A DNA stretch of 64,000 nucleotides from Sphingomonas rhizophila. GTDB lineage: Bacteria > Pseudomonadota > Alphaproteobacteria > Sphingomonadales > Sphingomonadaceae. The DNA lies in the NCBI RefSeq assembly GCF_014396585.1, contig NZ_CP060717.1, positions 744,001 to 808,000 on the forward strand. Reading direction: 5' to 3'. Positions 1 to 64,000 of this stretch are shown here, one piece after another. The translations under genes were made by a program, and so were the position numbers. Each line of letters starts with the position of its first letter. Position 1 is the first letter of the stretch. The notes under the pieces were generated by a model that did not search any database, had not been told where the DNA came from, and was given only the letters and a program-made list of their open reading frames with translations.

Positions 1-74
1 CTGCAAAAGCGGGATTGGCGAATGGTGTTGGGGAACCCCGTCTTGAGTCGCGTTTTGCGTCGGAAGATTTCCGG

Positions 75-2405
75 ATGAAGGGGCACGTGACGGAGCTGCC
101 TCGCGCGTCATTGCGCGAGGTATTCGATATGCGTGTGCCCCGTGACGCGCGCGGCCGGGCCATCCGCCGCGCCCAGCTGGATGCTTTCGTCCGGTTGGTG
201 CCGACTACGGTCATCGTCCAGCTACTGACGGCCGCGGTCCTTGTCGCCTCATTCCGGGGAAGCGTCGATTCCCTCTGGCTCGGGCTCTGGTTTGGGGCGG
301 CCGTCCTGGCCTGCTTTGCCCGGTTGGCGCGCGCCATCCGTTTGCGCATCGATTTCGAGTACGCCCGCGCGCATCCCCCGAACCTCCTGAACATCTGCGT
401 CATCGTCTGCGTCCTGGCCGGCCTGTGGCTGATCCCGCCCATATTCTGGTTCGACCAGGCCGGACCCGAGCAGCAATTGTTCCTCTGCGTGCTCGCCGCC
501 GCGCTGATCAGCGCCGGATCGGTCACGATGGTCTCGGTGCCGCCGGTCGCGCTGTCCTACGTCAGCATCATGCTGATCGCCTGCGTGACGATCACCTACA
601 AGCTCGACAATTATCCGCTCATTGCCCTGTCGGTGATCTACGCGGCGCTGCTGGTCGGGGCGATCGTTACCAACTCCCGGCAATTCATCGCTAACGTGAA
701 AGCCAATCTCGACCTGCAGGAACGCGGCGAGATCATCCAGCTGCTGCGCGAATTCGAGGCGTCCGGGTCGGGCGGATTGTGGGAACTCGACGCGGATCTC
801 CACATCACCAACATCTCGACCGAGCTCGCGTCGGGCATCGACATGACCACCGATGAAATCATCGGCCGGCATGCGCGCGATTTGCTCGATCCCGGTTACC
901 GCGCCAGCGACCTGTCGACGGGCATGCGACGCCTCTTCGAGCAATTGGAGTCTGGGCAGCCATTCCGTGACCTCGCCGTTCCGGCGGTGAAGACGGGCCG
1001 CTGGTGGTCCCTGTCGGGGAAGCCGCTGCGCGATGCCTATGGCGAAGTCATCGGCTGGCGCGGCGTCGGGTCCGACATTACCGACCTGCGACTGACCGGC
1101 GACGATGCGGTCCGCGCCGCGCGCCGCGATCCCCTTACCGGCCTCGCGAATCGCCTGCTCGTGCGAGAGTTGCTCGAGGAATCGATCCTGTCGCACTGGA
1201 AAGGTCGTGGCGGCTGCGCGCTGCTGCTCGTGGACCTCGACAAGTTCAAGCTGGTCAACGACACGCTGGGACACGCCATCGGGGACCAGCTGCTGATCGA
1301 GGTCGCCCGCCGGCTGGAACGGACCACTGGCGGCCACGGCAGCGTCGGACGCCTCGGGGGGGACGAGTTCGCGCTGATCTGGACGGGGCCGACCGACAAC
1401 GAAACGCTGTCGCGCCTTGCCGACAAGATCATCGCGCAGCTCAGCAAGACCTACACGATCGGTGCCGCCAGCCTTCACATCGGCGCGACGATCGGCATCG
1501 CCCGCGGCCCCGTCGATGGCCGCCGCGAGGAACAGCTGATGCGCAGCGCCGACCTCGCGCTGTATCGCGCCAAGGAAGCGGGCCGGGGCGGGTACGCCTT
1601 CTTCGAAAGCTACATGTTCGAAGAGGCGGAAGATAACCGCCTGCTGGAAAACGACGTGCGCGACGCGCTTCACGGCGACGGACTCCGGCTGGCCTATCAG
1701 CCGATCGTCGATGCGCGGACTGGCGAAGTCGTCGGGCGAGAGGCACTTCTTCGGTGGCGCCATCCCACGCGGGGCGAGATTTCGCCCGAACTGTTCGTCC
1801 CGATTATCGAAGATGCCGGTCTCATCCACCAGATCGGCGACTGGGTGATCCGCGAGGCGTGCGCCGAAGCGTCGAAGTGGGACGAGAAATTCCGGGTCGC
1901 GGTGAATGTATCGGCGGCGCAGCTCCCGGGGGCCGGCCTTGCCAAGACAGTTCTGGGGGCCCTTGCGAACAGCGGACTGGAGCCATCACGGCTCGAGCTG
2001 GAGGTGACCGAGACTGTATTCCTTGGGGATGATGCCTCGACGCTGGCGTCACTGGAACGGTTGCGGGCACTCGGCGTGCGGCTCGTGCTCGACGATTTCG
2101 GCAAGGGCTACTCGTCGTTCGGTTATCTCTCACGAGCGCATTTCTCGAAGATCAAGATCGACCAGACCTTCGTGCGCGGCGCGGCGCAGGGCGAAAAGGA
2201 AAGCATCGCCATCGTCCACGCAATCCTCGCGCTTGCCAACGGCCTGGACGTGGAGACCACGGCCGAAGGGGTCGAGACCGAACGCCAGGCCAAGGTCATG
2301 CGCGATCTTGGCTGCACGCAGTTGCAGGGCTTCTTCTTCGGCCGGCCGGTGCCGCCGGAATCGCTGGTCGGCGTTGACCGGCGAGCCGTTCGCCACCTCG
2401 CCTGA
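75..2405 (+). CDS. Membrane-bound GGDEF-EAL c-di-GMP enzyme with PAS domain
   Basis: The N-terminal third (about residues 35-215) holds six hydrophobic segments, so the protein sits in the inner membrane. A PAS-like region follows (about 235-350), then a GGDEF domain with an intact GGDEF signature at residues 428-432, then an EAL domain with an intact EAL triplet at 556-558, LEVTET, DDFGKGYSS, KIDQTF and AEGVET. Both catalytic signatures look complete, so it could make and degrade cyclic di-GMP. No RxxD inhibitory site is seen just before GGDEF. I chose the ATG at 75 because GGAAG lies 8 bases upstream; an in-frame TTG at 15 would add 20 residues without a better ribosome site. The signal sensed by the membrane and PAS parts cannot be inferred. 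Confidence 0.9.
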   Translation: MKGHVTELPRASLREVFDMRVPRDARGRAIRRAQLDAFVRLVPTTVIVQLLTAAVLVASFRGSVDSLWLGLWFGAAVLACFARLARAIRLRIDFEYARAHPPNLLNICVIVCVLAGLWLIPPIFWFDQAGPEQQLFLCVLAAALISAGSVTMVSVPPVALSYVSIMLIACVTITYKLDNYPLIALSVIYAALLVGAIVTNSRQFIANVKANLDLQERGEIIQLLREFEASGSGGLWELDADLHITNISTELASGIDMTTDEIIGRHARDLLDPGYRASDLSTGMRRLFEQLESGQPFRDLAVPAVKTGRWWSLSGKPLRDAYGEVIGWRGVGSDITDLRLTGDDAVRAARRDPLTGLANRLLVRELLEESILSHWKGRGGCALLLVDLDKFKLVNDTLGHAIGDQLLIEVARRLERTTGGHGSVGRLGGDEFALIWTGPTDNETLSRLADKIIAQLSKTYTIGAASLHIGATIGIARGPVDGRREEQLMRSADLALYRAKEAGRGGYAFFESYMFEEAEDNRLLENDVRDALHGDGLRLAYQPIVDARTGEVVGREALLRWRHPTRGEISPELFVPIIEDAGLIHQIGDWVIREACAEASKWDEKFRVAVNVSAAQLPGAGLAKTVLGALANSGLEPSRLELEVTETVFLGDDASTLASLERLRALGVRLVLDDFGKGYSSFGYLSRAHFSKIKIDQTFVRGAAQGEKESIAIVHAILALANGLDVETTAEGVETERQAKVMRDLGCTQLQGFFFGRPVPPESLVGVDRRAVRHLA

Positions 2406-2481
2406 CCCCCTTTCCTCAGCACGATCAGCCGCTATAAGCCGCCGCGACCCGCTGCGGCCCACGCGTGCCGCAAGCCCATGC

Positions 2482-2556
2482 TGGGGCGTCGCCAAGTGGT
2501 AAGGCACCGGTTTTTGGTACCGGCATTCGCAGGTTCGAATCCTGCCGCCCCAGCCA
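2482..2556 (+). tRNA. tRNA-Gln (TTG)
   Basis: Cloverleaf drawn by eye: acceptor TGGGGCG pairs with CGCCCCA, the D arm is GCC/GGC, the anticodon stem CCGGT/ACCGG encloses loop TTTTGGT with anticodon TTG, and the T arm GCAGG/CCTGC encloses TTCGAAT. The discriminator base is G and CCA is encoded. The length of 75 nt is normal. It lies between the GGDEF-EAL gene and the TonB receptor. No integrase or attachment duplication was seen beside it. Confidence 0.97.
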
Positions 2557-2734
2557 GCATCCCTTCCCGATCGGTGACAAACCAGGAGCTTGGTCCTGTC
2601 CCGTCCTGGAATAATGCCTGGATGCGGCAGTCCAGTTTGCTGGACGAACCCACCATCCCTGACCTGGTCGTTGGTTAAGCACGTCGCTCTGCCTGCGCCA
2701 TCTTTAGTTGACTTGGCCGAGCGGGCAGCCTTCC

Positions 2735-4804
2735 ATGCTGTGGTCCGCGGTCGAGGGGAACGGCGTGCTGGGTGAAACGGCGATGGCGGCACTGGCGGCG
2801 GCGGGCCTGCAGCCCACTTCGACGGCGAAGGTCGACCTCGACGCGCCGGATACGGTCATCGTCACGGGTGAGCGAACCACGCGAACGCTTCGGCGGACTT
2901 CGTCCAGCGTGGAGGTTTACGACGAGAGGCAAATCGAACGGAACAGCGGCGCCGACCGTATCGAGCAACTGCTCGACCTCACCCCCAACGTCCAAGTCGG
3001 CTCGGGCGGGGAGGGGCCGACCATCCGCGGCCAGGATACGACCGGACCGACACGCGACCTGCCTGCCTTCCTTGGCGGCACCAGACCCCGCACTACCCTG
3101 ATCGTCGATGGTCGAGCGATATCGTTCAACGAATTCGTTTTCGGTGCCGCGCCGCTATGGGACGTGCAGCGGGTCGAGGTATTCCGAAGCCCGCAGACGA
3201 CGACACAGGGCCAGAATTCGATCGCCGGCGCCATCTTCGTGGAAACCGGCGCCCCGACGTTCGTGCCCGAGTTCCGGATGCGAGCCATCGCCGGCGATTA
3301 TCGGACCCGGCAAGTTTCGCTGATGGGCTCGGGGCCCCTGTCCGACGACGTGGCGATCCGCATCGCCGGCGACATGCGAAGCAGCAGGCCGTCAAGCCTC
3401 CTTGCCGACCGCGCCGTCGGCGCCGATCCCAACCGCGACCTTTACGGCACGCTGCGCACCAAGCTGCTGTTCCGGCCGTCGGGATCCGCCGGACCGAAAC
3501 TCGAACTGGGCTATGCGCACATCGAGTCGCAGATGCCGCAGATCGAGGGAGTTCGACCTCCGTTCGAGGAACGCCGCGATCCCGTCGCAACCTACGGCAC
3601 CTTCCGCGTCAACGTTGATAGCTTGACGGCACGGAGCGAAATACGACTTTCGCCGGTGCTGCTGTTGCGGACAACGCTAACCGGCGGCGAGACGAAGGTG
3701 CGGCGCTTTGCGCCTGCCGGTCTTGGCCAGAATTTCATCCGAGGGCGTGACCGGTCAGCGGAAACGGTGTTCGACTGGACGCCTTCGGATGGCTTCAAGG
3801 TCATCGTCGGCGCATCCGTCCGTCAGGCAAAGTTGCGGCAACGCATAGATCTGTCCCAGCTATCCGGCATCGGCCGCTTTCGCGACCGGCAGTCCGCTGT
3901 CGGCATCTTTGGCGAAGGGACCTGGGCGCTGGCGCCAGGATTGGAAGTGACCGCAGGACTTCGGTTCCAACGCGACTCGCAGGAGAGGGTCGGGGCGTTG
4001 GAGTCGTCGGGCGGACCGATCGATCTTGCTTATGATCAGCGGTTTCGGGCGTGGCTTCCGAAGGCTTCGATCGCCTGGGACGTCACCAAGTCCGTTCGGG
4101 TGGGTGCGGTCGTCCAGCGGGCCTATAATCCGGGAGGGACGACGCTTCGTTTCGATACCGGCGAAGCGGACAATTTCGGAGAGGAGCGTCTGACTGCCTA
4201 CGAGATCTTCGCCCGTTACTCATTCGCCAACGGGAGGCTGACCGCGAACGCCAATCTGTTTCGCTATGAAATGGATGATCCACAACGCAGCCGAAGCATC
4301 ACCATTTTCGCGCCAACGGGTGCTCCGGTCGGCTTCGCGGACCTTTTCAACCTGCAGCATGCCCGCAGCCACGGAGGCGAGGCGACTCTGAACTGGCAGC
4401 CTTCGACGCGCTTTTCGATGAGGGCAGGTGTCGGCCTGCTTCGAACGCAGATCACGGAGGCGGACGGCGAATACGCGAGTTTCAAGGGTAAGCAGTTCCA
4501 ACGCTCACCGAAGTTCAGCGCCTCGCTAGCCATCGACTGGATGCCGTTGCGCGGCCTAAACTTGTCGGCACAAGCCCGGCGAAACAGCGGCTATTTCAGC
4601 GATGATCTTAACGCGGCCGACCGCCATGTTGCCGGTTGGACCAACGTGGACGCCCGCGTGGCGTACGACCTGCGTAAGCTGCGCCTGTTCGGCTACGTTC
4701 GCAACGTTTTCGATAGCTTTCACCTAACCTATCTCCTGAATTCGAGCCTCGCCACCGCCGGCGATCCGCGCGAGTTCGGAATGGGGATCGAATATCGCTA
4801 TTAG
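2735..4804 (+). CDS. TonB-dependent outer-membrane receptor
   Basis: About 689 residues. A TonB-box-like stretch (DTVIVTGE) is followed by a plug domain with the usual IEQLLDLTPNV, GPTIRG, LIVDGR and VEVFRSPQTTTQG patterns, then a long beta-barrel ending in a terminal aromatic (IEYRY). It should import a scarce ligand across the outer membrane, powered by TonB; the ligand cannot be told from sequence. The N-terminus is odd: no basic n-region or good signal peptide precedes the TonB box, and starts at 2708 (TTG), 2735 (ATG) and 2783 (ATG) all lack a clear ribosome site, so a lost base near the start is possible. Its stop overlaps that of the convergent regulator by 4 bp. The SLAM gene downstream suggests a shared uptake role. 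Confidence 0.85.
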   Translation: MLWSAVEGNGVLGETAMAALAAAGLQPTSTAKVDLDAPDTVIVTGERTTRTLRRTSSSVEVYDERQIERNSGADRIEQLLDLTPNVQVGSGGEGPTIRGQDTTGPTRDLPAFLGGTRPRTTLIVDGRAISFNEFVFGAAPLWDVQRVEVFRSPQTTTQGQNSIAGAIFVETGAPTFVPEFRMRAIAGDYRTRQVSLMGSGPLSDDVAIRIAGDMRSSRPSSLLADRAVGADPNRDLYGTLRTKLLFRPSGSAGPKLELGYAHIESQMPQIEGVRPPFEERRDPVATYGTFRVNVDSLTARSEIRLSPVLLLRTTLTGGETKVRRFAPAGLGQNFIRGRDRSAETVFDWTPSDGFKVIVGASVRQAKLRQRIDLSQLSGIGRFRDRQSAVGIFGEGTWALAPGLEVTAGLRFQRDSQERVGALESSGGPIDLAYDQRFRAWLPKASIAWDVTKSVRVGAVVQRAYNPGGTTLRFDTGEADNFGEERLTAYEIFARYSFANGRLTANANLFRYEMDDPQRSRSITIFAPTGAPVGFADLFNLQHARSHGGEATLNWQPSTRFSMRAGVGLLRTQITEADGEYASFKGKQFQRSPKFSASLAIDWMPLRGLNLSAQARRNSGYFSDDLNAADRHVAGWTNVDARVAYDLRKLRLFGYVRNVFDSFHLTYLLNSSLATAGDPREFGMGIEYRY

Positions 4805-6329
4805 GGCATCCGAGTCGGCGGATAGTCCGGTCTGACCCCCCGCAGCTTCCAGTACGCCGTCAGTCCCATTCCATCGCACAACGATTGGAATCTCGGATCC
4901 TGGCGAAAGGCGAACATTGGAGGCGTGGAAATCCATTGCGTGTGCCGCCAACTCTGGTCGTTGATCAGCGAAGTCGAACCGTCCGCGGGCCGTTTCGGGA
5001 TGACATCCCCGTGCGCGAACATCAGGCCGTTCGTAATCGCGTAGGCCGCGTCCAATTCTCCGATCGCCGACATCGCCATTGCCGCGTAAGCAGCCTGTCC
5101 GGCGCTTTGCCTTGCCGCTGCGATGTTGGCCTCCACTGCGGCACGCCGGTTGGCGGGTGTCGGCGAATCAAGTGCGGCGAAAGTCGGCCGCCATTGAACC
5201 ATTGAGGCCGGTTTGACGCTTTTTGGCAGTGCGGCCGTGTAATCCAGCATCGCCTGCGCGGCGCCGGTGCGGTCGGTGAAGGCAAGGACCAGAAATCGAG
5301 CGTTCCAGATCGACGCGTGCGCTGGCCAGATCCGGATCAGGCGTTCGAGCACCTTGTCGGCCTCTGCCGTGCGGCCGTAGATCCAGCTCTTCAGTCCGCG
5401 GCGCATCATTGGGATGGGCGCGACCGGATCGAGCTTGATGAGGCGCTCGTTGACGTCCCAGCTTCGACCTGTCAGCCCCGCACCCTGGTAAAGGAACACG
5501 AGGCGGCTGAGGGCGAAGTGATTATCCGGATCATCCTTGAGCACGGCGAGCAACTCGTCTTCGGTCTGGACCCAGTCGAAATTCGACGTGTTGAAAAAGA
5601 GCAGGGCGAGACGTGCGTTGGGGTTGCGTGGATCCAACGCCAGAGCCCGGTCGATAGCGACTTTCGCTTCGGCAATCCTGCTGCCTGCGTCCTTTTCCAC
5701 CGCGCTTTCGGCCAAGGCGTAAGCGAGAAGTCCTAACGCCTCGCTGTTGTTCGGGTCTTGCGCCAAAACCTCCTTGAGAAGAGCCGTGGCGGAGACCTCG
5801 GAGGTCGATTGCCCGAAGCGAAGGATTTGCCCAGCTTCCTCGACACGGTCGTCCGTGCCTGACCTGGCGCGATGAGGTTTGAGAAACCAAAGCCCGGCAC
5901 CGGCACTGATGGCGACAGCGCCGCCGGCCAGCGCCAAGGCGCGGCGCGACAAGCCTTGGGTTCGCGTCGCCTCGATCGATTCTGCTCTTGTCTCGAAGCC
6001 CGGGAAATCGCCGATCAGGCGATAGCCGGTTCGCGGAATGGTCTCGATCTCGAACAGGTCGGGTCCTGTTTCCGCCGCGATCCGCCGTACCCGGTTGATC
6101 GCCCGGTTGAGGCTGTCGTCACCGACCATCGCACCGCCCCACCCGGCCGCGAAAATGGCATCACGGGTGACGACTTCGTTGGCGTGATCGAGCAGCAACA
6201 GGAACACCTGCATCGTCAGTGGTTCGACCTGAAGGGACCCGGCTGGCCCTCGATCTTTCGACGAGCCGGGCTGACCATCATCGCCCCGGCCTGGAAGTCA
6301 GCCCTAGCCGCAAGATCCGCTGGTTTCAC
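4801..6329 (-). CDS. Winged-helix, membrane-anchored TPR regulator (CadC/ToxR-like), reading frame interrupted
   Basis: The longest open frame starts at 6213 inside the DNA-binding domain (MQVFLLLLDHANEVV). Upstream, another frame opens at GTG 6329 and encodes the missing first part (ADLAARADFQAG...SPARRKIEG). Adding one base to the GGG run at about 6247 joins it to PAGSLQVEPLTMQVF, which restores an OmpR/PhoB-type winged helix. After this domain comes one hydrophobic helix (ALALAGGAVAISAGAGLWF) and then a periplasmic region with TPR-like repeats and several DPNN/DPRN turns. This is the plan of one-component membrane regulators. It lies between the TonB receptor (convergent, stops overlapping) and the SLAM gene (divergent), so it probably controls them. 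The shift is probably a sequencing error. Confidence 0.75.
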
Positions 6330-6495
6330 CAACCCCGTTCCCTTCGCGCACCGGACCATCGGCAGATGGTCAGATCATGATCGGCACATCCTCATCGCAC
6401 AAGAAGGCAAGCCATTCTACGCCGCTGCTGGTGTAGCGGAGTTGGGCCTTGCAAATGTTTAAGGGGTTCGGTCAGTCCGGTGGCTTGCGCGCGTC

Positions 6496-7812
6496 ATGAC
6501 TGCCAAGTCATTTCGGTGGATGATGACGGCCATCGCGCTGACGAGCGCGGTTCCGACAAGCGCTGTCGCTGGCGAACGCGAGTTTAGCGCAACCTCGCTC
6601 CTGGCCCTTGCGCAAAAACTTGAACGCAGCGGCCACCGCGACGAAGCCGCGCGCCTGTACCAGGCCCTGACCGAGGATCCCAACCCCGACATCAGGGCCG
6701 AAGCACAGTTCCGGACCGCCAGATACCTCGCTGGCGAAGGCAAGACTCGTGAAGCCGCGGTCCTCCTTCGCCGCCTGATCGACGAGCATCCCAAGGCAGC
6801 GCCCCCGCGGTTCGAGCTTGTCGGGCTGCTTCAGAAAATGGGGGACGAGGCCGCCGCGCTTCGTGAGCTCCGCTCGCTGGGAACCCTGGACCTTCCCATG
6901 AACGCCGCGCGGTTGGTCGATCGGATGAGCGCTTCCCTGCGGGCAAATCAGCCCTTCTCCTTCCAGCTCGAGATGGCGATTGCGCCGGACAGCAACGTCA
7001 ATCGGGCCACCCGATCCGACACGCTGGATACGGTGTTCGGCGAATTCGAAGTCAATGAAAGTGCGCGCGCCAAGTCCGGGCTCGGCGCATCGATCCGCGG
7101 ACTGGCGCAAGGTCGCGTGGACCTGACGGAAGACACGGCGCTCAAGCTCTACGCGTCCTTCGACAGCAATCTCTACCGGCAGCGGCGGTTCAATGACATC
7201 AGCCTGTCCGCGGGCCTTGGGCCTGAATTTCGCATCGGCTCCACACGGCTGGCACTGAACGTCGGCGGGTCGCAGCAGTGGTACGGGATGCGGTCGTTCG
7301 TTCGAAGCCTTCGGGCCGGCGGGACGGCATGGCTGTCGGTGGATCGCATGTCCCAACTCCGCCTCGACGGGTCGGCGCGATGGACGAACAATCTGTTCAA
7401 TGACCAGCAGGACGGACGCGGTCGAAGTGTGACCGCGCGCTACGAACGAGCCTTGTCGCCGCGCCTGGTGGCCAGCGTCGGCGGGGGCATCGATCGTTTC
7501 GCCGCGACGGGCCCGGCCTATTCGACCCGGTCGCGGTCGGCCTCGATCAATCTTTATCGCGACATGGGTCGGGCGACGGTTTCGCTGGGCGTGGAGGTTG
7601 GCCGTCTCAAGGCCGACGAGCGCCTGTCCCTGCTGCCCAAGGTCCGGCAGGACCGGTCACTTCGTCTCCAGGCGGGGATGGTCCTTCGCAAGCTGACCTT
7701 CGCGGGTTTCGCGCCAACGGTGCGGGTGACCCATGAGCGCAACAGCAGCACGGTGGAATTCTACGATTATCGCCGCACCCGGACCGAGTTCGGCATCAGC
7801 CGGGCGTTCTAG
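6496..7812 (+). CDS. SLAM-like outer-membrane protein (TPR plus DUF560-type barrel)
   Basis: 438 residues. A signal peptide (residues 1-26, ending AVAGE) is followed by TPR-like helices (about 35-150) and a C-terminal region of alternating beta strands ending in FGISRAF, with a terminal Phe typical of BamA-inserted barrels. This two-part plan matches surface lipoprotein assembly modifiers, the outer-membrane component of the type XI secretion route that carries lipoproteins or haemophore-like proteins to the surface, often to serve a TonB receptor. A TonB receptor is nearby, but no cargo lipoprotein or haemophilin-like gene was seen between them. The 166-bp gap upstream is shared with the divergent regulator. 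The family call comes from architecture, not alignment. Confidence 0.72.
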   Translation: MTAKSFRWMMTAIALTSAVPTSAVAGEREFSATSLLALAQKLERSGHRDEAARLYQALTEDPNPDIRAEAQFRTARYLAGEGKTREAAVLLRRLIDEHPKAAPPRFELVGLLQKMGDEAAALRELRSLGTLDLPMNAARLVDRMSASLRANQPFSFQLEMAIAPDSNVNRATRSDTLDTVFGEFEVNESARAKSGLGASIRGLAQGRVDLTEDTALKLYASFDSNLYRQRRFNDISLSAGLGPEFRIGSTRLALNVGGSQQWYGMRSFVRSLRAGGTAWLSVDRMSQLRLDGSARWTNNLFNDQQDGRGRSVTARYERALSPRLVASVGGGIDRFAATGPAYSTRSRSASINLYRDMGRATVSLGVEVGRLKADERLSLLPKVRQDRSLRLQAGMVLRKLTFAGFAPTVRVTHERNSSTVEFYDYRRTRTEFGISRAF

Positions 7813-7818
7813 AACGGC

Positions 7819-8286
7819 CTAAGCCGGTGTCACCGACCGGAGCGCCAGTCGAAAGCGCAGGATGCTTCCGGCGGGGATTTCGTCGAGGGTTCGGTCTCCA
7901 TAGCCAAGCTGAGGCGGGATCCAGACGATCCACTCGTCACCGGGCTTCATCATCTTGAGTGCTTCGTCGAAACCCTTGACGAATTTACCGACGTTGCCGG
8001 TCAGCGGCTCGCCCCGGGCGAAGCTGCTGTCGAACACCGTGCCGTTGGTCAGCTTGCCCTCATAGTCGAAGGTCACGAGGTCACCGTCCTTCGGCGAGAT
8101 GCCCGATTTCGGTCCCGACTTGACGATGAAATACTGAAGGCCGCTCGCGGTCTGAACCACGCGCTTCGATGCGGCGGCGTTGCGCGCGAGGAAGTTGGCC
8201 CCGGCCGGGGTCTCGGGCGGTGTGCGGGTCGCGCAGGCGCTAAGAGATAGCGAGACGGCGGCGACGGCGGGCAGCAGGATTTTCAT
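7819..8286 (-). CDS. FKBP-type peptidyl-prolyl isomerase lipoprotein
   Basis: 155 residues. A lipoprotein signal with lipobox LSAC (cysteine at 18) is followed by one FKBP domain: VTFDYEGKLTNGTVFDSS, the G-F-D-E-A-L turn, W in the active-site wall, and GYGDRTLDEIPAGSILRF. It should catalyse proline isomerisation in the periplasm, attached to a membrane. The short linker between lipobox and domain carries no dimerisation helices, unlike Mip or FkpA. It is convergent with the SLAM gene, with 6 bp between stops. Confidence 0.92.
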   Translation of the reverse strand: MKILLPAVAAVSLSLSACATRTPPETPAGANFLARNAAASKRVVQTASGLQYFIVKSGPKSGISPKDGDLVTFDYEGKLTNGTVFDSSFARGEPLTGNVGKFVKGFDEALKMMKPGDEWIVWIPPQLGYGDRTLDEIPAGSILRFRLALRSVTPA

Positions 8287-8371
8287 GCGGCCCTGCTTAG
8301 CGCCTCCGCTGATCCGCGAAAGTCATTTTCCGGCGCTTTGCGTTCGGCAGCGCAGCGGCTAGCGCACTTCC

Positions 8372-9756
8372 ATGAAGGCAATCGTCGATCCTCACCACGT
8401 CCTCGCCAGTGGGCTTGGCGCCATTCGCCAGCAATTCCAGGTGCCATTGGACTTCCCCCGGACGTGCTGGCGGAGGCGGAAATGCTCGCCCGAAAGCCGG
8501 TTGACGGCCACGCCGATCGGACCGAACTGCCATTCGTCACGCTCGACCCGGCGACGTCCACCGATCTCGACCAGGCGTTCTGCTTCTCGCGCGACGCCGC
8601 CGCGATCGTTCTCCACTATGCCATCGCGGATGTCGGCTGGTTCGTCCCTGAAGGCAGCCTGGTCGACGCCGAGGCATGGCGCCGCGGCGCAAGTATTTAC
8701 CTTCCGGACGGGAAGGAGCCGCTTTATCCGCCGGTAATAAGCGAAGCAGCGGCCAGCCTGCTGCCCGACGGACCGCGGCCGGCGGTCATTTTCGAGGTGC
8801 GGGTCGACGAAGCGGGCGAGGTCGAATTAGTTGGCGTGGAACGCTCGCTGATCCGGAGCCGCGCAAAGCTGGCTTATGACCAGGTTACGCCCGAGCAATT
8901 GCCGGCGGATTTCCACGAGTTCGCCGAACGGATCCAGGCGGCCGAGGCCCGGCGCGGCGCGTCCCGCGTCGATCCGCCCGAGCAAGAGGTCAACGCGGTG
9001 GAGGGCGACGGCTATGAGCTTCGCTTCCGTCCGCGGCTCCGGTCCGAGGCGCAGAACAGCGCATTGTCGCTCGCCTGCAATCTTGCGGTCGCGAAGCTGT
9101 TGTTTGAACGACGCACGGGTCTCTTCCGGGTAATGGCCGAACCGACGAAGCGGGCGGTCAGGCGTCTCCGCCATACGGCGCAGGCGTTTGCCATCGACTG
9201 GCCGGCCGCGGTTAGCCTGGAGCAATTCGAGACCCGGCTCGATCCGTCGAACCCGCGCGATGCGGCAATGATGATGGCCATCCGCCGAGCGGGCGAGGGC
9301 GCGTCCTATGTTCCCTATCGCGAGGGAGCGGTGCCGTTCCACTCGGCAATGGCCGCGACCTATGCCCATGCCACGGCTCCCCTGCGGCGGCTGGCGGATC
9401 GCTATGTGGTCGAGGCGGCACTGGCTGTGGCGAATGGCTTGCCCGTTCCGGCCAGCGTCGCCGCGGCATTCGAAAAATTGCCGGGCGTCATGGCCAAGAC
9501 GGACTCGCTGGATGCCAACCTGCGGCGGGCTGTCGTCGATCTAGCGGAGGCTGTGATGTTGATGGACGGAGTGGGCGCGACCCATTCGGCGGTCGTAACG
9601 GATGTCGATGATCGCGGCACCCGGATCCAGCTTTGCGACCTGCCAATCGTGTCGCGGGTCGTGACCGACGGCGCTTCGCCCGGGGATGCGCTGCAGGTGA
9701 AGCTGACTGAGGCCGACCCGGACCGCCGCCTGATAAGGTTCGAACGGGCGGCCTAG
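8372..9756 (+). CDS. RNB-domain ribonuclease (RNase II/R type), frame interrupted near its start
   Basis: About 461 residues after repair. The catalytic RNB core is clear: TLDPATSTDLDQAF supplies the acidic metal ligands, followed by YAIADVGWFV and the late HATAPLRRLADR motif. The N-terminus (MKAIVDPHH...VPLDFP) is in one frame from ATG 8372 and the rest (PDVLAEAEML...) is in another; one extra C in the five-C run at 8455-8459 joins them. It lacks the long cold-shock and S1 extensions of RNase R, so it is a short RNB protein that should degrade RNA 3' to 5'. The stop overlaps the convergent acyl-CoA dehydrogenase by 4 bp. Confidence 0.85.
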
Positions 9757-10898
9757 CCGAGGCTTCGGCCGATCAGTTCCTTCATGATCTCGCTAGTGCC
9801 GCCATAGATACGGGCGACGCGGGCATCCCGCCACAGCCGCGCGATCGGATATTCGTTCATGTATCCGGCGCCGCCGTGAAGCTGCAGCGCGGCGTCCATG
9901 ATCCCCCAGCCGGTTTCGCTGTGCCACAGCTTGGCCGCGCTCGCTTCGGCCGGTGTCAGCCTGCCGGCGACATGGCGGGCAATGGCCCAATCCAGGTGCG
10001 CCCAGCCGACCTGAAGCTTGGCCGTCATGTCGGCCAGGGTGAACCGGCTGTTCTGGAAATCGATAATACGCCGACCGAACGCCTTGCGGTCCGAAGTGAA
10101 CTTGACCGCTTCATCATAAGCGCGCTGCGCGCCCGCCTGGCATTGGACCGCGATCGACAGACGTTCTTGCGGCAACTGCTGCATGAGCATGATGAAAGCG
10201 GCATTCTCGGCGCCGATCAGTCGGTCGGCGGGAAGCGATACCTCGTCGAAGAAAAGCTCGGCGGTGTCGTTGCCGTGAAGCCCGATCTTGTCGAGGTTGC
10301 GGCCGCGGCTGAATCCTTCGTCGCCATCTTCTACCAAAAACAGCGACAAGCCCTTTGCGCCGCCTTCCTCGGTCGTACGGGCGACGACGATGACCAGGTC
10401 GGCGCTGAAGCCGTTGGTGATGTAGGTCTTGCTGCCCGACAGCGTCCAGCCGTTACCGTCGCGCTTCGCAGTGGTGCGGATACCCTGAAGGTCGCTGCCG
10501 GCGCCGGGCTCGGTCATGGCGATGGCGGTGATGGTCGTTCCGTCGACCATGCCGGGAAGGTACCGCTTCTTTTGCTCCTCGCTGGCGTAATGGACGAGGT
10601 AGTCGGCGACGATGTCGCTTTGCAGCGTGAAGCCCGCAGCCGAGCCGAGGTAGCTCAACTCTTCCCCGACGATGGCGTTGAATGAAAAGTCGAGGCCCGG
10701 GCCGCCGTAGGCCTCCGGCACTTGCGGACACAGCAGGCCGGCCGCGCCGACACGCGCCCACGCCTCGCGCTCGACGATTCCGTTGCGCTCGTGATCGTCG
10801 AGGCGCGGCTCGATGACGTCGGCGAGAACCTTGCGCACCGTGTCGCGAAAGGCGTGGTGGTCGTCACTGAACAGCGAGCGGTCGGCAGCATTGATCAT
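9753..10898 (-). CDS. Acyl-CoA dehydrogenase (long-chain/isovaleryl type)
   Basis: 381 residues with the full fold: TEPGAGSDLQGI and W-x-L-x-G-x-K-x-Y-I-T-N in the flavin and substrate region, RKAFGRRI, QLHGGAGYMNE and IYGGTSEIMKELI near the end. In the IYGGTSEI signature Gly stands where medium-chain enzymes have their catalytic Glu. The Glu in LPQERLSIA is therefore the likely base, as in long-chain and isovaleryl enzymes. It oxidises an acyl-CoA to the enoyl-CoA with FAD and electron-transfer flavoprotein. It is divergent from the aminotransferase gene with 57 bp between starts. Confidence 0.93.
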   Translation of the reverse strand: MINAADRSLFSDDHHAFRDTVRKVLADVIEPRLDDHERNGIVEREAWARVGAAGLLCPQVPEAYGGPGLDFSFNAIVGEELSYLGSAAGFTLQSDIVADYLVHYASEEQKKRYLPGMVDGTTITAIAMTEPGAGSDLQGIRTTAKRDGNGWTLSGSKTYITNGFSADLVIVVARTTEEGGAKGLSLFLVEDGDEGFSRGRNLDKIGLHGNDTAELFFDEVSLPADRLIGAENAAFIMLMQQLPQERLSIAVQCQAGAQRAYDEAVKFTSDRKAFGRRIIDFQNSRFTLADMTAKLQVGWAHLDWAIARHVAGRLTPAEASAAKLWHSETGWGIMDAALQLHGGAGYMNEYPIARLWRDARVARIYGGTSEIMKELIGRSLG

Positions 10899-10955
10899 GA
10901 GCGGGAGCCTAGCGAACGCTTGCCCGCTTGCAATGCGGCGCTACGGTCCGGCGCC

Positions 10956-12109
10956 ATGAATCCCCTCTACGAAAAAATGCCGGTCAGCGTGTTCGAACGC
11001 ATGAGCCTGGCAGCGGTGAAGCATGGCGCGGTCAACCTGGGGCAGGGCTTCCCCGACTTCGGTTGGCCGACGGAAATCCTCGACGCCGCGGCGCGCGCGT
11101 TGACCGAGGGGTCGAACCAGTATGCGCCTTCGCGCGGCCTGCCGGCGCTTCGGCAAGCGGTCGCGGACCATTACCGCCGTCATCACGGGCTCGACCTGTC
11201 GGCGGAGGGCATCTGCGTCACGTCGGGCGCGACTGAAGCGCTGGCGGCCTCCATCCTCGCCACGATCGAGCCGGGTGACGAAGTGATCATCCTCGCGCCG
11301 GCCTATGATGCGTATGCGCCGCTCGTGCGGCGCGCCGGCGGCGTTGTTCGTGAGGTGGCACTTCGGGCACCCGATTTCCGTATCGAGCGCGATGCCCTGG
11401 CCGCTGCGGTCAGCCCGCGAACGCGCGCAATCATCTTCAACAACCCGCACAATCCCCTCGGCCGATTGTTCGACACCGATGAACTCGAAGCGGTGGCTGC
11501 ACTAGCCGCGAGCACGACCTTGTCGTCATCAGCGACGAGGTATGGGAACATCTGGTGCTCGACGGGCAGCAGTTCGTCCCGATCGCTTCGCTGGATGGAA
11601 TGGCGGACCGAACGTTGAAGTGCGGCTCCGCTGGAAAGATCTTTTCGCTCACCGGCTGGAAGATTGGCTGGATCGCGGGCAATCCGGCACGGGTTTCGGT
11701 CGCGTCGCAAGCCCACCAATTCCTGACGTTCGCGACCGCGCCCAACCTGCAGGCGGCGGTGGCATTCGGACTTGCGGAAGGCGACGCCTGGCTGGCGCCG
11801 ATGCGAGCAAGCTTCGCCCGCGCTCGCGACCGGATGGCGGATGGGCTTCGGGCCGCGGGATTTGTCGCGCTGCCCAGCGATTCCACCTATTTTCAGGTCG
11901 TTGACCTGGCGGCTTCCGGCATCACGATGAACGATGAAGAGTTTGCCGCCATGGCGGTCGAGCGTGCGGGAGTGGCGGTGGTGCCGCTGTCCTCTTTCTA
12001 TGAGCAGGACGCGCCGGGTCACCTGGTGCGCATCTGCTTCGCCAAGCGCGACGAGACGATCGACGCCGGCATCGCAGCCATGGCACGGGCGCGGGAGTTG
12101 GCGCGATGA
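10956..12109 (+). CDS. PLP-dependent aminotransferase (class I/II), frame interrupted
   Basis: About 384 residues when repaired. Motifs in order: NLGQGFPDF, YAPSRGLPALR, VTSGATEAL, NNPHNPLGR, ISDEVWEHL and the PLP lysine in SAGKIFSLTGWKIGW. The first half (from ATG 10956) and second half are in different frames; one missing base at about 11505-11511 breaks the codons before DLVVISDEV. The pattern resembles the kynurenine/glutamine/methionine aminotransferase group. It overlaps the aldehyde dehydrogenase by ATGA, so the two are probably translated together. That suggests it removes the amino group of an amino acid whose semialdehyde is then oxidised. The substrate is inferred. Confidence 0.85.
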
Positions 12110-13596
12110 AGACCAGCGAAGAGATGCGCGGCTTATACGCAGCGCTTGGCATGGTCCCGGAGAACGGCGATCTTGAGTCCGTGTCGCCGATCGACGGCGA
12201 AATCCTTGGCTCGGTGCAAACCCCGAAGGCCGCCGACGTCGACAAGATCATCGCCGATGCCCGGCACGCGTTCGAAGCGTGGCGCGCCGTCCCGGCGCCG
12301 CGCCGTGGCGAACTGGTCCGCCTGCTGGGCGAGGAGCTTCGCGCCGCCAAGGAGCCGCTTGCCCGGCTGGTAACGCTGGAGGCCGGCAAGATCGTTTCCG
12401 AAGGCCTCGGCGAAGTGCAGGAGATGATCGACATCTGCGACTTCGCCGTCGGGCTGTCGCGGCAACTGTATGGGCTGACCATCGCCAGCGAACGGCCGGA
12501 GCACCGGATGATCGAACAATGGCATTCCCTGGGGCCGGTCGCGATCGTCAGCGCGTTCAACTTCCCGGTCGCGGTGTGGGCTTGGAACGCGGCGCTGGCC
12601 CTGGTCTGCGGCAATTCGATCCTGTGGAAGCCGAGCGAAAAGACACCGCTCACCGCCGCGGCGGTGATGACCTTGCTCGATCGCGCCGTCGCCCGTTTCG
12701 GGGACGCGCCAGCGGGCCTTGCGCAGTTGCTTCACGGCGGCCGCGAAATCGGCGAGGCCCTGGCGCGCGATCCACGCATCGCCCTGGTCTCGGCGACGGG
12801 TTCGACGCGAATGGGCCGCACGATCGGCCCGCTGGTCGCGGCGAGATTCGGACGTTCGCTGCTCGAACTGGGCGGCAACAACGCGATGATCGTCGCGCCG
12901 AGCGCCGACCTCAAGCTTGCCGAGCGGGCCATCCTGTTCTCGGCAGCGGGGACGGCGGGGCAGCGATGCACGACGCTCCGTCGACTGATCGTCCACCAGT
13001 CGATTGCCGATGGCTTTGTGGCGCGCCTCGCCGCGCTTTACGCGCTTCTACCGGTCGGCGATCCGCGTGACGACGGCGTGCTGGTCGGCCCGCTGATCGA
13101 CGAGGCAGCGGCCGACACGATGGCGGATGCACTGGATGCGGCCCGTTCACAGGGCGGCATCGTCCATGGCGGCGAACGACTTGGCCCCCGCTTCGTCCGC
13201 CCGGCGCTCGTCGAAATGGCGGCGCACGACGGCGTCGTGCTGCAGGAGACGTTCGCCCCCATCCTCTACGTGCTGCGCTACGACACGCTGGCAGAGGCAA
13301 TCGCGCTCAACAACGCGGTTCCGCAAGGGCTGAGCAGCGCGATCTTCACCACCGACCTTCGAGAAGCCGAAGCATTCATCGCCGACACCGGCTCCGACTG
13401 CGGGATTGCCAACGTCAATATCGGCCCGTCAGGTGCGGAGATCGGCGGGGCTTTCGGTGGAGAAAAGGAAACCGGCGGCGGCCGCGAAAGCGGGACTGAC
13501 AGCTGGCGCGCCTACATGCGGCGCTCGACCAACACCATCAACTATGGGTCGGCTCTGCCTCTGGCTCAGGGTGTCCGTTTCGAGATCGACGGCTAG
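12106..13596 (+). CDS. Antiquitin-type aldehyde dehydrogenase (ALDH7, aminoadipate semialdehyde)
   Basis: 496 residues. It has FNFPVAVWAWN, LLELGGNNAMIV with the general-base Glu, and GTAGQRCTTLRR with the catalytic Cys. The last two spellings (GGNNA, GQRCTT) and the end PLAQGVRF are typical of the ALDH7A1/AmaB family, which oxidises 2-aminoadipate 6-semialdehyde (piperideine-6-carboxylate) to 2-aminoadipate in lysine and pipecolate catabolism. The start ATG overlaps the stop of the aminotransferase upstream. The 3' end overlaps the convergent EAL gene by 59 bp. Confidence 0.9.
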   Translation: MKTSEEMRGLYAALGMVPENGDLESVSPIDGEILGSVQTPKAADVDKIIADARHAFEAWRAVPAPRRGELVRLLGEELRAAKEPLARLVTLEAGKIVSEGLGEVQEMIDICDFAVGLSRQLYGLTIASERPEHRMIEQWHSLGPVAIVSAFNFPVAVWAWNAALALVCGNSILWKPSEKTPLTAAAVMTLLDRAVARFGDAPAGLAQLLHGGREIGEALARDPRIALVSATGSTRMGRTIGPLVAARFGRSLLELGGNNAMIVAPSADLKLAERAILFSAAGTAGQRCTTLRRLIVHQSIADGFVARLAALYALLPVGDPRDDGVLVGPLIDEAAADTMADALDAARSQGGIVHGGERLGPRFVRPALVEMAAHDGVVLQETFAPILYVLRYDTLAEAIALNNAVPQGLSSAIFTTDLREAEAFIADTGSDCGIANVNIGPSGAEIGGAFGGEKETGGGRESGTDSWRAYMRRSTNTINYGSALPLAQGVRFEIDG

Positions 13597-14422
13597 TGGG
13601 GTCGGCGCGCGGGCGCCGCCGCTCCCCCACCAGTTCGGGCCACTGCTTCTTCCAGCTTTCGTACCACGCGCCGAGCGTGTCGGGCGCCAGCGGCTGCGAC
13701 ACGAGATAGCCTTGGGCGATGTCGCATTCGAGCGCACGCAGCAGGCGCAGCTGCGCCGGCGTTTCCACGCCTTCCGCGGTGACGGAGAGGCCAAGTCCGT
13801 GGGCAAGGTCGATGATCGAGCGCACGATCAGCGCGCTGTCCTGTTCCTGCGGTGAATCCTGGACGAAGAAGCGATCGATCTTGAGCTCGGTAAAGGGCAG
13901 CTGGCGGAGCTGCATCAGGGTCGAATAACCAACCCCGAAATCGTCGATCGCAAGGCCGATGCCCTTGATCCGGAAGCGCGTCAGCGTGTCCATCAGCTTG
14001 ATCAGGGGCTGGGTCGCGCCTTCGGTCAGTTCAAGGACCAGGCGCTCGGTCGGCACCGCAAGCGCGCGGCACATCCGTTCGACCAGGTCTGGAAAGTCGA
14101 GCTGGTCGAGGCTGACGGCTGAAATGTTGAAGGCGAGGTCGGTGTCGATGCCTTCGTCCTGCCATTTGCGCCATTGGCGAAGGGTCGTGCGGAGGCCCCA
14201 TTGGGTGAGGTCGTCGATCAGTCCATGGCGTTCCGCGAGCGGGACGAAGCGGGAAGGGGGCACCGCGCCCAGTTCGGGATCGTCCCAGCGGACCAGTGCC
14301 TCGACCCGGCGGAGCGACCCGTCGCGAAGCGAGACCTTGGGTTGGTAGGCCATGTGCAGGCGGCCATTGAGGAGAGCCCGTTCGAGCCCATCGAGCATGC
14401 CGAGATCGGCTTGCGCGATCAT
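13538..14422 (-). CDS. EAL-domain c-di-GMP phosphodiesterase
   Basis: 294 residues, almost all one EAL domain: YQPKVSL, VEALVRW (EAL present), NISAVSL, LELTEG, IDDFGVGYS, LKIDRFF and TAEGVET. The metal and catalytic residues look complete, so hydrolysis of c-di-GMP is expected. The start overlaps the stop of the receiver gene upstream (ATGA), making a two-gene unit whose output is phosphorylation-controlled EAL activity by two proteins. The last 40 or so residues are basic, low in complexity and overlap the convergent aldehyde dehydrogenase gene, so the true stop may have been lost by a base error in the C-run near 13627. Confidence 0.9.
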   Translation of the reverse strand: MIAQADLGMLDGLERALLNGRLHMAYQPKVSLRDGSLRRVEALVRWDDPELGAVPPSRFVPLAERHGLIDDLTQWGLRTTLRQWRKWQDEGIDTDLAFNISAVSLDQLDFPDLVERMCRALAVPTERLVLELTEGATQPLIKLMDTLTRFRIKGIGLAIDDFGVGYSTLMQLRQLPFTELKIDRFFVQDSPQEQDSALIVRSIIDLAHGLGLSVTAEGVETPAQLRLLRALECDIAQGYLVSQPLAPDTLGAWYESWKKQWPELVGERRRPRADPTSRRSRNGHPEPEAEPTHS

Positions 14423-14814
14423 TCCACCAGCCGCGGCTTGCTTCGTTCGAGGATCGCTTCAAGTTCGTCGATCCGTGCGGGCTTTTCCAGCGGGCCGACC
14501 ATGTCGAGGCCCAGCGCCGATCCGAGTCGGAACGCGCTTTCCAAGATGCGCCGGTCAAATCCCGAAATGATCAGCACAGGCCCCTCGAAACCCTGAGCCG
14601 ACAGAAAGCGCAAAAGTTCGATTCCGTCCATCCCCGGCATTCCGAGATCAAGGGCAACCATCGCTGGCGGATCGGCCATGAACTGGTCGCGAAACGCCGT
14701 GTCGTTGCTCGTCTGCATCGGCAAAAAGCCGCACATCTCAGCTGTTTGGGCGACGAAGTCCGCCAGGGCCGGTTCGTCGTCGATCACAAGCAGTTTGGGC
14801 TGGCTCGATGGCAA
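14419..14814 (-). CDS. Single-domain response regulator (receiver)
   Basis: 131 residues forming one receiver domain: the acidic pair in LLVIDDEPAL, phospho-acceptor Asp in VALDLGMPGMDG, Ser in LIISGFD and Lys in PLEKPAR. There is no output domain. It is translationally coupled to the downstream EAL gene by a 4-bp overlap, which suggests that it controls that phosphodiesterase or belongs to the same signalling route. Its cognate kinase is not in the window. Confidence 0.92.
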   Translation of the reverse strand: MPSSQPKLLVIDDEPALADFVAQTAEMCGFLPMQTSNDTAFRDQFMADPPAMVALDLGMPGMDGIELLRFLSAQGFEGPVLIISGFDRRILESAFRLGSALGLDMVGPLEKPARIDELEAILERSKPRLVE

Positions 14815-14960
14815 AAATATTTCCCGATCGTGACAAGGTTAACGGTCACCCTGTACTGCTTACCGACAAGAGGTCAAACGCACGAAACGCCTTTTTAACC
14901 CCGTTCCGCATATCGTCCCGCTTTGAAGCAATTTATGTCCTCTTCGCGGGAGACCTGTGA

Positions 14961-15664
14961 ATGTTCGAAGCGCTGATCCGGCGCCGCCCCAGCCGCCCGC
15001 TCGGGCTCGATGACGGCGCGTTCGACTCGACGACCTTTTCGTTGTCGACCGCGGTGCCGCGTCCCGAAGAGCGCCGCGACGACGAACGCATCATGCCCAT
15101 CCTGCAGATTGCCAAGGTGTTGGAGGAAAGCGGCCGGGAGCAACTGGTGCGTGTCCGTAACGTGTCCGCCGGGGCCTGATGGCGGAGGTCGGCCACGCAA
15201 TCCCGGTCGGCACCAAGGTCCGGCTCGAATTCTCCTCGCAGAAAATACCCTGCCACGTGGTGTGGACACGCGAAGGCACCGCCGGCTTCAAGTTCGACAA
15301 CAACCTCGACCTCGGCGAGCTGCTTGCTGGCCGCAAGCCGCGGCACGGTTTTCGCCCGCGCCCGCCGCGCCTCAGCGTCGAATGCAAGGCCAGCCTGAAG
15401 GTCGGCAAGACCTATTACACGGTCGACGTGCATGACATTTCGCTTGGCGGCCTCAAGGTCGAGCCGATCGAGGAATATTGCCTAGGTCGCGAAGTGGTCG
15501 TCGTGGTCGAGAGCCTGCGCCCCATTCGCGGCGAGGTCCGTTGGTTCTCCGACCGCCGCGCCGGCGTGGTCTTCGACCAGCCGCTGAAGTTCGAGGAACT
15601 GGCCGAGTGGATCGGCAAGCGGCTCGAGATGGCCGCGCTCAAGGCGAGCATCAAGAAAGGCTGA
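14961..15664 (+). CDS. Double PilZ-domain protein, frame interrupted
   Basis: One gene split into two open frames. The first part (from ATG 14961, with GGGAG upstream) ends RVRNVSAG; adding one G to the four-G run at 15171-15174 continues as GLMAEVGHAIPVGTKVRLEF. The joined protein of about 234 residues carries two PilZ-like units: RRDDER...VRNVSAGGL...F and PPRLSVECKA...VHDISLGGLKVE...W. PilZ domains bind c-di-GMP through RxxxR and (D/N)xSxxG, and both units show the second motif. It is divergent from the receiver/EAL pair, so it may read the pool that pair controls. The target is unknown. Confidence 0.82.
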
Positions 15665-15726
15665 CCCCTTTCGTCAAGCCCCGGCGCTTCCTATCTTCGC
15701 TTCAACTCGACAAGCGGAGAATGACG

Positions 15727-16278
15727 ATGGCTGACCAGGTTGCGGTGCTGGCGGGCGGATGTTTCTGGTGCACCGAGGCGGTGTTTCTGGACCTTGTTGG
15801 CGTACGGTCGGTCGAGAGTGGTTACACCGGGGGCCAGACGACCAACCCGACCTACAAGGAAGTGTGCGGCGGCAACACCGGTCATGCCGAAGCGATCAAG
15901 ATTGCCTTTGATCCCGAGCAGATCAGCTACGCCGACCTTCTCGACATCTTCTTCGCGACCCACGATCCGACGCAGCTCAACCGGCAGGGCAATGACATCG
16001 GTACGCAATATCGCTCGGCGATCTTCCCGCAGGACGACGAGCAGCGCGCCGAAGCCGAAGCCGGCATCGCCCGCGCCAACGCCGACCACGACGGCAAGGT
16101 GGTCACGACGATCGAGCCCAAGGCAGACTGGTATCCGGCCGAAGACTATCACCAGGATTACTGGGCCGGCGAAGGCCAGCGCAATCCTTACTGCCTGGCC
16201 GTCATCCCGCCCAAGCTGGCAAAGCTGCGGAAGAGCTATCAAGCCAAATTAAAGTCACAGGAAACTCTCGCCAGATAA
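15727..16278 (+). CDS. msrA: Peptide-methionine (S)-S-oxide reductase MsrA
   Basis: 183 residues. The GGCFWC active site is near the N-terminus, followed by GYTGG, YKEVCGGNTGHAEA, THDPTQLNRQGNDIGTQYRS and EDYHQDY, all MsrA hallmarks. It reduces methionine-S-sulfoxide in proteins using thioredoxin. The start at 15727 is preferred because GGAG sits 7 bases upstream; an in-frame ATG at 15721 is too close to that site. It is encoded downstream of the PilZ gene in the same direction with a 62-bp gap. Confidence 0.95.
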   Translation: MADQVAVLAGGCFWCTEAVFLDLVGVRSVESGYTGGQTTNPTYKEVCGGNTGHAEAIKIAFDPEQISYADLLDIFFATHDPTQLNRQGNDIGTQYRSAIFPQDDEQRAEAEAGIARANADHDGKVVTTIEPKADWYPAEDYHQDYWAGEGQRNPYCLAVIPPKLAKLRKSYQAKLKSQETLAR

Positions 16279-16350
16279 CAATTTGTAAACTGTTGCCGGT
16301 GCAGGGCGCGTTCCCGCCGAATTGTTAGTTCGTAATTGGGGGGGGAATTC

Positions 16351-17004
16351 ATGAAACTTCTGCTGTGCGGGGCGCTGTTTGCAGCGTCCGCGATGCCTGT
16401 TGCTGCCCAGACGCTGCAACCGGTGGTGCCGCCAGTACCGACTGTCCAGCCGATGCCGGTCGCTGCACCGAGTCAGGCCGTCCTGCGGGTCGGAACCGAG
16501 GTGCCACTTCGATTGCTCGAAGAATTGACCACGAAGGGCAAGAAGCTGCGCGTCGGGCAACGCTTCCGCCTTGAGACGACCGAGCCCGTTATGGTTCAGG
16601 GCGCGACCGTCGTCCCTGTCGGCAGTCCCGCAGTCGGCGAGATCACCGATGTCCGTAACAAGGGGATGTGGGGCAAGTCCGGGCACCTAGGTGCGCGGGT
16701 CCTCTATGTGACCGTTAATGGCCGGCAGATTCGCTTGAGCGGAGCTTTCGACGACAAGGGCGTCGCGGGCGGCGTCGGTGCGGCAGCGGTCTCGGCGTTG
16801 GTCTTCTTGCCGGCAGGATTTTTCATGACTGGTACCAGCGCAAAGGTGCCGGTGGGAACCATCGTCAAAAGCTTCGTTGACGAGGACGTGCCCCTGGCTA
16901 TGCCAGTTGCTCCGCTCGCACCATTGCCGGTGGCCGTAAAGCCAGCACCTTTGCCGGCCGTGCCGGTGAGCGCGCTGACGCCGGTCGCCACTCCGATTCG
17001 CTGA
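16351..17004 (+). CDS. Exported hypothetical protein with proline-rich ends
   Basis: 217 residues. The start ATG is preceded by a run of seven G and a 5-base spacer. A signal peptide (to about residue 20, AAQ) leads into a Pro/Val-rich linker, then a central region (GTEVPLRLLEELTTKGKKLRVGQRF...VPVGSPAVGEI...GKSGHLGARVLYVTVNGRQIRLSG) and a Gly/Ala-rich hydrophobic stretch (about 125-150), ending in another Pro/Val/Ala-rich tail. The central part resembles periplasmic proteins that tune surface or envelope properties, but I do not recognise the family. A hairpin follows the stop. Confidence 0.85.
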   Translation: MKLLLCGALFAASAMPVAAQTLQPVVPPVPTVQPMPVAAPSQAVLRVGTEVPLRLLEELTTKGKKLRVGQRFRLETTEPVMVQGATVVPVGSPAVGEITDVRNKGMWGKSGHLGARVLYVTVNGRQIRLSGAFDDKGVAGGVGAAAVSALVFLPAGFFMTGTSAKVPVGTIVKSFVDEDVPLAMPVAPLAPLPVAVKPAPLPAVPVSALTPVATPIR

Positions 17005-17010
17005 GCGTTG

Positions 17011-17028
17011 GGGCGGCGGGAGCCGCCC
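17011..17028 (+). terminator. Hairpin between convergent genes
   Basis: Perfect 7-bp stem GGGCGGC/GCCGCCC closing a GGGA tetraloop, 6 bp after the stop of the exported-protein gene and touching the stop of the convergent Sua5 gene. The following sequence (TAACTCTT) has only a weak T tract, so termination is likely but not certain. Confidence 0.5.
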
Positions 17029-17960
17029 TAACTCTTCCGAGGCGCCGCCGCTCGCTTGAGGCGGTCGCGGATGGCGGCGGCGATGCCGTTGCCGGGGATG
17101 GGCGCGACCGCGATGGAGGGGGCGTCGGCGGCGTCGGCCTGATGAAGCAGGTCGAACAGCCGGGCGGCGGCCTGGACCGGGTCGCCACTCTCGCTGAGGG
17201 AATCGTCGCCCGCGATGGGCCCAAAGCCGATCAGATATTCTCCCTCGCGCCGGTCGGTCGCGTCGAGCCGGAGCGGCTTCGAAGGGGCGTAATGGCTGGC
17301 CAGTTGGCCGGGCGCCTGGATGCCCGAACCGGGCGCGGGCAGCTGCGCGTCGATGTCGATCGGGCCGCGCCGTAACAGACGTAGTGGCCCGCCGGTCGCA
17401 GCGACGATGGTGGATTCGATGCCGCGCTGGCTGGCGCCACCGTCGATGATCAGGGCGACGCGATCGCCCAGGCTCGCGGCGACATGGCTGGCGCGCGTGG
17501 GACTGATCAGGCCGCTGGCGTTCGCCGAAGGAGCGGCAAGCGGGACGCCTGAGGCATTAAGCAGGGCCCGAATCGCCGGGTGCGCCGGGACTCGAAGCGC
17601 GACCGTTGGAAGGCCGGCCGTGACCAGCGCGGCGATGGTCGCGTCAGGCCGGAGTGGAACGACCAGGGTCAGGGGCCCCGGCCAATACTCCGCCGCCAGC
17701 GCCCGCGCTTCGTCGGTGAACTCGCCGAGTTCCTCGGCGGCCGCGAGATCCGGCACGTGGACGATCAGCGGGTTGAAGCCTGGCCGGCCCTTGGCGGCAT
17801 ATATTCGCGCCACGGCCTCTGCGTTCGTTGCGTCGGCCGCAAGTCCGTAGACCGTCTCTGTCGGCACGGCGACCGGCTGCCCCGCCGCGATCAGTCGCGC
17901 CGCCTCCGCGATCGCCTCGTCGCCGAACGGCATGATCCGTGGGTTGGGTGGCGGCGCCAT
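17028..17960 (-). CDS. Threonylcarbamoyl-AMP synthase (Sua5/TsaC type)
   Basis: 310 residues from ATG 17960. The YrdC core is clear (VPTETVYGLAADATN, KGRPGFNPLIVHV, WPGPLTLV, APSANASG, IIDGG...GIESTIV, LLRRGPI), followed by a linker and a C-terminal Sua5-type domain (LASHYAPSKPLRL...GFGPI). The enzyme makes threonylcarbamoyl-adenylate for the t6A modification of ANN-decoding tRNAs. The two-domain length points to Sua5 rather than short TsaC. A much longer open frame upstream on this strand is a shadow of the acyl-CoA dehydrogenase gene and is not included. It is divergent from that gene, with 54 bp between starts. Confidence 0.93.
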   Translation of the reverse strand: MAPPPNPRIMPFGDEAIAEAARLIAAGQPVAVPTETVYGLAADATNAEAVARIYAAKGRPGFNPLIVHVPDLAAAEELGEFTDEARALAAEYWPGPLTLVVPLRPDATIAALVTAGLPTVALRVPAHPAIRALLNASGVPLAAPSANASGLISPTRASHVAASLGDRVALIIDGGASQRGIESTIVAATGGPLRLLRRGPIDIDAQLPAPGSGIQAPGQLASHYAPSKPLRLDATDRREGEYLIGFGPIAGDDSLSESGDPVQAAARLFDLLHQADAADAPSIAVAPIPGNGIAAAIRDRLKRAAAPRKS

Positions 17961-18014
17961 GACCTGCCCGCTATAGCGCGGTGACCATTGCATCAAGGCC
18001 GAGGACCCATCCGC

Positions 18015-19658
18015 ATGAGCTTCAATGCCCCCGTGTCCGACCAGCGCCTGGTCCTTCGCGACGTGGTCAGGATCGGCGAATTGCCCGCCGCGAGCGATCC
18101 CGACCTGGTCGACGCCGTGCTGGACGGTGCGGCCGCGCTGGCAGAAGGCGAGTTCGCTCCGCTCGACCGCATCGGCGATACCGTCGGCGCGCGGTGGGAC
18201 AATGGCGTGGTTCGAATGCCGGAGGGCTTCAAGGCTGCCTATCGCTCCTTCGTCGACGGAGGCTGGATGGGTCTGTCGGCTCCGGAAGCGGCCGGCGGAC
18301 AGGCGCTTCCGCTCGCTTTGTCGGCGGCGCTGATGGAAGACCTCAACGCCGCGAATATCGGCTTCGCACTGTGCCCGATGCTGTCGTTCGGCGCCATCGA
18401 GGCGCTGGAACGGCACGGCTCGGACGAGCTCAAGCGCGACTATCTTCCCAAGATCGTGTCGGGTGAATGGCCCGCGACGATGAACCTGACCGAGCCGCAA
18501 GCCGGAAGCGATGTGGGCGCGCTCAAGACCCGCGCCGAACCCAACGGGGATGGAAGCTGGCGGATTTTCGGCACCAAGATCTTCATCACCTATGGCGAGC
18601 ACGACCTGGCCGACAACATCATCCACCTTGTGCTGGCGCGGACGCCCGGCGCTCCGGAAGGGACGCGCGGCATCTCGCTGTTCCTGGTTCCCAAGGTCCT
18701 GCCGGACGGACGCGCCAACGACCTTCGCTGCGTTTCGATCGAGCACAAGCTTGGCATCCACGCCTCGCCGACCTGTGTCATGAGTTATGGCGACCACGGC
18801 GGCGCCACCGGCTGGCTGGTCGGCCCGGAGATGGGCGGCATGCGGGCCATGTTCACGATGATGAACAACGCGCGTTTGAATGTCGGATTGCAGGGGGTCG
18901 GTATCGCCGAACGTGCGACGCAGCGCGCGGTCGCCTATGCCTTGGATCGCCGCCAGTCGGGCAAGGCCATTGCCGAATTTCCCGACGTCCGTCGAATGCT
19001 GCTTCGGATGCGGGCGCTCACCTCGGCGTCACGGGCGCTAGTCTACTACGCGTTTGGCCAGCTCGACCGGGGTCTCGCCGGAGACCCGGTCGCCGCGATG
19101 CGCGCCGAGGTGTTGACCCCGCTGGCGAAGGCGTGGGGGACCGATGTCGGATGCGAGGTGGCGAGCCTCGGAATCCAGGTCCATGGCGGGATGGGGTTCA
19201 TCGAAGAGACCGGTGCGGCACAGCATCTTCGCGACGCCCGGATCGCGCCAATCTATGAGGGCACGAACGGCATCCAGGCAGCCGACCTCGTTGGACGCAA
19301 GCTGGGGCTCGACGGCGGCCTGGCCTTCGACGGCCTGATCGCCGACATCGAGGCGGAAGCGACCGATCCGTTGCTGATCGCCTTGACCGACGCGGTCGAA
19401 GTTGCCGCGGCGACGATGCGCGCCCGCAGCGGCGACGACCGGATGGCGGGCAGCTACCCGTTTCTGACGATGTGCGCGGTGATGGTTGGTGGATGGCTGA
19501 TGGAGCGGCTTGCAAAAAGCCCGGATGCCGACGATCGAGTTCGCGCGACGAGTGCCTTTTTCCTGTCGTCGGTCGTGCCGGAGGCGATCGGGCTGGCCGC
19601 TGCCGCGGAAAGCGGTGCGGAGCAACTCTACGTCGTCTCGGCGGAGGCCCTCGCCTAG
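18015..19658 (+). CDS. Acyl-CoA dehydrogenase, long DmdC-like type
   Basis: 547 residues, longer than ordinary acyl-CoA dehydrogenases. It shows MNLTEPQAGSDVGAL, IFGTKIFIT, HKLGIHASPTC, QVHGGMGFIEETG and PIYEGTNGIQAADLVGRKL with the catalytic Glu in YEGT, then about 130 extra C-terminal residues. This is the plan of the 3-methylmercaptopropionyl-CoA dehydrogenase (DmdC)-like family, many members of which act on fatty or aromatic acyl-CoAs; the substrate here is unknown. GAGGA lies 9 bases before the ATG. The stop overlaps that of the convergent GntR gene. Confidence 0.92.
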   Translation: MSFNAPVSDQRLVLRDVVRIGELPAASDPDLVDAVLDGAAALAEGEFAPLDRIGDTVGARWDNGVVRMPEGFKAAYRSFVDGGWMGLSAPEAAGGQALPLALSAALMEDLNAANIGFALCPMLSFGAIEALERHGSDELKRDYLPKIVSGEWPATMNLTEPQAGSDVGALKTRAEPNGDGSWRIFGTKIFITYGEHDLADNIIHLVLARTPGAPEGTRGISLFLVPKVLPDGRANDLRCVSIEHKLGIHASPTCVMSYGDHGGATGWLVGPEMGGMRAMFTMMNNARLNVGLQGVGIAERATQRAVAYALDRRQSGKAIAEFPDVRRMLLRMRALTSASRALVYYAFGQLDRGLAGDPVAAMRAEVLTPLAKAWGTDVGCEVASLGIQVHGGMGFIEETGAAQHLRDARIAPIYEGTNGIQAADLVGRKLGLDGGLAFDGLIADIEAEATDPLLIALTDAVEVAAATMRARSGDDRMAGSYPFLTMCAVMVGGWLMERLAKSPDADDRVRATSAFFLSSVVPEAIGLAAAAESGAEQLYVVSAEALA

Positions 19659-20011
19659 GCCCGTTCGGTTCGCATCAGTTCGGCGGGATCGAGGCCGAGG
19701 CGCTGCATCCGCTCGCGGATGGCGGGCCATTCCTGCTTGACGAAGCGGCTGCGCTCGGCATCGCGCAGCTTGGCGCGCGCGCCGGGCGCGACGAACATGC
19801 CAACGCCGCGGCGGACCAACACCAGGCCTTCGTCCTGGAAGCCTTGATACGCCTTGGCGACGGTCAGCGGGTTGGCGCCTTCCTCGACCGCGAGCGCGCG
19901 GACCGAGGGAAGGGGATCGCCGTCGCCGAACCTCCCGGACAGGATCGCGTCCGCGATCACTTCGCGGATGCGGACATAAACGGGCTTTTCGTGCGTGGTT
20001 CGGAGCGTCAT
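19655..20011 (-). CDS. GntR-family transcriptional regulator (YtrA type)
   Basis: 118 residues. An N-terminal GntR winged helix (PVYVRIREVIADAILSGRFGDGDPLPSVRALAVEEGANPLTVAKAYQ...) is followed by only a short helical tail, typical of the YtrA subfamily, which lacks a large ligand domain. The start ATG at 20011 overlaps the stop of the nitroreductase gene (ATGA), so the two form an operon and the regulator may control it. YtrA regulators usually control transporters, none of which is adjacent. Confidence 0.9.
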   Translation of the reverse strand: MTLRTTHEKPVYVRIREVIADAILSGRFGDGDPLPSVRALAVEEGANPLTVAKAYQGFQDEGLVLVRRGVGMFVAPGARAKLRDAERSRFVKQEWPAIRERMQRLGLDPAELMRTERA

Positions 20012-20637
20012 GGTGTCATAATACACCGATGCGCGATTTGTTCAAGTCTTGGGGGCACCCATTGCCGCGCGACCGTCGCCAGCGGCGCGCGAGGCCGTTC
20101 CACCAGTTCCGCGCCGGGCGATCCGATGAAAAGAAAGCCGGCAATACGCTCGCCCGGTCCGCAGAAGGCGGCGCGGACCCGTTCCGAATAGGTTGCCCAG
20201 CCGGTGATCCACCCACCGACGTAGCCCAATGCGTGAACCGCCCACAGCAGGTTCATCGCCGCGGCTCCGCACGACAGTTCCTGTTCCCACACCGGGATCT
20301 TGTGGTTGGCGACCGGCGCCGAGACCAATGCGACGAGCGACGGCGCCTGGTGCGCGAATTCCAGCGCCTTGGCGAAGTGGGCGGGCAGGGGTTCGGGCTC
20401 GCTTTCGGGAAGGGCCTTCGTCAGTAATTCGGCCAGAGCATCGCGCTGGTCCTTGCCGACGGTGACGAAGCGCCACGGGAAGAGCTTGCCATGATCGGGC
20501 GTGCGTGCCGCGATGGTCAGGATCTGCTCCATTTCCTCGTCGCTGGGGCCGGGTTCGACCATTTCGCGGGGCCGCCCTGACCGGCGGCTTTCGAGCAGGG
20601 CAAGGGTCGAGCTTCGATCGTTGAGAACCATTCGCAT
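20008..20637 (-). CDS. Nitroreductase-family FMN oxidoreductase (YdjA-like)
   Basis: 209 residues. Motifs: SRRSGRPREMVEPGPS at the N-terminus (FMN phosphate binding), ARTPDHGKLFPWRFV, WEQELSCGAAAMNLLWAVHALGYVGGWITGW and GERIAGFLFIGSP. The R-x-S-x-R start and W-rich core match small NAD(P)H-dependent nitroreductases of the YdjA group. The natural substrate is not known. It is first in an operon with the GntR regulator. Confidence 0.9.
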   Translation of the reverse strand: MRMVLNDRSSTLALLESRRSGRPREMVEPGPSDEEMEQILTIAARTPDHGKLFPWRFVTVGKDQRDALAELLTKALPESEPEPLPAHFAKALEFAHQAPSLVALVSAPVANHKIPVWEQELSCGAAAMNLLWAVHALGYVGGWITGWATYSERVRAAFCGPGERIAGFLFIGSPGAELVERPRAPLATVARQWVPPRLEQIAHRCIMTP

Positions 20638-20756
20638 TGACTAGGGACTCGCCGTTCGTCGAACAAGTCGCTTCACAATGCGCCGTTCGCCGCTAGTCTG
20701 CGCGGCTTTCAAGGCGATAAGACCGCAATGCGACGGTTACGCCGAGTAGTTCAAGG

Positions 20757-22412
20757 ATGCCCAAGCTGATGAAACCCGTATCCACCTGGAACGAAGGCGA
20801 CTGGATCGCGGCGATCGCCGTAGTCATCCTCGGCTTTTTCCTCGTCGCCGGCGCGACCATTGCCGCGTCGCGCAAGCCCGAAGCCCTTGGCCACCCCAAG
20901 GGCCTCTACATGCTGTTCTTCGCCGAAATGTGGGAGCGTTTCTCCTACTACGGCATGCGGGCGCTGCTGATCTTCTACCTGACGAAGCACTGGCTGTTCG
21001 CCGATGACAAGTCGAACCTGATCTACGGCGCCTACACCAGCCTTGTGTACATCACGCCGGTGCTAGGCGGCTATCTCGCCGACCGGTACCTCGGGCAGCG
21101 CAAGGCCGTGCTGTTCGGCGGCATCCTGCTCGCGCTGGGTCACGCGACGATGGCGGTGGAAGGAACCGGCGGGCAGTCGGATCCGACCATCAACGTCTTC
21201 TGGCTGGCGCTGGCGTTGATCATCGTCGGCTCAGGGTTCCTGAAGGCCAACATCTCGGTGATGGTCGGGCAGCTTTACCGTCTGACCGACACCCGGCGGG
21301 ATTCCGCCTACACCATCTTCTACATGGGCATTAACCTTGGCGCCGCTGCCGGTTCGATCCTCGTCGGTTACCTGGGCGAGCGCATCGGCTGGGGCTACGG
21401 CTTTGGCCTGGCGGGCATCGGCATGCTCGCGGGCCTGGTGGTGTTCGTTCTTGGCAAGGGCGTGCTGAACGGCGCGGGCGAACCGCCCAACCCGGCAGCG
21501 CTCAAGGATCGCGTCGCGGGGGTCAGCCGCGAGGCGTTCCTCTACGTCATCGGCTTCGCCGCGGTGGCGGTGATGTGGGGCCTGATCCAGTATCAGGATG
21601 TTATCCAGAACCTGTTGATCATCTCGGGCCTCGCCCTCCTCGGCTACGTGCTTTACGAGGCGTTCAAGATGCCCAAGGAGCCGCGCGAACGGATGTTCGC
21701 GATCCTGTTCCTCATCGGCCTCAATCCGTTGTTCTGGGGCCTGTTCGAGCAGGCGGGCGGTAGCCTCAACCTCTACACCGACCGCTTCGTCGACCGCGGC
21801 GACGTGCCGGCGTCGGTGTTCCAGTCGATCAACTCGATCTACATCATCCTGCTGGCGCCGCTGTTCGCCGGCCTCTGGGTCACGCTTGGTCGCCGCGGTC
21901 TGGAACCTTCGGCTCCGGCAAAGTTCGGTCTGGCGCTGATGCAGGTCGGCCTTGCCTTCCTCGTCTTCGTCTGGGGCGCGACGTCGGTCGGCATGGCGGC
22001 GATGACTCCGGTGATTTTCGTCTTCCTGATCTACCTGTTCCAGACGACTGGTGAGCTCTGCCTCTCGCCGGTCGGCCTCAGTGCCATGAACCGCCTGGCG
22101 CCGCGTCACCTCGCGTCGCTCATTATGGGCGCGTGGTTCTACATGACCGCCGTCGGCAACTTTGTCGCCGGCAAGATTGGCGAGGCCACGGGCGGTGAAG
22201 GCGGCGAGATGTCGAAGGAGCTGACGCTGGCGATCTATAACAAGATCGGTTGGGTCGCGGTCGGCGCGGGCGTCGTGGTCCTGTTGCTCAGCCCGATCGT
22301 GAAACGCTGGATGCATCTCGACACGCTGCGCGACGATCGGCTTGCCGGCGATTCCGAGCTCGGCGAGCCACAGGCGGCGGGCACTAACCTCGCCGGCGAA
22401 GCCAAGGCTTGA
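20757..22412 (+). CDS. POT-family proton-dependent oligopeptide transporter
   Basis: 551 residues with about 14 hydrophobic segments. The POT signatures are intact: FAEMWERFSYYGMRALL (the ExxERFxYY proton-coupling motif), GGYLADRYLGQRKAV and FYMGINLGA. It imports di- and tripeptides with protons. The start could be 20757 or the ATG at 20769; neither has a strong ribosome site. The stop codon overlaps the start of the lipoprotein amidohydrolase (TGATG), and the next three genes follow with overlaps, so peptides taken up here are plausible substrates of those enzymes. Confidence 0.93.
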   Translation: MPKLMKPVSTWNEGDWIAAIAVVILGFFLVAGATIAASRKPEALGHPKGLYMLFFAEMWERFSYYGMRALLIFYLTKHWLFADDKSNLIYGAYTSLVYITPVLGGYLADRYLGQRKAVLFGGILLALGHATMAVEGTGGQSDPTINVFWLALALIIVGSGFLKANISVMVGQLYRLTDTRRDSAYTIFYMGINLGAAAGSILVGYLGERIGWGYGFGLAGIGMLAGLVVFVLGKGVLNGAGEPPNPAALKDRVAGVSREAFLYVIGFAAVAVMWGLIQYQDVIQNLLIISGLALLGYVLYEAFKMPKEPRERMFAILFLIGLNPLFWGLFEQAGGSLNLYTDRFVDRGDVPASVFQSINSIYIILLAPLFAGLWVTLGRRGLEPSAPAKFGLALMQVGLAFLVFVWGATSVGMAAMTPVIFVFLIYLFQTTGELCLSPVGLSAMNRLAPRHLASLIMGAWFYMTAVGNFVAGKIGEATGGEGGEMSKELTLAIYNKIGWVAVGAGVVVLLLSPIVKRWMHLDTLRDDRLAGDSELGEPQAAGTNLAGEAKA

Positions 22413-23815
22413 TGGTCATGATAGGGGCGAGGATCGTCGGCGCGGCGGTCCTCGCCCTTGTCGTGGCAAGTTGCGCCGAGACGCCACCGCCCAAGAAGGC
22501 GGCAAGGCCCTCGGTCCGGATCAACGACAATCCCTATCCGTCGACCTACGTCCGCTATCCGGGCGTCCCGACGCTGATCCGCGGCGCCACGCTGTACGAT
22601 GGCGAGGGCGGGCGAATTGACGATGCCTCCCTGCTGATTGCGGACGGCACGGTCCAGGCGGTCGGCGGGCCCGAAGTGACGGCACCGGCCGGCGCGGTGG
22701 TCATCGAGGCGGCCGGGAAATGGGTCACTCCGGGAATCATCGACGTGCATAGCCATCTTGGTGACTACCCATCGCCCGGCGTGGAAAGCCATTCCGACGG
22801 CAATGAAGGAACGGCGCCCGCCCGGCCCGACGTCTGGGCCGAGCACAGCGTCTGGCCGCAGGATCCGGGATTCAGCCGCGCCCTCGCCAATGGCGGGGTG
22901 ACGACGCTGCAAATCCTGCCGGGATCGGCAAACCTGTTCGGCGGCCGCTCGGTCGTCCTCAAGAACGTCTATGCCCGAACCGTCCAGGGGATGAAGTTTC
23001 CCGCCGCCCCCTATGGCCTCAAGATGGCGTGCGGCGAAAATCCGAAGCGTGTTTATGGCGGGAAGGGCGGTCCGGCGACCCGGATGGGCAACGTCGCCAC
23101 CACGCGCGCGACCTGGATCAAGGCGCAGGAATATAAGCGCAAGTGGGACAGATACGACGCGGTGGGCGGCGACATCCCCGTCCGCGATCTCGCGATGGAC
23201 ACGCTGCGCAACGTTCTGGCGGGCAAGATTCGCGTCCACAACCATTGCTACCGCGCCGACGAGATGGCGATCATGATCGATATGAGCCGTGAGTTCGGCT
23301 ACAAGATCGCCGCCTTTCACCACGCTGTGGAGGCCTACAAGATCGCCGACCTGCTTGCGAAAGAAGGTATCTGCGCGGCGATGTGGGCCGACTGGTATGG
23401 GTTCAAGATGGAAGCGTACGACGCGATCCAGGAAAATATCCCGTTCGTCGACAAGGCTGGCGGCTGCGCCATCGTCCATAGCGATGACGCGAACGGCATT
23501 CAGCGACTGAACCAGGAAGCGGCCAAGGCCCTCGCCAACGGGCGCCGGGCCGGCCACGTCATCAGCGATGCGTCCGCGTGGCGCTGGCTGGGCATCAACC
23601 CTGCACGGGCGCTCGGCATCGACGACCGCACGGGCAGCCTGAAGGTCGGCAAGATGGCCGATGTCGTCCTGTGGAACGGCGATCCGTTCAGTGTGTACAC
23701 GCGCCCGGAACGCGTGTGGGTCGACGGGGCGCTGTTGTACGATGCGTCGAACCCGCGCCGCCGGCCGGTGAGTGACTTCGAGCTGGGCCAGCCTGGCGAA
23801 GGCGACGTCAAATGA
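22412..23815 (+). CDS. Lipoprotein amidohydrolase with intact metal site
   Basis: 467 residues. Lipobox VVASC near residue 20 marks a lipoprotein. The amidohydrolase core has the HxH metal motif in IIDVHSHLGD, later histidines (VHNHCYRADEM, AAFHHAVEAYK) and the catalytic Asp region VHSDDANG, ending with the composite-domain signature GSLKVGKMADVVLWNGDPF. It is related to imidazolonepropionase-like and dipeptidase-like amidohydrolases. The start overlaps the transporter stop, and the stop overlaps the next gene by ATGA. It probably cleaves small peptides or cyclic amides in the envelope. Confidence 0.9.
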   Translation: MVMIGARIVGAAVLALVVASCAETPPPKKAARPSVRINDNPYPSTYVRYPGVPTLIRGATLYDGEGGRIDDASLLIADGTVQAVGGPEVTAPAGAVVIEAAGKWVTPGIIDVHSHLGDYPSPGVESHSDGNEGTAPARPDVWAEHSVWPQDPGFSRALANGGVTTLQILPGSANLFGGRSVVLKNVYARTVQGMKFPAAPYGLKMACGENPKRVYGGKGGPATRMGNVATTRATWIKAQEYKRKWDRYDAVGGDIPVRDLAMDTLRNVLAGKIRVHNHCYRADEMAIMIDMSREFGYKIAAFHHAVEAYKIADLLAKEGICAAMWADWYGFKMEAYDAIQENIPFVDKAGGCAIVHSDDANGIQRLNQEAAKALANGRRAGHVISDASAWRWLGINPARALGIDDRTGSLKVGKMADVVLWNGDPFSVYTRPERVWVDGALLYDASNPRRRPVSDFELGQPGEGDVK

Positions 23816-25203
23816 TCCGGTTGCTGGCCGCCGCCGCGCTCGCCGCCGCCGCCGTCACCCCGGCATCCGCCCAGACCATCGCCATCGTCGGCGGGACGGT
23901 CGCATTGGGCGACGGATCGGAGCCGATCGTCGGTGGCACCGTGGTCCTGCGCAATGGTCGGATCGTCTCCGCCGGCGCGGGTCGGCGCGTACCGGCGGGC
24001 GCGCGGATCATCGACGCGGCCGGCAAGTGGGTCGCTCCGGGGATGATCGCAGGCTTTTCGCGCCTTGGGCTAGCCGAAGTCGACCTTGGCGCGGACGGTG
24101 CCGACGATACTGAGGCCAATGGCAGCCCGTTCAATGCCGCCATCGATATCGCTCCGTCGATCAATCCCAAGGCCTCCACCATCGCCGTCGGCCGTGCCGA
24201 TGGAGTGACTCGCGCCATCGTCGCGCCGTCGGCGGGGCGCAGCATTTTTGCCGGGCAGGGTGCAGTGATCGACCTCGGGGATGACCTTGACGCGGTGATG
24301 CGGCCGCGCGCGTTCCAATTCGTCGAATTGGGCGAGGGCGGTGCCGGCAAGGCAGGCGGATCGCGTGCCTCGGCCTTCACCCTGTTCCGCAACGCCCTGC
24401 GCGAGGCGCGCGACCTGGCCGGCATGCGGCCGATCGCCGGAAGTGCTGGCCGCGCCTTGCCACGGCAGGGCGACGACATACCATACGTCAGCCGCGAGGA
24501 TGTGCGCCTCACCGGGCTCGATGCTCGGCGGAGCGATGACGTGCTGCTTACTCGGTTCGACGCCGCGGCGCTGGTTCCGGTCCTTCGCGGCCAGCAATTG
24601 CTGCTTGTCCATGTCGAGCGTGCGGTCGACATCCGCAACGTGCTTCGGTTGCGCTCCGAATTTCCGGCGCTGCGCCTCGCGCTGGTCGGTGCGACGGAGG
24701 CGTGGATGGTCGCGCCGGAGATTGCGCGCTCGGGCACGTGGGTGATTGCCTCCGCGCTCAATGACCTTCCGGCCAGTTTCGAGCAGCTCGCCGCGACACA
24801 GTCCAACGTCGGTCGTCTGCGCACCGCAGGGGTCAAGGTTGCGATCGGGATGATCGGGGAGGACGATACCCGCCGTCAGCGCAACCAGAGGCAGAATGCC
24901 GGCAATCTCGTTGCCGTCAGCCGCATTCCCGGTGCCAGCGGAGTCAGCTGGGGCGACGCGTTTGCCATGGTGACCTCGCGCCCGGCGCAGGTGATGGGCC
25001 TGGACGACCAGATCGGCAGCCTCAAGGCAGGCGCGCGAGCCGATGTCGTCATCTGGTCCGGCGACCCGCTGGAAAATGCCTCGCGCCCGGAGGCAGTGTG
25101 GATCGACGGGGTCGCGCAACCGCTCGACAGTCATCAAACGAAGCTGCGGGACCGTTACAGGGACCTCACCCGCCGCGACCTTCCGGAGGCTTACCGCCGA
25201 TGA
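23812..25203 (+). CDS. Degenerate amidohydrolase paralogue, exported
   Basis: 463 residues with a signal peptide ending ASAQ. The fold and the closing motif GSLKAGARADVVIWSGDPLENASRPEAVWIDG match the preceding gene, but the HxH position reads AGFSRLG, and the later metal histidines are also absent (LLVHVERAV and ALVGATEAW replace them). GEDD near residue 345 may keep the Asp. It is therefore unlikely to bind the normal metal pair and may be a structural partner of its neighbour. It is coupled by ATGA on both sides. Confidence 0.88.
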   Translation: MIRLLAAAALAAAAVTPASAQTIAIVGGTVALGDGSEPIVGGTVVLRNGRIVSAGAGRRVPAGARIIDAAGKWVAPGMIAGFSRLGLAEVDLGADGADDTEANGSPFNAAIDIAPSINPKASTIAVGRADGVTRAIVAPSAGRSIFAGQGAVIDLGDDLDAVMRPRAFQFVELGEGGAGKAGGSRASAFTLFRNALREARDLAGMRPIAGSAGRALPRQGDDIPYVSREDVRLTGLDARRSDDVLLTRFDAAALVPVLRGQQLLLVHVERAVDIRNVLRLRSEFPALRLALVGATEAWMVAPEIARSGTWVIASALNDLPASFEQLAATQSNVGRLRTAGVKVAIGMIGEDDTRRQRNQRQNAGNLVAVSRIPGASGVSWGDAFAMVTSRPAQVMGLDDQIGSLKAGARADVVIWSGDPLENASRPEAVWIDGVAQPLDSHQTKLRDRYRDLTRRDLPEAYRR

Positions 25204-25883
25204 CCCCGATGACCGCTCTCGCGCTCTTCTCCGCCCTGTTCGTCGGCACCCATTTCCTGATGTCGCATCCCCTGCGCGCCGCCATGGTGGCTCGGCTCGG
25301 CGAGCGTGGCTTTGCCGGCGTCTATTCGCTCATTTCGCTGTTACTCTTTGGCGGGATGATCTGGGCGTATGGTCCGGCGGTCAGGACTGCGACCGAGGCG
25401 TGGTGGGCGGTTCCGACCTGGCTTTGGTGGGTGGCGACGCTCCTCATGTGGCTCGGATCGGTGTTGTTTGTGGGCTCGCTCCGCCGCAATCCGGCGTTTC
25501 CCAATCCCGGCAAACCGATCACCAGCATCGGAGAGGCACGTGGCACGTTCGCGGTCACCCGCCATCCGATGATGTGGGGCTTCGCGCTGTGGGCGCTGGT
25601 CCATGCGCTGGTGGTTCCCAACTGCGCCTCGTTCATCCTGAGCGGCGCGATTCTCGTCCTCGCCCTTGGTGGCGCGGCAGGACAGGACGCCAAGAAGCGA
25701 AAGCTGATGGGTGCGCCGTGGGTCGATTGGCAGCGGCGCACCGCCTTCGTGCCCTTTGCCAAGGGTTTCGCCCTACCGGACGCGTTCGCGCTGGCCGGCG
25801 GGACGATCCTGTGGCTGGTCGCGACCTGGGCGCACGGTGCGTTGGGGTATATGCCGGCGGGGATTTTCGCATTCGTGTCGTAA
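25200..25883 (+). CDS. NnrU-family membrane protein
   Basis: 227 residues with six hydrophobic segments. The motifs HFLMSHP near the N-terminus and VTRHPMMWGFALWALVHALV match the NnrU family, a group related to isoprenylcysteine methyltransferase-like folds and named for genes near nitrite and nitric oxide reductases. No denitrification genes are nearby, so that role is not supported here. The start overlaps the stop of the amidohydrolase (ATGA). Confidence 0.88.
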   Translation: MTPMTALALFSALFVGTHFLMSHPLRAAMVARLGERGFAGVYSLISLLLFGGMIWAYGPAVRTATEAWWAVPTWLWWVATLLMWLGSVLFVGSLRRNPAFPNPGKPITSIGEARGTFAVTRHPMMWGFALWALVHALVVPNCASFILSGAILVLALGGAAGQDAKKRKLMGAPWVDWQRRTAFVPFAKGFALPDAFALAGGTILWLVATWAHGALGYMPAGIFAFVS

Positions 25884-25888
25884 AGGCG

Positions 25889-26953
25889 CTGGTCAGCGGA
25901 CCGATAACACCGCGCCAACAGCATTATCATGTCATCGACGTCGTGCGCGGATTGGCGGCCTGCGCCATCCTGTTCTGGCATTACCAGCACTTCACCGGCC
26001 TCGGGAAATCGCAGGTCGGGAAGATGGCGGACTATCCGCTCTACTCCGTATTCCGACTGCTGTACGAACATGGCGGCCTGGCGGTTCAGCTGTTCTGGAT
26101 CATCTCGGGCTTCGTGTTCGCGGCCGTCTATCAGGGCTCGCGCATTTCGGGCCGCGACTTTGCGCTGCACCGCATCGCTCGGCTGCATCCCTTGCACCTG
26201 GTCACTCTATTGGTCGTTGCCGGCCTGCAAATCGCCTGCGGACGGATATTTGGGGCGCCGCTGATCTATCCCAACAATTCACCGGCGACATTCATCGCCC
26301 ACCTTGCGTTCGCCAGTGGCTGGGGAATCTGGAACGCATCATCATTCAACGGTCCGATCTGGTCGGTATCGGCGGAGGTGTTCATCTACGCCCTGTTCTG
26401 GGCGTCGCTGGGCTTTCTGTTCCGATGGCGGCTGGTCCTTCCGCTGGCGGCGTCCGCGATTTTCTTCCTCTTACGGGATTCACCGATCGCGGCGTGCGGC
26501 GCCTATTTCTTCATGGGGTGCAGCATCTACGTCATCCATCGCGCCGCGCCCGTTGCCTGGCAGGTGGTTTGCATCGTCGCGGGCGTCACTGCGTTCGCCG
26601 CCCTGCTCGTGCTCGGGAAGGAGGGAATTGCGGTTCTGGCGCTGTTCGCGGCCCTGGTGCTGGCCTGTGCCATGCTGGAGGCCACCAGGGCGTCGCGCTG
26701 GGCCAAGGCAGTACCGTGGGTCGCCGACAACACGTACGGCGTCTACCTGTGGCACGTCCCGATCCAGTTGATGATCTTGCTGGCCATGCATCAGTTCGGC
26801 GTGTCGACGGCGATATTCACCTCGCCGTGGTTCCTGTTTTTCTTTCTGGCCGCCGTGATCGTGGTTGCCCGGCTTTCCTTCATCGCCATCGAACGGCCGG
26901 CCCGCCGAGCCATCAGGGGCCTCCACCACCGGGAAGCAGCCGCTCGGTCGTGA
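25889..26953 (+). CDS. Acyltransferase 3 family membrane protein, start uncertain
   Basis: About 354 residues with roughly ten hydrophobic segments. The conserved beginning YHVIDVVRGLAACAILFWHY, ISGFVFA, GPIWSVSAEVFIY and a closing FIAIERPARR identify the acyltransferase 3 (OafA/NodX) family, which O-acylates polysaccharides, lipids or peptidoglycan. No ATG, GTG or TTG precedes the conserved start within a reasonable distance: the frame before it offers CTG at 25889 (with AAGG upstream), and the nearest GTG is about 80 bp further back inside nnrU. A missing base near the start is the likely explanation. Confidence 0.82.
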   Translation: MVSGPITPRQQHYHVIDVVRGLAACAILFWHYQHFTGLGKSQVGKMADYPLYSVFRLLYEHGGLAVQLFWIISGFVFAAVYQGSRISGRDFALHRIARLHPLHLVTLLVVAGLQIACGRIFGAPLIYPNNSPATFIAHLAFASGWGIWNASSFNGPIWSVSAEVFIYALFWASLGFLFRWRLVLPLAASAIFFLLRDSPIAACGAYFFMGCSIYVIHRAAPVAWQVVCIVAGVTAFAALLVLGKEGIAVLALFAALVLACAMLEATRASRWAKAVPWVADNTYGVYLWHVPIQLMILLAMHQFGVSTAIFTSPWFLFFFLAAVIVVARLSFIAIERPARRAIRGLHHREAAARS

Positions 26954-27004
26954 TCCGCCTCCTTAGCGTTTTCGCTTAACGCTTTTCGGGCTAAGCCGTC
27001 TGGC

Positions 27005-28345
27005 ATGGGACGGAAATTCTTTGGCACCGACGGGATTCGCGGTCGCACCAACACGCCGCCGCTGACCGCCGAGATTGCCCTTCGGGTCGGCCAGGCGGCC
27101 GGCGCGCACTTCTTGCGCGGCGACCACCGCCACCGCGTCGTGATCGGCAAGGACACGCGCCTGTCGGGGTACATGATGGAATCGGCGATGGTCGCGGGCT
27201 TTACGTCGGTGGGGATGGACGTCGTCCTGCTCGGCCCGATGCCGACGCCGGCGGTGGCGATGCTGACCCAGTCGATGCGCGCCGACCTGGGCGTCATGAT
27301 CAGCGCCAGCCACAACAAGTTCGAGGACAATGGCATCAAGCTGTTCGGCCCCGATGGCTACAAATTGTCGGACGAGGACGAGGCGGCGATCGAGAAGCTG
27401 TTGTTCGAAGCGCCGACACTGGTGCCGCCTGACAAAATCGGCCGGGCGAAGCGGATCGACGACGCGCGCGGCCGCTACGTCCACTTCGCCAAGTCGACCT
27501 TCCCCGACCGGCTTCGTCTAGACGGGCTGAAGGTCGTGCTCGATTGCGCCAATGGCGCCGCCTACCAGGTCGCGCCCGAAGCCTTGTGGGAACTGGGCGC
27601 GGAGGTCATCGCGATCGGCACGCGGCCCGACGGGACGAACATCAACGACGGCGTCGGCTCAACCGCGCCGGACGTGCTCCGCGAGACGGTCGTCGCTTCG
27701 GGCGCGCACCTCGGGCTGGCGCTTGATGGCGATGCCGACCGGCTGATCGTCGCCGACGAAAAGGGCCAGATTGTCGACGGCGACCAGCTAATGGCGCTGA
27801 TCACGCTCAGCCAGCGCGACGCCGGCACGTTGCGTGGCGGCGGGCTGGTGGCGACGGTGATGTCCAACCTCGGCCTTGAACGGAAGCTGGACAGCGAGGG
27901 GCTTGCGCTTCATCGCAGCGCGGTCGGCGACCGCTATGTGCTGGAAATGATGCGCGACAAGGGCTGCAACGTCGGAGGCGAGCAGTCGGGTCATATCATC
28001 CTGACCGACCACGCGACCACCGGCGACGGCCTGGTCGCCGGCCTGCAAATCCTTGCTGCCCTGGTTGATACCGGTCGGCCTGCAAGCGACCTGCTGCGCC
28101 AGTTCGAGCCGCTGCCGCAATTGCTGAAGAACGTCCGCTTCAAGGACGGCCAGCCGCTGGAGGATGCGTCGGTCAAGACCGCGATCGCCAGTGCGGAGGC
28201 CGAGCTTGACGGTAGCGGGCGACTGCTCATCCGAAAGTCCGGCACCGAGCCGCTGATCCGGGTCATGGCGGAAGGCGAGGACCGGGCGCAGATCGAGCGT
28301 CTGGTCGACACCATCTGCGACGCCGTCGCCCGAGCGGCCGCCTGA
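27005..28345 (+). CDS. glmM: Phosphoglucosamine mutase
   Basis: 446 residues. FGTDGIRG at the start, the phosphoserine loop GVMISASHN, the metal loop [10 protein letters not shown], and GEQSGH and [12 protein letters not shown] at the end are all intact. It converts glucosamine-6-phosphate to glucosamine-1-phosphate for UDP-GlcNAc, peptidoglycan and lipid A synthesis. It is 8 bp upstream of thiD in the same direction. Confidence 0.97.
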
Positions 28346-28353
28346 CCGCGACG

Positions 28354-29525
28354 ATGAAGCCTGCGCGTATCCTGACCATCGCCGGATCGGATTCCGGCGG
28401 CGGAGCCGGCATCCAGGCCGACATCAAGACCGTCACCATGCTCGGCGGCCATGCGATGACGGCGATCACCGCGATCACCGCGCAGAACACCGAGGGGGTC
28501 AGCGGGATCCATGCGGTCCCGGCCGAGATGGTCCTGGCGCAGATCGACGCGGTGGCCGACGACCTCGGCATCGACGCGATCAAGATCGGGATGATCGGGT
28601 CGGCCTTCACCGCCAACCTGATCGCGGAGCGGCTCAGCCTGCTCGAGAATGTCCCGATCGTGTTCGATCCGGTAATGGTCGCAACGAGCGGCGCGACCTT
28701 GGCCGACGACGCGACCGTGGCTGCCTTCGGAAGGCTTATGGACGTCGCCACCATCGTCACGCCCAATCTGCCCGAACTTCGCCGCCTGACCGACGCCGAG
28801 GACGAGGTCGCCAGTGCCCTGCAGCTGGTGTCGAAGCATCGCTGCGCCGTACTGATCAAGGGCGGCCATGAGGAAGGCGACGCCCTCGCCGACGCGCTGG
28901 TCGAGGACGACAACATCACCAGCTGGCAGGGGCAGCGGATCAACACGGCCTCCAACCATGGCACCGGTTGCACGCTCGCCTCGGCGATCGCCTTTTACCT
29001 CGGCTGCGGCTGCTCGCTACCCCAGGCGGTCGAGCGAGGACGGCTGTTCGTGCGCATGGCGCTGCATTCGGCGCCGGGGCTGGGCAGGGGGCATGGACCG
29101 CTGGGACAGCAGGCAGTGCGGATGGATACCGGCCTTGGTCTTCGCCTTAACCAGGTGACGGTGACCGGCAAGGATTACGCCAAGATGGTCGCCTTTTACC
29201 GCGCGCTCGGGCTGACCCAGATCGTCGACGCGCCGGACAATAATTATGCCCGGTTCGAAACGGCGGGGGCACGACCTTCTCGATCCAGATCGATCCGGAG
29301 GAAACGATCGGCGAGTCGACCGCCATCTATTTCGAATGCGACGATCTCGACGACCGAGTCGAACAATTGGCGCGCTCGGGAATCGCCTTCGAACATGGTC
29401 CACGAAACCAGCCGTGGATGTGGCGCGAGGCACGGCTGCGCGATCCCGCCGGCAACACCGTTTTCCTCTACCGCGCAGGTGAAGCCCGCCGCTTTCCGCC
29501 GTGGCGGATGCCAAGCGGCGGGTAA
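28354..29525 (+). CDS. thiD: HMP/HMP-P kinase ThiD running in frame into a VOC domain
   Basis: The first 256 residues are a normal Thi[55 protein letters not shown] and [13 protein letters not shown] with the catalytic Cys. It phosphorylates hydroxymethylpyrimidine for thiamine synthesis. ThiD proteins normally end near GHGPLG; here the frame continues without a stop through ATG 29122 into a glyoxalase/VOC-like domain. That domain is itself interrupted by an apparent missing G in the five-G run at 29265-29269, after which [15 protein letters not shown] continues to TAA 29525. Either this is a true fusion or a lost base has removed a stop between two coupled genes. Confidence 0.9.
29122..29525 (+). 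other. Glyoxalase/VOC-superfamily domain (fused to ThiD or a separate gene)
   Basis: The segment starts [35 protein letters not shown], a standard first VOC motif, and after repair of the frame at 29265-29269 gives [43 protein letters not shown] and a short Pro/Arg tail. This is one complete VOC unit of about 134 residues. Its ATG suggests an original stand-alone start. The reaction is unknown; VOC proteins include lyases, dioxygenases and resistance proteins. Confidence 0.75.
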
Positions 29526-29586
29526 TCCACAAGAATTTGGCGGGCGGGCTTGAAGCGCGTGCGGCCATCCGTTTAGCGTCGCCGCC

Positions 29587-30250
29587 ATGGGCCGGCCCTG
29601 CTTCAAGATCGAGCGCGACTATCCGACGCCGCTGGCGGGCGTGGACGAGGCGGGCTGCGCTCCGCTTGCCGGTCCGGTCGTCGCTGCGGCGGTGGTTCTC
29701 GACCGGGAGAAGTTCCCGCGCGGGATCGACGACAGCAAGAAGCTGGACCTGGAAACGCGAGAGTCCATCTTCGGGCGATTGCAGAAGGTGGCGCGGATCG
29801 GCGTCGGCGTGTGCAGCGTCGAGGAGATCGACACGCTCAACATCTTCTGGGCGCGGATGCTCGCCATGGCGCGTGCGGTCGACGCGCTGGGCTTCGAGCC
29901 GGCGATGGTGCTGGTCGACGGCAACCGCCTGCCGAAATGGCAACGACCGTCGGTGGCGATCGTGGCCGGGGACGCAAAGTCGCGGTCGATCGCCGCCGCT
30001 TCGATCATCGCCAAGGTTACGCGTGACCGGCTGATGGCCGACCATGCCCGCGAGCATCCCGGCTACGGGTGGGAGCGGAACCGTGGCTATCCGACCCCCG
30101 AACATTGCCGCGCGCTGGAGGCGCTGGGACCGACGCCGCTGCATCGCCGAAGCTTCGGACCGGTGCGCGAAGCTTTGGCCCGCGCGGGTCAGGGCAGGCT
30201 CGGCCCCGAAATCTTGATGACGAGTCCTTTAGGCCACACCACTACCGCTT

Positions 30251-30252
<2 letters not shown>
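29587..30252 (+). CDS. rnhB: Ribonuclease HII
   Basis: 221 residues. The catalytic set is present: GVDEAGCAPLAGPV (Asp-Glu), DSKKL, VLVDGN, AGDAKSRSIAAASIIAKVTRDRLM, YGWERNRGY and HRRSF. The first motif reads AGCAPLAG instead of the common AGRGPLAG; the acidic residues are unchanged. It removes ribonucleotides and RNA from RNA-DNA hybrids. The downstream gene is the CcrM methylase, separated by a 154-bp region rich in GANTC. Confidence 0.95.
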
Positions 30253-31546
<1,294 letters not shown>

Positions 31547-31553
31547 CGGAGCG

Positions 31554-32615
31554 ATGCGCACCCTGATCCGGCCCACGGGCTTCGTCGATTCCCCCTTTGG
31601 CCACGACGGCCAGGTCGCACGGCTCGCCGGGGGTTTGAACTGGTTCGCGACAGTCGAGCTGATCCATCCGGATGGCCGCCGGGAAATTCGGCCAGTGGAT
31701 GGTATCGAAGCGCGCTTTGACGACGCGATGGCAGCCGATTGGGCGCGGCTTACAGGTCCGCGAAAGCCCTTGCAGCTCGGCCAGCGCACCATCCGCCTCG
31801 ACCAGCCGCAGGTGATGGGCATCGTCAACGCCACGCCCGACAGTTTTTCCGACGGCGGCTCTTACGCCGACGCGCGGTCGGCCGCCGAAGCCGGGGCGGC
31901 GATGGCGGCGGCGGGCGCCGCGATCATCGACGTCGGCGGCGAATCGACCCGCCCGGGCGCCAAGGAAGTTTGGGAAGGGGACGAGATCGAGCGCGTATTG
32001 CCGGTCGTCCAGCAACTCGCCGGCGGCGGCACGGCGGTCTCGATCGACACGCGCAAGGCCGCGGTGATGGAGGCTGCGCTGGGCGCCGGCGCCACGCTGG
32101 TCAACGACGTGTCGGCGCTCACCTGGGACCCGCGGTCAGCCGAGGTCGTCGCCGCCAAGGGCGCGCCGGTCGTGCTGATGCATCACCGGGGCGATCCGGC
32201 GACGATGCAGGATGCCCCCCGCTACGGCGACGTGCTGGTCGAAGTGTTCGAATGGCTGGAGGATCGGATCGCGGCGGCGGAGGAGGCCGGCGTGAGCCGC
32301 GCCAATATCCTCGTCGATCCGGGCATTGGCTTCGGCAAGTCGGTCGCGCACAACCTGGAGTTGTTGAACGGCCTCGCGCTTTTCCACGGCCTGGGCTGCG
32401 GGGTCGTGGTCGGCGCCAGCCGCAAGCGGATGATCGGCGCGCTGTCGGGGGAAGCGCCGACGGATCAGCGGCTGCCGGGCAGCCTCACGCTGGCCCTGAA
32501 GGCGGTAGAGCAGGGCGCCCAACTCGTTCGGGTCCACGACGTCCCGGAAACGGTGCAGGCGCTCAAGGTGTGGCGCGGCCTTCGCGACCAGGCGTTGACC
32601 CCGCGCTTGGCTTGA
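31554..32615 (+). CDS. folP: Dihydropteroate synthase
   Basis: 353 residues, longer than the usual 270-280 because of an N-terminal extension of about 85 residues before the catalytic barrel. Core motifs: VMGIVNATPDSFSDGG, IIDVGGESTRPGA, SIDTRKAAV, VNDVSAL, VLMHHRGDPATM, ILVDPGIGFGK, GASRKRMIG and a closing VRVHDV. It joins p-aminobenzoate to the pterin in folate synthesis. Its 3' end overlaps the convergent lipoprotein gene by 53 bp. Confidence 0.95.
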   Translation: MRTLIRPTGFVDSPFGHDGQVARLAGGLNWFATVELIHPDGRREIRPVDGIEARFDDAMAADWARLTGPRKPLQLGQRTIRLDQPQVMGIVNATPDSFSDGGSYADARSAAEAGAAMAAAGAAIIDVGGESTRPGAKEVWEGDEIERVLPVVQQLAGGGTAVSIDTRKAAVMEAALGAGATLVNDVSALTWDPRSAEVVAAKGAPVVLMHHRGDPATMQDAPRYGDVLVEVFEWLEDRIAAAEEAGVSRANILVDPGIGFGKSVAHNLELLNGLALFHGLGCGVVVGASRKRMIGALSGEAPTDQRLPGSLTLALKAVEQGAQLVRVHDVPETVQALKVWRGLRDQALTPRLA

Positions 32616-33348
32616 AGGCGACGATGATCGGGCCAAGCTCGGTGAAGTCATCCTGCCGCCCATTGGCCGGGTCCCACAGCGAGCTGACCGACCCGTCGAA
32701 GTAGAGCGCGTTGGGTGTCTTCAGCGCATCCCGAAAGAAACGGGCGAACCTGCCGAGCGATACGGCGTCGAGGCTGATCACGAACAATGGGTGGCCCGCT
32801 GGCGTTACCCCGACGCCGTTTCGGACGTAACGGCTCGTGCCATCCGGCGCGAGCTTGGGATGAAGCTGGCCATCGATCACCAGCATCGGGCCCGATTGCG
32901 TGTACAGGCGCGGCGCTGCCCGGAACATGAGGGCCGGGGCCTTTTTGCTCGGCAATACCATTGCCCCGCCGCCGATGCTGACGATCAGTACGCCGTTCGG
33001 TTTCAGGTGGAAATTGCCACCGCCATCGCGAAGGTTGATGGCATTTTTTTGGCCATCCTCGTTGGCCGCCATGCCAATCGGACGCCCGGCCTCGTCGAAC
33101 ATTCCGGCGTTCATGGCGAACGCGACCTTTGCCGGATCGACGGGAAGGTCCGCGAAGCGGCGGATGGGTTGTTCGTCCTTGGCCGCCGCGAACAGGCGCA
33201 GTTCGCCCTTGCCGGGATCGCAGACAATGAATTGTGCGCCTTCGAATGCCGTTTCGCGGCACGGCGAGACGGGCGGGGTGACGGTCTTGGCGTCGCTGCC
33301 CCCGCAGGACGCGGTCACGATAAGGAGCAAGGGGATAAGCCGCCGCAT
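32563..33348 (-). CDS. Phosphodiester glycosidase-family (NAGPA/DUF2233) lipoprotein
   Basis: 261 residues. A lipoprotein signal (VTASCGG, Cys near 15) is followed by one domain with FAMNAGMFDEAGRPIGM, NFHLKPNGVL, SGPMLVIDGQLHP, RNGVGVTPAGHPLFVIS and ALYFDGSVSSLW, the pattern of the phosphodiester-glycosidase (NAGPA) superfamily. Members remove sugar phosphodiester caps or act on cell-wall material; the substrate here is unknown. The final 18 or so codons overlap folP, so the C-terminal tail may be unreliable. Confidence 0.85.
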   Translation of the reverse strand: MRRLIPLLLIVTASCGGSDAKTVTPPVSPCRETAFEGAQFIVCDPGKGELRLFAAAKDEQPIRRFADLPVDPAKVAFAMNAGMFDEAGRPIGMAANEDGQKNAINLRDGGGNFHLKPNGVLIVSIGGGAMVLPSKKAPALMFRAAPRLYTQSGPMLVIDGQLHPKLAPDGTSRYVRNGVGVTPAGHPLFVISLDAVSLGRFARFFRDALKTPNALYFDGSVSSLWDPANGRQDDFTELGPIIVAFKPSAGSTPGREGRATP

Positions 33349-33365
33349 CGCGCCAGCCTAGACGG

Positions 33366-34802
33366 TCAGGCGGCGGTGTCGATGCCCAGCTCGCCAAGCT
33401 TGCGGTAGAGTGTCGAGCGGCCGATTCCGAGGCGACGAGCGACTTCCGTCATCCGCCCGCGGTAATGGCCGATGGCGAGCCGGATGATGTCCGCTTCAAT
33501 CTCTTCCAGGCTACGCAGGTGCCCGTCGCGGCGATAGAGCGTGACCTGCGGTGCGCCCGAAACCGCGGCGTCGGTCGACGCCTGGCCGATGTCGGGCGAA
33601 ATGTCGGTGGTGCGCTGGGTAAAGCGCGACTGGATCGCGATATGCGGGAAATCTTCGGCGGTCAGCGAATGGCCGTCGGCCTGGAGGGCGGCGCGGAACA
33701 GGACGCCGGCGAGCTGGCGCACGTTGCCCGGCCAGCCATAACGCATCAGCACCGCCAGAGCGTCGTTGCCGATCGACAGCGACCGCATTCCCGGCTCGTC
33801 GGCGTATCGGGTCAGCAAATGGCGGGCCAGCGCGGGAATGTCGCCGCTGCGCTCGCGGAGCGGCGGGATGGTGACGGTGGTGGTCGTCAGGCGGCTGGCG
33901 AGCGCCGGATCGAAGTCGTCCGGCAACGGACGGCAGGCAGTGGCGACGATGCGAACGTCGACCGAATTGGAACCGTTGCAGCCGACCGGACGAACCTCGC
34001 CGGTGGCGAGCACCCGGTCGAGCAGGCGCTGCGTCTCGATCGGCAAGGCGCCAACCTCATCGAGCAGCAGCGTTCCGCCGTCGGCCTCGACCAGTCGGCC
34101 GATCTTCTCCGCGAACGCTCCTGGGAAGGCGCCCGGCATATGGCCGAACAATTCGCTGTCGATGCTGTTGGCGGTAATCGCCTTGCAATCGACGGTAAGA
34201 AGAGGGCCTTTGGCGCGCAAGCTCGCGGCATGAATCGCCTTGGCGAAGGTTTCCTTGCCGGTGCCGGGCTCCCCGATGATGAGGATCGGCAAGCGGTTGC
34301 GCGCGGCCTTGGCGGCGACCGCCAGCGCGGCGCGGAAGTCGGGCGCTGCGCCGACCAGCTCTTCAAGCGGCAGTTCGTGCGCCATCTTCTCCGATAGCGG
34401 CATCAACTCGCCACCGGCACGGCGGCGGTCGGTCTGCGCTTCCAGCGCGTCGAACAGGCGTTCAGGGGCGACCGGCTTGGCTAGATAGTCGGTCGCGCCG
34501 GCCCGCATCGCTTCCACCGCCAGGCTGATCGAGCCGCCTTCGGCCAGGACGATGATCGACATGTCCGGCGCCGCGTCGCGAAGAGTCGCGACCAGCTTGG
34601 GCCCGTCCCCCTCGTCCCAACTGGAAATGATGATGGCGCGGACATCGCGGCCATGCGGACCCTGCAGCAGCGCGACCGCGGTCTCGGCATCCGATGCACC
34701 CACCACGCTCCAGCCGAAGCGTGACGCGAACGCGGTCAGTTGCCGGCGCTCATTGGCGTCGGCATCGACCAGCAATAGCGACCGCAGACTTGCTTCGCGC
34801 AC
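33366..34802 (-). CDS. NtrC-like regulator with atypical receiver and altered GAFTGA loop
   Basis: 478 residues from GTG 34802, which has a strong GGAGG 5 bases upstream; a TTG at 34826 would place that site inside the gene. Domains: receiver (1-115), AAA+ (about 140-370) with Walker A GEPGTGKETF and Walker B GGTLLLDEVG, and a Fis-type helix-turn-helix at the end (MTEVARRLGIGRSTLYRKLGELG). The receiver lacks the phospho-acceptor Asp: the expected strand reads AIIISSWDEGD, although DAD and the Lys in LAKP remain. The sigma-54 contact loop GAFTGA reads GAFPGA. Both changes suggest phosphorylation-independent and perhaps sigma-54-independent action. It stands divergent from the small oxidase subunit gene. 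Confidence 0.9.
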   Translation of the reverse strand: MREASLRSLLLVDADANERRQLTAFASRFGWSVVGASDAETAVALLQGPHGRDVRAIIISSWDEGDGPKLVATLRDAAPDMSIIVLAEGGSISLAVEAMRAGATDYLAKPVAPERLFDALEAQTDRRRAGGELMPLSEKMAHELPLEELVGAAPDFRAALAVAAKAARNRLPILIIGEPGTGKETFAKAIHAASLRAKGPLLTVDCKAITANSIDSELFGHMPGAFPGAFAEKIGRLVEADGGTLLLDEVGALPIETQRLLDRVLATGEVRPVGCNGSNSVDVRIVATACRPLPDDFDPALASRLTTTTVTIPPLRERSGDIPALARHLLTRYADEPGMRSLSIGNDALAVLMRYGWPGNVRQLAGVLFRAALQADGHSLTAEDFPHIAIQSRFTQRTTDISPDIGQASTDAAVSGAPQVTLYRRDGHLRSLEEIEADIIRLAIGHYRGRMTEVARRLGIGRSTLYRKLGELGIDTAA

Positions 34803-34935
34803 TCGGACCTCCTGTTCAGGGCGCAACCATAGGGGCGGAGGATGAAGGTCGGGTTAAGGACGCGAAAAGCTCTTGGGCATGGCCGACGGGCTTGATAAGA
34901 GCCGGTCAAGACTATCACCGAATGAAGGGACTTCG

Positions 34936-35085
34936 ATGGCGGGCGACAAGGTGGAGCACACCGCGACCGAGATGGATTATCCGGCCCATAACCGGAACTA
35001 CGCGGGTTTTCTGAAGCTGCTCAAATGGTCGATCGTGGTGACGGCGATCGTTACCGCAATCGTCATGATCATCATCGCCAACTGA
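34936..35085 (+). CDS. aa3-type cytochrome c oxidase subunit IV (small)
   Basis: 49 residues. AAGGGA lies 7 bases before the ATG. A polar start with DYPAHNRNYAGFLKLLKW is followed by one hydrophobic helix to the end. This is the pattern of the tiny alphaproteobacterial oxidase subunit IV, a single-helix accessory of the aa3 complex. The oxidase core genes are not in the window; it lies 20 bp upstream of pntAA. Confidence 0.88.
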   Translation: MAGDKVEHTATEMDYPAHNRNYAGFLKLLKWSIVVTAIVTAIVMIIIAN

Positions 35086-35105
35086 TCGGCAACGGGGGCC
35101 GCCAC

Positions 35106-36230
35106 ATGAAGATCGCGGTCCTCAAGGAAGCAGCGGATGAGCCGCGGGTCGCGGCGATCCCGGAAACCGTCAAGAAACTGACGGCGCTTGGCGTCCGTGT
35201 CGCGGTCGAACGCGGCGCGGGAGCGCGCGCGTCGATTGACGATTGCGAATATGAAGCAGCCGGAGCCAGCCTCGGCGACCGCACGGAAGTGCTCAAGGAC
35301 GCGGGGATCATCCTGTCCGTCCAGGGGCCTGCGCCGTCAACGTTGAAGGACGCCGCAAGGGGCGCGATCCTGATCGGTGCGCTCGACCCGACGCGCCGCA
35401 GGGATGATATCGACGCCTACTCCAAGGCGGGGCTGCAGGCATTGGCGATGGAATGGGCCCCGCGCATCACGCGCGCGCAATCAATGGACATCCTGTCCTC
35501 CCAGTCCAACCTCGCCGGTTACAAGGCCGTGGTCGATGCGGCTGCGGCCTATGGCCGTGCCTTTCCGATGATGATGACCGCAGCCGGAACGGTAAGCGCC
35601 GCCAAGCTATTCGTCATGGGTGTCGGAGTTGCCGGTCTGCAGGCGATCGCGACAGGCCGCCGGCTTGGCGCGCAGGTCAGCGCGACCGACGTCCGCTCCG
35701 CAACAAGGGAGCAGATCCAGTCGCTCGGCGCAAAACCGGTCTTCGTGGACAGTGTCGCAGGCATCGAAGGCGAGGGTAGCGGCGGGTACGCTGGCGAGAT
35801 GAGCCCCGAGTATCAGGCGGCGCAAGCCGAACTGGTGTCAGGTCACATTGCCAAGCAGGACATTGTCATCACCACCGCACTCATTCCCGGCCGACCCGCG
35901 CCGCGGCTGATCAGCGACGCGCAAGTCGCGACGATGCGGGCGGGCAGCGTGATTGTCGATCTTGCCGCCGAAGCAGGCGGGAATGTCGAAGGCGTGGAGC
36001 CGGGCAAGACGGTCGTTCGCCATGGCGTGACACTGATCGGCGCGGTGCAGTTGGCCCGGTCGCTGGCCGCGGATTCGTCGGCGCTCTTCGCGCGCAACCT
36101 GTACAACTTCATCGCCGCTTTCTGGGACAAGGAGGGCGCGGCCCTGGCGCTGCCCGACGACGACGAGATCGTGACGGCAATCCGCCTGACCAACGACGGT
36201 AAGGTCGTCAGCGAACGGCTGAAATCCTGA
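35106..36230 (+). CDS. pntAA: NAD(P) transhydrogenase subunit alpha 1 (PntAA)
   Basis: 374 residues forming the NAD(H)-binding soluble domain I: MKIAVLKEAADEPRVAAIPE, RITRAQSMDILSSQSNLAGYKAV, FPMMMTAAGTVSAAKLFVMGVGVAGLQAIATGRRLGA and AGSVIVDLAAEAGGNVEG. It works with PntAB and PntB to use the proton gradient for NADPH formation. In this genome the partners are 2.8 kb downstream, beyond two genes on the opposite strand. Confidence 0.96.
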   Translation: MKIAVLKEAADEPRVAAIPETVKKLTALGVRVAVERGAGARASIDDCEYEAAGASLGDRTEVLKDAGIILSVQGPAPSTLKDAARGAILIGALDPTRRRDDIDAYSKAGLQALAMEWAPRITRAQSMDILSSQSNLAGYKAVVDAAAAYGRAFPMMMTAAGTVSAAKLFVMGVGVAGLQAIATGRRLGAQVSATDVRSATREQIQSLGAKPVFVDSVAGIEGEGSGGYAGEMSPEYQAAQAELVSGHIAKQDIVITTALIPGRPAPRLISDAQVATMRAGSVIVDLAAEAGGNVEGVEPGKTVVRHGVTLIGAVQLARSLAADSSALFARNLYNFIAAFWDKEGAALALPDDDEIVTAIRLTNDGKVVSERLKS

Positions 36231-36241
36231 TCGCAGGGACG

Positions 36242-36268
36242 AAAAAGGCCGGACACTAGGACCGGCCT
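36242..36268 (-). terminator. Rho-independent terminator, read on the minus strand
   Basis: A perfect 7-bp stem AGGCCGG/CCGGCCT with a 9-base loop is followed by five T residues when read on the minus strand. It lies 12 bp after the pntAA stop on the plus strand, where it has a hairpin but no T tract. It backs up the stronger terminator at 36307-36343. Confidence 0.6.
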
Positions 36269-36306
36269 GCAGCGGATATCCGCTGAACTCACGTTCACCA
36301 GCACGC

Positions 36307-36343
36307 GAAAACTGGCGGCCGACGCGCCTCCGCCGACCGCCAG
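36307..36343 (-). terminator. Strong terminator of the 27-residue gene
   Basis: Read on the minus strand, a stem of 13 pairs including two G-T wobbles (CTGGCGG... pairing with ...CCGCCAG, 36312-36343) closes a 6-base loop and is followed by TTTTCGCG. It starts 44 bp after the stop codon of the small gene, where a transcript end would be expected. Confidence 0.7.
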
Positions 36344-36387
36344 ATTCTATCTGGTCATCCGACCCGAGCGCCGGATGATTTTAGGGC

Positions 36388-36471
36388 TTAGCCCTGGCCG
36401 CCAGCCGACGACCAACCGCCGCCGAGAAGCCAGCTCCAGAAGCCACGCTGCGGCTTGCTCTGCTTGGTCAT
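36388..36471 (-). CDS. 27-residue small protein, unrecognised
   Basis: ATG 36471 to TAA 36388. GGGG sits 7 bases before the ATG, a promoter-like pair lies at 36517-36544, and a terminator follows 44 bp after the stop, so this short frame has a complete transcription unit. The peptide begins MTKQSKPQRG (four basic residues), then has a Trp-rich hydrophobic middle FWSWLLGGGW and ends SSAGGQG. It is too short for a normal transmembrane helix but could bind a membrane or a partner. I do not recognise a family. It lies between pntAA and the CHASE2-EAL gene, with 87 bp separating it from the latter on the same strand. Confidence 0.6.
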   Translation of the reverse strand: MTKQSKPQRGFWSWLLGGGWSSAGGQG

Positions 36472-36516
36472 GGTAATCCCCTTTTTCCACGAGCGACGAC
36501 TCGCCCGACAGGGGAA

Positions 36517-36544
36517 TATTAACCTTAAGCGAAATGGTTATCAA
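36517..36544 (-). promoter_or_regulatory. Sigma-70-like promoter for the small gene
   Basis: On the minus strand TTGATA (36544-36539) and TTAATA (36522-36517) are separated by 16 bp, about 45 bp upstream of the small gene's ATG, in a short AT-rich patch unlike its surroundings. The call rests on consensus and position only. Confidence 0.45.
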
Positions 36545-36558
36545 TCCATTTACCAAGT

Positions 36559-38870
36559 CTACGCGGCTCGACCCTTCGCGTCGAGGCTTAGTCGACGAAG
36601 TAGTCCGTCGTAACTTGTTGGCCGGCCAATTAAATATCCTTGCGCGTAATCGCAGTTCAGGCCGATCAGCGCGTCCAGAGTTTCACGATTTTCGACACCT
36701 TCGGCCACAACCACGCGGCCAAGCGAGTGGGCGAGGGCGATCGTCGACTTAACCATGACAAGGTCGCTACGCGTATCGTTCATCGACTTGATGAAACCTT
36801 GGTCGATCTTGATTTCGCGCGCCGGGACCTTTTTCAAATAGTCCAGGGTCGACAGGCCGGTGCCGTAGTCGTCGATCGAGATGGCGACGCCGAGGTCGCG
36901 CAGGCGAAGCAGGGGATCGAGATCGGACCCGTCGTTGGCCAGCGCCGCGGTCTCGGTAAGCTCCAGTGTAAGCCTGGATGCGTCCAGCCGATACTCGGTG
37001 AGCATTTCGCGCACTTCGTCGGGCAGTGTCCGTCGCGACAGGGTGCGGGCGGACAGGTTGACCGACATGTTGAAATCGTGACCCGAGCGGTTGATCTGCG
37101 CGGCGGATTTGATCGCCTGTTCCAGCATGAACAGCGTCAGGCGGTCGATCCGGCCATGCTGTTCCGCCGCAGAAATGAACTCGTGCGGGCTGATCGGGCC
37201 CTTTTCCGGGTGGGTCCAGCGCGCCAGCGCCTCGGCGCCGCGGATCCTGCCGGTCGCCAGCTCCAGTTGCGGCTGGTAGGCGACCCACACTTCGCCGCGG
37301 TCGATCGCCTGGTCGAGCTGGGCGAGCAGCGACAGGCGCCAGTTCTCGTCCTTGAAACGCTCGGGTCGTGATATTTCCACTTCAGGCCTTCGCTCGCGGC
37401 TTCGTCGGCGGCGACCAGGGCGCTGCCCAGGCGATTGCCGATCGAACGGCCGCTGCCGATCTCGACGCCGAAACTGATGGCGATGTCATAGGCTGTTCCG
37501 CCGATTCGCGCCGGGCTGCGAAACAGGGCGTGGAGCGCTTCGACATGGTGGCCGACGGCAATGCCCGGCTCCGCGAGCCAGGCGAAGATGCCCTCATCGC
37601 CCTGGTAGATCGGCGTCTTAGAAGAGCCGACGCCCAACCGCGACACGACCTGTTCGACAAGGGCCCGTTCGTGAGTGGCGTTGAGGGTCGCCGCGAGCTG
37701 CGCATAGTTGAGGACCCGGGCCACGATCAGCGCGCGATCGCTGCTGCTCGAACGGGCCTTCAACGCCGCGAGATTGGGCAGTCCGGTCGCCGCGTTGACG
37801 AGGCCGCCGGCGCGGTAGCGGCGCCATGCGAGCACTGAACCCGTGCTGATGAGCAAGAAGAGCGCCGGTGTGATGTCGATAAAGATGTGCAGCCGTTCCG
37901 ACATTGCCGGAATGACCAGCAACAGGACGCCGCTGCCCGTCAGGTAGAGCGTCTGATAGGTCGAGCGTTGCAGGCGCAGGGTAGCGGAAACGATCAGCAG
38001 TGCCGCGAGCAGGGCCGGAATCCAGCCAAAATCCACCGGCATGCCGTCGAGCAGCGTCTCTGACGCATAGAGGTGGGTGAAGACACCGCCATACCGTCCG
38101 CGACCCGGGATGTTGTACTGGTCGCCGATGGTCGCGCCGGTGATGCCGACAATGACTGACTTGTCCTTGACGATGTCGAGGTTGGCCCGGCCGCTGATGA
38201 TGTCCGACGCCGCCAAGCGGGGGAAGCTGTTCATCCGGTAGCGGTAGTCGATCGGAAACCATTGCTTGGCGTCCGCTGGCGTGTCGGTCAGCAGCGCCGC
38301 ATAGGTCGGATAAATCCGGTCCTTCGCGGGCAATGCGAGCGCGGTGCGCCACACCGCCATCTGATAATTGTAGCGGACGCTGATCGTGCCGATCGTCGCG
38401 TGGCGGCCGATCAGGTCGATCGGCATGTGCGTCACCTGGACACCGCCGCCGTCGCCCTGCCGGACCCGGACCGGCAGGATAACCTTGCCCGACCGCTTCA
38501 GCGCATCCGCGAAGGCCTGGTCTTCCTTGGGTTCGGTGCGGAAGTCGTAGCTGAGGTCGAGCGCGATATGCTTGGCGCCCGCCTGACTCAGCCGGTCGAT
38601 CAGCTCGGCCTGAACAGACCGCTTCCACGGCCACGAGCCCAATTCAGTCTGGTCGCGCTCACCGATGTCGATCAGGACGACCTGGCCACTGGCGTCGGCC
38701 GGAAACACCGAATTGCGCGCGACACGGAGAGTATCCTCGAAGATTTCACCCATGCCGAGGATGCCGAAAATCAGGCTGAGCGTGGCCAGCACGCCAAGCG
38801 TTCGCGCGGGGCGCCGCTTGTCGTTCAAGCGGGCGACTTCATCACCGGTGCGCTTGACGCTGCCTGTCAT
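36559..38870 (-). CDS. CHASE2, degenerate GGDEF and EAL domain protein, frame interrupted
   Basis: About 770 residues when one C is added to the three-base run at 37363-37365, joining ...EGLKWKYHDP to ERFKDENWR. The N-terminus has one membrane helix, then a periplasmic CHASE2 sensor (VVLIDIGERD, SWPWKRSVQAELIDRL, IALDLSY, VIVGITGATIGDQYN), then three hydrophobic segments. The GGDEF position reads QGDEG, so no cyclase activity is expected. The EAL domain is intact (GAEALARW, NLSARTL, LELTETAAL, DDYGTGLS, KIDQGF, VAEGVEN). It is probably a sensor-controlled c-di-GMP phosphodiesterase. It sits inside the transhydrogenase locus on the opposite strand. Confidence 0.85.
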
Positions 38871-39000
38871 GCCGCCGCTTGTGCCTCGAAAAGGTTATTA
38901 AATCGGAAACCTCGACTCGATTAACCGCACCGCCGCGCCGGTGGGCCTCGACAGTCGCGCCTGCCCTTGCCACAACGCTGACCAAGCAAAGGGGAGGGGC

Positions 39001-39282
39001 ATGGATTTCATCTCGATCCTGTCGATTTTCGTACTGGCCTGCTTCGTCGGTTACTACGTCGTCTGGTCCGTCACACCGGCCCTCCACACTCCTCTGATGG
39101 CCGTCACCAACGCCATCTCCTCGGTGATCATCGTCGGCGCCCTGATCGCCGCCGCCGCGGCCGGCAGCGCCAGCGCGAAATGGCTCGGCCTGATCGCGGT
39201 GGCGCTGGCCTCGGTGAACATCTTCGGCGGGTTCGCGGTCACCGCGCGGATGCTGGCGATGTACAAGAAGAAGGACCGCTAG
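39001..39282 (+). CDS. pntAB: NAD(P) transhydrogenase subunit alpha 2 (PntAB)
   Basis: 93 residues with three hydrophobic segments (ISILSIFVLACFVGYYVVW, ISSVIIVGALIAAAAAG, WLGLIAVALASVNIFGGFAV) and a basic end MYKKKDR. This is the small membrane subunit of the three-polypeptide transhydrogenase found in alphaproteobacteria. GGGGAGGGG precedes the ATG. One base separates its stop from pntB. Confidence 0.95.
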   Translation: MDFISILSIFVLACFVGYYVVWSVTPALHTPLMAVTNAISSVIIVGALIAAAAAGSASAKWLGLIAVALASVNIFGGFAVTARMLAMYKKKDR

Positions 39283-39283
39283 A

Positions 39284-40696
39284 ATGCACGAGGTCTCCGC
39301 GACCCCGGCCTGGGTCCTCATCGCCTATCTGATTTCGGGCGTCTGCTTCATTCTCGCGCTTCGCGGCCTGTCGAGTCCATCGACCAGCCAGCGCGGCAAT
39401 CGCCTCGGGATGATCGGCATGGCGATTGCAGTGGGTACGACACTAGCGATCCATGAAATAGCGTCGATCGCGGAAATCGTAGGCGCGATCGCCATTGGCG
39501 GCGCCATCGGCCTTGTTACCGCCAAGCGAATCCAAATGACTGCAATGCCGCAGCTCGTCGCCGCTTTTCACAGCCTCGTCGGCATGGCGGCGGTGCTGGT
39601 CGGCGCTGCCGCCTTTCTCAATCCGGCCGCCTTCGGCATCGTCGATGCGGCCGGCGCCATCCTGCCGGTCAGTCGGGTCGAAATGGGTCTCGGCGTCGCA
39701 ATCGGCGCGATCACCTTCTCCGGGTCGGTAATTGCCTTCCTGAAGCTTAACGGCAACATGAGCGGCGCGCCGATCCTGCTGCCGCTGCGGCACGTGATCA
39801 ATCTCGGCACGCTGGTTGCGATCCTCGGTTTGATCGCCTACTTCACGCAGGACCAGTCGCCGTGGATCTTCTGGACGGTGACGGCGCTGGCGTTCGCCAT
39901 CGGCTTCCTGCTGATCATCCCCATTGGCGGGGCAGACATGCCGGTCGTGGTCAGCATGCTCAACAGCTATTCCGGCTGGGCGGCAGCGGCGATGGGCTTC
40001 ACGCTTCACAACAGCGCGATGATCATCACCGGCGCGCTGGTCGGGTCGTCGGGCGCGATCCTCAGCTACATTATGTGCCGCGCCATGAATCGAAGCTTCA
40101 TTTCGGTCATCGCCGGTGGCTTCGGCGCGGTCGAGGGGCCGGCGGGCGGCGCTGCGGCGATCGACCGGCCCTACAAGCGCGGTTCGGCCGAGGATGCGGC
40201 GTTCCTGATGCAGCAGGCCGACAAGGTCATTATCGTCCCCGGCTACGGCATGGCGGTGGCGCAGGCCCAGCACGTGCTTCGCGAAATGGCCGACCTGCTC
40301 AAGAAGGAGGGGGTCGAGGTCAAATACGCTATCCACCCCGTCGCGGGTCGAATGCCGGGTCACATGAACGTCCTGCTGGCCGAAGCCAATGTGCCCTATG
40401 ACGAAGTGTTCGAGCTGGAGGACATCAACAGCGAGTTTGCCCAGGCCGACGTCGCCTTCGTCATCGGCGCCAACGACGTCACCAACCCGGCCGCCAAGAC
40501 CGACAAGTCGTCGCCGATCTATGGCATGCCGGTGCTGGACGTGGAAAAGGCCCGGACCGTCCTGTTCATCAAGCGGTCGATGGGAGGCGCCGGTTATGCC
40601 GGTGTCGACAATGAGCTATTCTATCGCGACAATACGATGATGCTGCTCGCCGACGCCAAGAAGATGGTCGAAGAGATCGTCAAGGCGCTCGGCTAA
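39284..40696 (+). CDS. pntB: NAD(P) transhydrogenase subunit beta
   Basis: 470 residues. The first 270 or so are membrane helices (GAIAIGGAIGLVTAKRIQMTAMPQLVAAFHSLVGMAAV, GADMPVVVSMLNSYSGWAAAAMGF). The C-terminal NADP-binding domain follows (IIVPGYGMAVAQAQHVLREM, YAIHPVAGRMPGHMNVLLAEA, VIGANDVTNPAA, GYAGVDNELFYRDNTMMLLADAKKM). It carries the proton channel and NADP site. Confidence 0.96.
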   Translation: MHEVSATPAWVLIAYLISGVCFILALRGLSSPSTSQRGNRLGMIGMAIAVGTTLAIHEIASIAEIVGAIAIGGAIGLVTAKRIQMTAMPQLVAAFHSLVGMAAVLVGAAAFLNPAAFGIVDAAGAILPVSRVEMGLGVAIGAITFSGSVIAFLKLNGNMSGAPILLPLRHVINLGTLVAILGLIAYFTQDQSPWIFWTVTALAFAIGFLLIIPIGGADMPVVVSMLNSYSGWAAAAMGFTLHNSAMIITGALVGSSGAILSYIMCRAMNRSFISVIAGGFGAVEGPAGGAAAIDRPYKRGSAEDAAFLMQQADKVIIVPGYGMAVAQAQHVLREMADLLKKEGVEVKYAIHPVAGRMPGHMNVLLAEANVPYDEVFELEDINSEFAQADVAFVIGANDVTNPAAKTDKSSPIYGMPVLDVEKARTVLFIKRSMGGAGYAGVDNELFYRDNTMMLLADAKKMVEEIVKALG

Positions 40697-40778
40697 GTCG
40701 CTGGGGTGAAATCGTTTCTGGGTTAAAGCCCCCAGCCCGGACGCCGGGTTGAGGGCGTTCGGGAAAAGGCGGGAAGCG

Positions 40779-41495
40779 TTGCGAAAACTGGGGATCATCG
40801 GCGGGGTCAGCTGGGCGTCGACCGTGCTCTATTACGAGATTATCAACAAGGGCGTGGCGCATCGGCTGGGCGGCCTGTCGAGTGCAAGCCTTGCGATCGA
40901 AAGCCTCGACTTCGCGCCGGTGGCGCGGTTCCAGCAAAATCAGGAGTGGGGGACCGTCGCGCATATCGCGATCGATGCCGCCAGGCGGCTCGAGGACTCG
41001 GGCGCGGAAGGCCTGTTGATGGCCTCCAACACGATGCACCGAGTCTTCGACGAGGTGGCCGGCGCGGTATCGATCCCCGTCCTCCACATCGCCGATTCTA
41101 CCGTCGACCGCCTCATGGCCGATGGCCGGAGCAAGATTGCGCTCCTCGGTACCGACTTCACCATGACCGAGCCGTTCCTTCGCGACCGGTACGAGGCCGT
41201 TGGCATCAGCTTCGCGACCGTCGACACCGGTTGGCGGCGCGAGGTCCACCGCATCATCTACGAAGAGCTGGCCGCTGGCCAGGTCGTCCGCGAGAGCCAG
41301 CGCAAGCTGAAGTCGCTGATCACCGAGCTTGGCAAGCAGAAGACCCAGGCCGTCGTGCTGGCCTGCACGGAGCTGGTCTTCGCGGTCGACGTCCGCGCCA
41401 ACGTCCTGCCGGTCTATGACACCACCGCCATTCATGCGAAGGCGGCGGTCGACTGGATGCTCAGCGACAAGGATGAGGCGCGCGCGGCCGCTTGA
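40779..41495 (+). CDS. Aspartate/glutamate racemase-family protein
   Basis: 238 residues from TTG 40779, which has GGGAAG just upstream. Motifs are GIIGGVSWAST, LLMASNTMHRV, IALLGTDFTM and VVLACTELVFAV. The second catalytic Cys (ACTEL) is present, but the first position reads SNTMH where canonical aspartate racemases have CNT. E. coli YgeA-type racemases also lack the first Cys, so activity with altered stereospecificity is possible. No amino-acid pathway genes adjoin it. Confidence 0.85.
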   Translation: MRKLGIIGGVSWASTVLYYEIINKGVAHRLGGLSSASLAIESLDFAPVARFQQNQEWGTVAHIAIDAARRLEDSGAEGLLMASNTMHRVFDEVAGAVSIPVLHIADSTVDRLMADGRSKIALLGTDFTMTEPFLRDRYEAVGISFATVDTGWRREVHRIIYEELAAGQVVRESQRKLKSLITELGKQKTQAVVLACTELVFAVDVRANVLPVYDTTAIHAKAAVDWMLSDKDEARAAA

Positions 41496-41918
41496 TCAGG
41501 CGCGCGCCGGCTCCAGCCGATCGAGCTCCCGGTTTGACAGGAGATGCGCCGCCGGGATCGCGAACGCCAGCAGCGTATAGGCGATGGCCAGCGGCTGCGG
41601 AACGTCGAGGATCCACAGCGGGAGGGTTACCGCGCCGGCGAGCAGGATGAGGACCGCAAAGGCGACGACGTCGACGGACTGCTCGCGCACGGACTGGAGC
41701 TCCCCGCGTTCGTCCATCAGGCGGTAAAGCAGGCGGATGGTCCGGCTGGCGGTGCGCGTACACAGGGCCGGGATCAGCGCATGGATCAGGCAGGCCAGTC
41801 CCGCCGACAGGGTCAACAGACCAACCGTCGCGGCGAATGCCATATGCTCGACATAAGATTCGCCGGCATCTTGCAAGTGCCGGCGCGACTGTCGCGCCAT
41901 CGAAAGCAATGATTTCAT
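41496..41918 (-). CDS. DUF6356-type inner-membrane protein
   Basis: 140 residues from ATG 41918. It begins with SRRHLQDAGESYVEHMAFAATVGLL, then LACLIHALIPALCTRTASRTIRLLYRLMDER, then two more hydrophobic segments. The HLxxxGESYxEH and HALxPxLCxxTAS patterns are those of a family common in sphingomonads with no assigned function. Its stop abuts the racemase stop. Confidence 0.75.
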   Translation of the reverse strand: MKSLLSMARQSRRHLQDAGESYVEHMAFAATVGLLTLSAGLACLIHALIPALCTRTASRTIRLLYRLMDERGELQSVREQSVDVVAFAVLILLAGAVTLPLWILDVPQPLAIAYTLLAFAIPAAHLLSNRELDRLEPARA

Positions 41919-42051
41919 CCCGCCAGTCGAACGCGGCTGCACGGCCGCGTCAAGCGTCAGCGCGCCGAAACGAGGCTGGAATTTGGCAAGTGGCGCCCGG
42001 ACTGGTGGGCCGTGGCCTCTCGCATGTCCGGAAGGAAGCCCCTAGATCAGC

Positions 42052-43990
42052 ATGGTGAGCAAGGCCGATCGTCCCGACCAACCCAACGCCAAGGAGCGCT
42101 TTCTCGAGGAGAAGGCGACTTTCGCGGTGCGCGGCAGCGATGCTCCCGATCTCGACGCCGGCGTCAAGGCGATCCGTAACGTCCTGAAAACGCTGCCCGC
42201 GCGGCCAGGCGTCTATCGCATGCAGGACGTGAAGGGCGAGGTGCTCTACGTCGGCAAGGCCAAGACGCTAAAGAACCGGGTGACCAGCTACACCCAGGTC
42301 GCGCGCTTGCCGAAGCGATTGTCCCGCATGGTGGCGCAGACGCGGTCGATGACGATCGTCACGACCCGGACGGAGGCCGAGGCGCTGTTGCTGGAAGCAC
42401 AACTGATCAAGCGTTTCCGGCCGCCGTACAATGTGCTGCTGCGCGACGACAAAAGCTTCCCGTTCATCCTGCTCCGCGAGGATCATCCCTTTCCACAGGT
42501 GCGCAAGCATCGCGGTGCGCGGCGGACGAAGGGACAGTATTTCGGGCCGTTCGCCAGTGCGGGATCGGTGACCTCGACACTTAACGCACTGCAAAAGCTT
42601 TTCCTGCTACGCAGTTGTTCGGACAGCTTTTTCGCCAATCGCCAGCGGCCCTGTCTGCTGTACCAGATCCGCCGCTGCTCGGCGCCGTGCGTCGACCGGA
42701 TCAGCGAGGCCAATTATGCCGAGCTGGTCGAGGACGCGAAGCTGTTCCTGGCAGGCAAGTCTACCGGCGTGCAGGCGCGGCTGGGCAAGCAGATGGCCGA
42801 AGCGGCGGAGCGGCGGGATTTCGAACTGGCAGCCGTTTATCGCGACCGGCTTCGCGCGCTGACCTATGTCCAGGGATCGCAAACGGTTCATGCGGAGGGG
42901 CTTGGCGACGGGGACATCTTCGCGCTCGCCTGCAAGGCCGGGCAGATTTGCATCCAGGCCTTCTTCATCCGCGGCGGCCAGAACTGGGACACCGCAGCTT
43001 CTTCCCCGCGCACACCGCCGACGTGCCCGAAGCGGAGGTGATGACCGACTTCCTGATGCAGTTCTACGAGGAGGTGCCGCCGCCAAAGCGCATTTTGCTC
43101 GACCGCGAGCTTCCAGAAGCAACGCTGGTCTCCGAAGCCCTGTCTGAACGCGCCGAACGCAAGGTCGAGATCGAGCGTCCGCAACGCGGTGCGCGCAAGA
43201 AGCTGATCGAACAGGCCCGCCGTAACGCCGAGGAAGCGCTGGAGCGCCGGATGGCGGAGTCGACCACCCAGGGGAAATTGCTGGCGGAGTTGGCGGAGTT
43301 CTTCGAGCTGCCCGAACCGCCCAAGCGCATCGAAGTCTACGACAATAGCCACATCATGGGCACCAGCGCGACCGGCGCGATGATCGTCGCCGGGCCGGAG
43401 GGTTTCCGCAAGAACAGCTATCGCAAATTCAATATCAAGTCGGCGCGGACCGACGACGATTTCGGGATGATGCGCGAGGTGCTGGAGCGGCGCTTCGCGC
43501 GGCTGGAGAAAGACGATCCCGACCGCTCCTCGGCGAATGGCCCGACCTGCTGCTGATCGACGGCGGGAAGGGGCAGTTGTCGGCGGTGTGCGAGGTGATG
43601 GAGAATGCCGGGGTCCACGACATCCCGGTGGTTGGGGTGGCCAAGGGCCCGCACCATGGGCGGGAGGGGCGCGAGGTGTTCCACCTTCCCGGCGGTCGCG
43701 AGATGACGCTGCCGGTCAACTCTCCGCTTCTCTTTTACATCCAGCGGCTGCGGGACGAGGCCCACCGCTTCGCCATCGGCACGCACCGCGCCAAGCGCGC
43801 CAAGAATCTGACGACCTCGACCCTGGACGAGGTTCCCGGAATCGGTCCCAACCGGAAGCGGGCGCTGCTGATGCACTTCGGGACGGCGCGGGCGGTCAAG
43901 GGCGCGGCGCTGGATGACCTCGAGCGGGCGCCGGGGATCAGCAAGGCGATGGCGCGCCAGCTTTACGACTACTTTCATCCGCGCGGCTGA
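42052..43990 (+). CDS. uvrC: Excinuclease ABC subunit C, frame interrupted twice
   Basis: About 646 residues once two bases are restored: one G at 42986-42988 (NWG|HRSFFP) and one in the GGC at 43532-43533 (before [11 protein letters not shown]). The order is GIY-YIG nuclease ([30 protein letters not shown]), cysteine-containing region, UVR motif ([18 protein letters not shown]), RNase H-like nuclease ([35 protein letters not shown]) and two HhH motifs ([26 protein letters not shown]). UvrC makes both incisions in nucleotide excision repair. The stop overlaps the recO start (TGATG). Confidence 0.92.
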
Positions 43991-44725
43991 TGCGGTTCAC
44001 GACGCCCGCCATCGTCGTCGCGCTCCGTCCACACGGCGAGCATGGCGCGATCGTCCGCCTGATGACCGCCGGGCAAGGTCTGCAGGCCGGATACGTCCGC
44101 GGTGCGCGGGGACGACGGCTTCGTCCGGTGCTCATTCCCGGCAACATCGTCGAGGCGCAGCTGAGCGCGCGCACCGAGGGGCAGTTGGCTCAGGCGACCG
44201 TGGAACTTGTGCACAGCCGCGCCCCCTTGCTGTCGGAGCCGTTGCCGGCGGCGGCGATAGACTGGGCCACTGCATTGACCGCGACCGCCTTGCCGGAAGG
44301 CCAGCCCTATCCGCGAATCCACGCCGCGCTCGACGGGCTGCTGGCCGCGGTCGAGGCGGCGCCGTCGGCATGCGGGTGGGGGCGGCACTGGTGCGCTACG
44401 AGTTGCTCCTGCTTGCGGAGCTTGGGTTCGGGCTTGATCTCAGCGAGTGTGCTGCGTCGGGTGCGACGAACGATCTGGTCGCGGTCAGTCCTCGATCCGG
44501 CCGCGCGGTCAGCGCTGTCGAGGCTGCGCCTTATTCCGACAAGTTGCTGCGCCTGCCGTCGTTCCTTCGTGAAGGCGGGTCAGCGAAGTGGACGGAAATC
44601 CTCGACGGGATGGCGTTGACGGGCCACTTCCTGCTTCGCGACCTCATTACCGACCGTTCCGCCCGGTGGCCGAGGCGCGCTCGAGGCTGATCGACCGCTT
44701 GCGCCGCGCGGCCGGCGTCGCCTAG
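43990..44725 (+). CDS. recO: DNA repair protein RecO, frame interrupted twice
   Basis: About 245 residues after restoring one base near 44368 ([26 protein letters not shown]) and one near 44666 ([15 protein letters not shown]). It has the OB-fold start ([34 protein letters not shown]) and the helical C-domain ([22 protein letters not shown]), but only one Cys of the zinc-binding set is seen. RecO loads RecA with RecR. It is coupled to uvrC by overlapping stop and start. Confidence 0.85.
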
Positions 44726-44728
44726 GTC

Positions 44729-45147
44729 ATGGTCATGACCGACGCCATGGCGCTCTTATTCCCCATGTCGCCAAGACCGGCGACATCTCGGTGCGCGTCG
44801 CGGTCAGTTTCCTTCCCGAACAATCGGCACCGGCGCTTGGCCGCTGGTTCTGGTCGTATCACGTTCGCATCGAGAACGACGGACGCGAGTCGGTGCAGCT
44901 TCTCGAAAGGTCGTGGCGGATCATCGATGGCGAAGGTCGCCTGTTCGAGGTGCGCGGCGAGGGCGTGGTCGGTGAAACTCCGCTGATCCGGCCGGGCGAG
45001 AGCTTCGACTATGTCTCGGGTTGCCCGCTGGAAACCAGCAGCGGGGAAATGAGCGGCAGTTACCATCTCGTCAGCGAGTCGGGTGCGGTGCTGGAAGTGG
45101 AGATCCCCGCGTTCGACCTGGTCGGGCCGGGTTCGGCAACAGCCTGA
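44729..45147 (+). CDS. apaG: ApaG-domain protein, frame interrupted
   Basis: About 139 residues. Adding one C to the four-C run at 44761-44764 joins MALLFP to HVAKTGDISVRVAVSFLPEQS. The rest is a single ApaG fold: RWFWSYHVRIENDG, VQLLERSWRIIDGEG, GEGVVGETPLIRPGESFDYVSGCPL and GSYHLVSESG. ApaG is linked to cation resistance and polyphosphate/ApnA metabolism, with its exact role unsettled. It begins 3 bp after recO. Confidence 0.85.
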
Positions 45148-45260
45148 AACAATCGACCGGGCGCTGGCGGAACGTTGCAGCATGCCGCGCGTAAATCCGC
45201 TATGGACCAATCCCCAGCCGTTGCGCTGGACTTGTCGCATGACCGTTAGAGGAGTCGGTG

Positions 45261-45680
45261 ATGAAGTATCTATCAGGCCTCGTCGTTGCTTCGGCCGCCA
45301 TGGCCATCCCGCTCAGCGCCGCCTCCGCCCAGGGCGTCTGGGTTCCTGGATCGGAAATCGTCGGACAGTCGGTCCAGGTCGAAACGAACGGCATCACCAA
45401 CACCGTCTATTTCGACCAGGGCGGCGCGGCGCGCATCGTGACGCCGAACGGCACCAGCGTCCCGGCGACGTGGACCGCTTCTGCCGGGAAGTTGTGCCTC
45501 TATGGATCTGCTTCGCAGGAGTGCTGGCCGTATCAGGCGCCGTTCCAGGCCGGTCAGCCGGCGACGCTGAGCAGCAGCTGTGCAACCTCGTCGCGTTGGC
45601 TCGCCGCGGCAACCAACCCCCTTCCGGAAGCGCCCGTGCAGCAGGTGCAGCCCGAGGTGCGGGGTGAACGCGGACGGTAG
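45261..45680 (+). CDS. Exported hypothetical protein
   Basis: 139 residues. GGAG lies upstream of ATG 45261. The signal peptide ends SAASAQ (about residue 22). The mature part reads GVWVPGSEIVGQSVQVETNGITNTVYFDQGGAARIVTP, with two Cys (LCLYGSASQECW), and ends in a Pro/Gln/Arg tail. It looks like a small disulfide-bonded periplasmic protein of a kind common in this group. The family is not recognised. Confidence 0.8.
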   Translation: MKYLSGLVVASAAMAIPLSAASAQGVWVPGSEIVGQSVQVETNGITNTVYFDQGGAARIVTPNGTSVPATWTASAGKLCLYGSASQECWPYQAPFQAGQPATLSSSCATSSRWLAAATNPLPEAPVQQVQPEVRGERGR

Positions 45681-45692
45681 ATTTCGAGCAAT

Positions 45693-46103
45693 TTGCTTCA
45701 GAATTCTCTGATCGATCGCCAACGGGTCTGTGGAGGCCGTTGGCACCTACGAAATCAATACGCCCTCGAGTCATACTTGTCTGGCTTGAGAGAGGAGCGG
45801 AACGAATGGCTCTTAGTCTTCTACCTTTCCACGGGTCATAAGTTACTTGGCGTCGAGGCGATCACGCAGGATTGTCCGACAAGAGTGGAATGGGATTTTC
45901 GCCATTTGCTTCGACGGGCGCTGCTAATTCGAGCTGACGCAATGATCATCGCGCACAATCACCCGAGTGGAGACGTCACGGCGAGCCGTAGCGACATGAT
46001 AACCACTGCGCAATTTGCGAGAGTATGCCAAGAATTGGGAATTCCGCTTCTTGCACACTACATAGTCACAGAAAATGAAACTGGGCTTTGCGGATACTGG
46101 TGA
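45693..46103 (+). CDS. Stand-alone RadC/JAB (MPN+) metal-hydrolase-like domain
   Basis: 136 residues from TTG 45693. The JAMM-type motif AHNHPSGDVTASRSDM is intact with its two His and one Asp, preceded by ALLIRADAMII and followed by ELGIPLLAHYIV (the usual DH is AH). The helix-hairpin-helix start of full RadC is absent, so only the JAB domain is encoded. Such short RadC-like proteins are common in mobile islands and their function is unproven. The protein is GC-poor relative to neighbours. The true start could lie a little upstream. Confidence 0.8.
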   Translation: MLQNSLIDRQRVCGGRWHLRNQYALESYLSGLREERNEWLLVFYLSTGHKLLGVEAITQDCPTRVEWDFRHLLRRALLIRADAMIIAHNHPSGDVTASRSDMITTAQFARVCQELGIPLLAHYIVTENETGLCGYW

Positions 46104-46107
46104 TGCG

Positions 46108-46818
46108 TCACATGCTCGGGAGATATTGCCTAATCTGGCGCACTGGTGCCGCAATTACTGATCCATAATTTCCGTTAGGCGTTGTCAATGCTGATTGTAA
46201 CCCAAAAACCAAATAGCGAGTATGTCCTGCCACTTTAGTCACGGCGTATAACGGCCCGCCTGAGTCTCCGGGCATAACATCGCAGTTATTCCACAGTTGA
46301 TCCTTAGAAATCATTGTCACTCGGCATGATTCATCGACCTTCGGCCCGAGTTTCCAATCCCAATGAGTTCTGAAGCCGGCGCTCTGCAGTGGTTCGCTGT
46401 TAGGCTTCCAATAGCTCGTCGCGTCGATTTCGGCTGAACTCAACTCCGCCCACCCTACGGTGTGGCCAATGCAACGGCTGAGTTGTAAGAGCATCCAGTC
46501 GCCACGGCGGTCACCAGATAGCAGATCATTTTCGACGTCGAGATCACCAGCCGCGACAACCGTGGCATTGCTTTGTAGAGTCCGTCCACCTCGCAAAGGA
46601 ATTCGGAACTTCATCAGCGAGCCAACAATTTTCGGATTTGGCCCTCCTACATGCTTAGCTGTCACGACATGGCATGGTCCCACCAGGAAGCCGGTGCCTC
46701 TGCCGACGCCTACGCCTCCGCTGACGACGCCAATCGGCGAGTATACTTGCCGGACCTGGCTGGTGCCTACCGTTGCGGCAGCCTCCAGGAGTAATATTGA
46801 AAGCGCATGCGGACCCAC
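46108..46818 (-). CDS. Trypsin-like serine protease
   Basis: 236 residues. The triad is visible: His in VVTAKHVGG, Asp in GDWMLLQL and Ser in MPGDSGGPLY. Other chymotrypsin-fold features are GTGFLVGPCHV and a late LVFGLQS. The GTG start gives a weak N-terminal hydrophobic stretch (ALSILLLEAA), so export is likely but not certain. It is 91 bp downstream of the secreted Ala-rich gene on the same strand, so the two may be one unit. A RadC-like gene ends 4 bp from its 3' end on the other strand. Confidence 0.85.
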   Translation of the reverse strand: MGPHALSILLLEAAATVGTSQVRQVYSPIGVVSGGVGVGRGTGFLVGPCHVVTAKHVGGPNPKIVGSLMKFRIPLRGGRTLQSNATVVAAGDLDVENDLLSGDRRGDWMLLQLSRCIGHTVGWAELSSAEIDATSYWKPNSEPLQSAGFRTHWDWKLGPKVDESCRVTMISKDQLWNNCDVMPGDSGGPLYAVTKVAGHTRYLVFGLQSALTTPNGNYGSVIAAPVRQIRQYLPSM

Positions 46819-46909
46819 CGCCCGGCTGTGGGGGCCAACACCGGACTAAACTATTGAAACAGCGTTCGAATCGGACCGAACTCAGATCGCGGAACTGAGT
46901 TACGAGAGA

Positions 46910-47392
46910 TTAGGCAGGACTGATTGGATCGGGTTCGGATGAAGAATCCGACGAGGCCAAAGCCGCAGCGGCCACCGCTCCGTTCAAGCCGGCAATCAAC
47001 GGCCCCAGTAGAAACGCAGCGGGGCCAACCGGCGCAGCGACAACCTGAGCTTGAGTTACTGGGTCAGCCATCGGCAAAACGCAGCCATTTCCTGTCTGAG
47101 GCGCAGGAGTTGCCGCAGCGTTACTCGCCGGTGCTGACGGCGTCGCCACCTCTTTAACGTTAGTCTCGTCGGCAACATTGGCGCTCACAACTGATGCGGA
47201 AGTTGCACACAAGGCAGTTCGCGAAGCATCGGAAGCCAGATAACTCAAGGCAACGTAGTCTGAGACATGCGCGACGGCGCTGGGCGCTCCGACTGGAGCG
47301 GACGCGAATTCCTCTGCGAGCGTCGGCGACGCGCAAAGCGATGCCGATATCAGGGCGAAAGCAACGCGCTTGGTCGGGCTCGGCAGTTTCAT
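46910..47392 (-). CDS. Secreted Ala-rich protein with hydrophobic C-terminal segment
   Basis: 160 residues from ATG 47392, with GGAG 8 bases upstream. The signal peptide (KRVAFALISASLCASPTLAEE) is followed by an Ala/Ser/Pro-rich body and a hydrophobic stretch near the end (VAAPVGPAAFLLGPLIAGLNGAV), then an acidic Ser-rich tail. There are two Cys in the mature part. Glycine-poor and disordered in look, it resembles no family I know. Its position before the protease gene suggests a substrate, anchor or partner. Confidence 0.7.
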   Translation of the reverse strand: MKLPSPTKRVAFALISASLCASPTLAEEFASAPVGAPSAVAHVSDYVALSYLASDASRTALCATSASVVSANVADETNVKEVATPSAPASNAAATPAPQTGNGCVLPMADPVTQAQVVAAPVGPAAFLLGPLIAGLNGAVAAAALASSDSSSEPDPISPA

Positions 47393-47549
47393 TCCCACTA
47401 CTCCTACGCACTCGGCCTCATCATCTATAGCAGATTGACGTCGAGCGTAAGTCCCCGCTTCGGATTAGAATAACTCGAAACTGGTTCGGCGGTTTCGCAG
47501 CATATGGTTGCGATACGATGAAAGTTAGCCAACAGCGTCAAAAAGGTAA

Positions 47550-47561
47550 CACCCGCGGGTG
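47550..47561. promoter_or_regulatory. Perfect 12-bp palindrome before the polysaccharide locus
   Basis: CACCCGCGGGTG reads the same on both strands and lies 19 bp before the likely start of the glycosyltransferase gene. It could be an operator for the locus. The only evidence is symmetry and position. Confidence 0.3.
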
Positions 47562-47579
47562 CGTGAGAGGTAGTTGGCG

Positions 47580-48728
47580 GTGGCGGTAGTGCGCTCAAGG
47601 GCTTCGGCGGGGAAGGGCGGCGGGCGGCTGGTCGTGATGACGGCCAATAGCGCCTGGAACATCGTCAACTTCCGGTCCGCCCTGGTCGCCGCGTTGATCG
47701 CCAATGGTTTCCGCGTGACCGTGCTTGCGCCGGACGAGCCGGCGACGCGGGCGACGATCGAGGGCCTCGGGGCGTCGTTCGAGCCGATCCCGCTGCAGAG
47801 CTCGGGCATGTCACCGCTGGCGGACCTTCGCCTGTTCCTGTCTTACCTGCGCCATTTCCGGCGACTGAAGCCGTTCGCCATGCTCGGCTACACGGTAAAG
47901 CCGAACATTTATGGCTCCCTGGCCGCTGGCCTTTGTGGCACCCGCGTCATCAACAACATCAGCGGATTGGGGACCGCCTTCCTCCAGGCAGGTACGCTCC
48001 AGAACCTTGTCTCCCGGCTCTACCGAGCGGCGCTTCGGCGGTCGCGGACCGTTGTCTTCCAGAACGGCGATGACCGCGCGTTGTTCGTCGAGCGGGGTCT
48101 GATCCGTGACGGGCAAACGGCACTGCTGCCGGGTTCTGGAATAGACCTCGACCATTTCGCGCCGCGACCGTCCCGAAAGGACGATGGCGACGTTCGCTTC
48201 CTGCTGATCGCGCGATTGCTGTGGGACAAGGGAGTGGGCGAATTTGTCGACGCCGCGCGGTCGCTGCGCGAACGGCATCCGAACGCGAAGTTCGAGTTGC
48301 TCGGCTTCCTGGGTGCCGACAACCGCAGCGCCGTCCCGAAGGCGGTTGTCGAATCGTGGGTCGCCGAGGGGCTTATCGATTATCTCGGGCAAACCGACGA
48401 CGTCCGTGATGCGATCGCGCAGGCGGATTGCGTGGTCCTGCCGTCTTATCGGGAAGGGATGCCGCGCAGCCTGATCGAGGCAGCGGCGATGGGCAAGCCG
48501 GTGATCGCATCCGACGTCCCGGGCTGCCGCGATGCGGTGATCGCTGGCGAGACCGGACTGTTATGCGCTGCCAGATCGGCGGAGGATCTGGCCCGGGCGA
48601 TGGATGAATTCCTCACCATGTGTCCGGACGATCGGGCGGAGATGGGCCGCTCAGCGCGAAAATGGGCGGAGCAGACGTTTGACCAACATCATGTCATCGA
48701 TGCCTATCTTCACGCCTTGCGCGATTGA
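47580..48728 (+). CDS. Glycosyltransferase family 4 protein
   Basis: About 382 residues. The N-domain has NSAWNIVNFRSALVAALIANGFRVTVLAP and NNISGLGTAF. The C-domain has LLIARLLWDKGVGEFVDAARSL, LLGFLGADNRSAVP and the family signature PSYREGMPRSLIEAAAMGKPVIASDVPGCRD with its Glu pair. It transfers a sugar from a nucleotide sugar onto an exopolysaccharide or lipid-linked chain. Starts at 47574 (TTG), 47580 (GTG, best spacing to GAGG) and 47637 (ATG) are all possible. It is the first gene of the polysaccharide locus. Confidence 0.9.
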   Translation: MAVVRSRASAGKGGGRLVVMTANSAWNIVNFRSALVAALIANGFRVTVLAPDEPATRATIEGLGASFEPIPLQSSGMSPLADLRLFLSYLRHFRRLKPFAMLGYTVKPNIYGSLAAGLCGTRVINNISGLGTAFLQAGTLQNLVSRLYRAALRRSRTVVFQNGDDRALFVERGLIRDGQTALLPGSGIDLDHFAPRPSRKDDGDVRFLLIARLLWDKGVGEFVDAARSLRERHPNAKFELLGFLGADNRSAVPKAVVESWVAEGLIDYLGQTDDVRDAIAQADCVVLPSYREGMPRSLIEAAAMGKPVIASDVPGCRDAVIAGETGLLCAARSAEDLARAMDEFLTMCPDDRAEMGRSARKWAEQTFDQHHVIDAYLHALRD

Positions 48729-48763
48729 TGCCATTCCGGCCCCAGGGACAGGAAGTTTTCGAA

Positions 48764-49525
48764 ATGCTCGGCCGCCTATTCTCGCGAAGTTCGCAGTCCG
48801 CTCCATTCGTTCCGGAAGGCTATCGCGTCTATGCGGTCGGCGATGTCCACGGCCGCGATGACCTCCTCGCCGACCTGCTAAGCCAGATCGAACAGGATCA
48901 TGGCGAACGAGGCCCGGCGCACCCCATCGTCGTCTTCCTCGGCGACCTTATCGACCGCGGTCCGCAGTCGGCGCAGGTGGTCGAACGGCTCCGCCGCTAT
49001 GCCACCGAGGGTCTCGCCACGGTCTTCCTTGCCGGCAACCACGAGGAAGTGATGCTCCGCGTCCTTGCCGGACAAGCGGAAATCCTGGTCGACTGGCTGC
49101 GCTTCGGCGGCACGGAATGCCTGCAAAGCTATGGTGTCGACGTCGATCGGATCGTCCGCATGGCTCCCCAACAGGCGGTCCAGCATATCCTCGGCGTGAT
49201 CCCCTCCGAACATCTCGAATTCCTTCGATCGATGGGCGATACTTTTCGCCTTGGCGACTATCTGTTCGTCCATGCCGGGATCCGCCCGGGCGTGCCGCTG
49301 TCCGGCCAGCGCCAATCCGACCTTCGCTGGATCAGGCACCCTTTCCTGACCGACCGGCGCGATCATGGCTTCTTCGTCGTCCACGGGCACACGATCGCCG
49401 AAGATATCGACGAATGCGTCAACCGGATCGGGATCGATACCGGCGCTTATTCTTCGGGTGTCCTCACCGCGATCGGCCTCGAAGGGCAGGAACGCTGGTT
49501 CCTGCAATGCCGTTCGGCGTCATGA
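48764..49525 (+). CDS. Metallophosphoesterase, PP1-like serine/threonine phosphatase type
   Basis: 253 residues from ATG 48764, with GGAAG 8 bases upstream; an ATG at 48728 overlaps the stop of the glycosyltransferase and adds 12 residues. The metal-binding motifs are AVGDVHGRDDL, FLGDLIDRGPQS, FLAGNHEE, LFVHAGIRPG and VVHGHTIAED. It is a bacterial PPP-type phosphatase. In a locus that also encodes a tyrosine kinase (Wzc-like) and an HPr-like kinase, it could reverse phosphorylation, but its substrate is unknown. Confidence 0.9.
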   Translation: MLGRLFSRSSQSAPFVPEGYRVYAVGDVHGRDDLLADLLSQIEQDHGERGPAHPIVVFLGDLIDRGPQSAQVVERLRRYATEGLATVFLAGNHEEVMLRVLAGQAEILVDWLRFGGTECLQSYGVDVDRIVRMAPQQAVQHILGVIPSEHLEFLRSMGDTFRLGDYLFVHAGIRPGVPLSGQRQSDLRWIRHPFLTDRRDHGFFVVHGHTIAEDIDECVNRIGIDTGAYSSGVLTAIGLEGQERWFLQCRSAS

Positions 49526-49607
49526 CGCCAAAATCGCCTAAGTCATGGCCACAACGGAACGACCTTGCTAATCAGCCACAAACTGCCCCAGTTTGAGGAG
49601 CGTTTCG

Positions 49608-50321
49608 GTGCGTAACTCATCAGTTCGGATCCACGCCTTCAAGGCCGTCCTCCCCATCATCGCGCTCGGCGCTGCGATGTCAGGGTGTGCCGACAAGCGC
49701 GGCGGACCGATCGCCTACGATGTCGGAAACTTTCGCCCGCCGGACGCGCCGACCGTGGTGGCGCTGGAACAGGGCTACAAGATCGCGCCGCTCGATACGG
49801 TGACGGTGAAAGTCTTCAAGATGGCGGACCTCACCGGCGACTATGAGGTCGACCTGGCCGGCAATATCTCCATGCCGTTGATCGGCGAGGTCAAGGCCAT
49901 CGACATGACCACCGCGCAGCTCGACGATGTGCTGACCAAGCAGCTTGGCGACAAATACCTCGAACGTCCCGACGTCAGCGTTGGCATGAAGGCATCGACG
50001 CGCCGGAGCGTAACGATCGACGGCGCGGTGAAGTCCGCCGGTTCGTTCCCGGTCAACGGCCCGATGACCCTGATGCAGGCGCTGGCACTTGCCGGCGGGG
50101 CCAGCGAGGACGCGAACATCCACCGCGTCGCTATTTTCCGCACGATCGACGGACGGCGTCAGGCGGCGGCGTTCGATCTCGCCGATATCCGGCAGGGGAA
50201 ATCGCCCGACCCGGCCATTTATGCCGGCGACATCGTCGTCATCGACGGGTCGCGGATCAAGGAACTGCAGAAGCGGATCATGAACAACCTGTCGATTCTG
50301 TCGGTTTTCCGGCCCTTCTGA
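49608..50321 (+). CDS. Polysaccharide export lipoprotein (Wza/GumB type)
   Basis: 237 residues from GTG 49608, with GAGGAG 8 bases upstream. Lipobox MSGCADK (Cys about 27). The poly-export domain has YKIAPLDTVTVKVFKM, YEVDLAGNISMPLIGEVKA and ERPDVSVGM, followed by a SLBB unit (VTIDGAVKSAGSFPVNGPMTLMQALALAGG). It forms the outer-membrane export channel for exopolysaccharide and partners the Wzc-like protein encoded next. Confidence 0.95.
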   Translation: MRNSSVRIHAFKAVLPIIALGAAMSGCADKRGGPIAYDVGNFRPPDAPTVVALEQGYKIAPLDTVTVKVFKMADLTGDYEVDLAGNISMPLIGEVKAIDMTTAQLDDVLTKQLGDKYLERPDVSVGMKASTRRSVTIDGAVKSAGSFPVNGPMTLMQALALAGGASEDANIHRVAIFRTIDGRRQAAAFDLADIRQGKSPDPAIYAGDIVVIDGSRIKELQKRIMNNLSILSVFRPF

Positions 50322-50355
50322 TGATCCGGCGTTCAGCCTGCGGAGCCGATGGCGC

Positions 50356-52554
50356 ATGAATAATGAACTTGCGCGTCAAGGGGACGGTTATCGGCCCTAT
50401 TCCTACCCGCTGGCGCATTTCACGCCGGGGAGCGAGCAGCGTCCCGCCGGCTCTACGCCGCAGCACGGCCTGGATTTTGCCGCGATCTTTCGCGTCATCA
50501 ACGAATGGAAGTGGCTGGTCCTCGGCGTGCTTGCGGCGGGCATCGCGCTTGGTCTGCTTGCAAGCCTGCTGACGACCAAGATGTACCGGGCGTGGGTGAC
50601 GCTGGAAGTGAATCCACCGACGGTGGAAATCCTCGATGAAAAGAGCCGCGAAGTCAGCACGCAGACGTCCTGGGACCTGATGGCGACGCAGGTCGGCCTG
50701 TTGTCGAGCAGGACGCTGGCGCAGCGCGTTGCGGAGGACCTTAACCTGGCCGCCGACCGCAATTTCGTCGGTGCCGACGGCGATGCATCGGCCCGGCTGG
50801 AACGCGCGACGTCACGTGTTGCCGGCGGCCTCAAGGTCGTCGCCCCCGAAGAAGGCCAGTTGATCCGCTTCAGCTACGTGTCGGACTCGCCGGAGATGGC
50901 GGCGAAAATCGCCAACGGCGTGGCTGACGGCTTCATCAAAAATGGTCTCGAACGCCGCTTCGAGGCGTCGGCCTACGCCCGTACGTTCCTTCAGCAGCAG
51001 ATCGCCAAGACCCGCGCGCAGTTGGAGAAGTCGGAGCGTGACCTCGTCACCTACGCGCAGGCCGAAGGCATCATCAACACGTCCTCCGGCGCCCCCGGGA
51101 CTCAGCCGACCGATGCCAATTCACTCCAGGGGGAATCGTTGGTCGCGCTCAACCAGGCGCTTGCCGAAGCGACGGCACGCCGGGTGATGGCCGAAGGAGC
51201 TTACCGCCAGGCCCAGCTTGCCGGAGGGTCTTCGGAAGCCAATGCCAGCACGCAGGCGCTTCGCCAGTCCAAGGCAACGCTCGAGGCGGAATATCAGGAC
51301 AAGCGAACGCTGATGAAGCCGGAGCATCCCGACATGCTCAGCCTCCGCTCGCGAATCGACGAGCTTGACCGGCAGATCGCCAAGGAGCGGTCGACCACCG
51401 CCAGCGCACAGGCGACCACGCTGCTCGGCGCGTACCGGGCGGCGCAATCGGCGGAAAACAACCTTCGTGCCCAGGTCGCCGGCCTGAAGGGATCGGTGCT
51501 CAACCTGCGGGGCCGGAGCATCCGCTACAACATCCTGCAGCGCGAGGTGGACACCAATCGCGGCCTCTATGACGCGCTCTTGCAGCGCTACAAGGCGATC
51601 GGCGTGGGTGGCAGCGTCGGGACCTCGCCGGTGATGATCGTCGATCGCGCCGAGGTGCCGGGCGCGCCGTACAAGCCCAACGTGATGCTCAATCTCTTGC
51701 TGGGAACCGTCGGCGGCCTGGTTGCCGGCATCGCGCTTGCGTTCATGCTCGATGTGCTGAACGACACGATCAAGACGCGCGAGGACGTGCGCAACAAGCT
51801 TGGCCAGGCGTGCCTTGGCGTCATCCCCAAGGAACGCGGCAAGGAAGACCTGCTCGCCCAGCTGGAGGATCCGGCGTCGGCGGTTTCCGAAGCCTATTCT
51901 GCCGTGCTCGCCGCGCTGCGCTTCAGCGCCGAGACTGGGGCGCCCAAGGCGCTCCTCGTCACCAGCGCCAATCCCAACGAGGGCAAGTCGTCGTCCGCCC
52001 TGGCGCTTGCCCAAAGCTACGCGCGCCGCGGCGAAACGGTGCTGCTGATCGATGCCGACCTGCGGCGCCCGGCCTTCAAGGGCGTATCGACCAGCCACGG
52101 CGTCACCGACCTGCTGACCAGCAACGAGTCCATTTCCGCCCATGTCGTTCGCACTCAGCACAGCAACCTGTGGCTGCTGCCGTGCGGACCGATCGCGCCC
52201 AACCCGGCGGACCTGCTGTCGACCGGCCGTTTCGCGGAAATCCTTGAAGAAGCGAAGGAGCATTTCGACCGGGTCGTCATCGACAGTCCGCCGGCGCTTG
52301 GCATCGCGGACGCGACCTTCCTCGCCGCATTCGCCGGCCATGCCATGCTGGTCGTCGAATCCGGCCGCACCCGCACCAACCAAGCACGCGAAGCGGTCGA
52401 GCGGCTTCTTTCATCGGGCGTCCATCTCGTCGGCGTGACGCTGACCAAGTCTGCGGAAGGGGCCAGCCGCTACGGCTATGCGTCCTATCGCTACGGCCAG
52501 GTCGAGGATAAGCGGAAGGAGATCATCATGATTTCCGAACAGGCCGACGCCTGA
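50356..52554 (+). CDS. Wzc-like chain-length regulator and BY-kinase
   Basis: 732 residues. A Wzz region with membrane segments near 55-75 and 450-475 flanks a long coiled-coil periplasmic part with PEHPDMLSLRSRIDELDRQI. The kinase domain has Walker A SANPNEGKSSSALALAQ, Walker A' LLIDADLRRPAFKG and Walker B VVIDSPPALG. The C-terminal tail carries a tyrosine cluster (YGYASYRYG) for autophosphorylation. It controls chain length and export of exopolysaccharide in the inner membrane. The stop overlaps the frame of the next gene. Confidence 0.95.
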   Translation: MNNELARQGDGYRPYSYPLAHFTPGSEQRPAGSTPQHGLDFAAIFRVINEWKWLVLGVLAAGIALGLLASLLTTKMYRAWVTLEVNPPTVEILDEKSREVSTQTSWDLMATQVGLLSSRTLAQRVAEDLNLAADRNFVGADGDASARLERATSRVAGGLKVVAPEEGQLIRFSYVSDSPEMAAKIANGVADGFIKNGLERRFEASAYARTFLQQQIAKTRAQLEKSERDLVTYAQAEGIINTSSGAPGTQPTDANSLQGESLVALNQALAEATARRVMAEGAYRQAQLAGGSSEANASTQALRQSKATLEAEYQDKRTLMKPEHPDMLSLRSRIDELDRQIAKERSTTASAQATTLLGAYRAAQSAENNLRAQVAGLKGSVLNLRGRSIRYNILQREVDTNRGLYDALLQRYKAIGVGGSVGTSPVMIVDRAEVPGAPYKPNVMLNLLLGTVGGLVAGIALAFMLDVLNDTIKTREDVRNKLGQACLGVIPKERGKEDLLAQLEDPASAVSEAYSAVLAALRFSAETGAPKALLVTSANPNEGKSSSALALAQSYARRGETVLLIDADLRRPAFKGVSTSHGVTDLLTSNESISAHVVRTQHSNLWLLPCGPIAPNPADLLSTGRFAEILEEAKEHFDRVVIDSPPALGIADATFLAAFAGHAMLVVESGRTRTNQAREAVERLLSSGVHLVGVTLTKSAEGASRYGYASYRYGQVEDKRKEIIMISEQADA

Positions 52555-53744
52555 GCGCCAATCGCCCCAAACCCGTCGTTCGGCGGCTGCTGGCCGTCGC
52601 CTTTGGCGTTGTCGCTGCATTCGGCGCAATCCGTGTCGCGGCAGTGGAATGGCCGACCAGGCACTCACCGATCAGCGCCGAGGCGATCTGGCCTTCGCAT
52701 CCGGCTGTCCAGTCGAACCGGGCAATGGCGATGATCGGCGCAGCGGCGGCCCAGGGCAAGGCGCCGCCAGAAGCGGCCTTGACTCTTCTCGACCACGTCG
52801 CACGCTCGTCTCCCCTGGCGCCAGAACCTTACCTTGTTCGCGGCGCGACGCAGCAGGCGGCCGGCAATTTCGCCGCGGCCGAAGATGCCTTCGAGGCGGC
52901 CAGACTTCGCGACCCTCGAAACGGCGCTGCCCGCTTCTTCCTGGCGCAGCGTTACCTGTCGTCAGGACGTGCCGACCAGGGCATCGACGAACTCGCGGCC
53001 TTTTCCCGGGTCGTCCCGGAAGCCGGAGAGGCGGTCATTGGACTGCTGGGCGATTTCGCGCGACAGCCGGGCGCCGCCCGGCCGGTTGCGCGCTTCCTCC
53101 GGATGCGGCCCTCCTATGAAGCGGGCGTCATGGACCGCCTGCTTCCCGATCTCGCCAACACCGACGCAATGCTCGCCATTGCGCGCGCCATGCCACGCTC
53201 CAGCCCGCCGCCGCCGTGGCAGGGGTCGCTGGTGACCCGCCTGCTCGCAGCAGGCGATTATGCGCGGGCTCGATTGGCGTGGCGGCAGTTCACCGGCCGC
53301 GATGCCGGCACCTTCCTTTTCAATCCCGGGTTCGCGCCGCTCGACGCCCCGCCGCCCTTCAACTGGACGCTGGCGTCGAACGAGGCTGGGATGGTTGACG
53401 CCCGGCCGGAGGGCGGGATTGATTTCATCTTCTACGGCCGCAGCGAGAATGTGTTCGCCAGCCAGACACTTCTCCTGCCCCCTGGCCGCTACCGCCTGAC
53501 CATCCCGGTTACCATCGAGAAGCAGGGTGGGGCGTCACGCTGGGACATCTTCTGCAATAACGTGCCGACTCCCATCCTGAACCTCCCGCTCGCGGTCGAC
53601 ACAGGCAGCGCCGCCAGCGCCACGTTCGTCGTGCCGAGAGATTGCCCAGTCCAGGCCCTTTCCCTGCGCGGCATCCCGGACGAAACGGGCGCGGGCTTTC
53701 GCGGGAAACTCGGACCGCTGAAGCTGGAAAAGGTGCCGTCATGA
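52551..53744 (+). CDS. TPR-like membrane-anchored protein of the polysaccharide locus
   Basis: About 397 residues. The frame opens at CTG 52551, overlapping the Wzc-like stop as CTGA, and begins with a clear signal anchor (RRLLAVAFGVVAAFGAIRVAAV). The first GTG (52644) lies after that anchor. The middle is TPR-like (AAGNFAAAEDAFEAARLRDPRNGAARFFLAQRYLSSG). The last third is beta-rich (FNWTLASNEAGMVDARPEGGIDFIFYG...LLLPPGRYRLTIPV) with paired Cys. It may help assembly or export of the polymer. A CTG start is rare, and a missing base could hide an ATG. The stop overlaps the next start (ATGA). Confidence 0.8.
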   Translation: MSANRPKPVVRRLLAVAFGVVAAFGAIRVAAVEWPTRHSPISAEAIWPSHPAVQSNRAMAMIGAAAAQGKAPPEAALTLLDHVARSSPLAPEPYLVRGATQQAAGNFAAAEDAFEAARLRDPRNGAARFFLAQRYLSSGRADQGIDELAAFSRVVPEAGEAVIGLLGDFARQPGAARPVARFLRMRPSYEAGVMDRLLPDLANTDAMLAIARAMPRSSPPPPWQGSLVTRLLAAGDYARARLAWRQFTGRDAGTFLFNPGFAPLDAPPPFNWTLASNEAGMVDARPEGGIDFIFYGRSENVFASQTLLLPPGRYRLTIPVTIEKQGGASRWDIFCNNVPTPILNLPLAVDTGSAASATFVVPRDCPVQALSLRGIPDETGAGFRGKLGPLKLEKVPS

Positions 53745-55108
53745 GCGGGCGCGTCCGAGAAGCGGTCGTCCCGCTTTTCCTGTTTGCCTGCCTCCTTCTG
53801 GGAGGAAGCGCGCAGGGCGTCGGCCAACTCCTTCTGCTCGAGTTCGGCGCGATCCTGTTGATCATTGCGGCGACGTGGTCGGGCGGAGCCGGCGCGGCGA
53901 AGACGGAAGCGCGACCGCTGCTCTGGCTGGGGTCCGCATTTCTCCTGCTGCTTGTTCTCCAGCAACTGCCACTCCCGCCGGCAATCTGGGGTGCGCTGCC
54001 AGGTCGAGGGTTCGTCGCGCAGGGCTATGCGCTGCTGGGCCAGGAATTGCCTTGGTTGCCGCTGTCACTGGCACCTTACGACGCATGGCCTGCGCTATTG
54101 CCGGTGCTCGTCCCGCTCGCAGTGTTGGTGGCGATGCGGCGAAAGTCGTGGGTGCGGCCATCGCTGCTGGTGGTTGCCCTGCTCCTGGCGACCTTGCTTG
54201 GCGCCATCCTCGGGGCGCTCCAGATCCAAAGCGGGTGGCAGCAATTCTACCTTTACCGTTACAGTGCCTACGGCCAGCCGACCGGTTTCTTTGCCAACAG
54301 CAACCACATGGGCACGTTGCTATTGGTCGCGATCCCGTTCGCCGTCGCCTTGGTGACCGAGCAATTGCACAAGCGGCGTAGCCGACGGTGGCGGTCTGCG
54401 TTGATCGCGTTCGGGATCTTGGCTGGCCTGGCCCTGCTCGGTGCGCTGGCGCTCAATCGCTCGCTTGCCGTCCTTCTGCTCAGCGCGCCGATCGTGCTGG
54501 CGTCGATTGCCATCGCTGCATCCGGCCGAGCGACATGGCGGAAACCGTTGCTGCTTCTGTCCATCGCACTTTTCGCTGCGATGCTGGTTGCCGGCTTCGT
54601 CCGCCATTCCGCCGGAGCGTCGAAGGAGTCGTCTTTCGCCACCCGCGAAGAAATCTGGACGAGCAGTCTCACGCTGGTGAAGGAATATGGCGTGACCGGT
54701 TCGGGCTTGGGCACCTATCCACGCTTGTATGCTCACGCCGAGGCGCCCGGGTCGGTCGACCTCACCTACGTCAATCATGCCCACAATGATTACCTCGAAC
54801 TGCTGATCGAACTCGGGCTTCCGGGCGCGCTCCTTCTCGCCGCCTTCCTGCCGTGGTGGTCTCGCCAGGCACGACGCGCGTGGGCAGTTCAAGGCAATGA
54901 TCCGTACGCTCAGGCAGCCTCGATTTCGTCTGCGGCGATCCTGCTCCACTCACTGGTCGATTTCCCGCTCCGGACCGCCGCCATCGCCGCGGTCTTCGCG
55001 ATGTGCGTGATGCTTCTTGCGCGCCGGTCCAAGCCGCTGCTCGCCGAGCAGGAGGGGGACCTATGGCCGACGCGGCACCTGACGATCGATCAGCTGGGCG
55101 CTCGGTAG
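53741..55108 (+). CDS. O-antigen ligase/polymerase-like membrane protein (Wzy type)
   Basis: 455 residues with about ten to twelve hydrophobic segments. The signature GSGLGTYPRLY...NHAHNDYLELLIELGLPGALLLA is that of the Wzy/WaaL O-antigen ligase domain. It probably polymerises or ligates repeat units in the inner membrane. Coupled by ATGA to the TPR gene. Its last 19 bp overlap the convergent nucleotidyltransferase gene. Confidence 0.92.
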   Translation: MSGRVREAVVPLFLFACLLLGGSAQGVGQLLLLEFGAILLIIAATWSGGAGAAKTEARPLLWLGSAFLLLLVLQQLPLPPAIWGALPGRGFVAQGYALLGQELPWLPLSLAPYDAWPALLPVLVPLAVLVAMRRKSWVRPSLLVVALLLATLLGAILGALQIQSGWQQFYLYRYSAYGQPTGFFANSNHMGTLLLVAIPFAVALVTEQLHKRRSRRWRSALIAFGILAGLALLGALALNRSLAVLLLSAPIVLASIAIAASGRATWRKPLLLLSIALFAAMLVAGFVRHSAGASKESSFATREEIWTSSLTLVKEYGVTGSGLGTYPRLYAHAEAPGSVDLTYVNHAHNDYLELLIELGLPGALLLAAFLPWWSRQARRAWAVQGNDPYAQAASISSAAILLHSLVDFPLRTAAIAAVFAMCVMLLARRSKPLLAEQEGDLWPTRHLTIDQLGAR

Positions 55109-56169
55109 CGACGGTTGGCGGCCATCGATCGCCACTGACGGGCGGCTTCGGCCTGTTTGAAGCGAAAGCCTCGCCGAAGGAAGAACTGGCTCAGGTGGAT
55201 CGGAAGCGTACCCAGCATTCGCTCGGTCGGCTCATCGACCGCGATCTGACGGAGCGCAATCGCGGCGAGCCAGCGAAGGGTGCGGTCACCCTCCAGCTCG
55301 ACGGACAGGGGCCGCGGCAATGGAAGCCCGAGCAGGCGCTGGCCGAGCAACAGTGCAAGGCCGATACTCCGGCCGGCCCCAAGCTGCAGGGCCGATCGAT
55401 AGAAGGGCTCGATCCTGTCCGGCCCGGCCCGAAGCAGGAGCGCCGTAATGTCTGCCAGCCATTTCAACCGAAACCAGGCGCTGGATGCGCCGTGGACGGC
55501 AAGATAGGCGATCAGGTCAGGACTGGCGATGGTGTCGAGGTGAACGCCAGGCGCGATCTCGACGGACTGACGCGGCGATCGCAGGCCGATGGTCGGGATG
55601 AGCAGCGGCTGGTCGGCGAGGCGGCCGTGAAGATCGACGGGAGGACGACCGTCATCGGCCACCCATACCGATTCCTTCCGAAGCGCATGCCAGGCCAGCA
55701 ACTCGGATAGGCCGGGAGCGGAGGGTTCGGCCAGCCGGTAATCAAGCGATTCTAGAACCGTCGCGGCACCGTCGATGGATGAGGAAGCGACCAAGAGGTC
55801 GATGTCGATGGCGGATTTCAGGGCGATCTGCTCATAGGCCAACTGGCCAAGGGCCAGGCCTTTGACAAACAGGTGGTCGATGCCGGCAGCGCGCAGGGCA
55901 TTGTCGATGGCGCGGCTGGCATCCACAGCCCGGAGGACCGCCACGGCATTGTCGCGGACCGCCCGTTCCAGGGTTGCTCCGATGTCCGGGGGAGCGATCA
56001 CTCCCAGTGGGGCGAGGCCTGCGGCAAGCAGTGCTTCGACCCTGTGCCGACGAGCGATGATTAGAAGATCGTTCCACTCGTCATGTCCCAACGGCCGATG
56101 GTCGAGTGGCTGCGCGCCGATCACCGCGCGGCAGGCGGAAAGCAGCATCGCCATCGCGGGGTTGAACAT
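55090..56169 (-). CDS. NTP_transf_5-type nucleotidyltransferase of the RiPP cluster
   Basis: 359 residues from ATG 56169; the open frame runs further upstream but only as a shadow of B2. Core: IDNALRAAGIDHLFVKGLALGQLAYE and the DxD site in KSAIDIDLLVASSSIDGA, then RPPVDLHGRLAD and a helical C-terminus. This is the pattern of the uncharacterised nucleotidyltransferase family (PF14907-like) that recurs beside B2, kinase and cyclase genes in lasso-type clusters, where it has been suggested as a tailoring enzyme adding nucleotides to phosphorylated peptide. It is divergent from B2, with 96 bp between starts. Confidence 0.8.
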   Translation of the reverse strand: MFNPAMAMLLSACRAVIGAQPLDHRPLGHDEWNDLLIIARRHRVEALLAAGLAPLGVIAPPDIGATLERAVRDNAVAVLRAVDASRAIDNALRAAGIDHLFVKGLALGQLAYEQIALKSAIDIDLLVASSSIDGAATVLESLDYRLAEPSAPGLSELLAWHALRKESVWVADDGRPPVDLHGRLADQPLLIPTIGLRSPRQSVEIAPGVHLDTIASPDLIAYLAVHGASSAWFRLKWLADITALLLRAGPDRIEPFYRSALQLGAGRSIGLALLLGQRLLGLPLPRPLSVELEGDRTLRWLAAIALRQIAVDEPTERMLGTLPIHLSQFFLRRGFRFKQAEAARQWRSMAANRRYRAPS

Positions 56170-56265
56170 GGCGGCCAGCGAGAGAATCCCTATAAGACGC
56201 GAGGTGCCACAGCGTAGCGGCACAATCGGGGCGTCCCCAAGCCCTAACGAAAGGTCGCCGGGTTC

Positions 56266-56688
56266 GTGTCGTTCGCCAACCGCCTCCGCATCGCCGCATC
56301 GTGGGAAGGCAAACGCCGCACCCTCGCGTTGGAAGCGGCAATGGAGCTGTTGCGCGCTTCGGCGCTGGTCCGCTTTGCACCTTTCCGCGTGTCGATTCGT
56401 TCGTCTGCCTCTTCGCTGGGCGAGAGGATGAATCGCGATCCTACCGGAGACGTCCGTTGGGCGATCGACCTTGCAAGCCGCAATCTTCCCTGGCGGATCG
56501 TCTGCTTCCAGCGCGGTCTGGCGGCGCAGGCGATGCTGCGGCGGCGCGGTATCGATGCGCGGCTCCATTATGGCGCCGGCCTGGCCCAAGGCGACTTGGC
56601 GGCGCACGTCTGGGTCACGGTCGGCGAGCGCATCGTCATCGGCGAGGACGAAGCCGCCGATCATCGGTGCATGGCGGTGTTCCCGTGA
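56266..56688 (+). CDS. Lasso-type B2 protein (transglutaminase-like leader peptidase)
   Basis: 140 residues from GTG 56266. The catalytic Cys is at 80 in WRIVCFQRGLAAQAMLRRRGI, the His at 114 in AAHVWVTVG, and acidic residues at 127-129 (GEDE) can complete the triad. This matches the B2 proteases of lasso-peptide clusters, which cut the leader from the precursor after B1 has bound it. The stop overlaps the kinase start as GTGA. It starts 96 bp from the divergent nucleotidyltransferase. Confidence 0.85.
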   Translation: MSFANRLRIAASWEGKRRTLALEAAMELLRASALVRFAPFRVSIRSSASSLGERMNRDPTGDVRWAIDLASRNLPWRIVCFQRGLAAQAMLRRRGIDARLHYGAGLAQGDLAAHVWVTVGERIVIGEDEAADHRCMAVFP

Positions 56689-57599
56689 ACGGGCAGGATG
56701 CGCGCTATGACTATCGGCTTTTCGGGCTCCGCATTCGAAGTGACCGCCGGCTACCCGAACTGGTCACCGCGGACGAATTGGGCAAACCCGACGTCATGGT
56801 GACCAGCATGGCGGCCCGCGGCGCGGTGTCTGAACAACCGCCGACCATCGAGCAGGGGGCCGTCGTTTTCGCGGTCGAAGGCGTTGCCCGCTACGCGATC
56901 GCGGGTGGGCAATCGGTTTCGATGGAGGTGGTGGAGGGAGCGGACGCGCGCGATGTCAGGATGTACCTTCTTGGCTCTGCGCTTGGTTTCCTGATGCAGC
57001 AACGCGGTGTCCTTCCGATCCACGCCAACGCCGTGGTTATCGACGGCCGTGCGGTGTTGTTCATGGGCGGCTCGGGCGAGGGAAAATCGACTCTCGCGTC
57101 GTGGTTTCACCAGTGTGGGATGGAAGTGCTGGCAGACGATGTCGCCGCAATCTCGTTCGACGCATGCGGGCGCCCGGTCGTCCACGCCGGCCTGGCGCGC
57201 TTGCGGTTGTGGGATGACGCGCTGGAGGCAACCGGCCGGACCGCGAGCGACTATCAGCGCTCCTTCGCCGGTGACGAGCAACGTACGAAGTACGACGTCC
57301 CTTTGGAGGGCGCTTCGACCGATCGGAGTTACCCGGTCGCGGCGATCTACGAACTCCGTGCAGGGGAGATGATCGAGGTCGAGCGCCTGCGCGGGTCAGC
57401 CGCATTCGAACGGCTGGTCGCAAACATCTATCGCGGGGCATTCCTCGCAAAGACCGACCCGACTTCGCGCTATTGGATTTCCTCCACAAGACTGGTCGAA
57501 GCGGTCCCTGTCTTCGCGGCCCACCGTCCCTGGAGTCTTGATCGGTTCGACGACAGCGCGGAGGCCATCCTCGCCCACGCGCGGTCTATTACCGCTTAA
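56685..57599 (+). CDS. HPr-kinase-like peptide kinase of the RiPP cluster
   Basis: 304 residues from GTG 56685. The C-terminal HPrK fold has a His (LPIHANAVVI, 113), a P-loop GGSGEGKSTLA (128-138) and the Asp pair in LADDVAAI (151-152), then KTDPTSRYW and related strands. No HPr/PTS genes are present, so it is not a true HPr kinase. Homologues in lasso clusters (for example that of paeninodin) phosphorylate the C-terminal serine of the precursor. The precursor here ends in Ser. Coupled to B2 by overlap; its stop overlaps the stop of the convergent cyclase gene by 4 bp. Confidence 0.85.
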   Translation: MNGQDARYDYRLFGLRIRSDRRLPELVTADELGKPDVMVTSMAARGAVSEQPPTIEQGAVVFAVEGVARYAIAGGQSVSMEVVEGADARDVRMYLLGSALGFLMQQRGVLPIHANAVVIDGRAVLFMGGSGEGKSTLASWFHQCGMEVLADDVAAISFDACGRPVVHAGLARLRLWDDALEATGRTASDYQRSFAGDEQRTKYDVPLEGASTDRSYPVAAIYELRAGEMIEVERLRGSAAFERLVANIYRGAFLAKTDPTSRYWISSTRLVEAVPVFAAHRPWSLDRFDDSAEAILAHARSITA

Positions 57600-59509
57600 G
57601 GGCAGGGGTGACGGTAGTCGCCGCTTGCCATCATCGCTTCGAATTCGACGACATAGGCGGCGAGCGAAAGCGTGAGGGGGATCATTCGCCGGTATAGTGT
57701 CGTCACGCGGTTGCTTCCCCAGTCCCCGCTTGGCCAGTCGGCAATCGCCCGGCGCAGCTTCTGGAAATCGACCAACTCCCGAAGCGTGGGACTGGCCTCG
57801 AACTCATCGACCATGGCCAGAGCCTCGGCCGGGTCGAGATGCTCGTGCCAGTCCGCCGTCTGCTGGCCGCGATAGGGGTTATTCATCACCTCGCGAGGCA
57901 GCATGTCGGCCAGTACGCGCCGCATCATGGGCCGACCCACCCCGTCCTTGATCAACTGCTCGGGCGGAAGACGCAGGCTGAATTCGACGAGTTCCCGGTC
58001 GGCAGTGGGATCGCGTTCGTCGATGCCGAACACTGCCAGGCCACCGTGATGGTTCAGGCTGAAGTCCGACATCTGGATAAGGCGAAGGCGCTGCTCATGG
58101 GTCGATCCTGCAAAGAAAAAGCGATGTTCCCGCTGTTCGGCGTCGGCCCGCACCGCCTGCCATTTCGGCAACGCGAAGCTGATGGATTCGGTCGCGTCGG
58201 CTTGGCGGAAGAGCCGTTCGAATAACGACACGACGGGCGCGGGAAGGACAGACTTGAAACTGCTGAACAGGATCCCCCGCCAGCGAACGGTCGCAATCCT
58301 CCGTGCAGCCAGCGCCTGACGAAGCCACGAAAGCCAGCCGCGTACCTGCCGCCACTCGGCAAGAGATTGCAGCCCGCCATAATGGATCGACAGGTTGCCG
58401 AGCGACCCGGTCAGCATCGTTGTGACGTCGTCGGCTTTCGCCTGCGCATGAATCTGTTGCCACCAGGGTTGGTTGATGGCGTTGCGGTCCGGCTCCTGAA
58501 CGATGCGGGCGTCCCGCCGCAGCATTGCAAGCGCGCCGCCGCTTGCCCGCACAATGCGGTGGGGGATCCCGAGATGATTTGCGGTCAGCGCTGCAAGTCC
58601 GGACTCGTCGGACAGGCGATGCCTTACGCTGTCCCCGTCATAATCCGCTCGTGGTGCTGAGGTGTAGGCGACTGGCCGGTCCTCGGGCCGGCCCTTGCTT
58701 GCGAAAGCCGCGACGCTGCTGCTATCGAAACCCGAGCTGAGGTGGACGCCCAGACGACCGCCGTGGCGCCGTGACATTGCGGTTACCGCCCTGCGCATGA
58801 GGGAGCGATAACGGTCGTCGGCCTCCGCATCGGTCAATGTCAGTAACGAGGTTTCCGGCATCCAATATCGATCGACCTCCAATTGCCCGTCGCGAATACA
58901 GGCGATCTCCCCGCCGAGAAGCGTCGATATTTCCCGGAACGGCGTCCGCCGGGTGACCGCCGCGAAGCCCATCGCCTGTGTCGCAAGCCGTTCGAGGTCG
59001 AATTTCGGCTCGACCAGGCCGCTGGCCAGAATTGCACCCGGCATGGTCGCAAACACCAGCGTGTCCCCAACAAGCGCAAAGTGCATGGCGCGCCGCGACG
59101 CCGGGTCCCGCGCCAACCAGCTCGTTCCGGTCGATCGATCGTGGACTGCGAACGCGAAATCGCCGCGAATCCGCTGGAGGCAGCCTTCGGACCACTTGGC
59201 CCAACACAATAGCAGGAGATCGGAGTCCGCGAGCCGGGACTGTCCCGCTTCCAGTTCCGCAGCCAATTCGGATCGATTGTCGAGGCGGACATCTCCGACC
59301 AGCATTAGGTCGCCGATGATCACCGGTTGGCGATCGTGATCATCCTCGGGAAGTTTGATGGAAAGCGTGCGGCCGAACAGGGCCGATCCGATCCGCGCGG
59401 TAGCGCGTGGGCCGCCTCGATGACCGGGCATCGCACCCAGCATGGCGGCAATCGAATGATCGGTTGGCGTCGTCGGGCCTTGAAAAACGATACCCGCGAT
59501 CGATGTCAT
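57596..59509 (-). CDS. Lasso-type cyclase (asparagine-synthetase-like C protein)
   Basis: 637 residues. The N-terminal part has the glutaminase fold but begins MTSIAG, so the nucleophilic Cys2 of true asparagine synthetases is missing and glutamine cannot be used. The synthetase half has the PP-loop HLSSGFDSSS (258-265), TMLTGSLGNLS and GIDERDPTADRELVEFSLRLP. Lasso C proteins use ATP to adenylate an Asp or Glu side chain so that the core N-terminus can form a macrolactam; the missing Cys fits that role. Third gene of the B1-precursor-C unit, 29 bp after the precursor. Confidence 0.85.
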   Translation of the reverse strand: MTSIAGIVFQGPTTPTDHSIAAMLGAMPGHRGGPRATARIGSALFGRTLSIKLPEDDHDRQPVIIGDLMLVGDVRLDNRSELAAELEAGQSRLADSDLLLLCWAKWSEGCLQRIRGDFAFAVHDRSTGTSWLARDPASRRAMHFALVGDTLVFATMPGAILASGLVEPKFDLERLATQAMGFAAVTRRTPFREISTLLGGEIACIRDGQLEVDRYWMPETSLLTLTDAEADDRYRSLMRRAVTAMSRRHGGRLGVHLSSGFDSSSVAAFASKGRPEDRPVAYTSAPRADYDGDSVRHRLSDESGLAALTANHLGIPHRIVRASGGALAMLRRDARIVQEPDRNAINQPWWQQIHAQAKADDVTTMLTGSLGNLSIHYGGLQSLAEWRQVRGWLSWLRQALAARRIATVRWRGILFSSFKSVLPAPVVSLFERLFRQADATESISFALPKWQAVRADAEQREHRFFFAGSTHEQRLRLIQMSDFSLNHHGGLAVFGIDERDPTADRELVEFSLRLPPEQLIKDGVGRPMMRRVLADMLPREVMNNPYRGQQTADWHEHLDPAEALAMVDEFEASPTLRELVDFQKLRRAIADWPSGDWGSNRVTTLYRRMIPLTLSLAAYVVEFEAMMASGDYRHPCP

Positions 59510-59514
59510 TCAGG

Positions 59515-59535
59515 CCCTCGCGCCGCCGGCGAGGG
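59515..59535 (-). promoter_or_regulatory. Hairpin between precursor and cyclase genes
   Basis: On the minus strand a perfect 7-bp stem (CCCTCGC pairing with GCGAGGG) with a 7-base loop fills most of the 29-bp space between the precursor stop (59539) and the cyclase start (59509). There is no T tract, so it is more likely an attenuator or RNA-stability element that keeps precursor message above enzyme message than a full terminator. Confidence 0.55.
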
Positions 59536-59538
59536 AAG

Positions 59539-59646
59539 TCAGGAACGCGGAGTCTTGGCGTTGTCGGTCCCGCCGCCCTTGCCACTTTCCGCCGAGCCGG
59601 CGGCAATCCGCTTTACTTCGGGTTTCACCCACTGCTTCTTGCCCAT
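59539..59646 (-). CDS. RiPP precursor peptide, 35 residues (lasso-like)
   Basis: ATG 59646 to TGA 59539. GGAG, formed by the last codons of the B1 gene, lies 8 bases upstream, and only two bases separate the B1 stop from this ATG. Basic start MGKKQ, then W6-V-K-P9-E-V11, matching the YxxPxL leader motif bound by B1 proteins, then AAGSAES. The probable core is GKGGGTDNAKTPRS (22-35). Asp28 is the only Asp in the peptide and stands seventh from Gly22 or eighth from Ser21, distances allowed for a macrolactam ring. The usual Thr at -2 is absent (Glu20 if Gly22 is core residue 1). It ends in Ser35, a fit for the kinase. A missed base in the GGCGGCGGG tract would change the core. Confidence 0.7.
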   Translation of the reverse strand: MGKKQWVKPEVKRIAAGSAESGKGGGTDNAKTPRS

Positions 59647-59648
59647 CG

Positions 59649-59954
59649 TCAGGACTCCACTCGATTGCCGGCGGGCGCTGCCTGCCTGGTTAACGCAACC
59701 AGCCCCATGTCGACGAACTGGTCAAGCAAGGATTTCAATTCGGCGGCACATCGTTCCGGATCGACCTCATATTGCTCGGCTAGCCTGGCGCGGAGCTGCG
59801 AGGCGGACTGCGGCTGTTCCAGCATTTTCCAGACATCGGTCGCGACGCTGTTGAACCCGAAACACATGCCGTCATCGACATTCAATGCGACCAGTTCATC
59901 GCCGATGTCGGCTTCCAGTATGTCGCCCCGACGTTGGTATATTGTCCCTTCCAT
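59649..59954 (-). CDS. PqqD-like RiPP leader-binding protein (B1)
   Basis: 101 residues from ATG 59954, with AGGA 9 bases upstream. Fold and motifs match PqqD/lasso B1: GDILEADIGDELVALNVDDGMCFGFNSVATDVWKMLE, then LRARLAEQYEVDPERCAAELKSLLDQFVDMGLV. It binds the precursor leader and brings it to the B2 protease and C cyclase. First gene of the minus-strand unit; its stop is 2 bases before the precursor start. It is divergent from the EpsG-like gene, with 108 bp between starts. Confidence 0.9.
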   Translation of the reverse strand: MEGTIYQRRGDILEADIGDELVALNVDDGMCFGFNSVATDVWKMLEQPQSASQLRARLAEQYEVDPERCAAELKSLLDQFVDMGLVALTRQAAPAGNRVES

Positions 59955-60062
59955 CGGGCACGTCCTGCCATAGTTTCGATCAGTGCGCCAATGGCCGCGT
60001 CGGTGGACAGTCGATAGCCTCGATGACATATCGGCGCCGGCCAGCCGAAAGCGGGGACTGCG

Positions 60063-61118
60063 TTGATTCCTTACTGGACCCTGTTTGCGCTGTTCGCGGT
60101 AGGCGCGATCCGCCAGGCCCCGATGGAGCTGCAGTTTCGCCGGCCCGGGCTCGGTTTGAAGCTGGCGCTGCTCGCGGTCGCGCTGCTGATCGGGTTGCGG
60201 TACCGCGTCGGCGGCGACTGGCGCTCCTACGTGGACTTTCTCACCAAGGTGGAATTCCGGCCACTAGGGGACGTCGTCGCCCTGAGTGACCCCGGTTACT
60301 CGGTAATCAATTGGCTGGTGGCCTCCGCAGGCCTGGAAATCTGGGCCGTCAACCTTCTCTGCGGACTAATCTTTGTCTGGGGGATGTGGCGGCTGGTTCG
60401 GTTGCAGCCGGAACCGTGGCTGTGCGTCCTGGTTGCGGTTCCATACATCATCATTGTCGTCGCCATGGGCTACACGCGCCAGGCCGTCGCGCTAGGCCTG
60501 CTGATGGCCGCGCTCGCGTCATTCCAGCAAAAGCGGATCGGCCAGTTCGCGCTGCTCGTCGTGATCGCGGTAACCTTCCACCGCTCGGCGATTGTCGTGT
60601 TGCCGATCGGCCTGTTGTCGATCACCCGCAACCGCATCCTGATCGGTGTCATGCTGCTCGCGCTTGCAGCGTCCCTGTACAGCGTGTTCGTCGCGTCGGA
60701 AGTGGACCGGCTCGTCCGCAATTACGTCACCAATCCATACGCCTCGCAGGGTGCCGCCATCCGCGTCGGAATGAGCCTTCCGCCAGCGCTCTTGTTTCTC
60801 GTTTTCAGGGACCGCTTCGGTTTCGACCGCGACGCGCGCAAGCTGTGGACCAACCTCGCGATCACGTCGATCCTGACGGCGTTCGTACTCGCATTGACCT
60901 CTGCGTCGACGGCCGTTGATCGGCTTGCCCTCTACCTGCTGCCCTTGCAGATGGTGATGCTGTGCCGATTGCCACTCGCCTTCGCGAAGGGTGATCGGGA
61001 CGCGCAACTCATTCGGGCCGGCGTCGTGATCTATCTGGCCTCGGTGCAGTTCGTGTGGCTCAACTACGCGGCTTACGCCCATTATTGGGTGCCGTACCAA
61101 TTCTATCCGTTGTTCTAG
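60063..61118 (+). CDS. EpsG-family polysaccharide polymerase-like membrane protein
   Basis: 351 residues with about ten hydrophobic segments. GLRYRVGGDWRSYVDFL and MGYTRQAVALGLLMAALASF followed by FHRSAIVVLPIGLL are EpsG family signatures. It is thought to polymerise exopolysaccharide repeat units in the inner membrane. The TTG start has GGGGA upstream. Its stop overlaps that of the convergent asparagine synthetase by 4 bp. Confidence 0.88.
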   Translation: MIPYWTLFALFAVGAIRQAPMELQFRRPGLGLKLALLAVALLIGLRYRVGGDWRSYVDFLTKVEFRPLGDVVALSDPGYSVINWLVASAGLEIWAVNLLCGLIFVWGMWRLVRLQPEPWLCVLVAVPYIIIVVAMGYTRQAVALGLLMAALASFQQKRIGQFALLVVIAVTFHRSAIVVLPIGLLSITRNRILIGVMLLALAASLYSVFVASEVDRLVRNYVTNPYASQGAAIRVGMSLPPALLFLVFRDRFGFDRDARKLWTNLAITSILTAFVLALTSASTAVDRLALYLLPLQMVMLCRLPLAFAKGDRDAQLIRAGVVIYLASVQFVWLNYAAYAHYWVPYQFYPLF

Positions 61119-63074
61119 CGCGCCTGCTCGCCGAGCCACCCCTGGAACATCAATACAGACCATAATGCGGGTGTGAGGTCGCGGCGCCCTGACTGGTGCA
61201 AGGCCCAGGCCCGGGCCACTCGCTTTTCATCGAAATGCCCTGAGCGCCGAAGTGAGTCCGGGCTGATCAAATCCTCGGCCCAGGGCTTGAGCGGTCCGCG
61301 CAGCCATTGACCGACCGGAATCGCAAAACCCGCTTTCGGCCGGTCGAACAGTTCTGACGGCAAATGCCGGGCGACCAGTTTGCGGAGAAGCGACTTGCCT
61401 TCGCCGCCGCGGATTTTCATGGCGAGGGGCAGGCGGGCAGCGAAGGCCGACACGCGGTGGTCGAGGAAGGGTACGCGCGTTTCCAGGCTGACGGCCATCG
61501 CCGCTCGGTCGACCTTGCACAAGATGTCGTCCGGCAAATAACTCAGCGCGTCGGTCGCCATGAGCTGCTGTTCGACACTGACGTGCGGGGGCAGGGGATC
61601 TGCCCGAACGAGCTGTCGCAATTTGCAGCGGGATTGCCGATTCCCGACCATTGATCGAGGAAGCCCGCCATCAGGCCGTCCAGGTCACGGGCACCTGCCA
61701 ATGATGCGAACATGCCTTGTACGCGACTGCCGAGGTGCGGCGCGCGTTCGCTTCGCGAGGCAAGGTCGATGAGGCCCTGCCAAGCCGTCGACGGGATGGT
61801 TGCGGCGACGCTTCCCACTGCCGTCCGAACAGGAGCGGGCAGGCGGCGCGCGTATCGCCAAAGCCTGGCGACAGTCAGGTAGCGGTTGTAGCCCCCGAAC
61901 AATTCGTCGCCGCCATCTCCCGAGAGGGCGACCTTGACGTGTTGCCGGGCGAGCTTGCTGACGAGGAACGTCGGGATTTGCGAGGAGTCGGCAAAGGGTT
62001 CGTCATAGATGGTCGGCAGGTCGGGTATGACCGCAAGCGCTTCATCCGCATCGACATAATGCTCGGTGTGTTCGGTGCCCAGATGGGCGGCCACCCGCCG
62101 CGCGAAGTCGGCCTCGTCGAAACCGGCTTCGGCGAAACCAAGCGTGAAGCTTCGCACCCGGCCCGGCGCGATTGCCTGGTAGAGCGCGGTCACGGTCGAG
62201 GAGTCGATGCCGCCGGACAGGAAAGAACCGACCGACACGTCCGCCACCGATTGGCCGCCGATCGATTGCCGGAGCACGGCGTCGAGACCTTCCAGCGCCT
62301 CCGCCTCGTCCTCGATCGGATCGCGAAGTCCTTCGACGATCTGGTCGCGATAGGACCAGTAACGCTTCACCGTCACGCCTGGACCTGGCGCGGTTTCGGT
62401 CGGAGCGGCGTGGCAAGGGTGCTCGTTGGCGCGGCGGGTGGCTGTAAGGACGTGCCCGGGGGCAGTTTGAAAATGCCCTCGTGGATCGACATGGGCGCCG
62501 GAATGTAGCCGCGGGCGCAAAGCGCGTGGATCGCCGGACGATTCAGCGAATTGTCGAAACCTGCGTGGACGCGAACGGCCTTCAATTCCGATGCGAAGAC
62601 AAAATCCGTCCCGACCCAGCCGTAATAGAGGGGCTTCTCGCCAAAGCGGTCGCGGACGAGCCTGACCGTGCGCTCGCGCGCGTCCCACAGGGCAAAGGCG
62701 AACATCCCGATCAGCTTGTCGAGCGTCCCTTCGATCCCCCACCGCGCAATCGCCTCGACCAGTGTTTCGGTATCGCTGTGGCCACGCCATTCGATCCCGC
62801 CTGACCGGTCGAGCTCGGCTCGGACAGCCCCATGATTGTAGATCTCGCCGTTGTAGCAGAGCGTGAAACGCCCGTCGGCGCTCACCATCGGCTGGTGTCC
62901 TGCGGCCGACAGGTCGACAATCGCCAGTCGGCGGTGGACGAAAGCCACCGGATTTTCGCTGTCCGCCCAGATGCCGTGATCGCCCGGACCGCGATGGGCA
63001 ATGCTGATACCCATTCGCCGTAATAATGCGGTGTCGCGGCTCGACGGCCCGATGATGCCTGCGATGCCGCACAT
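61115..63074 (-). CDS. Glutamine-dependent asparagine synthetase/amidotransferase, frame interrupted twice
   Basis: About 653 residues after two repairs: one G at 62455-62457 (KLPPG|HVLTATRR) and one base between about 61570 and 61650 (before LRQLVRADPLPPHVS). It begins MCGIAGIIG, so the glutaminase Cys2 is present, with RLAIVDLSAAGHQPM and YNGEIYNH. The synthetase half has FLSGGIDSSTVTAL, ALSGDGGDELFGGYNRY and YLPDDILCKVDRAAMAVSLETRVPFLDHRV. In polysaccharide loci such enzymes are believed to amidate a sugar or lipid intermediate. It differs from the cyclase at 57596 by keeping Cys2. The ABC transporter gene ends 6 bp upstream of it. Confidence 0.88.
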
Positions 63075-63080
63075 GACCGG

Positions 63081-64000
63081 TCAGTCGGCTCCCCGCCACC
63101 GTTCCGGACCTACGACCTGTTCGTAGCTGCCCTGGTCGGCGATGCGCCCATCAACCAGCCGGTAAATGCGGTCGCAATTGGCGACGGTCGAAAGGCGATG
63201 CGCAATAAGGATGATCGTCAGGTCACTCGACAGGCCCGCGACCGCGTCCATCACTGCCGCCTCGGTCTCGTCATCAAGGGCGCTGGTTGCCTCGTCGAGC
63301 ACCAGCAGGCTGGCGCGCTTGTAAAGCGCGCGGGCGATGCCGATGCGTTGCCGCTGTCCGCCGGAAAGGCGAATGCCCCGCTCCCCACAAGCGTTTCCAG
63401 TCCGTCGGGAAGTGTGTTCACGAAATCGCCTAGTCCAGCCTTCCGGGCCGCATCCCGGACGCGATCTTGATCGACGTCCTCGTCCGCAAGTCCGAATGCG
63501 ATGTTCGACGCAATGCTGTTGTCGGTGAGGAATATCGCCTGTGGAACATGGGCGATCTGAGCCTGCCAGCGGGCGAGGTTTTCCCAGCCGATCGTCTCAC
63601 CGTCGATCGCCAATCGACCGCGTTCGGGCTGAAGCAGGCCCATGATGAGGTCGACTGTCGTGCTCTTGCCGCTGCCCGTCTTGCCGATCAGTCCGATCCG
63701 CTCGCCCTTGCGGATGACGAGGTCGATGTCGCTCAGGGCGTTCTGCCCGCGGCCATATCCGAACGTCACGCCTTCCAGCGCAATCGACCGTTCGAAAGGC
63801 TCGACAACCGCTCCGGGTTGCAGCCGGACGGTCGGATCGATCGGCGTGTCGAGCAGGCTGACGACCCGGTGCAGGCTTTCGTTGTGAAGCGACGTGCCGG
63901 ACCACCCCTGGTACACCGCCTGGATCATCGGCAGCAATCGCTGCGCGCCCAGCGCCAGCGCACCGAGAACGGGAATGGCGGCGATCACTCCGCCCTCCCG
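63081..64000 (-). CDS. ABC exporter (fused membrane and ATPase domains), cut by the window end and frame interrupted
   Basis: The gene enters from beyond 64000. The visible part has the last membrane stretch ([25 protein letters not shown]), then Walker [18 protein letters not shown]-loop [12 protein letters not shown], signature [16 protein letters not shown], Walker [17 protein letters not shown] and H-loop IAHRLSTV. One base is missing in the four-C run (minus-strand G) at 63383-63386, between LETLVG and ERGIRLSGG. It belongs to the MsbA/McjD-like exporter group, so it could flip a lipid-linked oligosaccharide or export the nearby RiPP. Position after asparagine synthetase slightly favours the polysaccharide role. 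Confidence 0.88.

What the first reader, a model, noticed from the sequence alone, without database searches (positions are those of the whole stretch)
55090..59954. Kinase- and nucleotidyltransferase-containing lasso-like RiPP cluster inside an exopolysaccharide locus
Six genes form a complete set: B1 (PqqD-like), an unannotated 35-residue precursor, a cyclase-like asparagine synthetase lacking Cys2, B2 (Cys80/His114), an HPr-kinase-like kinase and an NTP_transf_5-type nucleotidyltransferase. The gene contents are seen in the sequence. That B1, B2 and C mature lasso peptides and that such kinases phosphorylate precursor C-terminal serines is established for characterised clusters. That this one makes a phosphorylated, possibly nucleotidylated peptide is inference. 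The setting between Wzy-like and EpsG-like polymerases, with no dedicated regulator, suggests a link to the cell surface or polymer.
Basis: partly seen in the sequence, partly recalled or inferred. Interest (0 to 1): 0.88.

Follow-up and report, generated by a model that had tools for sequence, protein, structure and literature searches.

The report
Phosphopeptide lasso cluster in polysaccharide locus
A small bacterial gene cluster that probably ties a short peptide into a lasso and adds a phosphate to its end sits inside the genes for making the cell's outer sugar coat, and in related bacteria part of this pathway often stays next to those sugar-coat genes.

Summary
Six genes at 55090-59954 encode a PqqD-like B1, a 35-residue precursor, a lasso-cyclase-type asparagine-synthetase homologue without Cys2, a B2 peptidase, an HprK-like kinase and an NTP_transf_5 protein, between Wzy_C and EpsG genes. 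The precursor is conserved: its profile matches in 28 of 71 genus genomes. With a cut after AGxAE, 33 of 34 compared precursors have Asp/Glu at core position 8 or 9; the window core reads SGKGGGTD-NAKTPRS. The kind is known: Bsf and pseudomycoidin clusters hold the same enzymes, and such clusters inside capsule loci of Bacilli are in print (PMC13381572). New here: an Ala(-2)-Glu(-1) leader end, with Cys in B1 where the three solved lasso B1s aligned have Tyr; the NTP_transf_5 gene lies 2.5-3 kb from Wzc in 23 of 28 genus genomes with both on one contig, though 16 of 44 genomes with this Wzc lack it; and sister clusters carry Gln at the ring position (33 of 43 cores), a residue that follows the cyclase type. 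No product, phosphorylation or polysaccharide attachment is shown.

The parts
59649..59954 (-). B1: PqqD-like RiPP recognition element; has GMCFGFN where solved lasso B1s have Tyr for Cys
59539..59646 (-). A: 35-residue precursor MGKKQWVKPEVKRIAAGSAE|SGKGGGTDNAKTPRS; proposed cut after AE, ring Ser1-Asp8, C-terminal Ser15
   Evidence: cut site and ring are inferred
57596..59509 (-). C: lasso-cyclase-type asparagine-synthetase homologue, no Cys2, ATP motif LSSGFDSS kept
56266..56688 (+). B2: transglutaminase-like leader peptidase, Cys80 and His114 invariant in 21 rows
56685..57599 (+). K: HprK-like kinase; H113, G131, G133, K134, S135, D151, D152 invariant in 26 rows
55090..56169 (-). N: NTP_transf_5 protein; predicted nucleotidyltransferase fold, D122 and D124 invariant in 36 rows
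47574..48728 (+). glycosyltransferase (Glycos_transf_1) of the polysaccharide locus
49593..50321 (+). Wza-like export protein (Poly_export, SLBB)
50356..52554 (+). Wzc-like chain-length protein (Wzz, GNVR, AAA_31)
52644..53744 (+). TPR protein, found between Wzc and Wzy in relatives
53642..55108 (+). Wzy_C (O-antigen ligase family); longest frame shown, its true start is probably further downstream (inference)
60063..61118 (+). EpsG-family protein

Best explanation
The six genes make a phosphorylated class II lasso-type peptide that serves the exopolysaccharide locus in which they lie. Proposed steps: B1 binds the WxxPxV leader and hands the precursor to the other enzymes; K puts phosphate on the C-terminal Ser15; B2 cuts after Ala(-2)-Glu(-1); C activates Asp8 with ATP and closes an 8-residue ring with Ser1, leaving the tail NAKTPRS; N then adds a group to the phosphoserine, a sugar as reported for PsmN or a nucleotidyl group. 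Shown here: gene content, conserved motifs, precursor conservation, ring-position conservation and the synteny of N with Wzc-Wzy. Inferred from characterised relatives: every catalytic step and their order. Inferred with least support: that the product acts at the cell surface or on the polymer.
For: Family and motif evidence for each protein. Co-occurrence in the genus: of 30 genomes with a strong N hit, 29 have B1, 30 have B2 and 29 have a precursor of one of two types. In 34 AGxAE-type precursors (31 from the genus, 3 from other genera) an acid is at core position 8 or 9 in 33; shuffling the cores gives a mean of 4.8 and a maximum of 14 in 20,000 trials. The one exception has Gln8, and the cyclase beside it is of another type. 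Trp falls at -15, as the W(-15) of PbaA (PMC13381572, section 9 read). Residue 1 is Ala, Ser, Asn or Gly in 28 of 34; Gly, Cys, Ser and Ala are named as observed, and Asn in metanodin (PMC12670498, passages). The last residue is Ser in 33 of 34, the site that PadeK, ThcoK and SyanK modify (PMC9266682, passages). N lies 2.5-3.0 kb from a Wzc match in 23 of 28 genomes with both on one contig, and Wzy within 10 kb of N in 25 of 33 N loci.
Against: C and B1 score below the curated NCBIfam cut-offs, and K has no full-length family match. Ala(-2) is not the usual Thr(-2). A cut one residue later fits the ring rule equally well (33 of 34), and the invariant Glu itself would fit a much earlier cut (34 of 34). 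BsfK, from a related cluster, phosphorylates Ser3 and not the C-terminus (PMC10368454). Deleting lppN changed nothing in its host (PMC13381572). Of 44 genus genomes with this Wzc type, 16 have no N, so the locus does not need it. Synteny can come from common descent alone; in 9 of 25 genomes with N and an A3-type precursor the nearest precursor is over 20 kb from N on the same contig.
Confidence: 0.72

Rival explanations
1. It is an ordinary free lasso peptide (for example antibacterial or signalling) that merely happens to sit in the polysaccharide locus; kinase and N are generic tailoring enzymes.
For: In 9 of 25 genus genomes the nearest precursor is 27-240 kb from N, five genomes have two precursors (G311, G324, G354, G360, and G321 without N), and core sequences vary widely, as expected for a peptide under diversifying selection. 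16 of 44 genomes with this Wzc type lack N. Popov et al. describe patchy gain and loss in Bacilli.
Against: N stays 2.5-3.0 kb from Wzc in 23 of 28 genomes while other parts move. There is no exporter, immunity or isopeptidase gene among the six; the nearest ABC exporter gene, from 63081 on the minus strand, lies beyond EpsG and the asparagine synthetase gene and is frameshifted here.
Confidence: 0.4
2. The product is linear: a polyphosphorylated leader-cleaved peptide like the LPP family, with C doing something else or nothing.
For: LPP clusters share a discrete recognition element, HprK kinase, NTP transferase and often a capsule setting (PMC13381572). Sister clusters mostly lack an acid at the ring position, so C there may not make a normal lactam.
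Against: C is present, full length, with its ATP motif kept. A synthetase of this kind was found near the precursor in 19 of 20 newly fetched genus loci. The acid at 8/9 is kept in 33 of 34. No SipW-like peptidase is among the six genes; B2 is present.
Confidence: 0.12
3. The invariant Glu of AGxAE is the ring acceptor, with the leader cut 7 or 8 residues earlier.
For: That Glu is present in 34 of 34 (by the way they were chosen), so an acid falls at 7-9 for cuts 7 or 8 residues before the proposed one.
Against: It would put Trp at -7 or -8, whereas characterised leaders have Tyr or Trp at -15 to -17 (PMC13381572, PMC10368454), and it leaves the 33-of-34 conservation of an acid at 8/9 unexplained.
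Confidence: 0.06
4. The asparagine-synthetase homologue is an ordinary amidotransferase of the polysaccharide locus and the small ORF is unrelated.
For: A separate asparagine-synthetase gene also lies in this locus (61115-63074). The lasso cyclase model gives an AsnB-type control nearly the same score (161 bits) as the window protein (171 bits).
Against: No Cys2; asparagine synthase score 124 bits against a cut-off of 267 (control 439); apart from AsnB in the tree; precursor conserved in relatives with a synthetase near it.
Confidence: 0.03

Closest known systems
Paeninodin / pseudomycoidin type lasso clusters (PadeK, PsmK, PsmN)
   Same: A, B1, B2, C and HprK-like kinase; WxxP leader; C-terminal Ser; pseudomycoidin also has the nucleotidyltransferase-like PsmN, reported to be responsible for hexose on the phosphorylated Ser (PMC9266682, passages)
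   Different: Ala(-2)-Glu(-1) instead of Thr(-2); B1 with Cys for Tyr; a sphingomonad, whereas Popov et al. call paeninodins restricted to Bacillota; no transporter gene within the six; genes dispersed in some relatives
Bsf cluster of Bradymonas sediminis (PMC10368454)
   Same: A, B1, B2, C, K and N; non-Thr residue at -2; the authors report Ile/Val(-2) precursors in Sphingomonadales, all with a kinase or phosphotransferase
   Different: BsfK acts on Ser3 and BsfA ends in Asp; Bsf has an ABC transporter; here Ala(-2), C-terminal Ser, polysaccharide setting
LPP and adjacent paeninodin-like clusters in capsule loci of Bacilli (Popov et al. 2026, PMC13381572)
   Same: recognition element, HprK kinase, NTP transferase, embedded among polysaccharide genes, up-regulated together with an exopolysaccharide gene (printed espG) in their strain
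   Different: LPP uses a SipW-like peptidase and has no cyclase; here B2 and C are present and no such peptidase is among the six genes
MenT1, ANT(2'')-Ia and FKRP nucleotidyltransferase folds
   Same: predicted fold of N (Foldseek: MenT1 entry 8an5 E 3.7e-4; ANT(2'')-Ia 5.7e-3; FKRP 0.34, weak)
   Different: no PDB sequence match better than E 0.49; N is longer and only partly covered (TM by query 0.37 or less)

Membership tests
Lasso peptide biosynthetic cluster | discrete PqqD-like B1 and Cys/His B2 | tested here: met
   B1 is below the NCBIfam lasso cut-off and above the Pfam PqqD cut-off
Lasso peptide biosynthetic cluster | ATP-dependent asparagine-synthetase-like cyclase without the glutaminase Cys | tested here: met
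   score below the curated lasso cyclase cut-off of 525 bits
Lasso peptide biosynthetic cluster | leader motif [Y/W]xxPx[LVI] at about -15 to -17 | tested here: met
   W6xxP9xV11; W at -15 with the proposed cut
Lasso peptide biosynthetic cluster | Thr at -2 | tested here: not met
   Ala(-2) in the window; PMC10368454 shows Ile(-2) and cites predicted Ile/Val/Ala(-2), so it is not an absolute requirement
Lasso peptide biosynthetic cluster | Asp/Glu at core position 7-9 | tested here: met
   Asp8 in the window; 33 of 34 compared
Lasso peptide biosynthetic cluster | threaded macrolactam product | not testable with these tools
   needs mass spectrometry and NMR
Kinase-tailored (paeninodin-type) lasso peptide | HprK-like kinase with H, G-rich GKS loop, DD | tested here: met
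   H113, G131, G133, K134, S135, D151, D152 invariant in 26 rows
Kinase-tailored (paeninodin-type) lasso peptide | C-terminal Ser | tested here: met
   window ends RS; 33 of 34 compared end in Ser
Kinase-tailored (paeninodin-type) lasso peptide | B1 above the curated score of the lasso PqqD model NF033536 | tested here: not met
   49.9 bits against a cut-off of 80
LPP (linear polyphosphorylated peptide) | SipW-like peptidase and no cyclase | tested here: not met
   B2 and C present; no such gene among the six
HPr-rel-A system (TIGR04352/TIGR04353) | HprK_rel_A and PqqD_rel_X at or above cut-off | tested here: not met
   26.7 of 200 and 24.9 of 35 bits
Glutamine-hydrolysing asparagine synthetase | Cys2 nucleophile (recalled) and model score above cut-off | tested here: not met
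   MTSIAG start; 124 bits against 267

The most novel reading that the evidence does not exclude
This is not a free-standing natural-product cluster but a peptide branch of exopolysaccharide assembly: N, kept beside the Wzc-Wzy genes, joins the phosphoserine end of a lasso peptide to a sugar phosphate, so that the polymer or its lipid carrier bears a knotted peptide. A separate bold reading, for the sister clusters and not for the window, is that their cyclase system closes the ring on Gln8 (by transamidation, or after deamidation), which would be a new ring-closing chemistry; I give that about 0.3.
Probability: 0.13. Interest if true: 0.88.

Novelty: new variant of a known kind. Interest (0 to 1): 0.6.

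Why it matters
The biological role of paeninodins and LPPs is stated as unknown in print (PMC13381572, Discussion). This sphingomonad genus offers a natural test: 30 genomes with strong N hits, N mostly kept beside polysaccharide genes, and at the cut-offs used a single B1 hit in 29 of them and a single B2 hit in all but G332 (two), which in some lie far from the precursor. A knockout of N or K in a culturable member would ask directly whether the peptide serves the polymer. The relatives also expose a family with Gln at the ring position, which would test what the cyclase can do.

Tried and rejected
Rejected: ordinary asparagine synthetase; chance ORF for the precursor; LPP membership (B2 and C present). 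Considered: Glu of AGxAE as ring acceptor, set aside for leader geometry. The third residue of a B2 triad could not be assigned from the alignment, so none is claimed. Sequence search of the PDB found no relative of N (best E 0.49); the fold search gave only general nucleotidyltransferase matches. A scan of genome contigs with C found 3 loci, one of which (L033) has the contig length and precursor of G302. The paper on lasso peptides and phenanthrene use concerns a benenodin-type precursor and does not bear on this (PMC11006600, passages). Papers sought but not held: Zyubko 2019, Zhu 2016, Kretsch 2023; what is said of them comes from the review and from Duan 2023. A look-up of the strain name of L033 found nothing, so the genus is not named here.

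Results that cut against a simpler story: of 7 distant genus synthetases scanned with NCBIfam, the best model was asparagine synthase in 4, albusnodin/ikarugamycin cyclase in 1 and lasso cyclase in 2, all below cut-off; by BLAST against 12 reference proteins 18 of 19 were nearest to cyclases of the AGxAE group, 1 to the Gln group and none to the 2 AsnB rows, and none has MCG in its first 80 residues. In the tree the AGxAE-group cyclases are not one clean group (2 changes), and the rows L067 and L063 sit on long branches.

Selections to know: the 34 AGxAE precursors leave out L140 (near-copy of L139), L149 and L150 (further copies in G204), and L144 and L148 (profile hits without AGxAE). Trp and AGxAE were in the profile and in my pattern, so their presence in all 34 is partly by selection. 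The A4 profile contains Gln8, so the 25 of 28 from it is biased; the leader-only profile A8 was made for that reason, though its leaders came from sequences found with A4. Of its 53 hits, 43 cores were read, 2 more (L169, L172) (both Gln8; L218) gave no pattern, and 7 weak hits were not fetched.
Full report
What is there. The six genes are real and intact. The B1 stop codon lies two bases before the start of the precursor, and the order N(-) B2(+) K(+) C(-) A(-) B1(-) lies between a Wzy_C gene and an EpsG gene. Profile searches give lasso-type families for B1, B2 and C, weak HprK-type hits for K and PF14907 for N. C lacks Cys2 and keeps the ATP motif. A true AsnB-type control scores 439 bits with the asparagine synthase model, the window protein 124.

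Conservation. In 71 genomes of the genus, N (E at most 1e-8) is found in 33 and the precursor profile (E at most 0.01) in 28, of which one, G327, lacks AGxAE. 25 genomes have both, 3 only the precursor, 8 only N (Fisher p = 3.5e-9); 4 of those 8 carry the second precursor type. Leaving out three weak N hits, 30 genomes remain: 29 with B1, 30 with B2, 29 with a precursor of one of the two types; the exception is G342. B1 and B2 also occur in 13 and 17 of the 38 genomes without N. The gene order of the window is seen again in L073 (mirrored), L074 and L086.

The core peptide. 34 AGxAE-type precursors have Trp at -15 if the leader ends after AE, and 33 then have Asp or Glu at position 8 or 9 (shuffled mean 4.8, maximum 14 in 20,000). 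The exception, G304, has Gln8 and no acid. A cut one residue later fits as well (33 of 34). Residue 1 is Ala 13, Ser 8, Asn 6, Leu 3, and one each of Phe, Val, Ile, Gly. For the window this gives SGKGGGTD-NAKTPRS.

B1 and the -2 residue. Duan et al. cite a Tyr of the recognition element as suspected to contact Thr(-2); they add that it is not conserved in their Ile(-2) group (PMC10368454). At the column that I take for it, all 15 AGxAE-group B1s that I aligned have Cys (GxC[FY]) and none of the 4 Gln-group B1s has; TbiB1, TfuB1 and the lasso B1 of entry 9x90 have Tyr, as has BsfB1, read by eye from the DNA printed in that paper. This fits a changed -2 pocket for Ala(-2), but is correlation only.

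The polysaccharide locus. N and a Wzc match share a contig in 28 of the 33 N genomes; the gap is 2.5-3.0 kb in 23, 13-23 kb in 4 and 175 kb in 1. Two of the 28 are less clean: G336 (23 kb) has a different Wzc type at 39% identity, and in G341 the nearest piece is a contig-end fragment at 46%. Of 44 genomes with this Wzc type 28 have N, against 5 of 27 others (p = 2.4e-4), so 16 lack it. Wzy lies within 10 kb of N in 25 of 33 N loci, TPR in 24, Wzc in 23, Wza in 21; some loci end at contig ends. Other parts move: in 9 of 25 genomes the nearest precursor is more than 20 kb from N on the same contig; B2 is so in 9 and B1 in 4 of the 29 genomes tabulated. In 20 further loci fetched around precursor hits, a synthetase was near in 19; 18 of these are nearest to AGxAE-group cyclases and 1 to the Gln group, though their profile scores are low. 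Five genomes hold two precursors, four of them with one N and G321 with none. Descent alone could keep N by Wzy, but the scatter of the other genes makes a working link more likely to me.

What N may do. The AlphaFold model (pLDDT 96.3) matches nucleotidyltransferase folds: MenT1 (3.7e-4), ANT(2'')-Ia (5.7e-3), and weakly FKRP (0.34), an enzyme that moves phospho-ribitol (function recalled). K103-G104, D122 and D124 are invariant in 36 rows. PsmN is reported as responsible for hexoses on the phosphorylated Ser, with a nucleotidyltransferase role not excluded (PMC9266682, passages). I therefore expect a group added to the phosphate but cannot say which.

The Gln8 sisters. A second precursor type, roughly WxxPxLxRLGxxxDVA|core, occurs across the family: with the full-length profile in 38 of 397 genomes and 16 of 96 genera. 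In the 28 loci L151-L178, mostly 3 kb long, a C-type synthetase is beside it in 27 (the other is a contig end), B1 in 27, B2 in 14 and K in 11. With a leader-only profile (46 of 397 genomes), 43 distinct cores were read: Gln8 in 33, Gln9 only in 2, acid at 8 or 9 without Gln8 in 6, neither in 2; 24 have no acid at all (shuffled mean of Gln8 3.3, maximum 12). Gln thus sits where relatives have the acid. The residue follows the cyclase: all 9 family synthetases compared are nearest to the Gln-group cyclases, and so is that of G304 (54% identity, 709 bits, against 141 for the AGxAE group), whose precursor has an AGxAE leader but Gln8. One of the 9, L168, has Glu8, so Gln and Glu may be exchangeable there. 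Two paper searches (listings only) and a term search of a 2026 review (PMC13352647) showed no report of this. Duan et al. list Sphingomonadales precursors with Ile/Val(-2) in a supplement that I did not read, so the peptides themselves may be in print.

Comparison and verdict. It works like, and on most tests belongs with, kinase-tailored lasso clusters, failing Thr(-2) and the curated lasso PqqD score. Capsule-locus embedding is published for Bacilli (PMC13381572, sections 6, 7, 9, 12 read). I call it a new variant. The main claim is at 0.72; a surface or polymer role is nearer even odds.

Noticed in passing
L068 12564-12686, L069 12650-12766, L070 7285-7410, L085 7355-7477, L151-L178, L179-L223 (relatives): Sister clusters whose core mostly has Gln, not Asp/Glu, at ring position 8 (33 of 43 cores from a leader-only search), with a cyclase-type gene beside them in 27 of 28 loci. 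I know of no lasso chemistry that closes a ring on Gln.
   Followed up: partly
L143 (G304 contig C1, precursor near 619647): An AGxAE-leader precursor with core GPQRAGPQATGVKS, Gln8 and no acid, beside a cyclase of the Gln-group type: Gln8 goes with the cyclase type, not with the leader type.
   Followed up: yes
L082, L083, L089-L095 (N side) and L125-L129, L131, L135-L141 (precursor side): In several genomes of the genus the pathway is dispersed: N with K and/or B2 stays by Wzc-Wzy while precursor plus synthetase lie elsewhere, up to 640 kb away in G360.
   Followed up: partly
window 61115-63074 and 63081-64000 (continuing into L100): The asparagine-synthetase gene and the ABC exporter gene beside the cluster are each split by frame changes; true decay or assembly errors (genome 93.95% complete) cannot be told apart here.
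   Followed up: no
L071 (G325): The set, with an ABC exporter match about 2 kb from N, lies about 175 kb from the Wzc gene: the clearest exception to the polysaccharide synteny.
   Followed up: no
L063 12160-12285, L062 13192-13341, L067 13985-14137: Other sphingomonad kinase-type clusters have precursors that can be read with Thr(-2) and an acid at 7-9 (my reading), so several leader types coexist in one family.
   Followed up: partly
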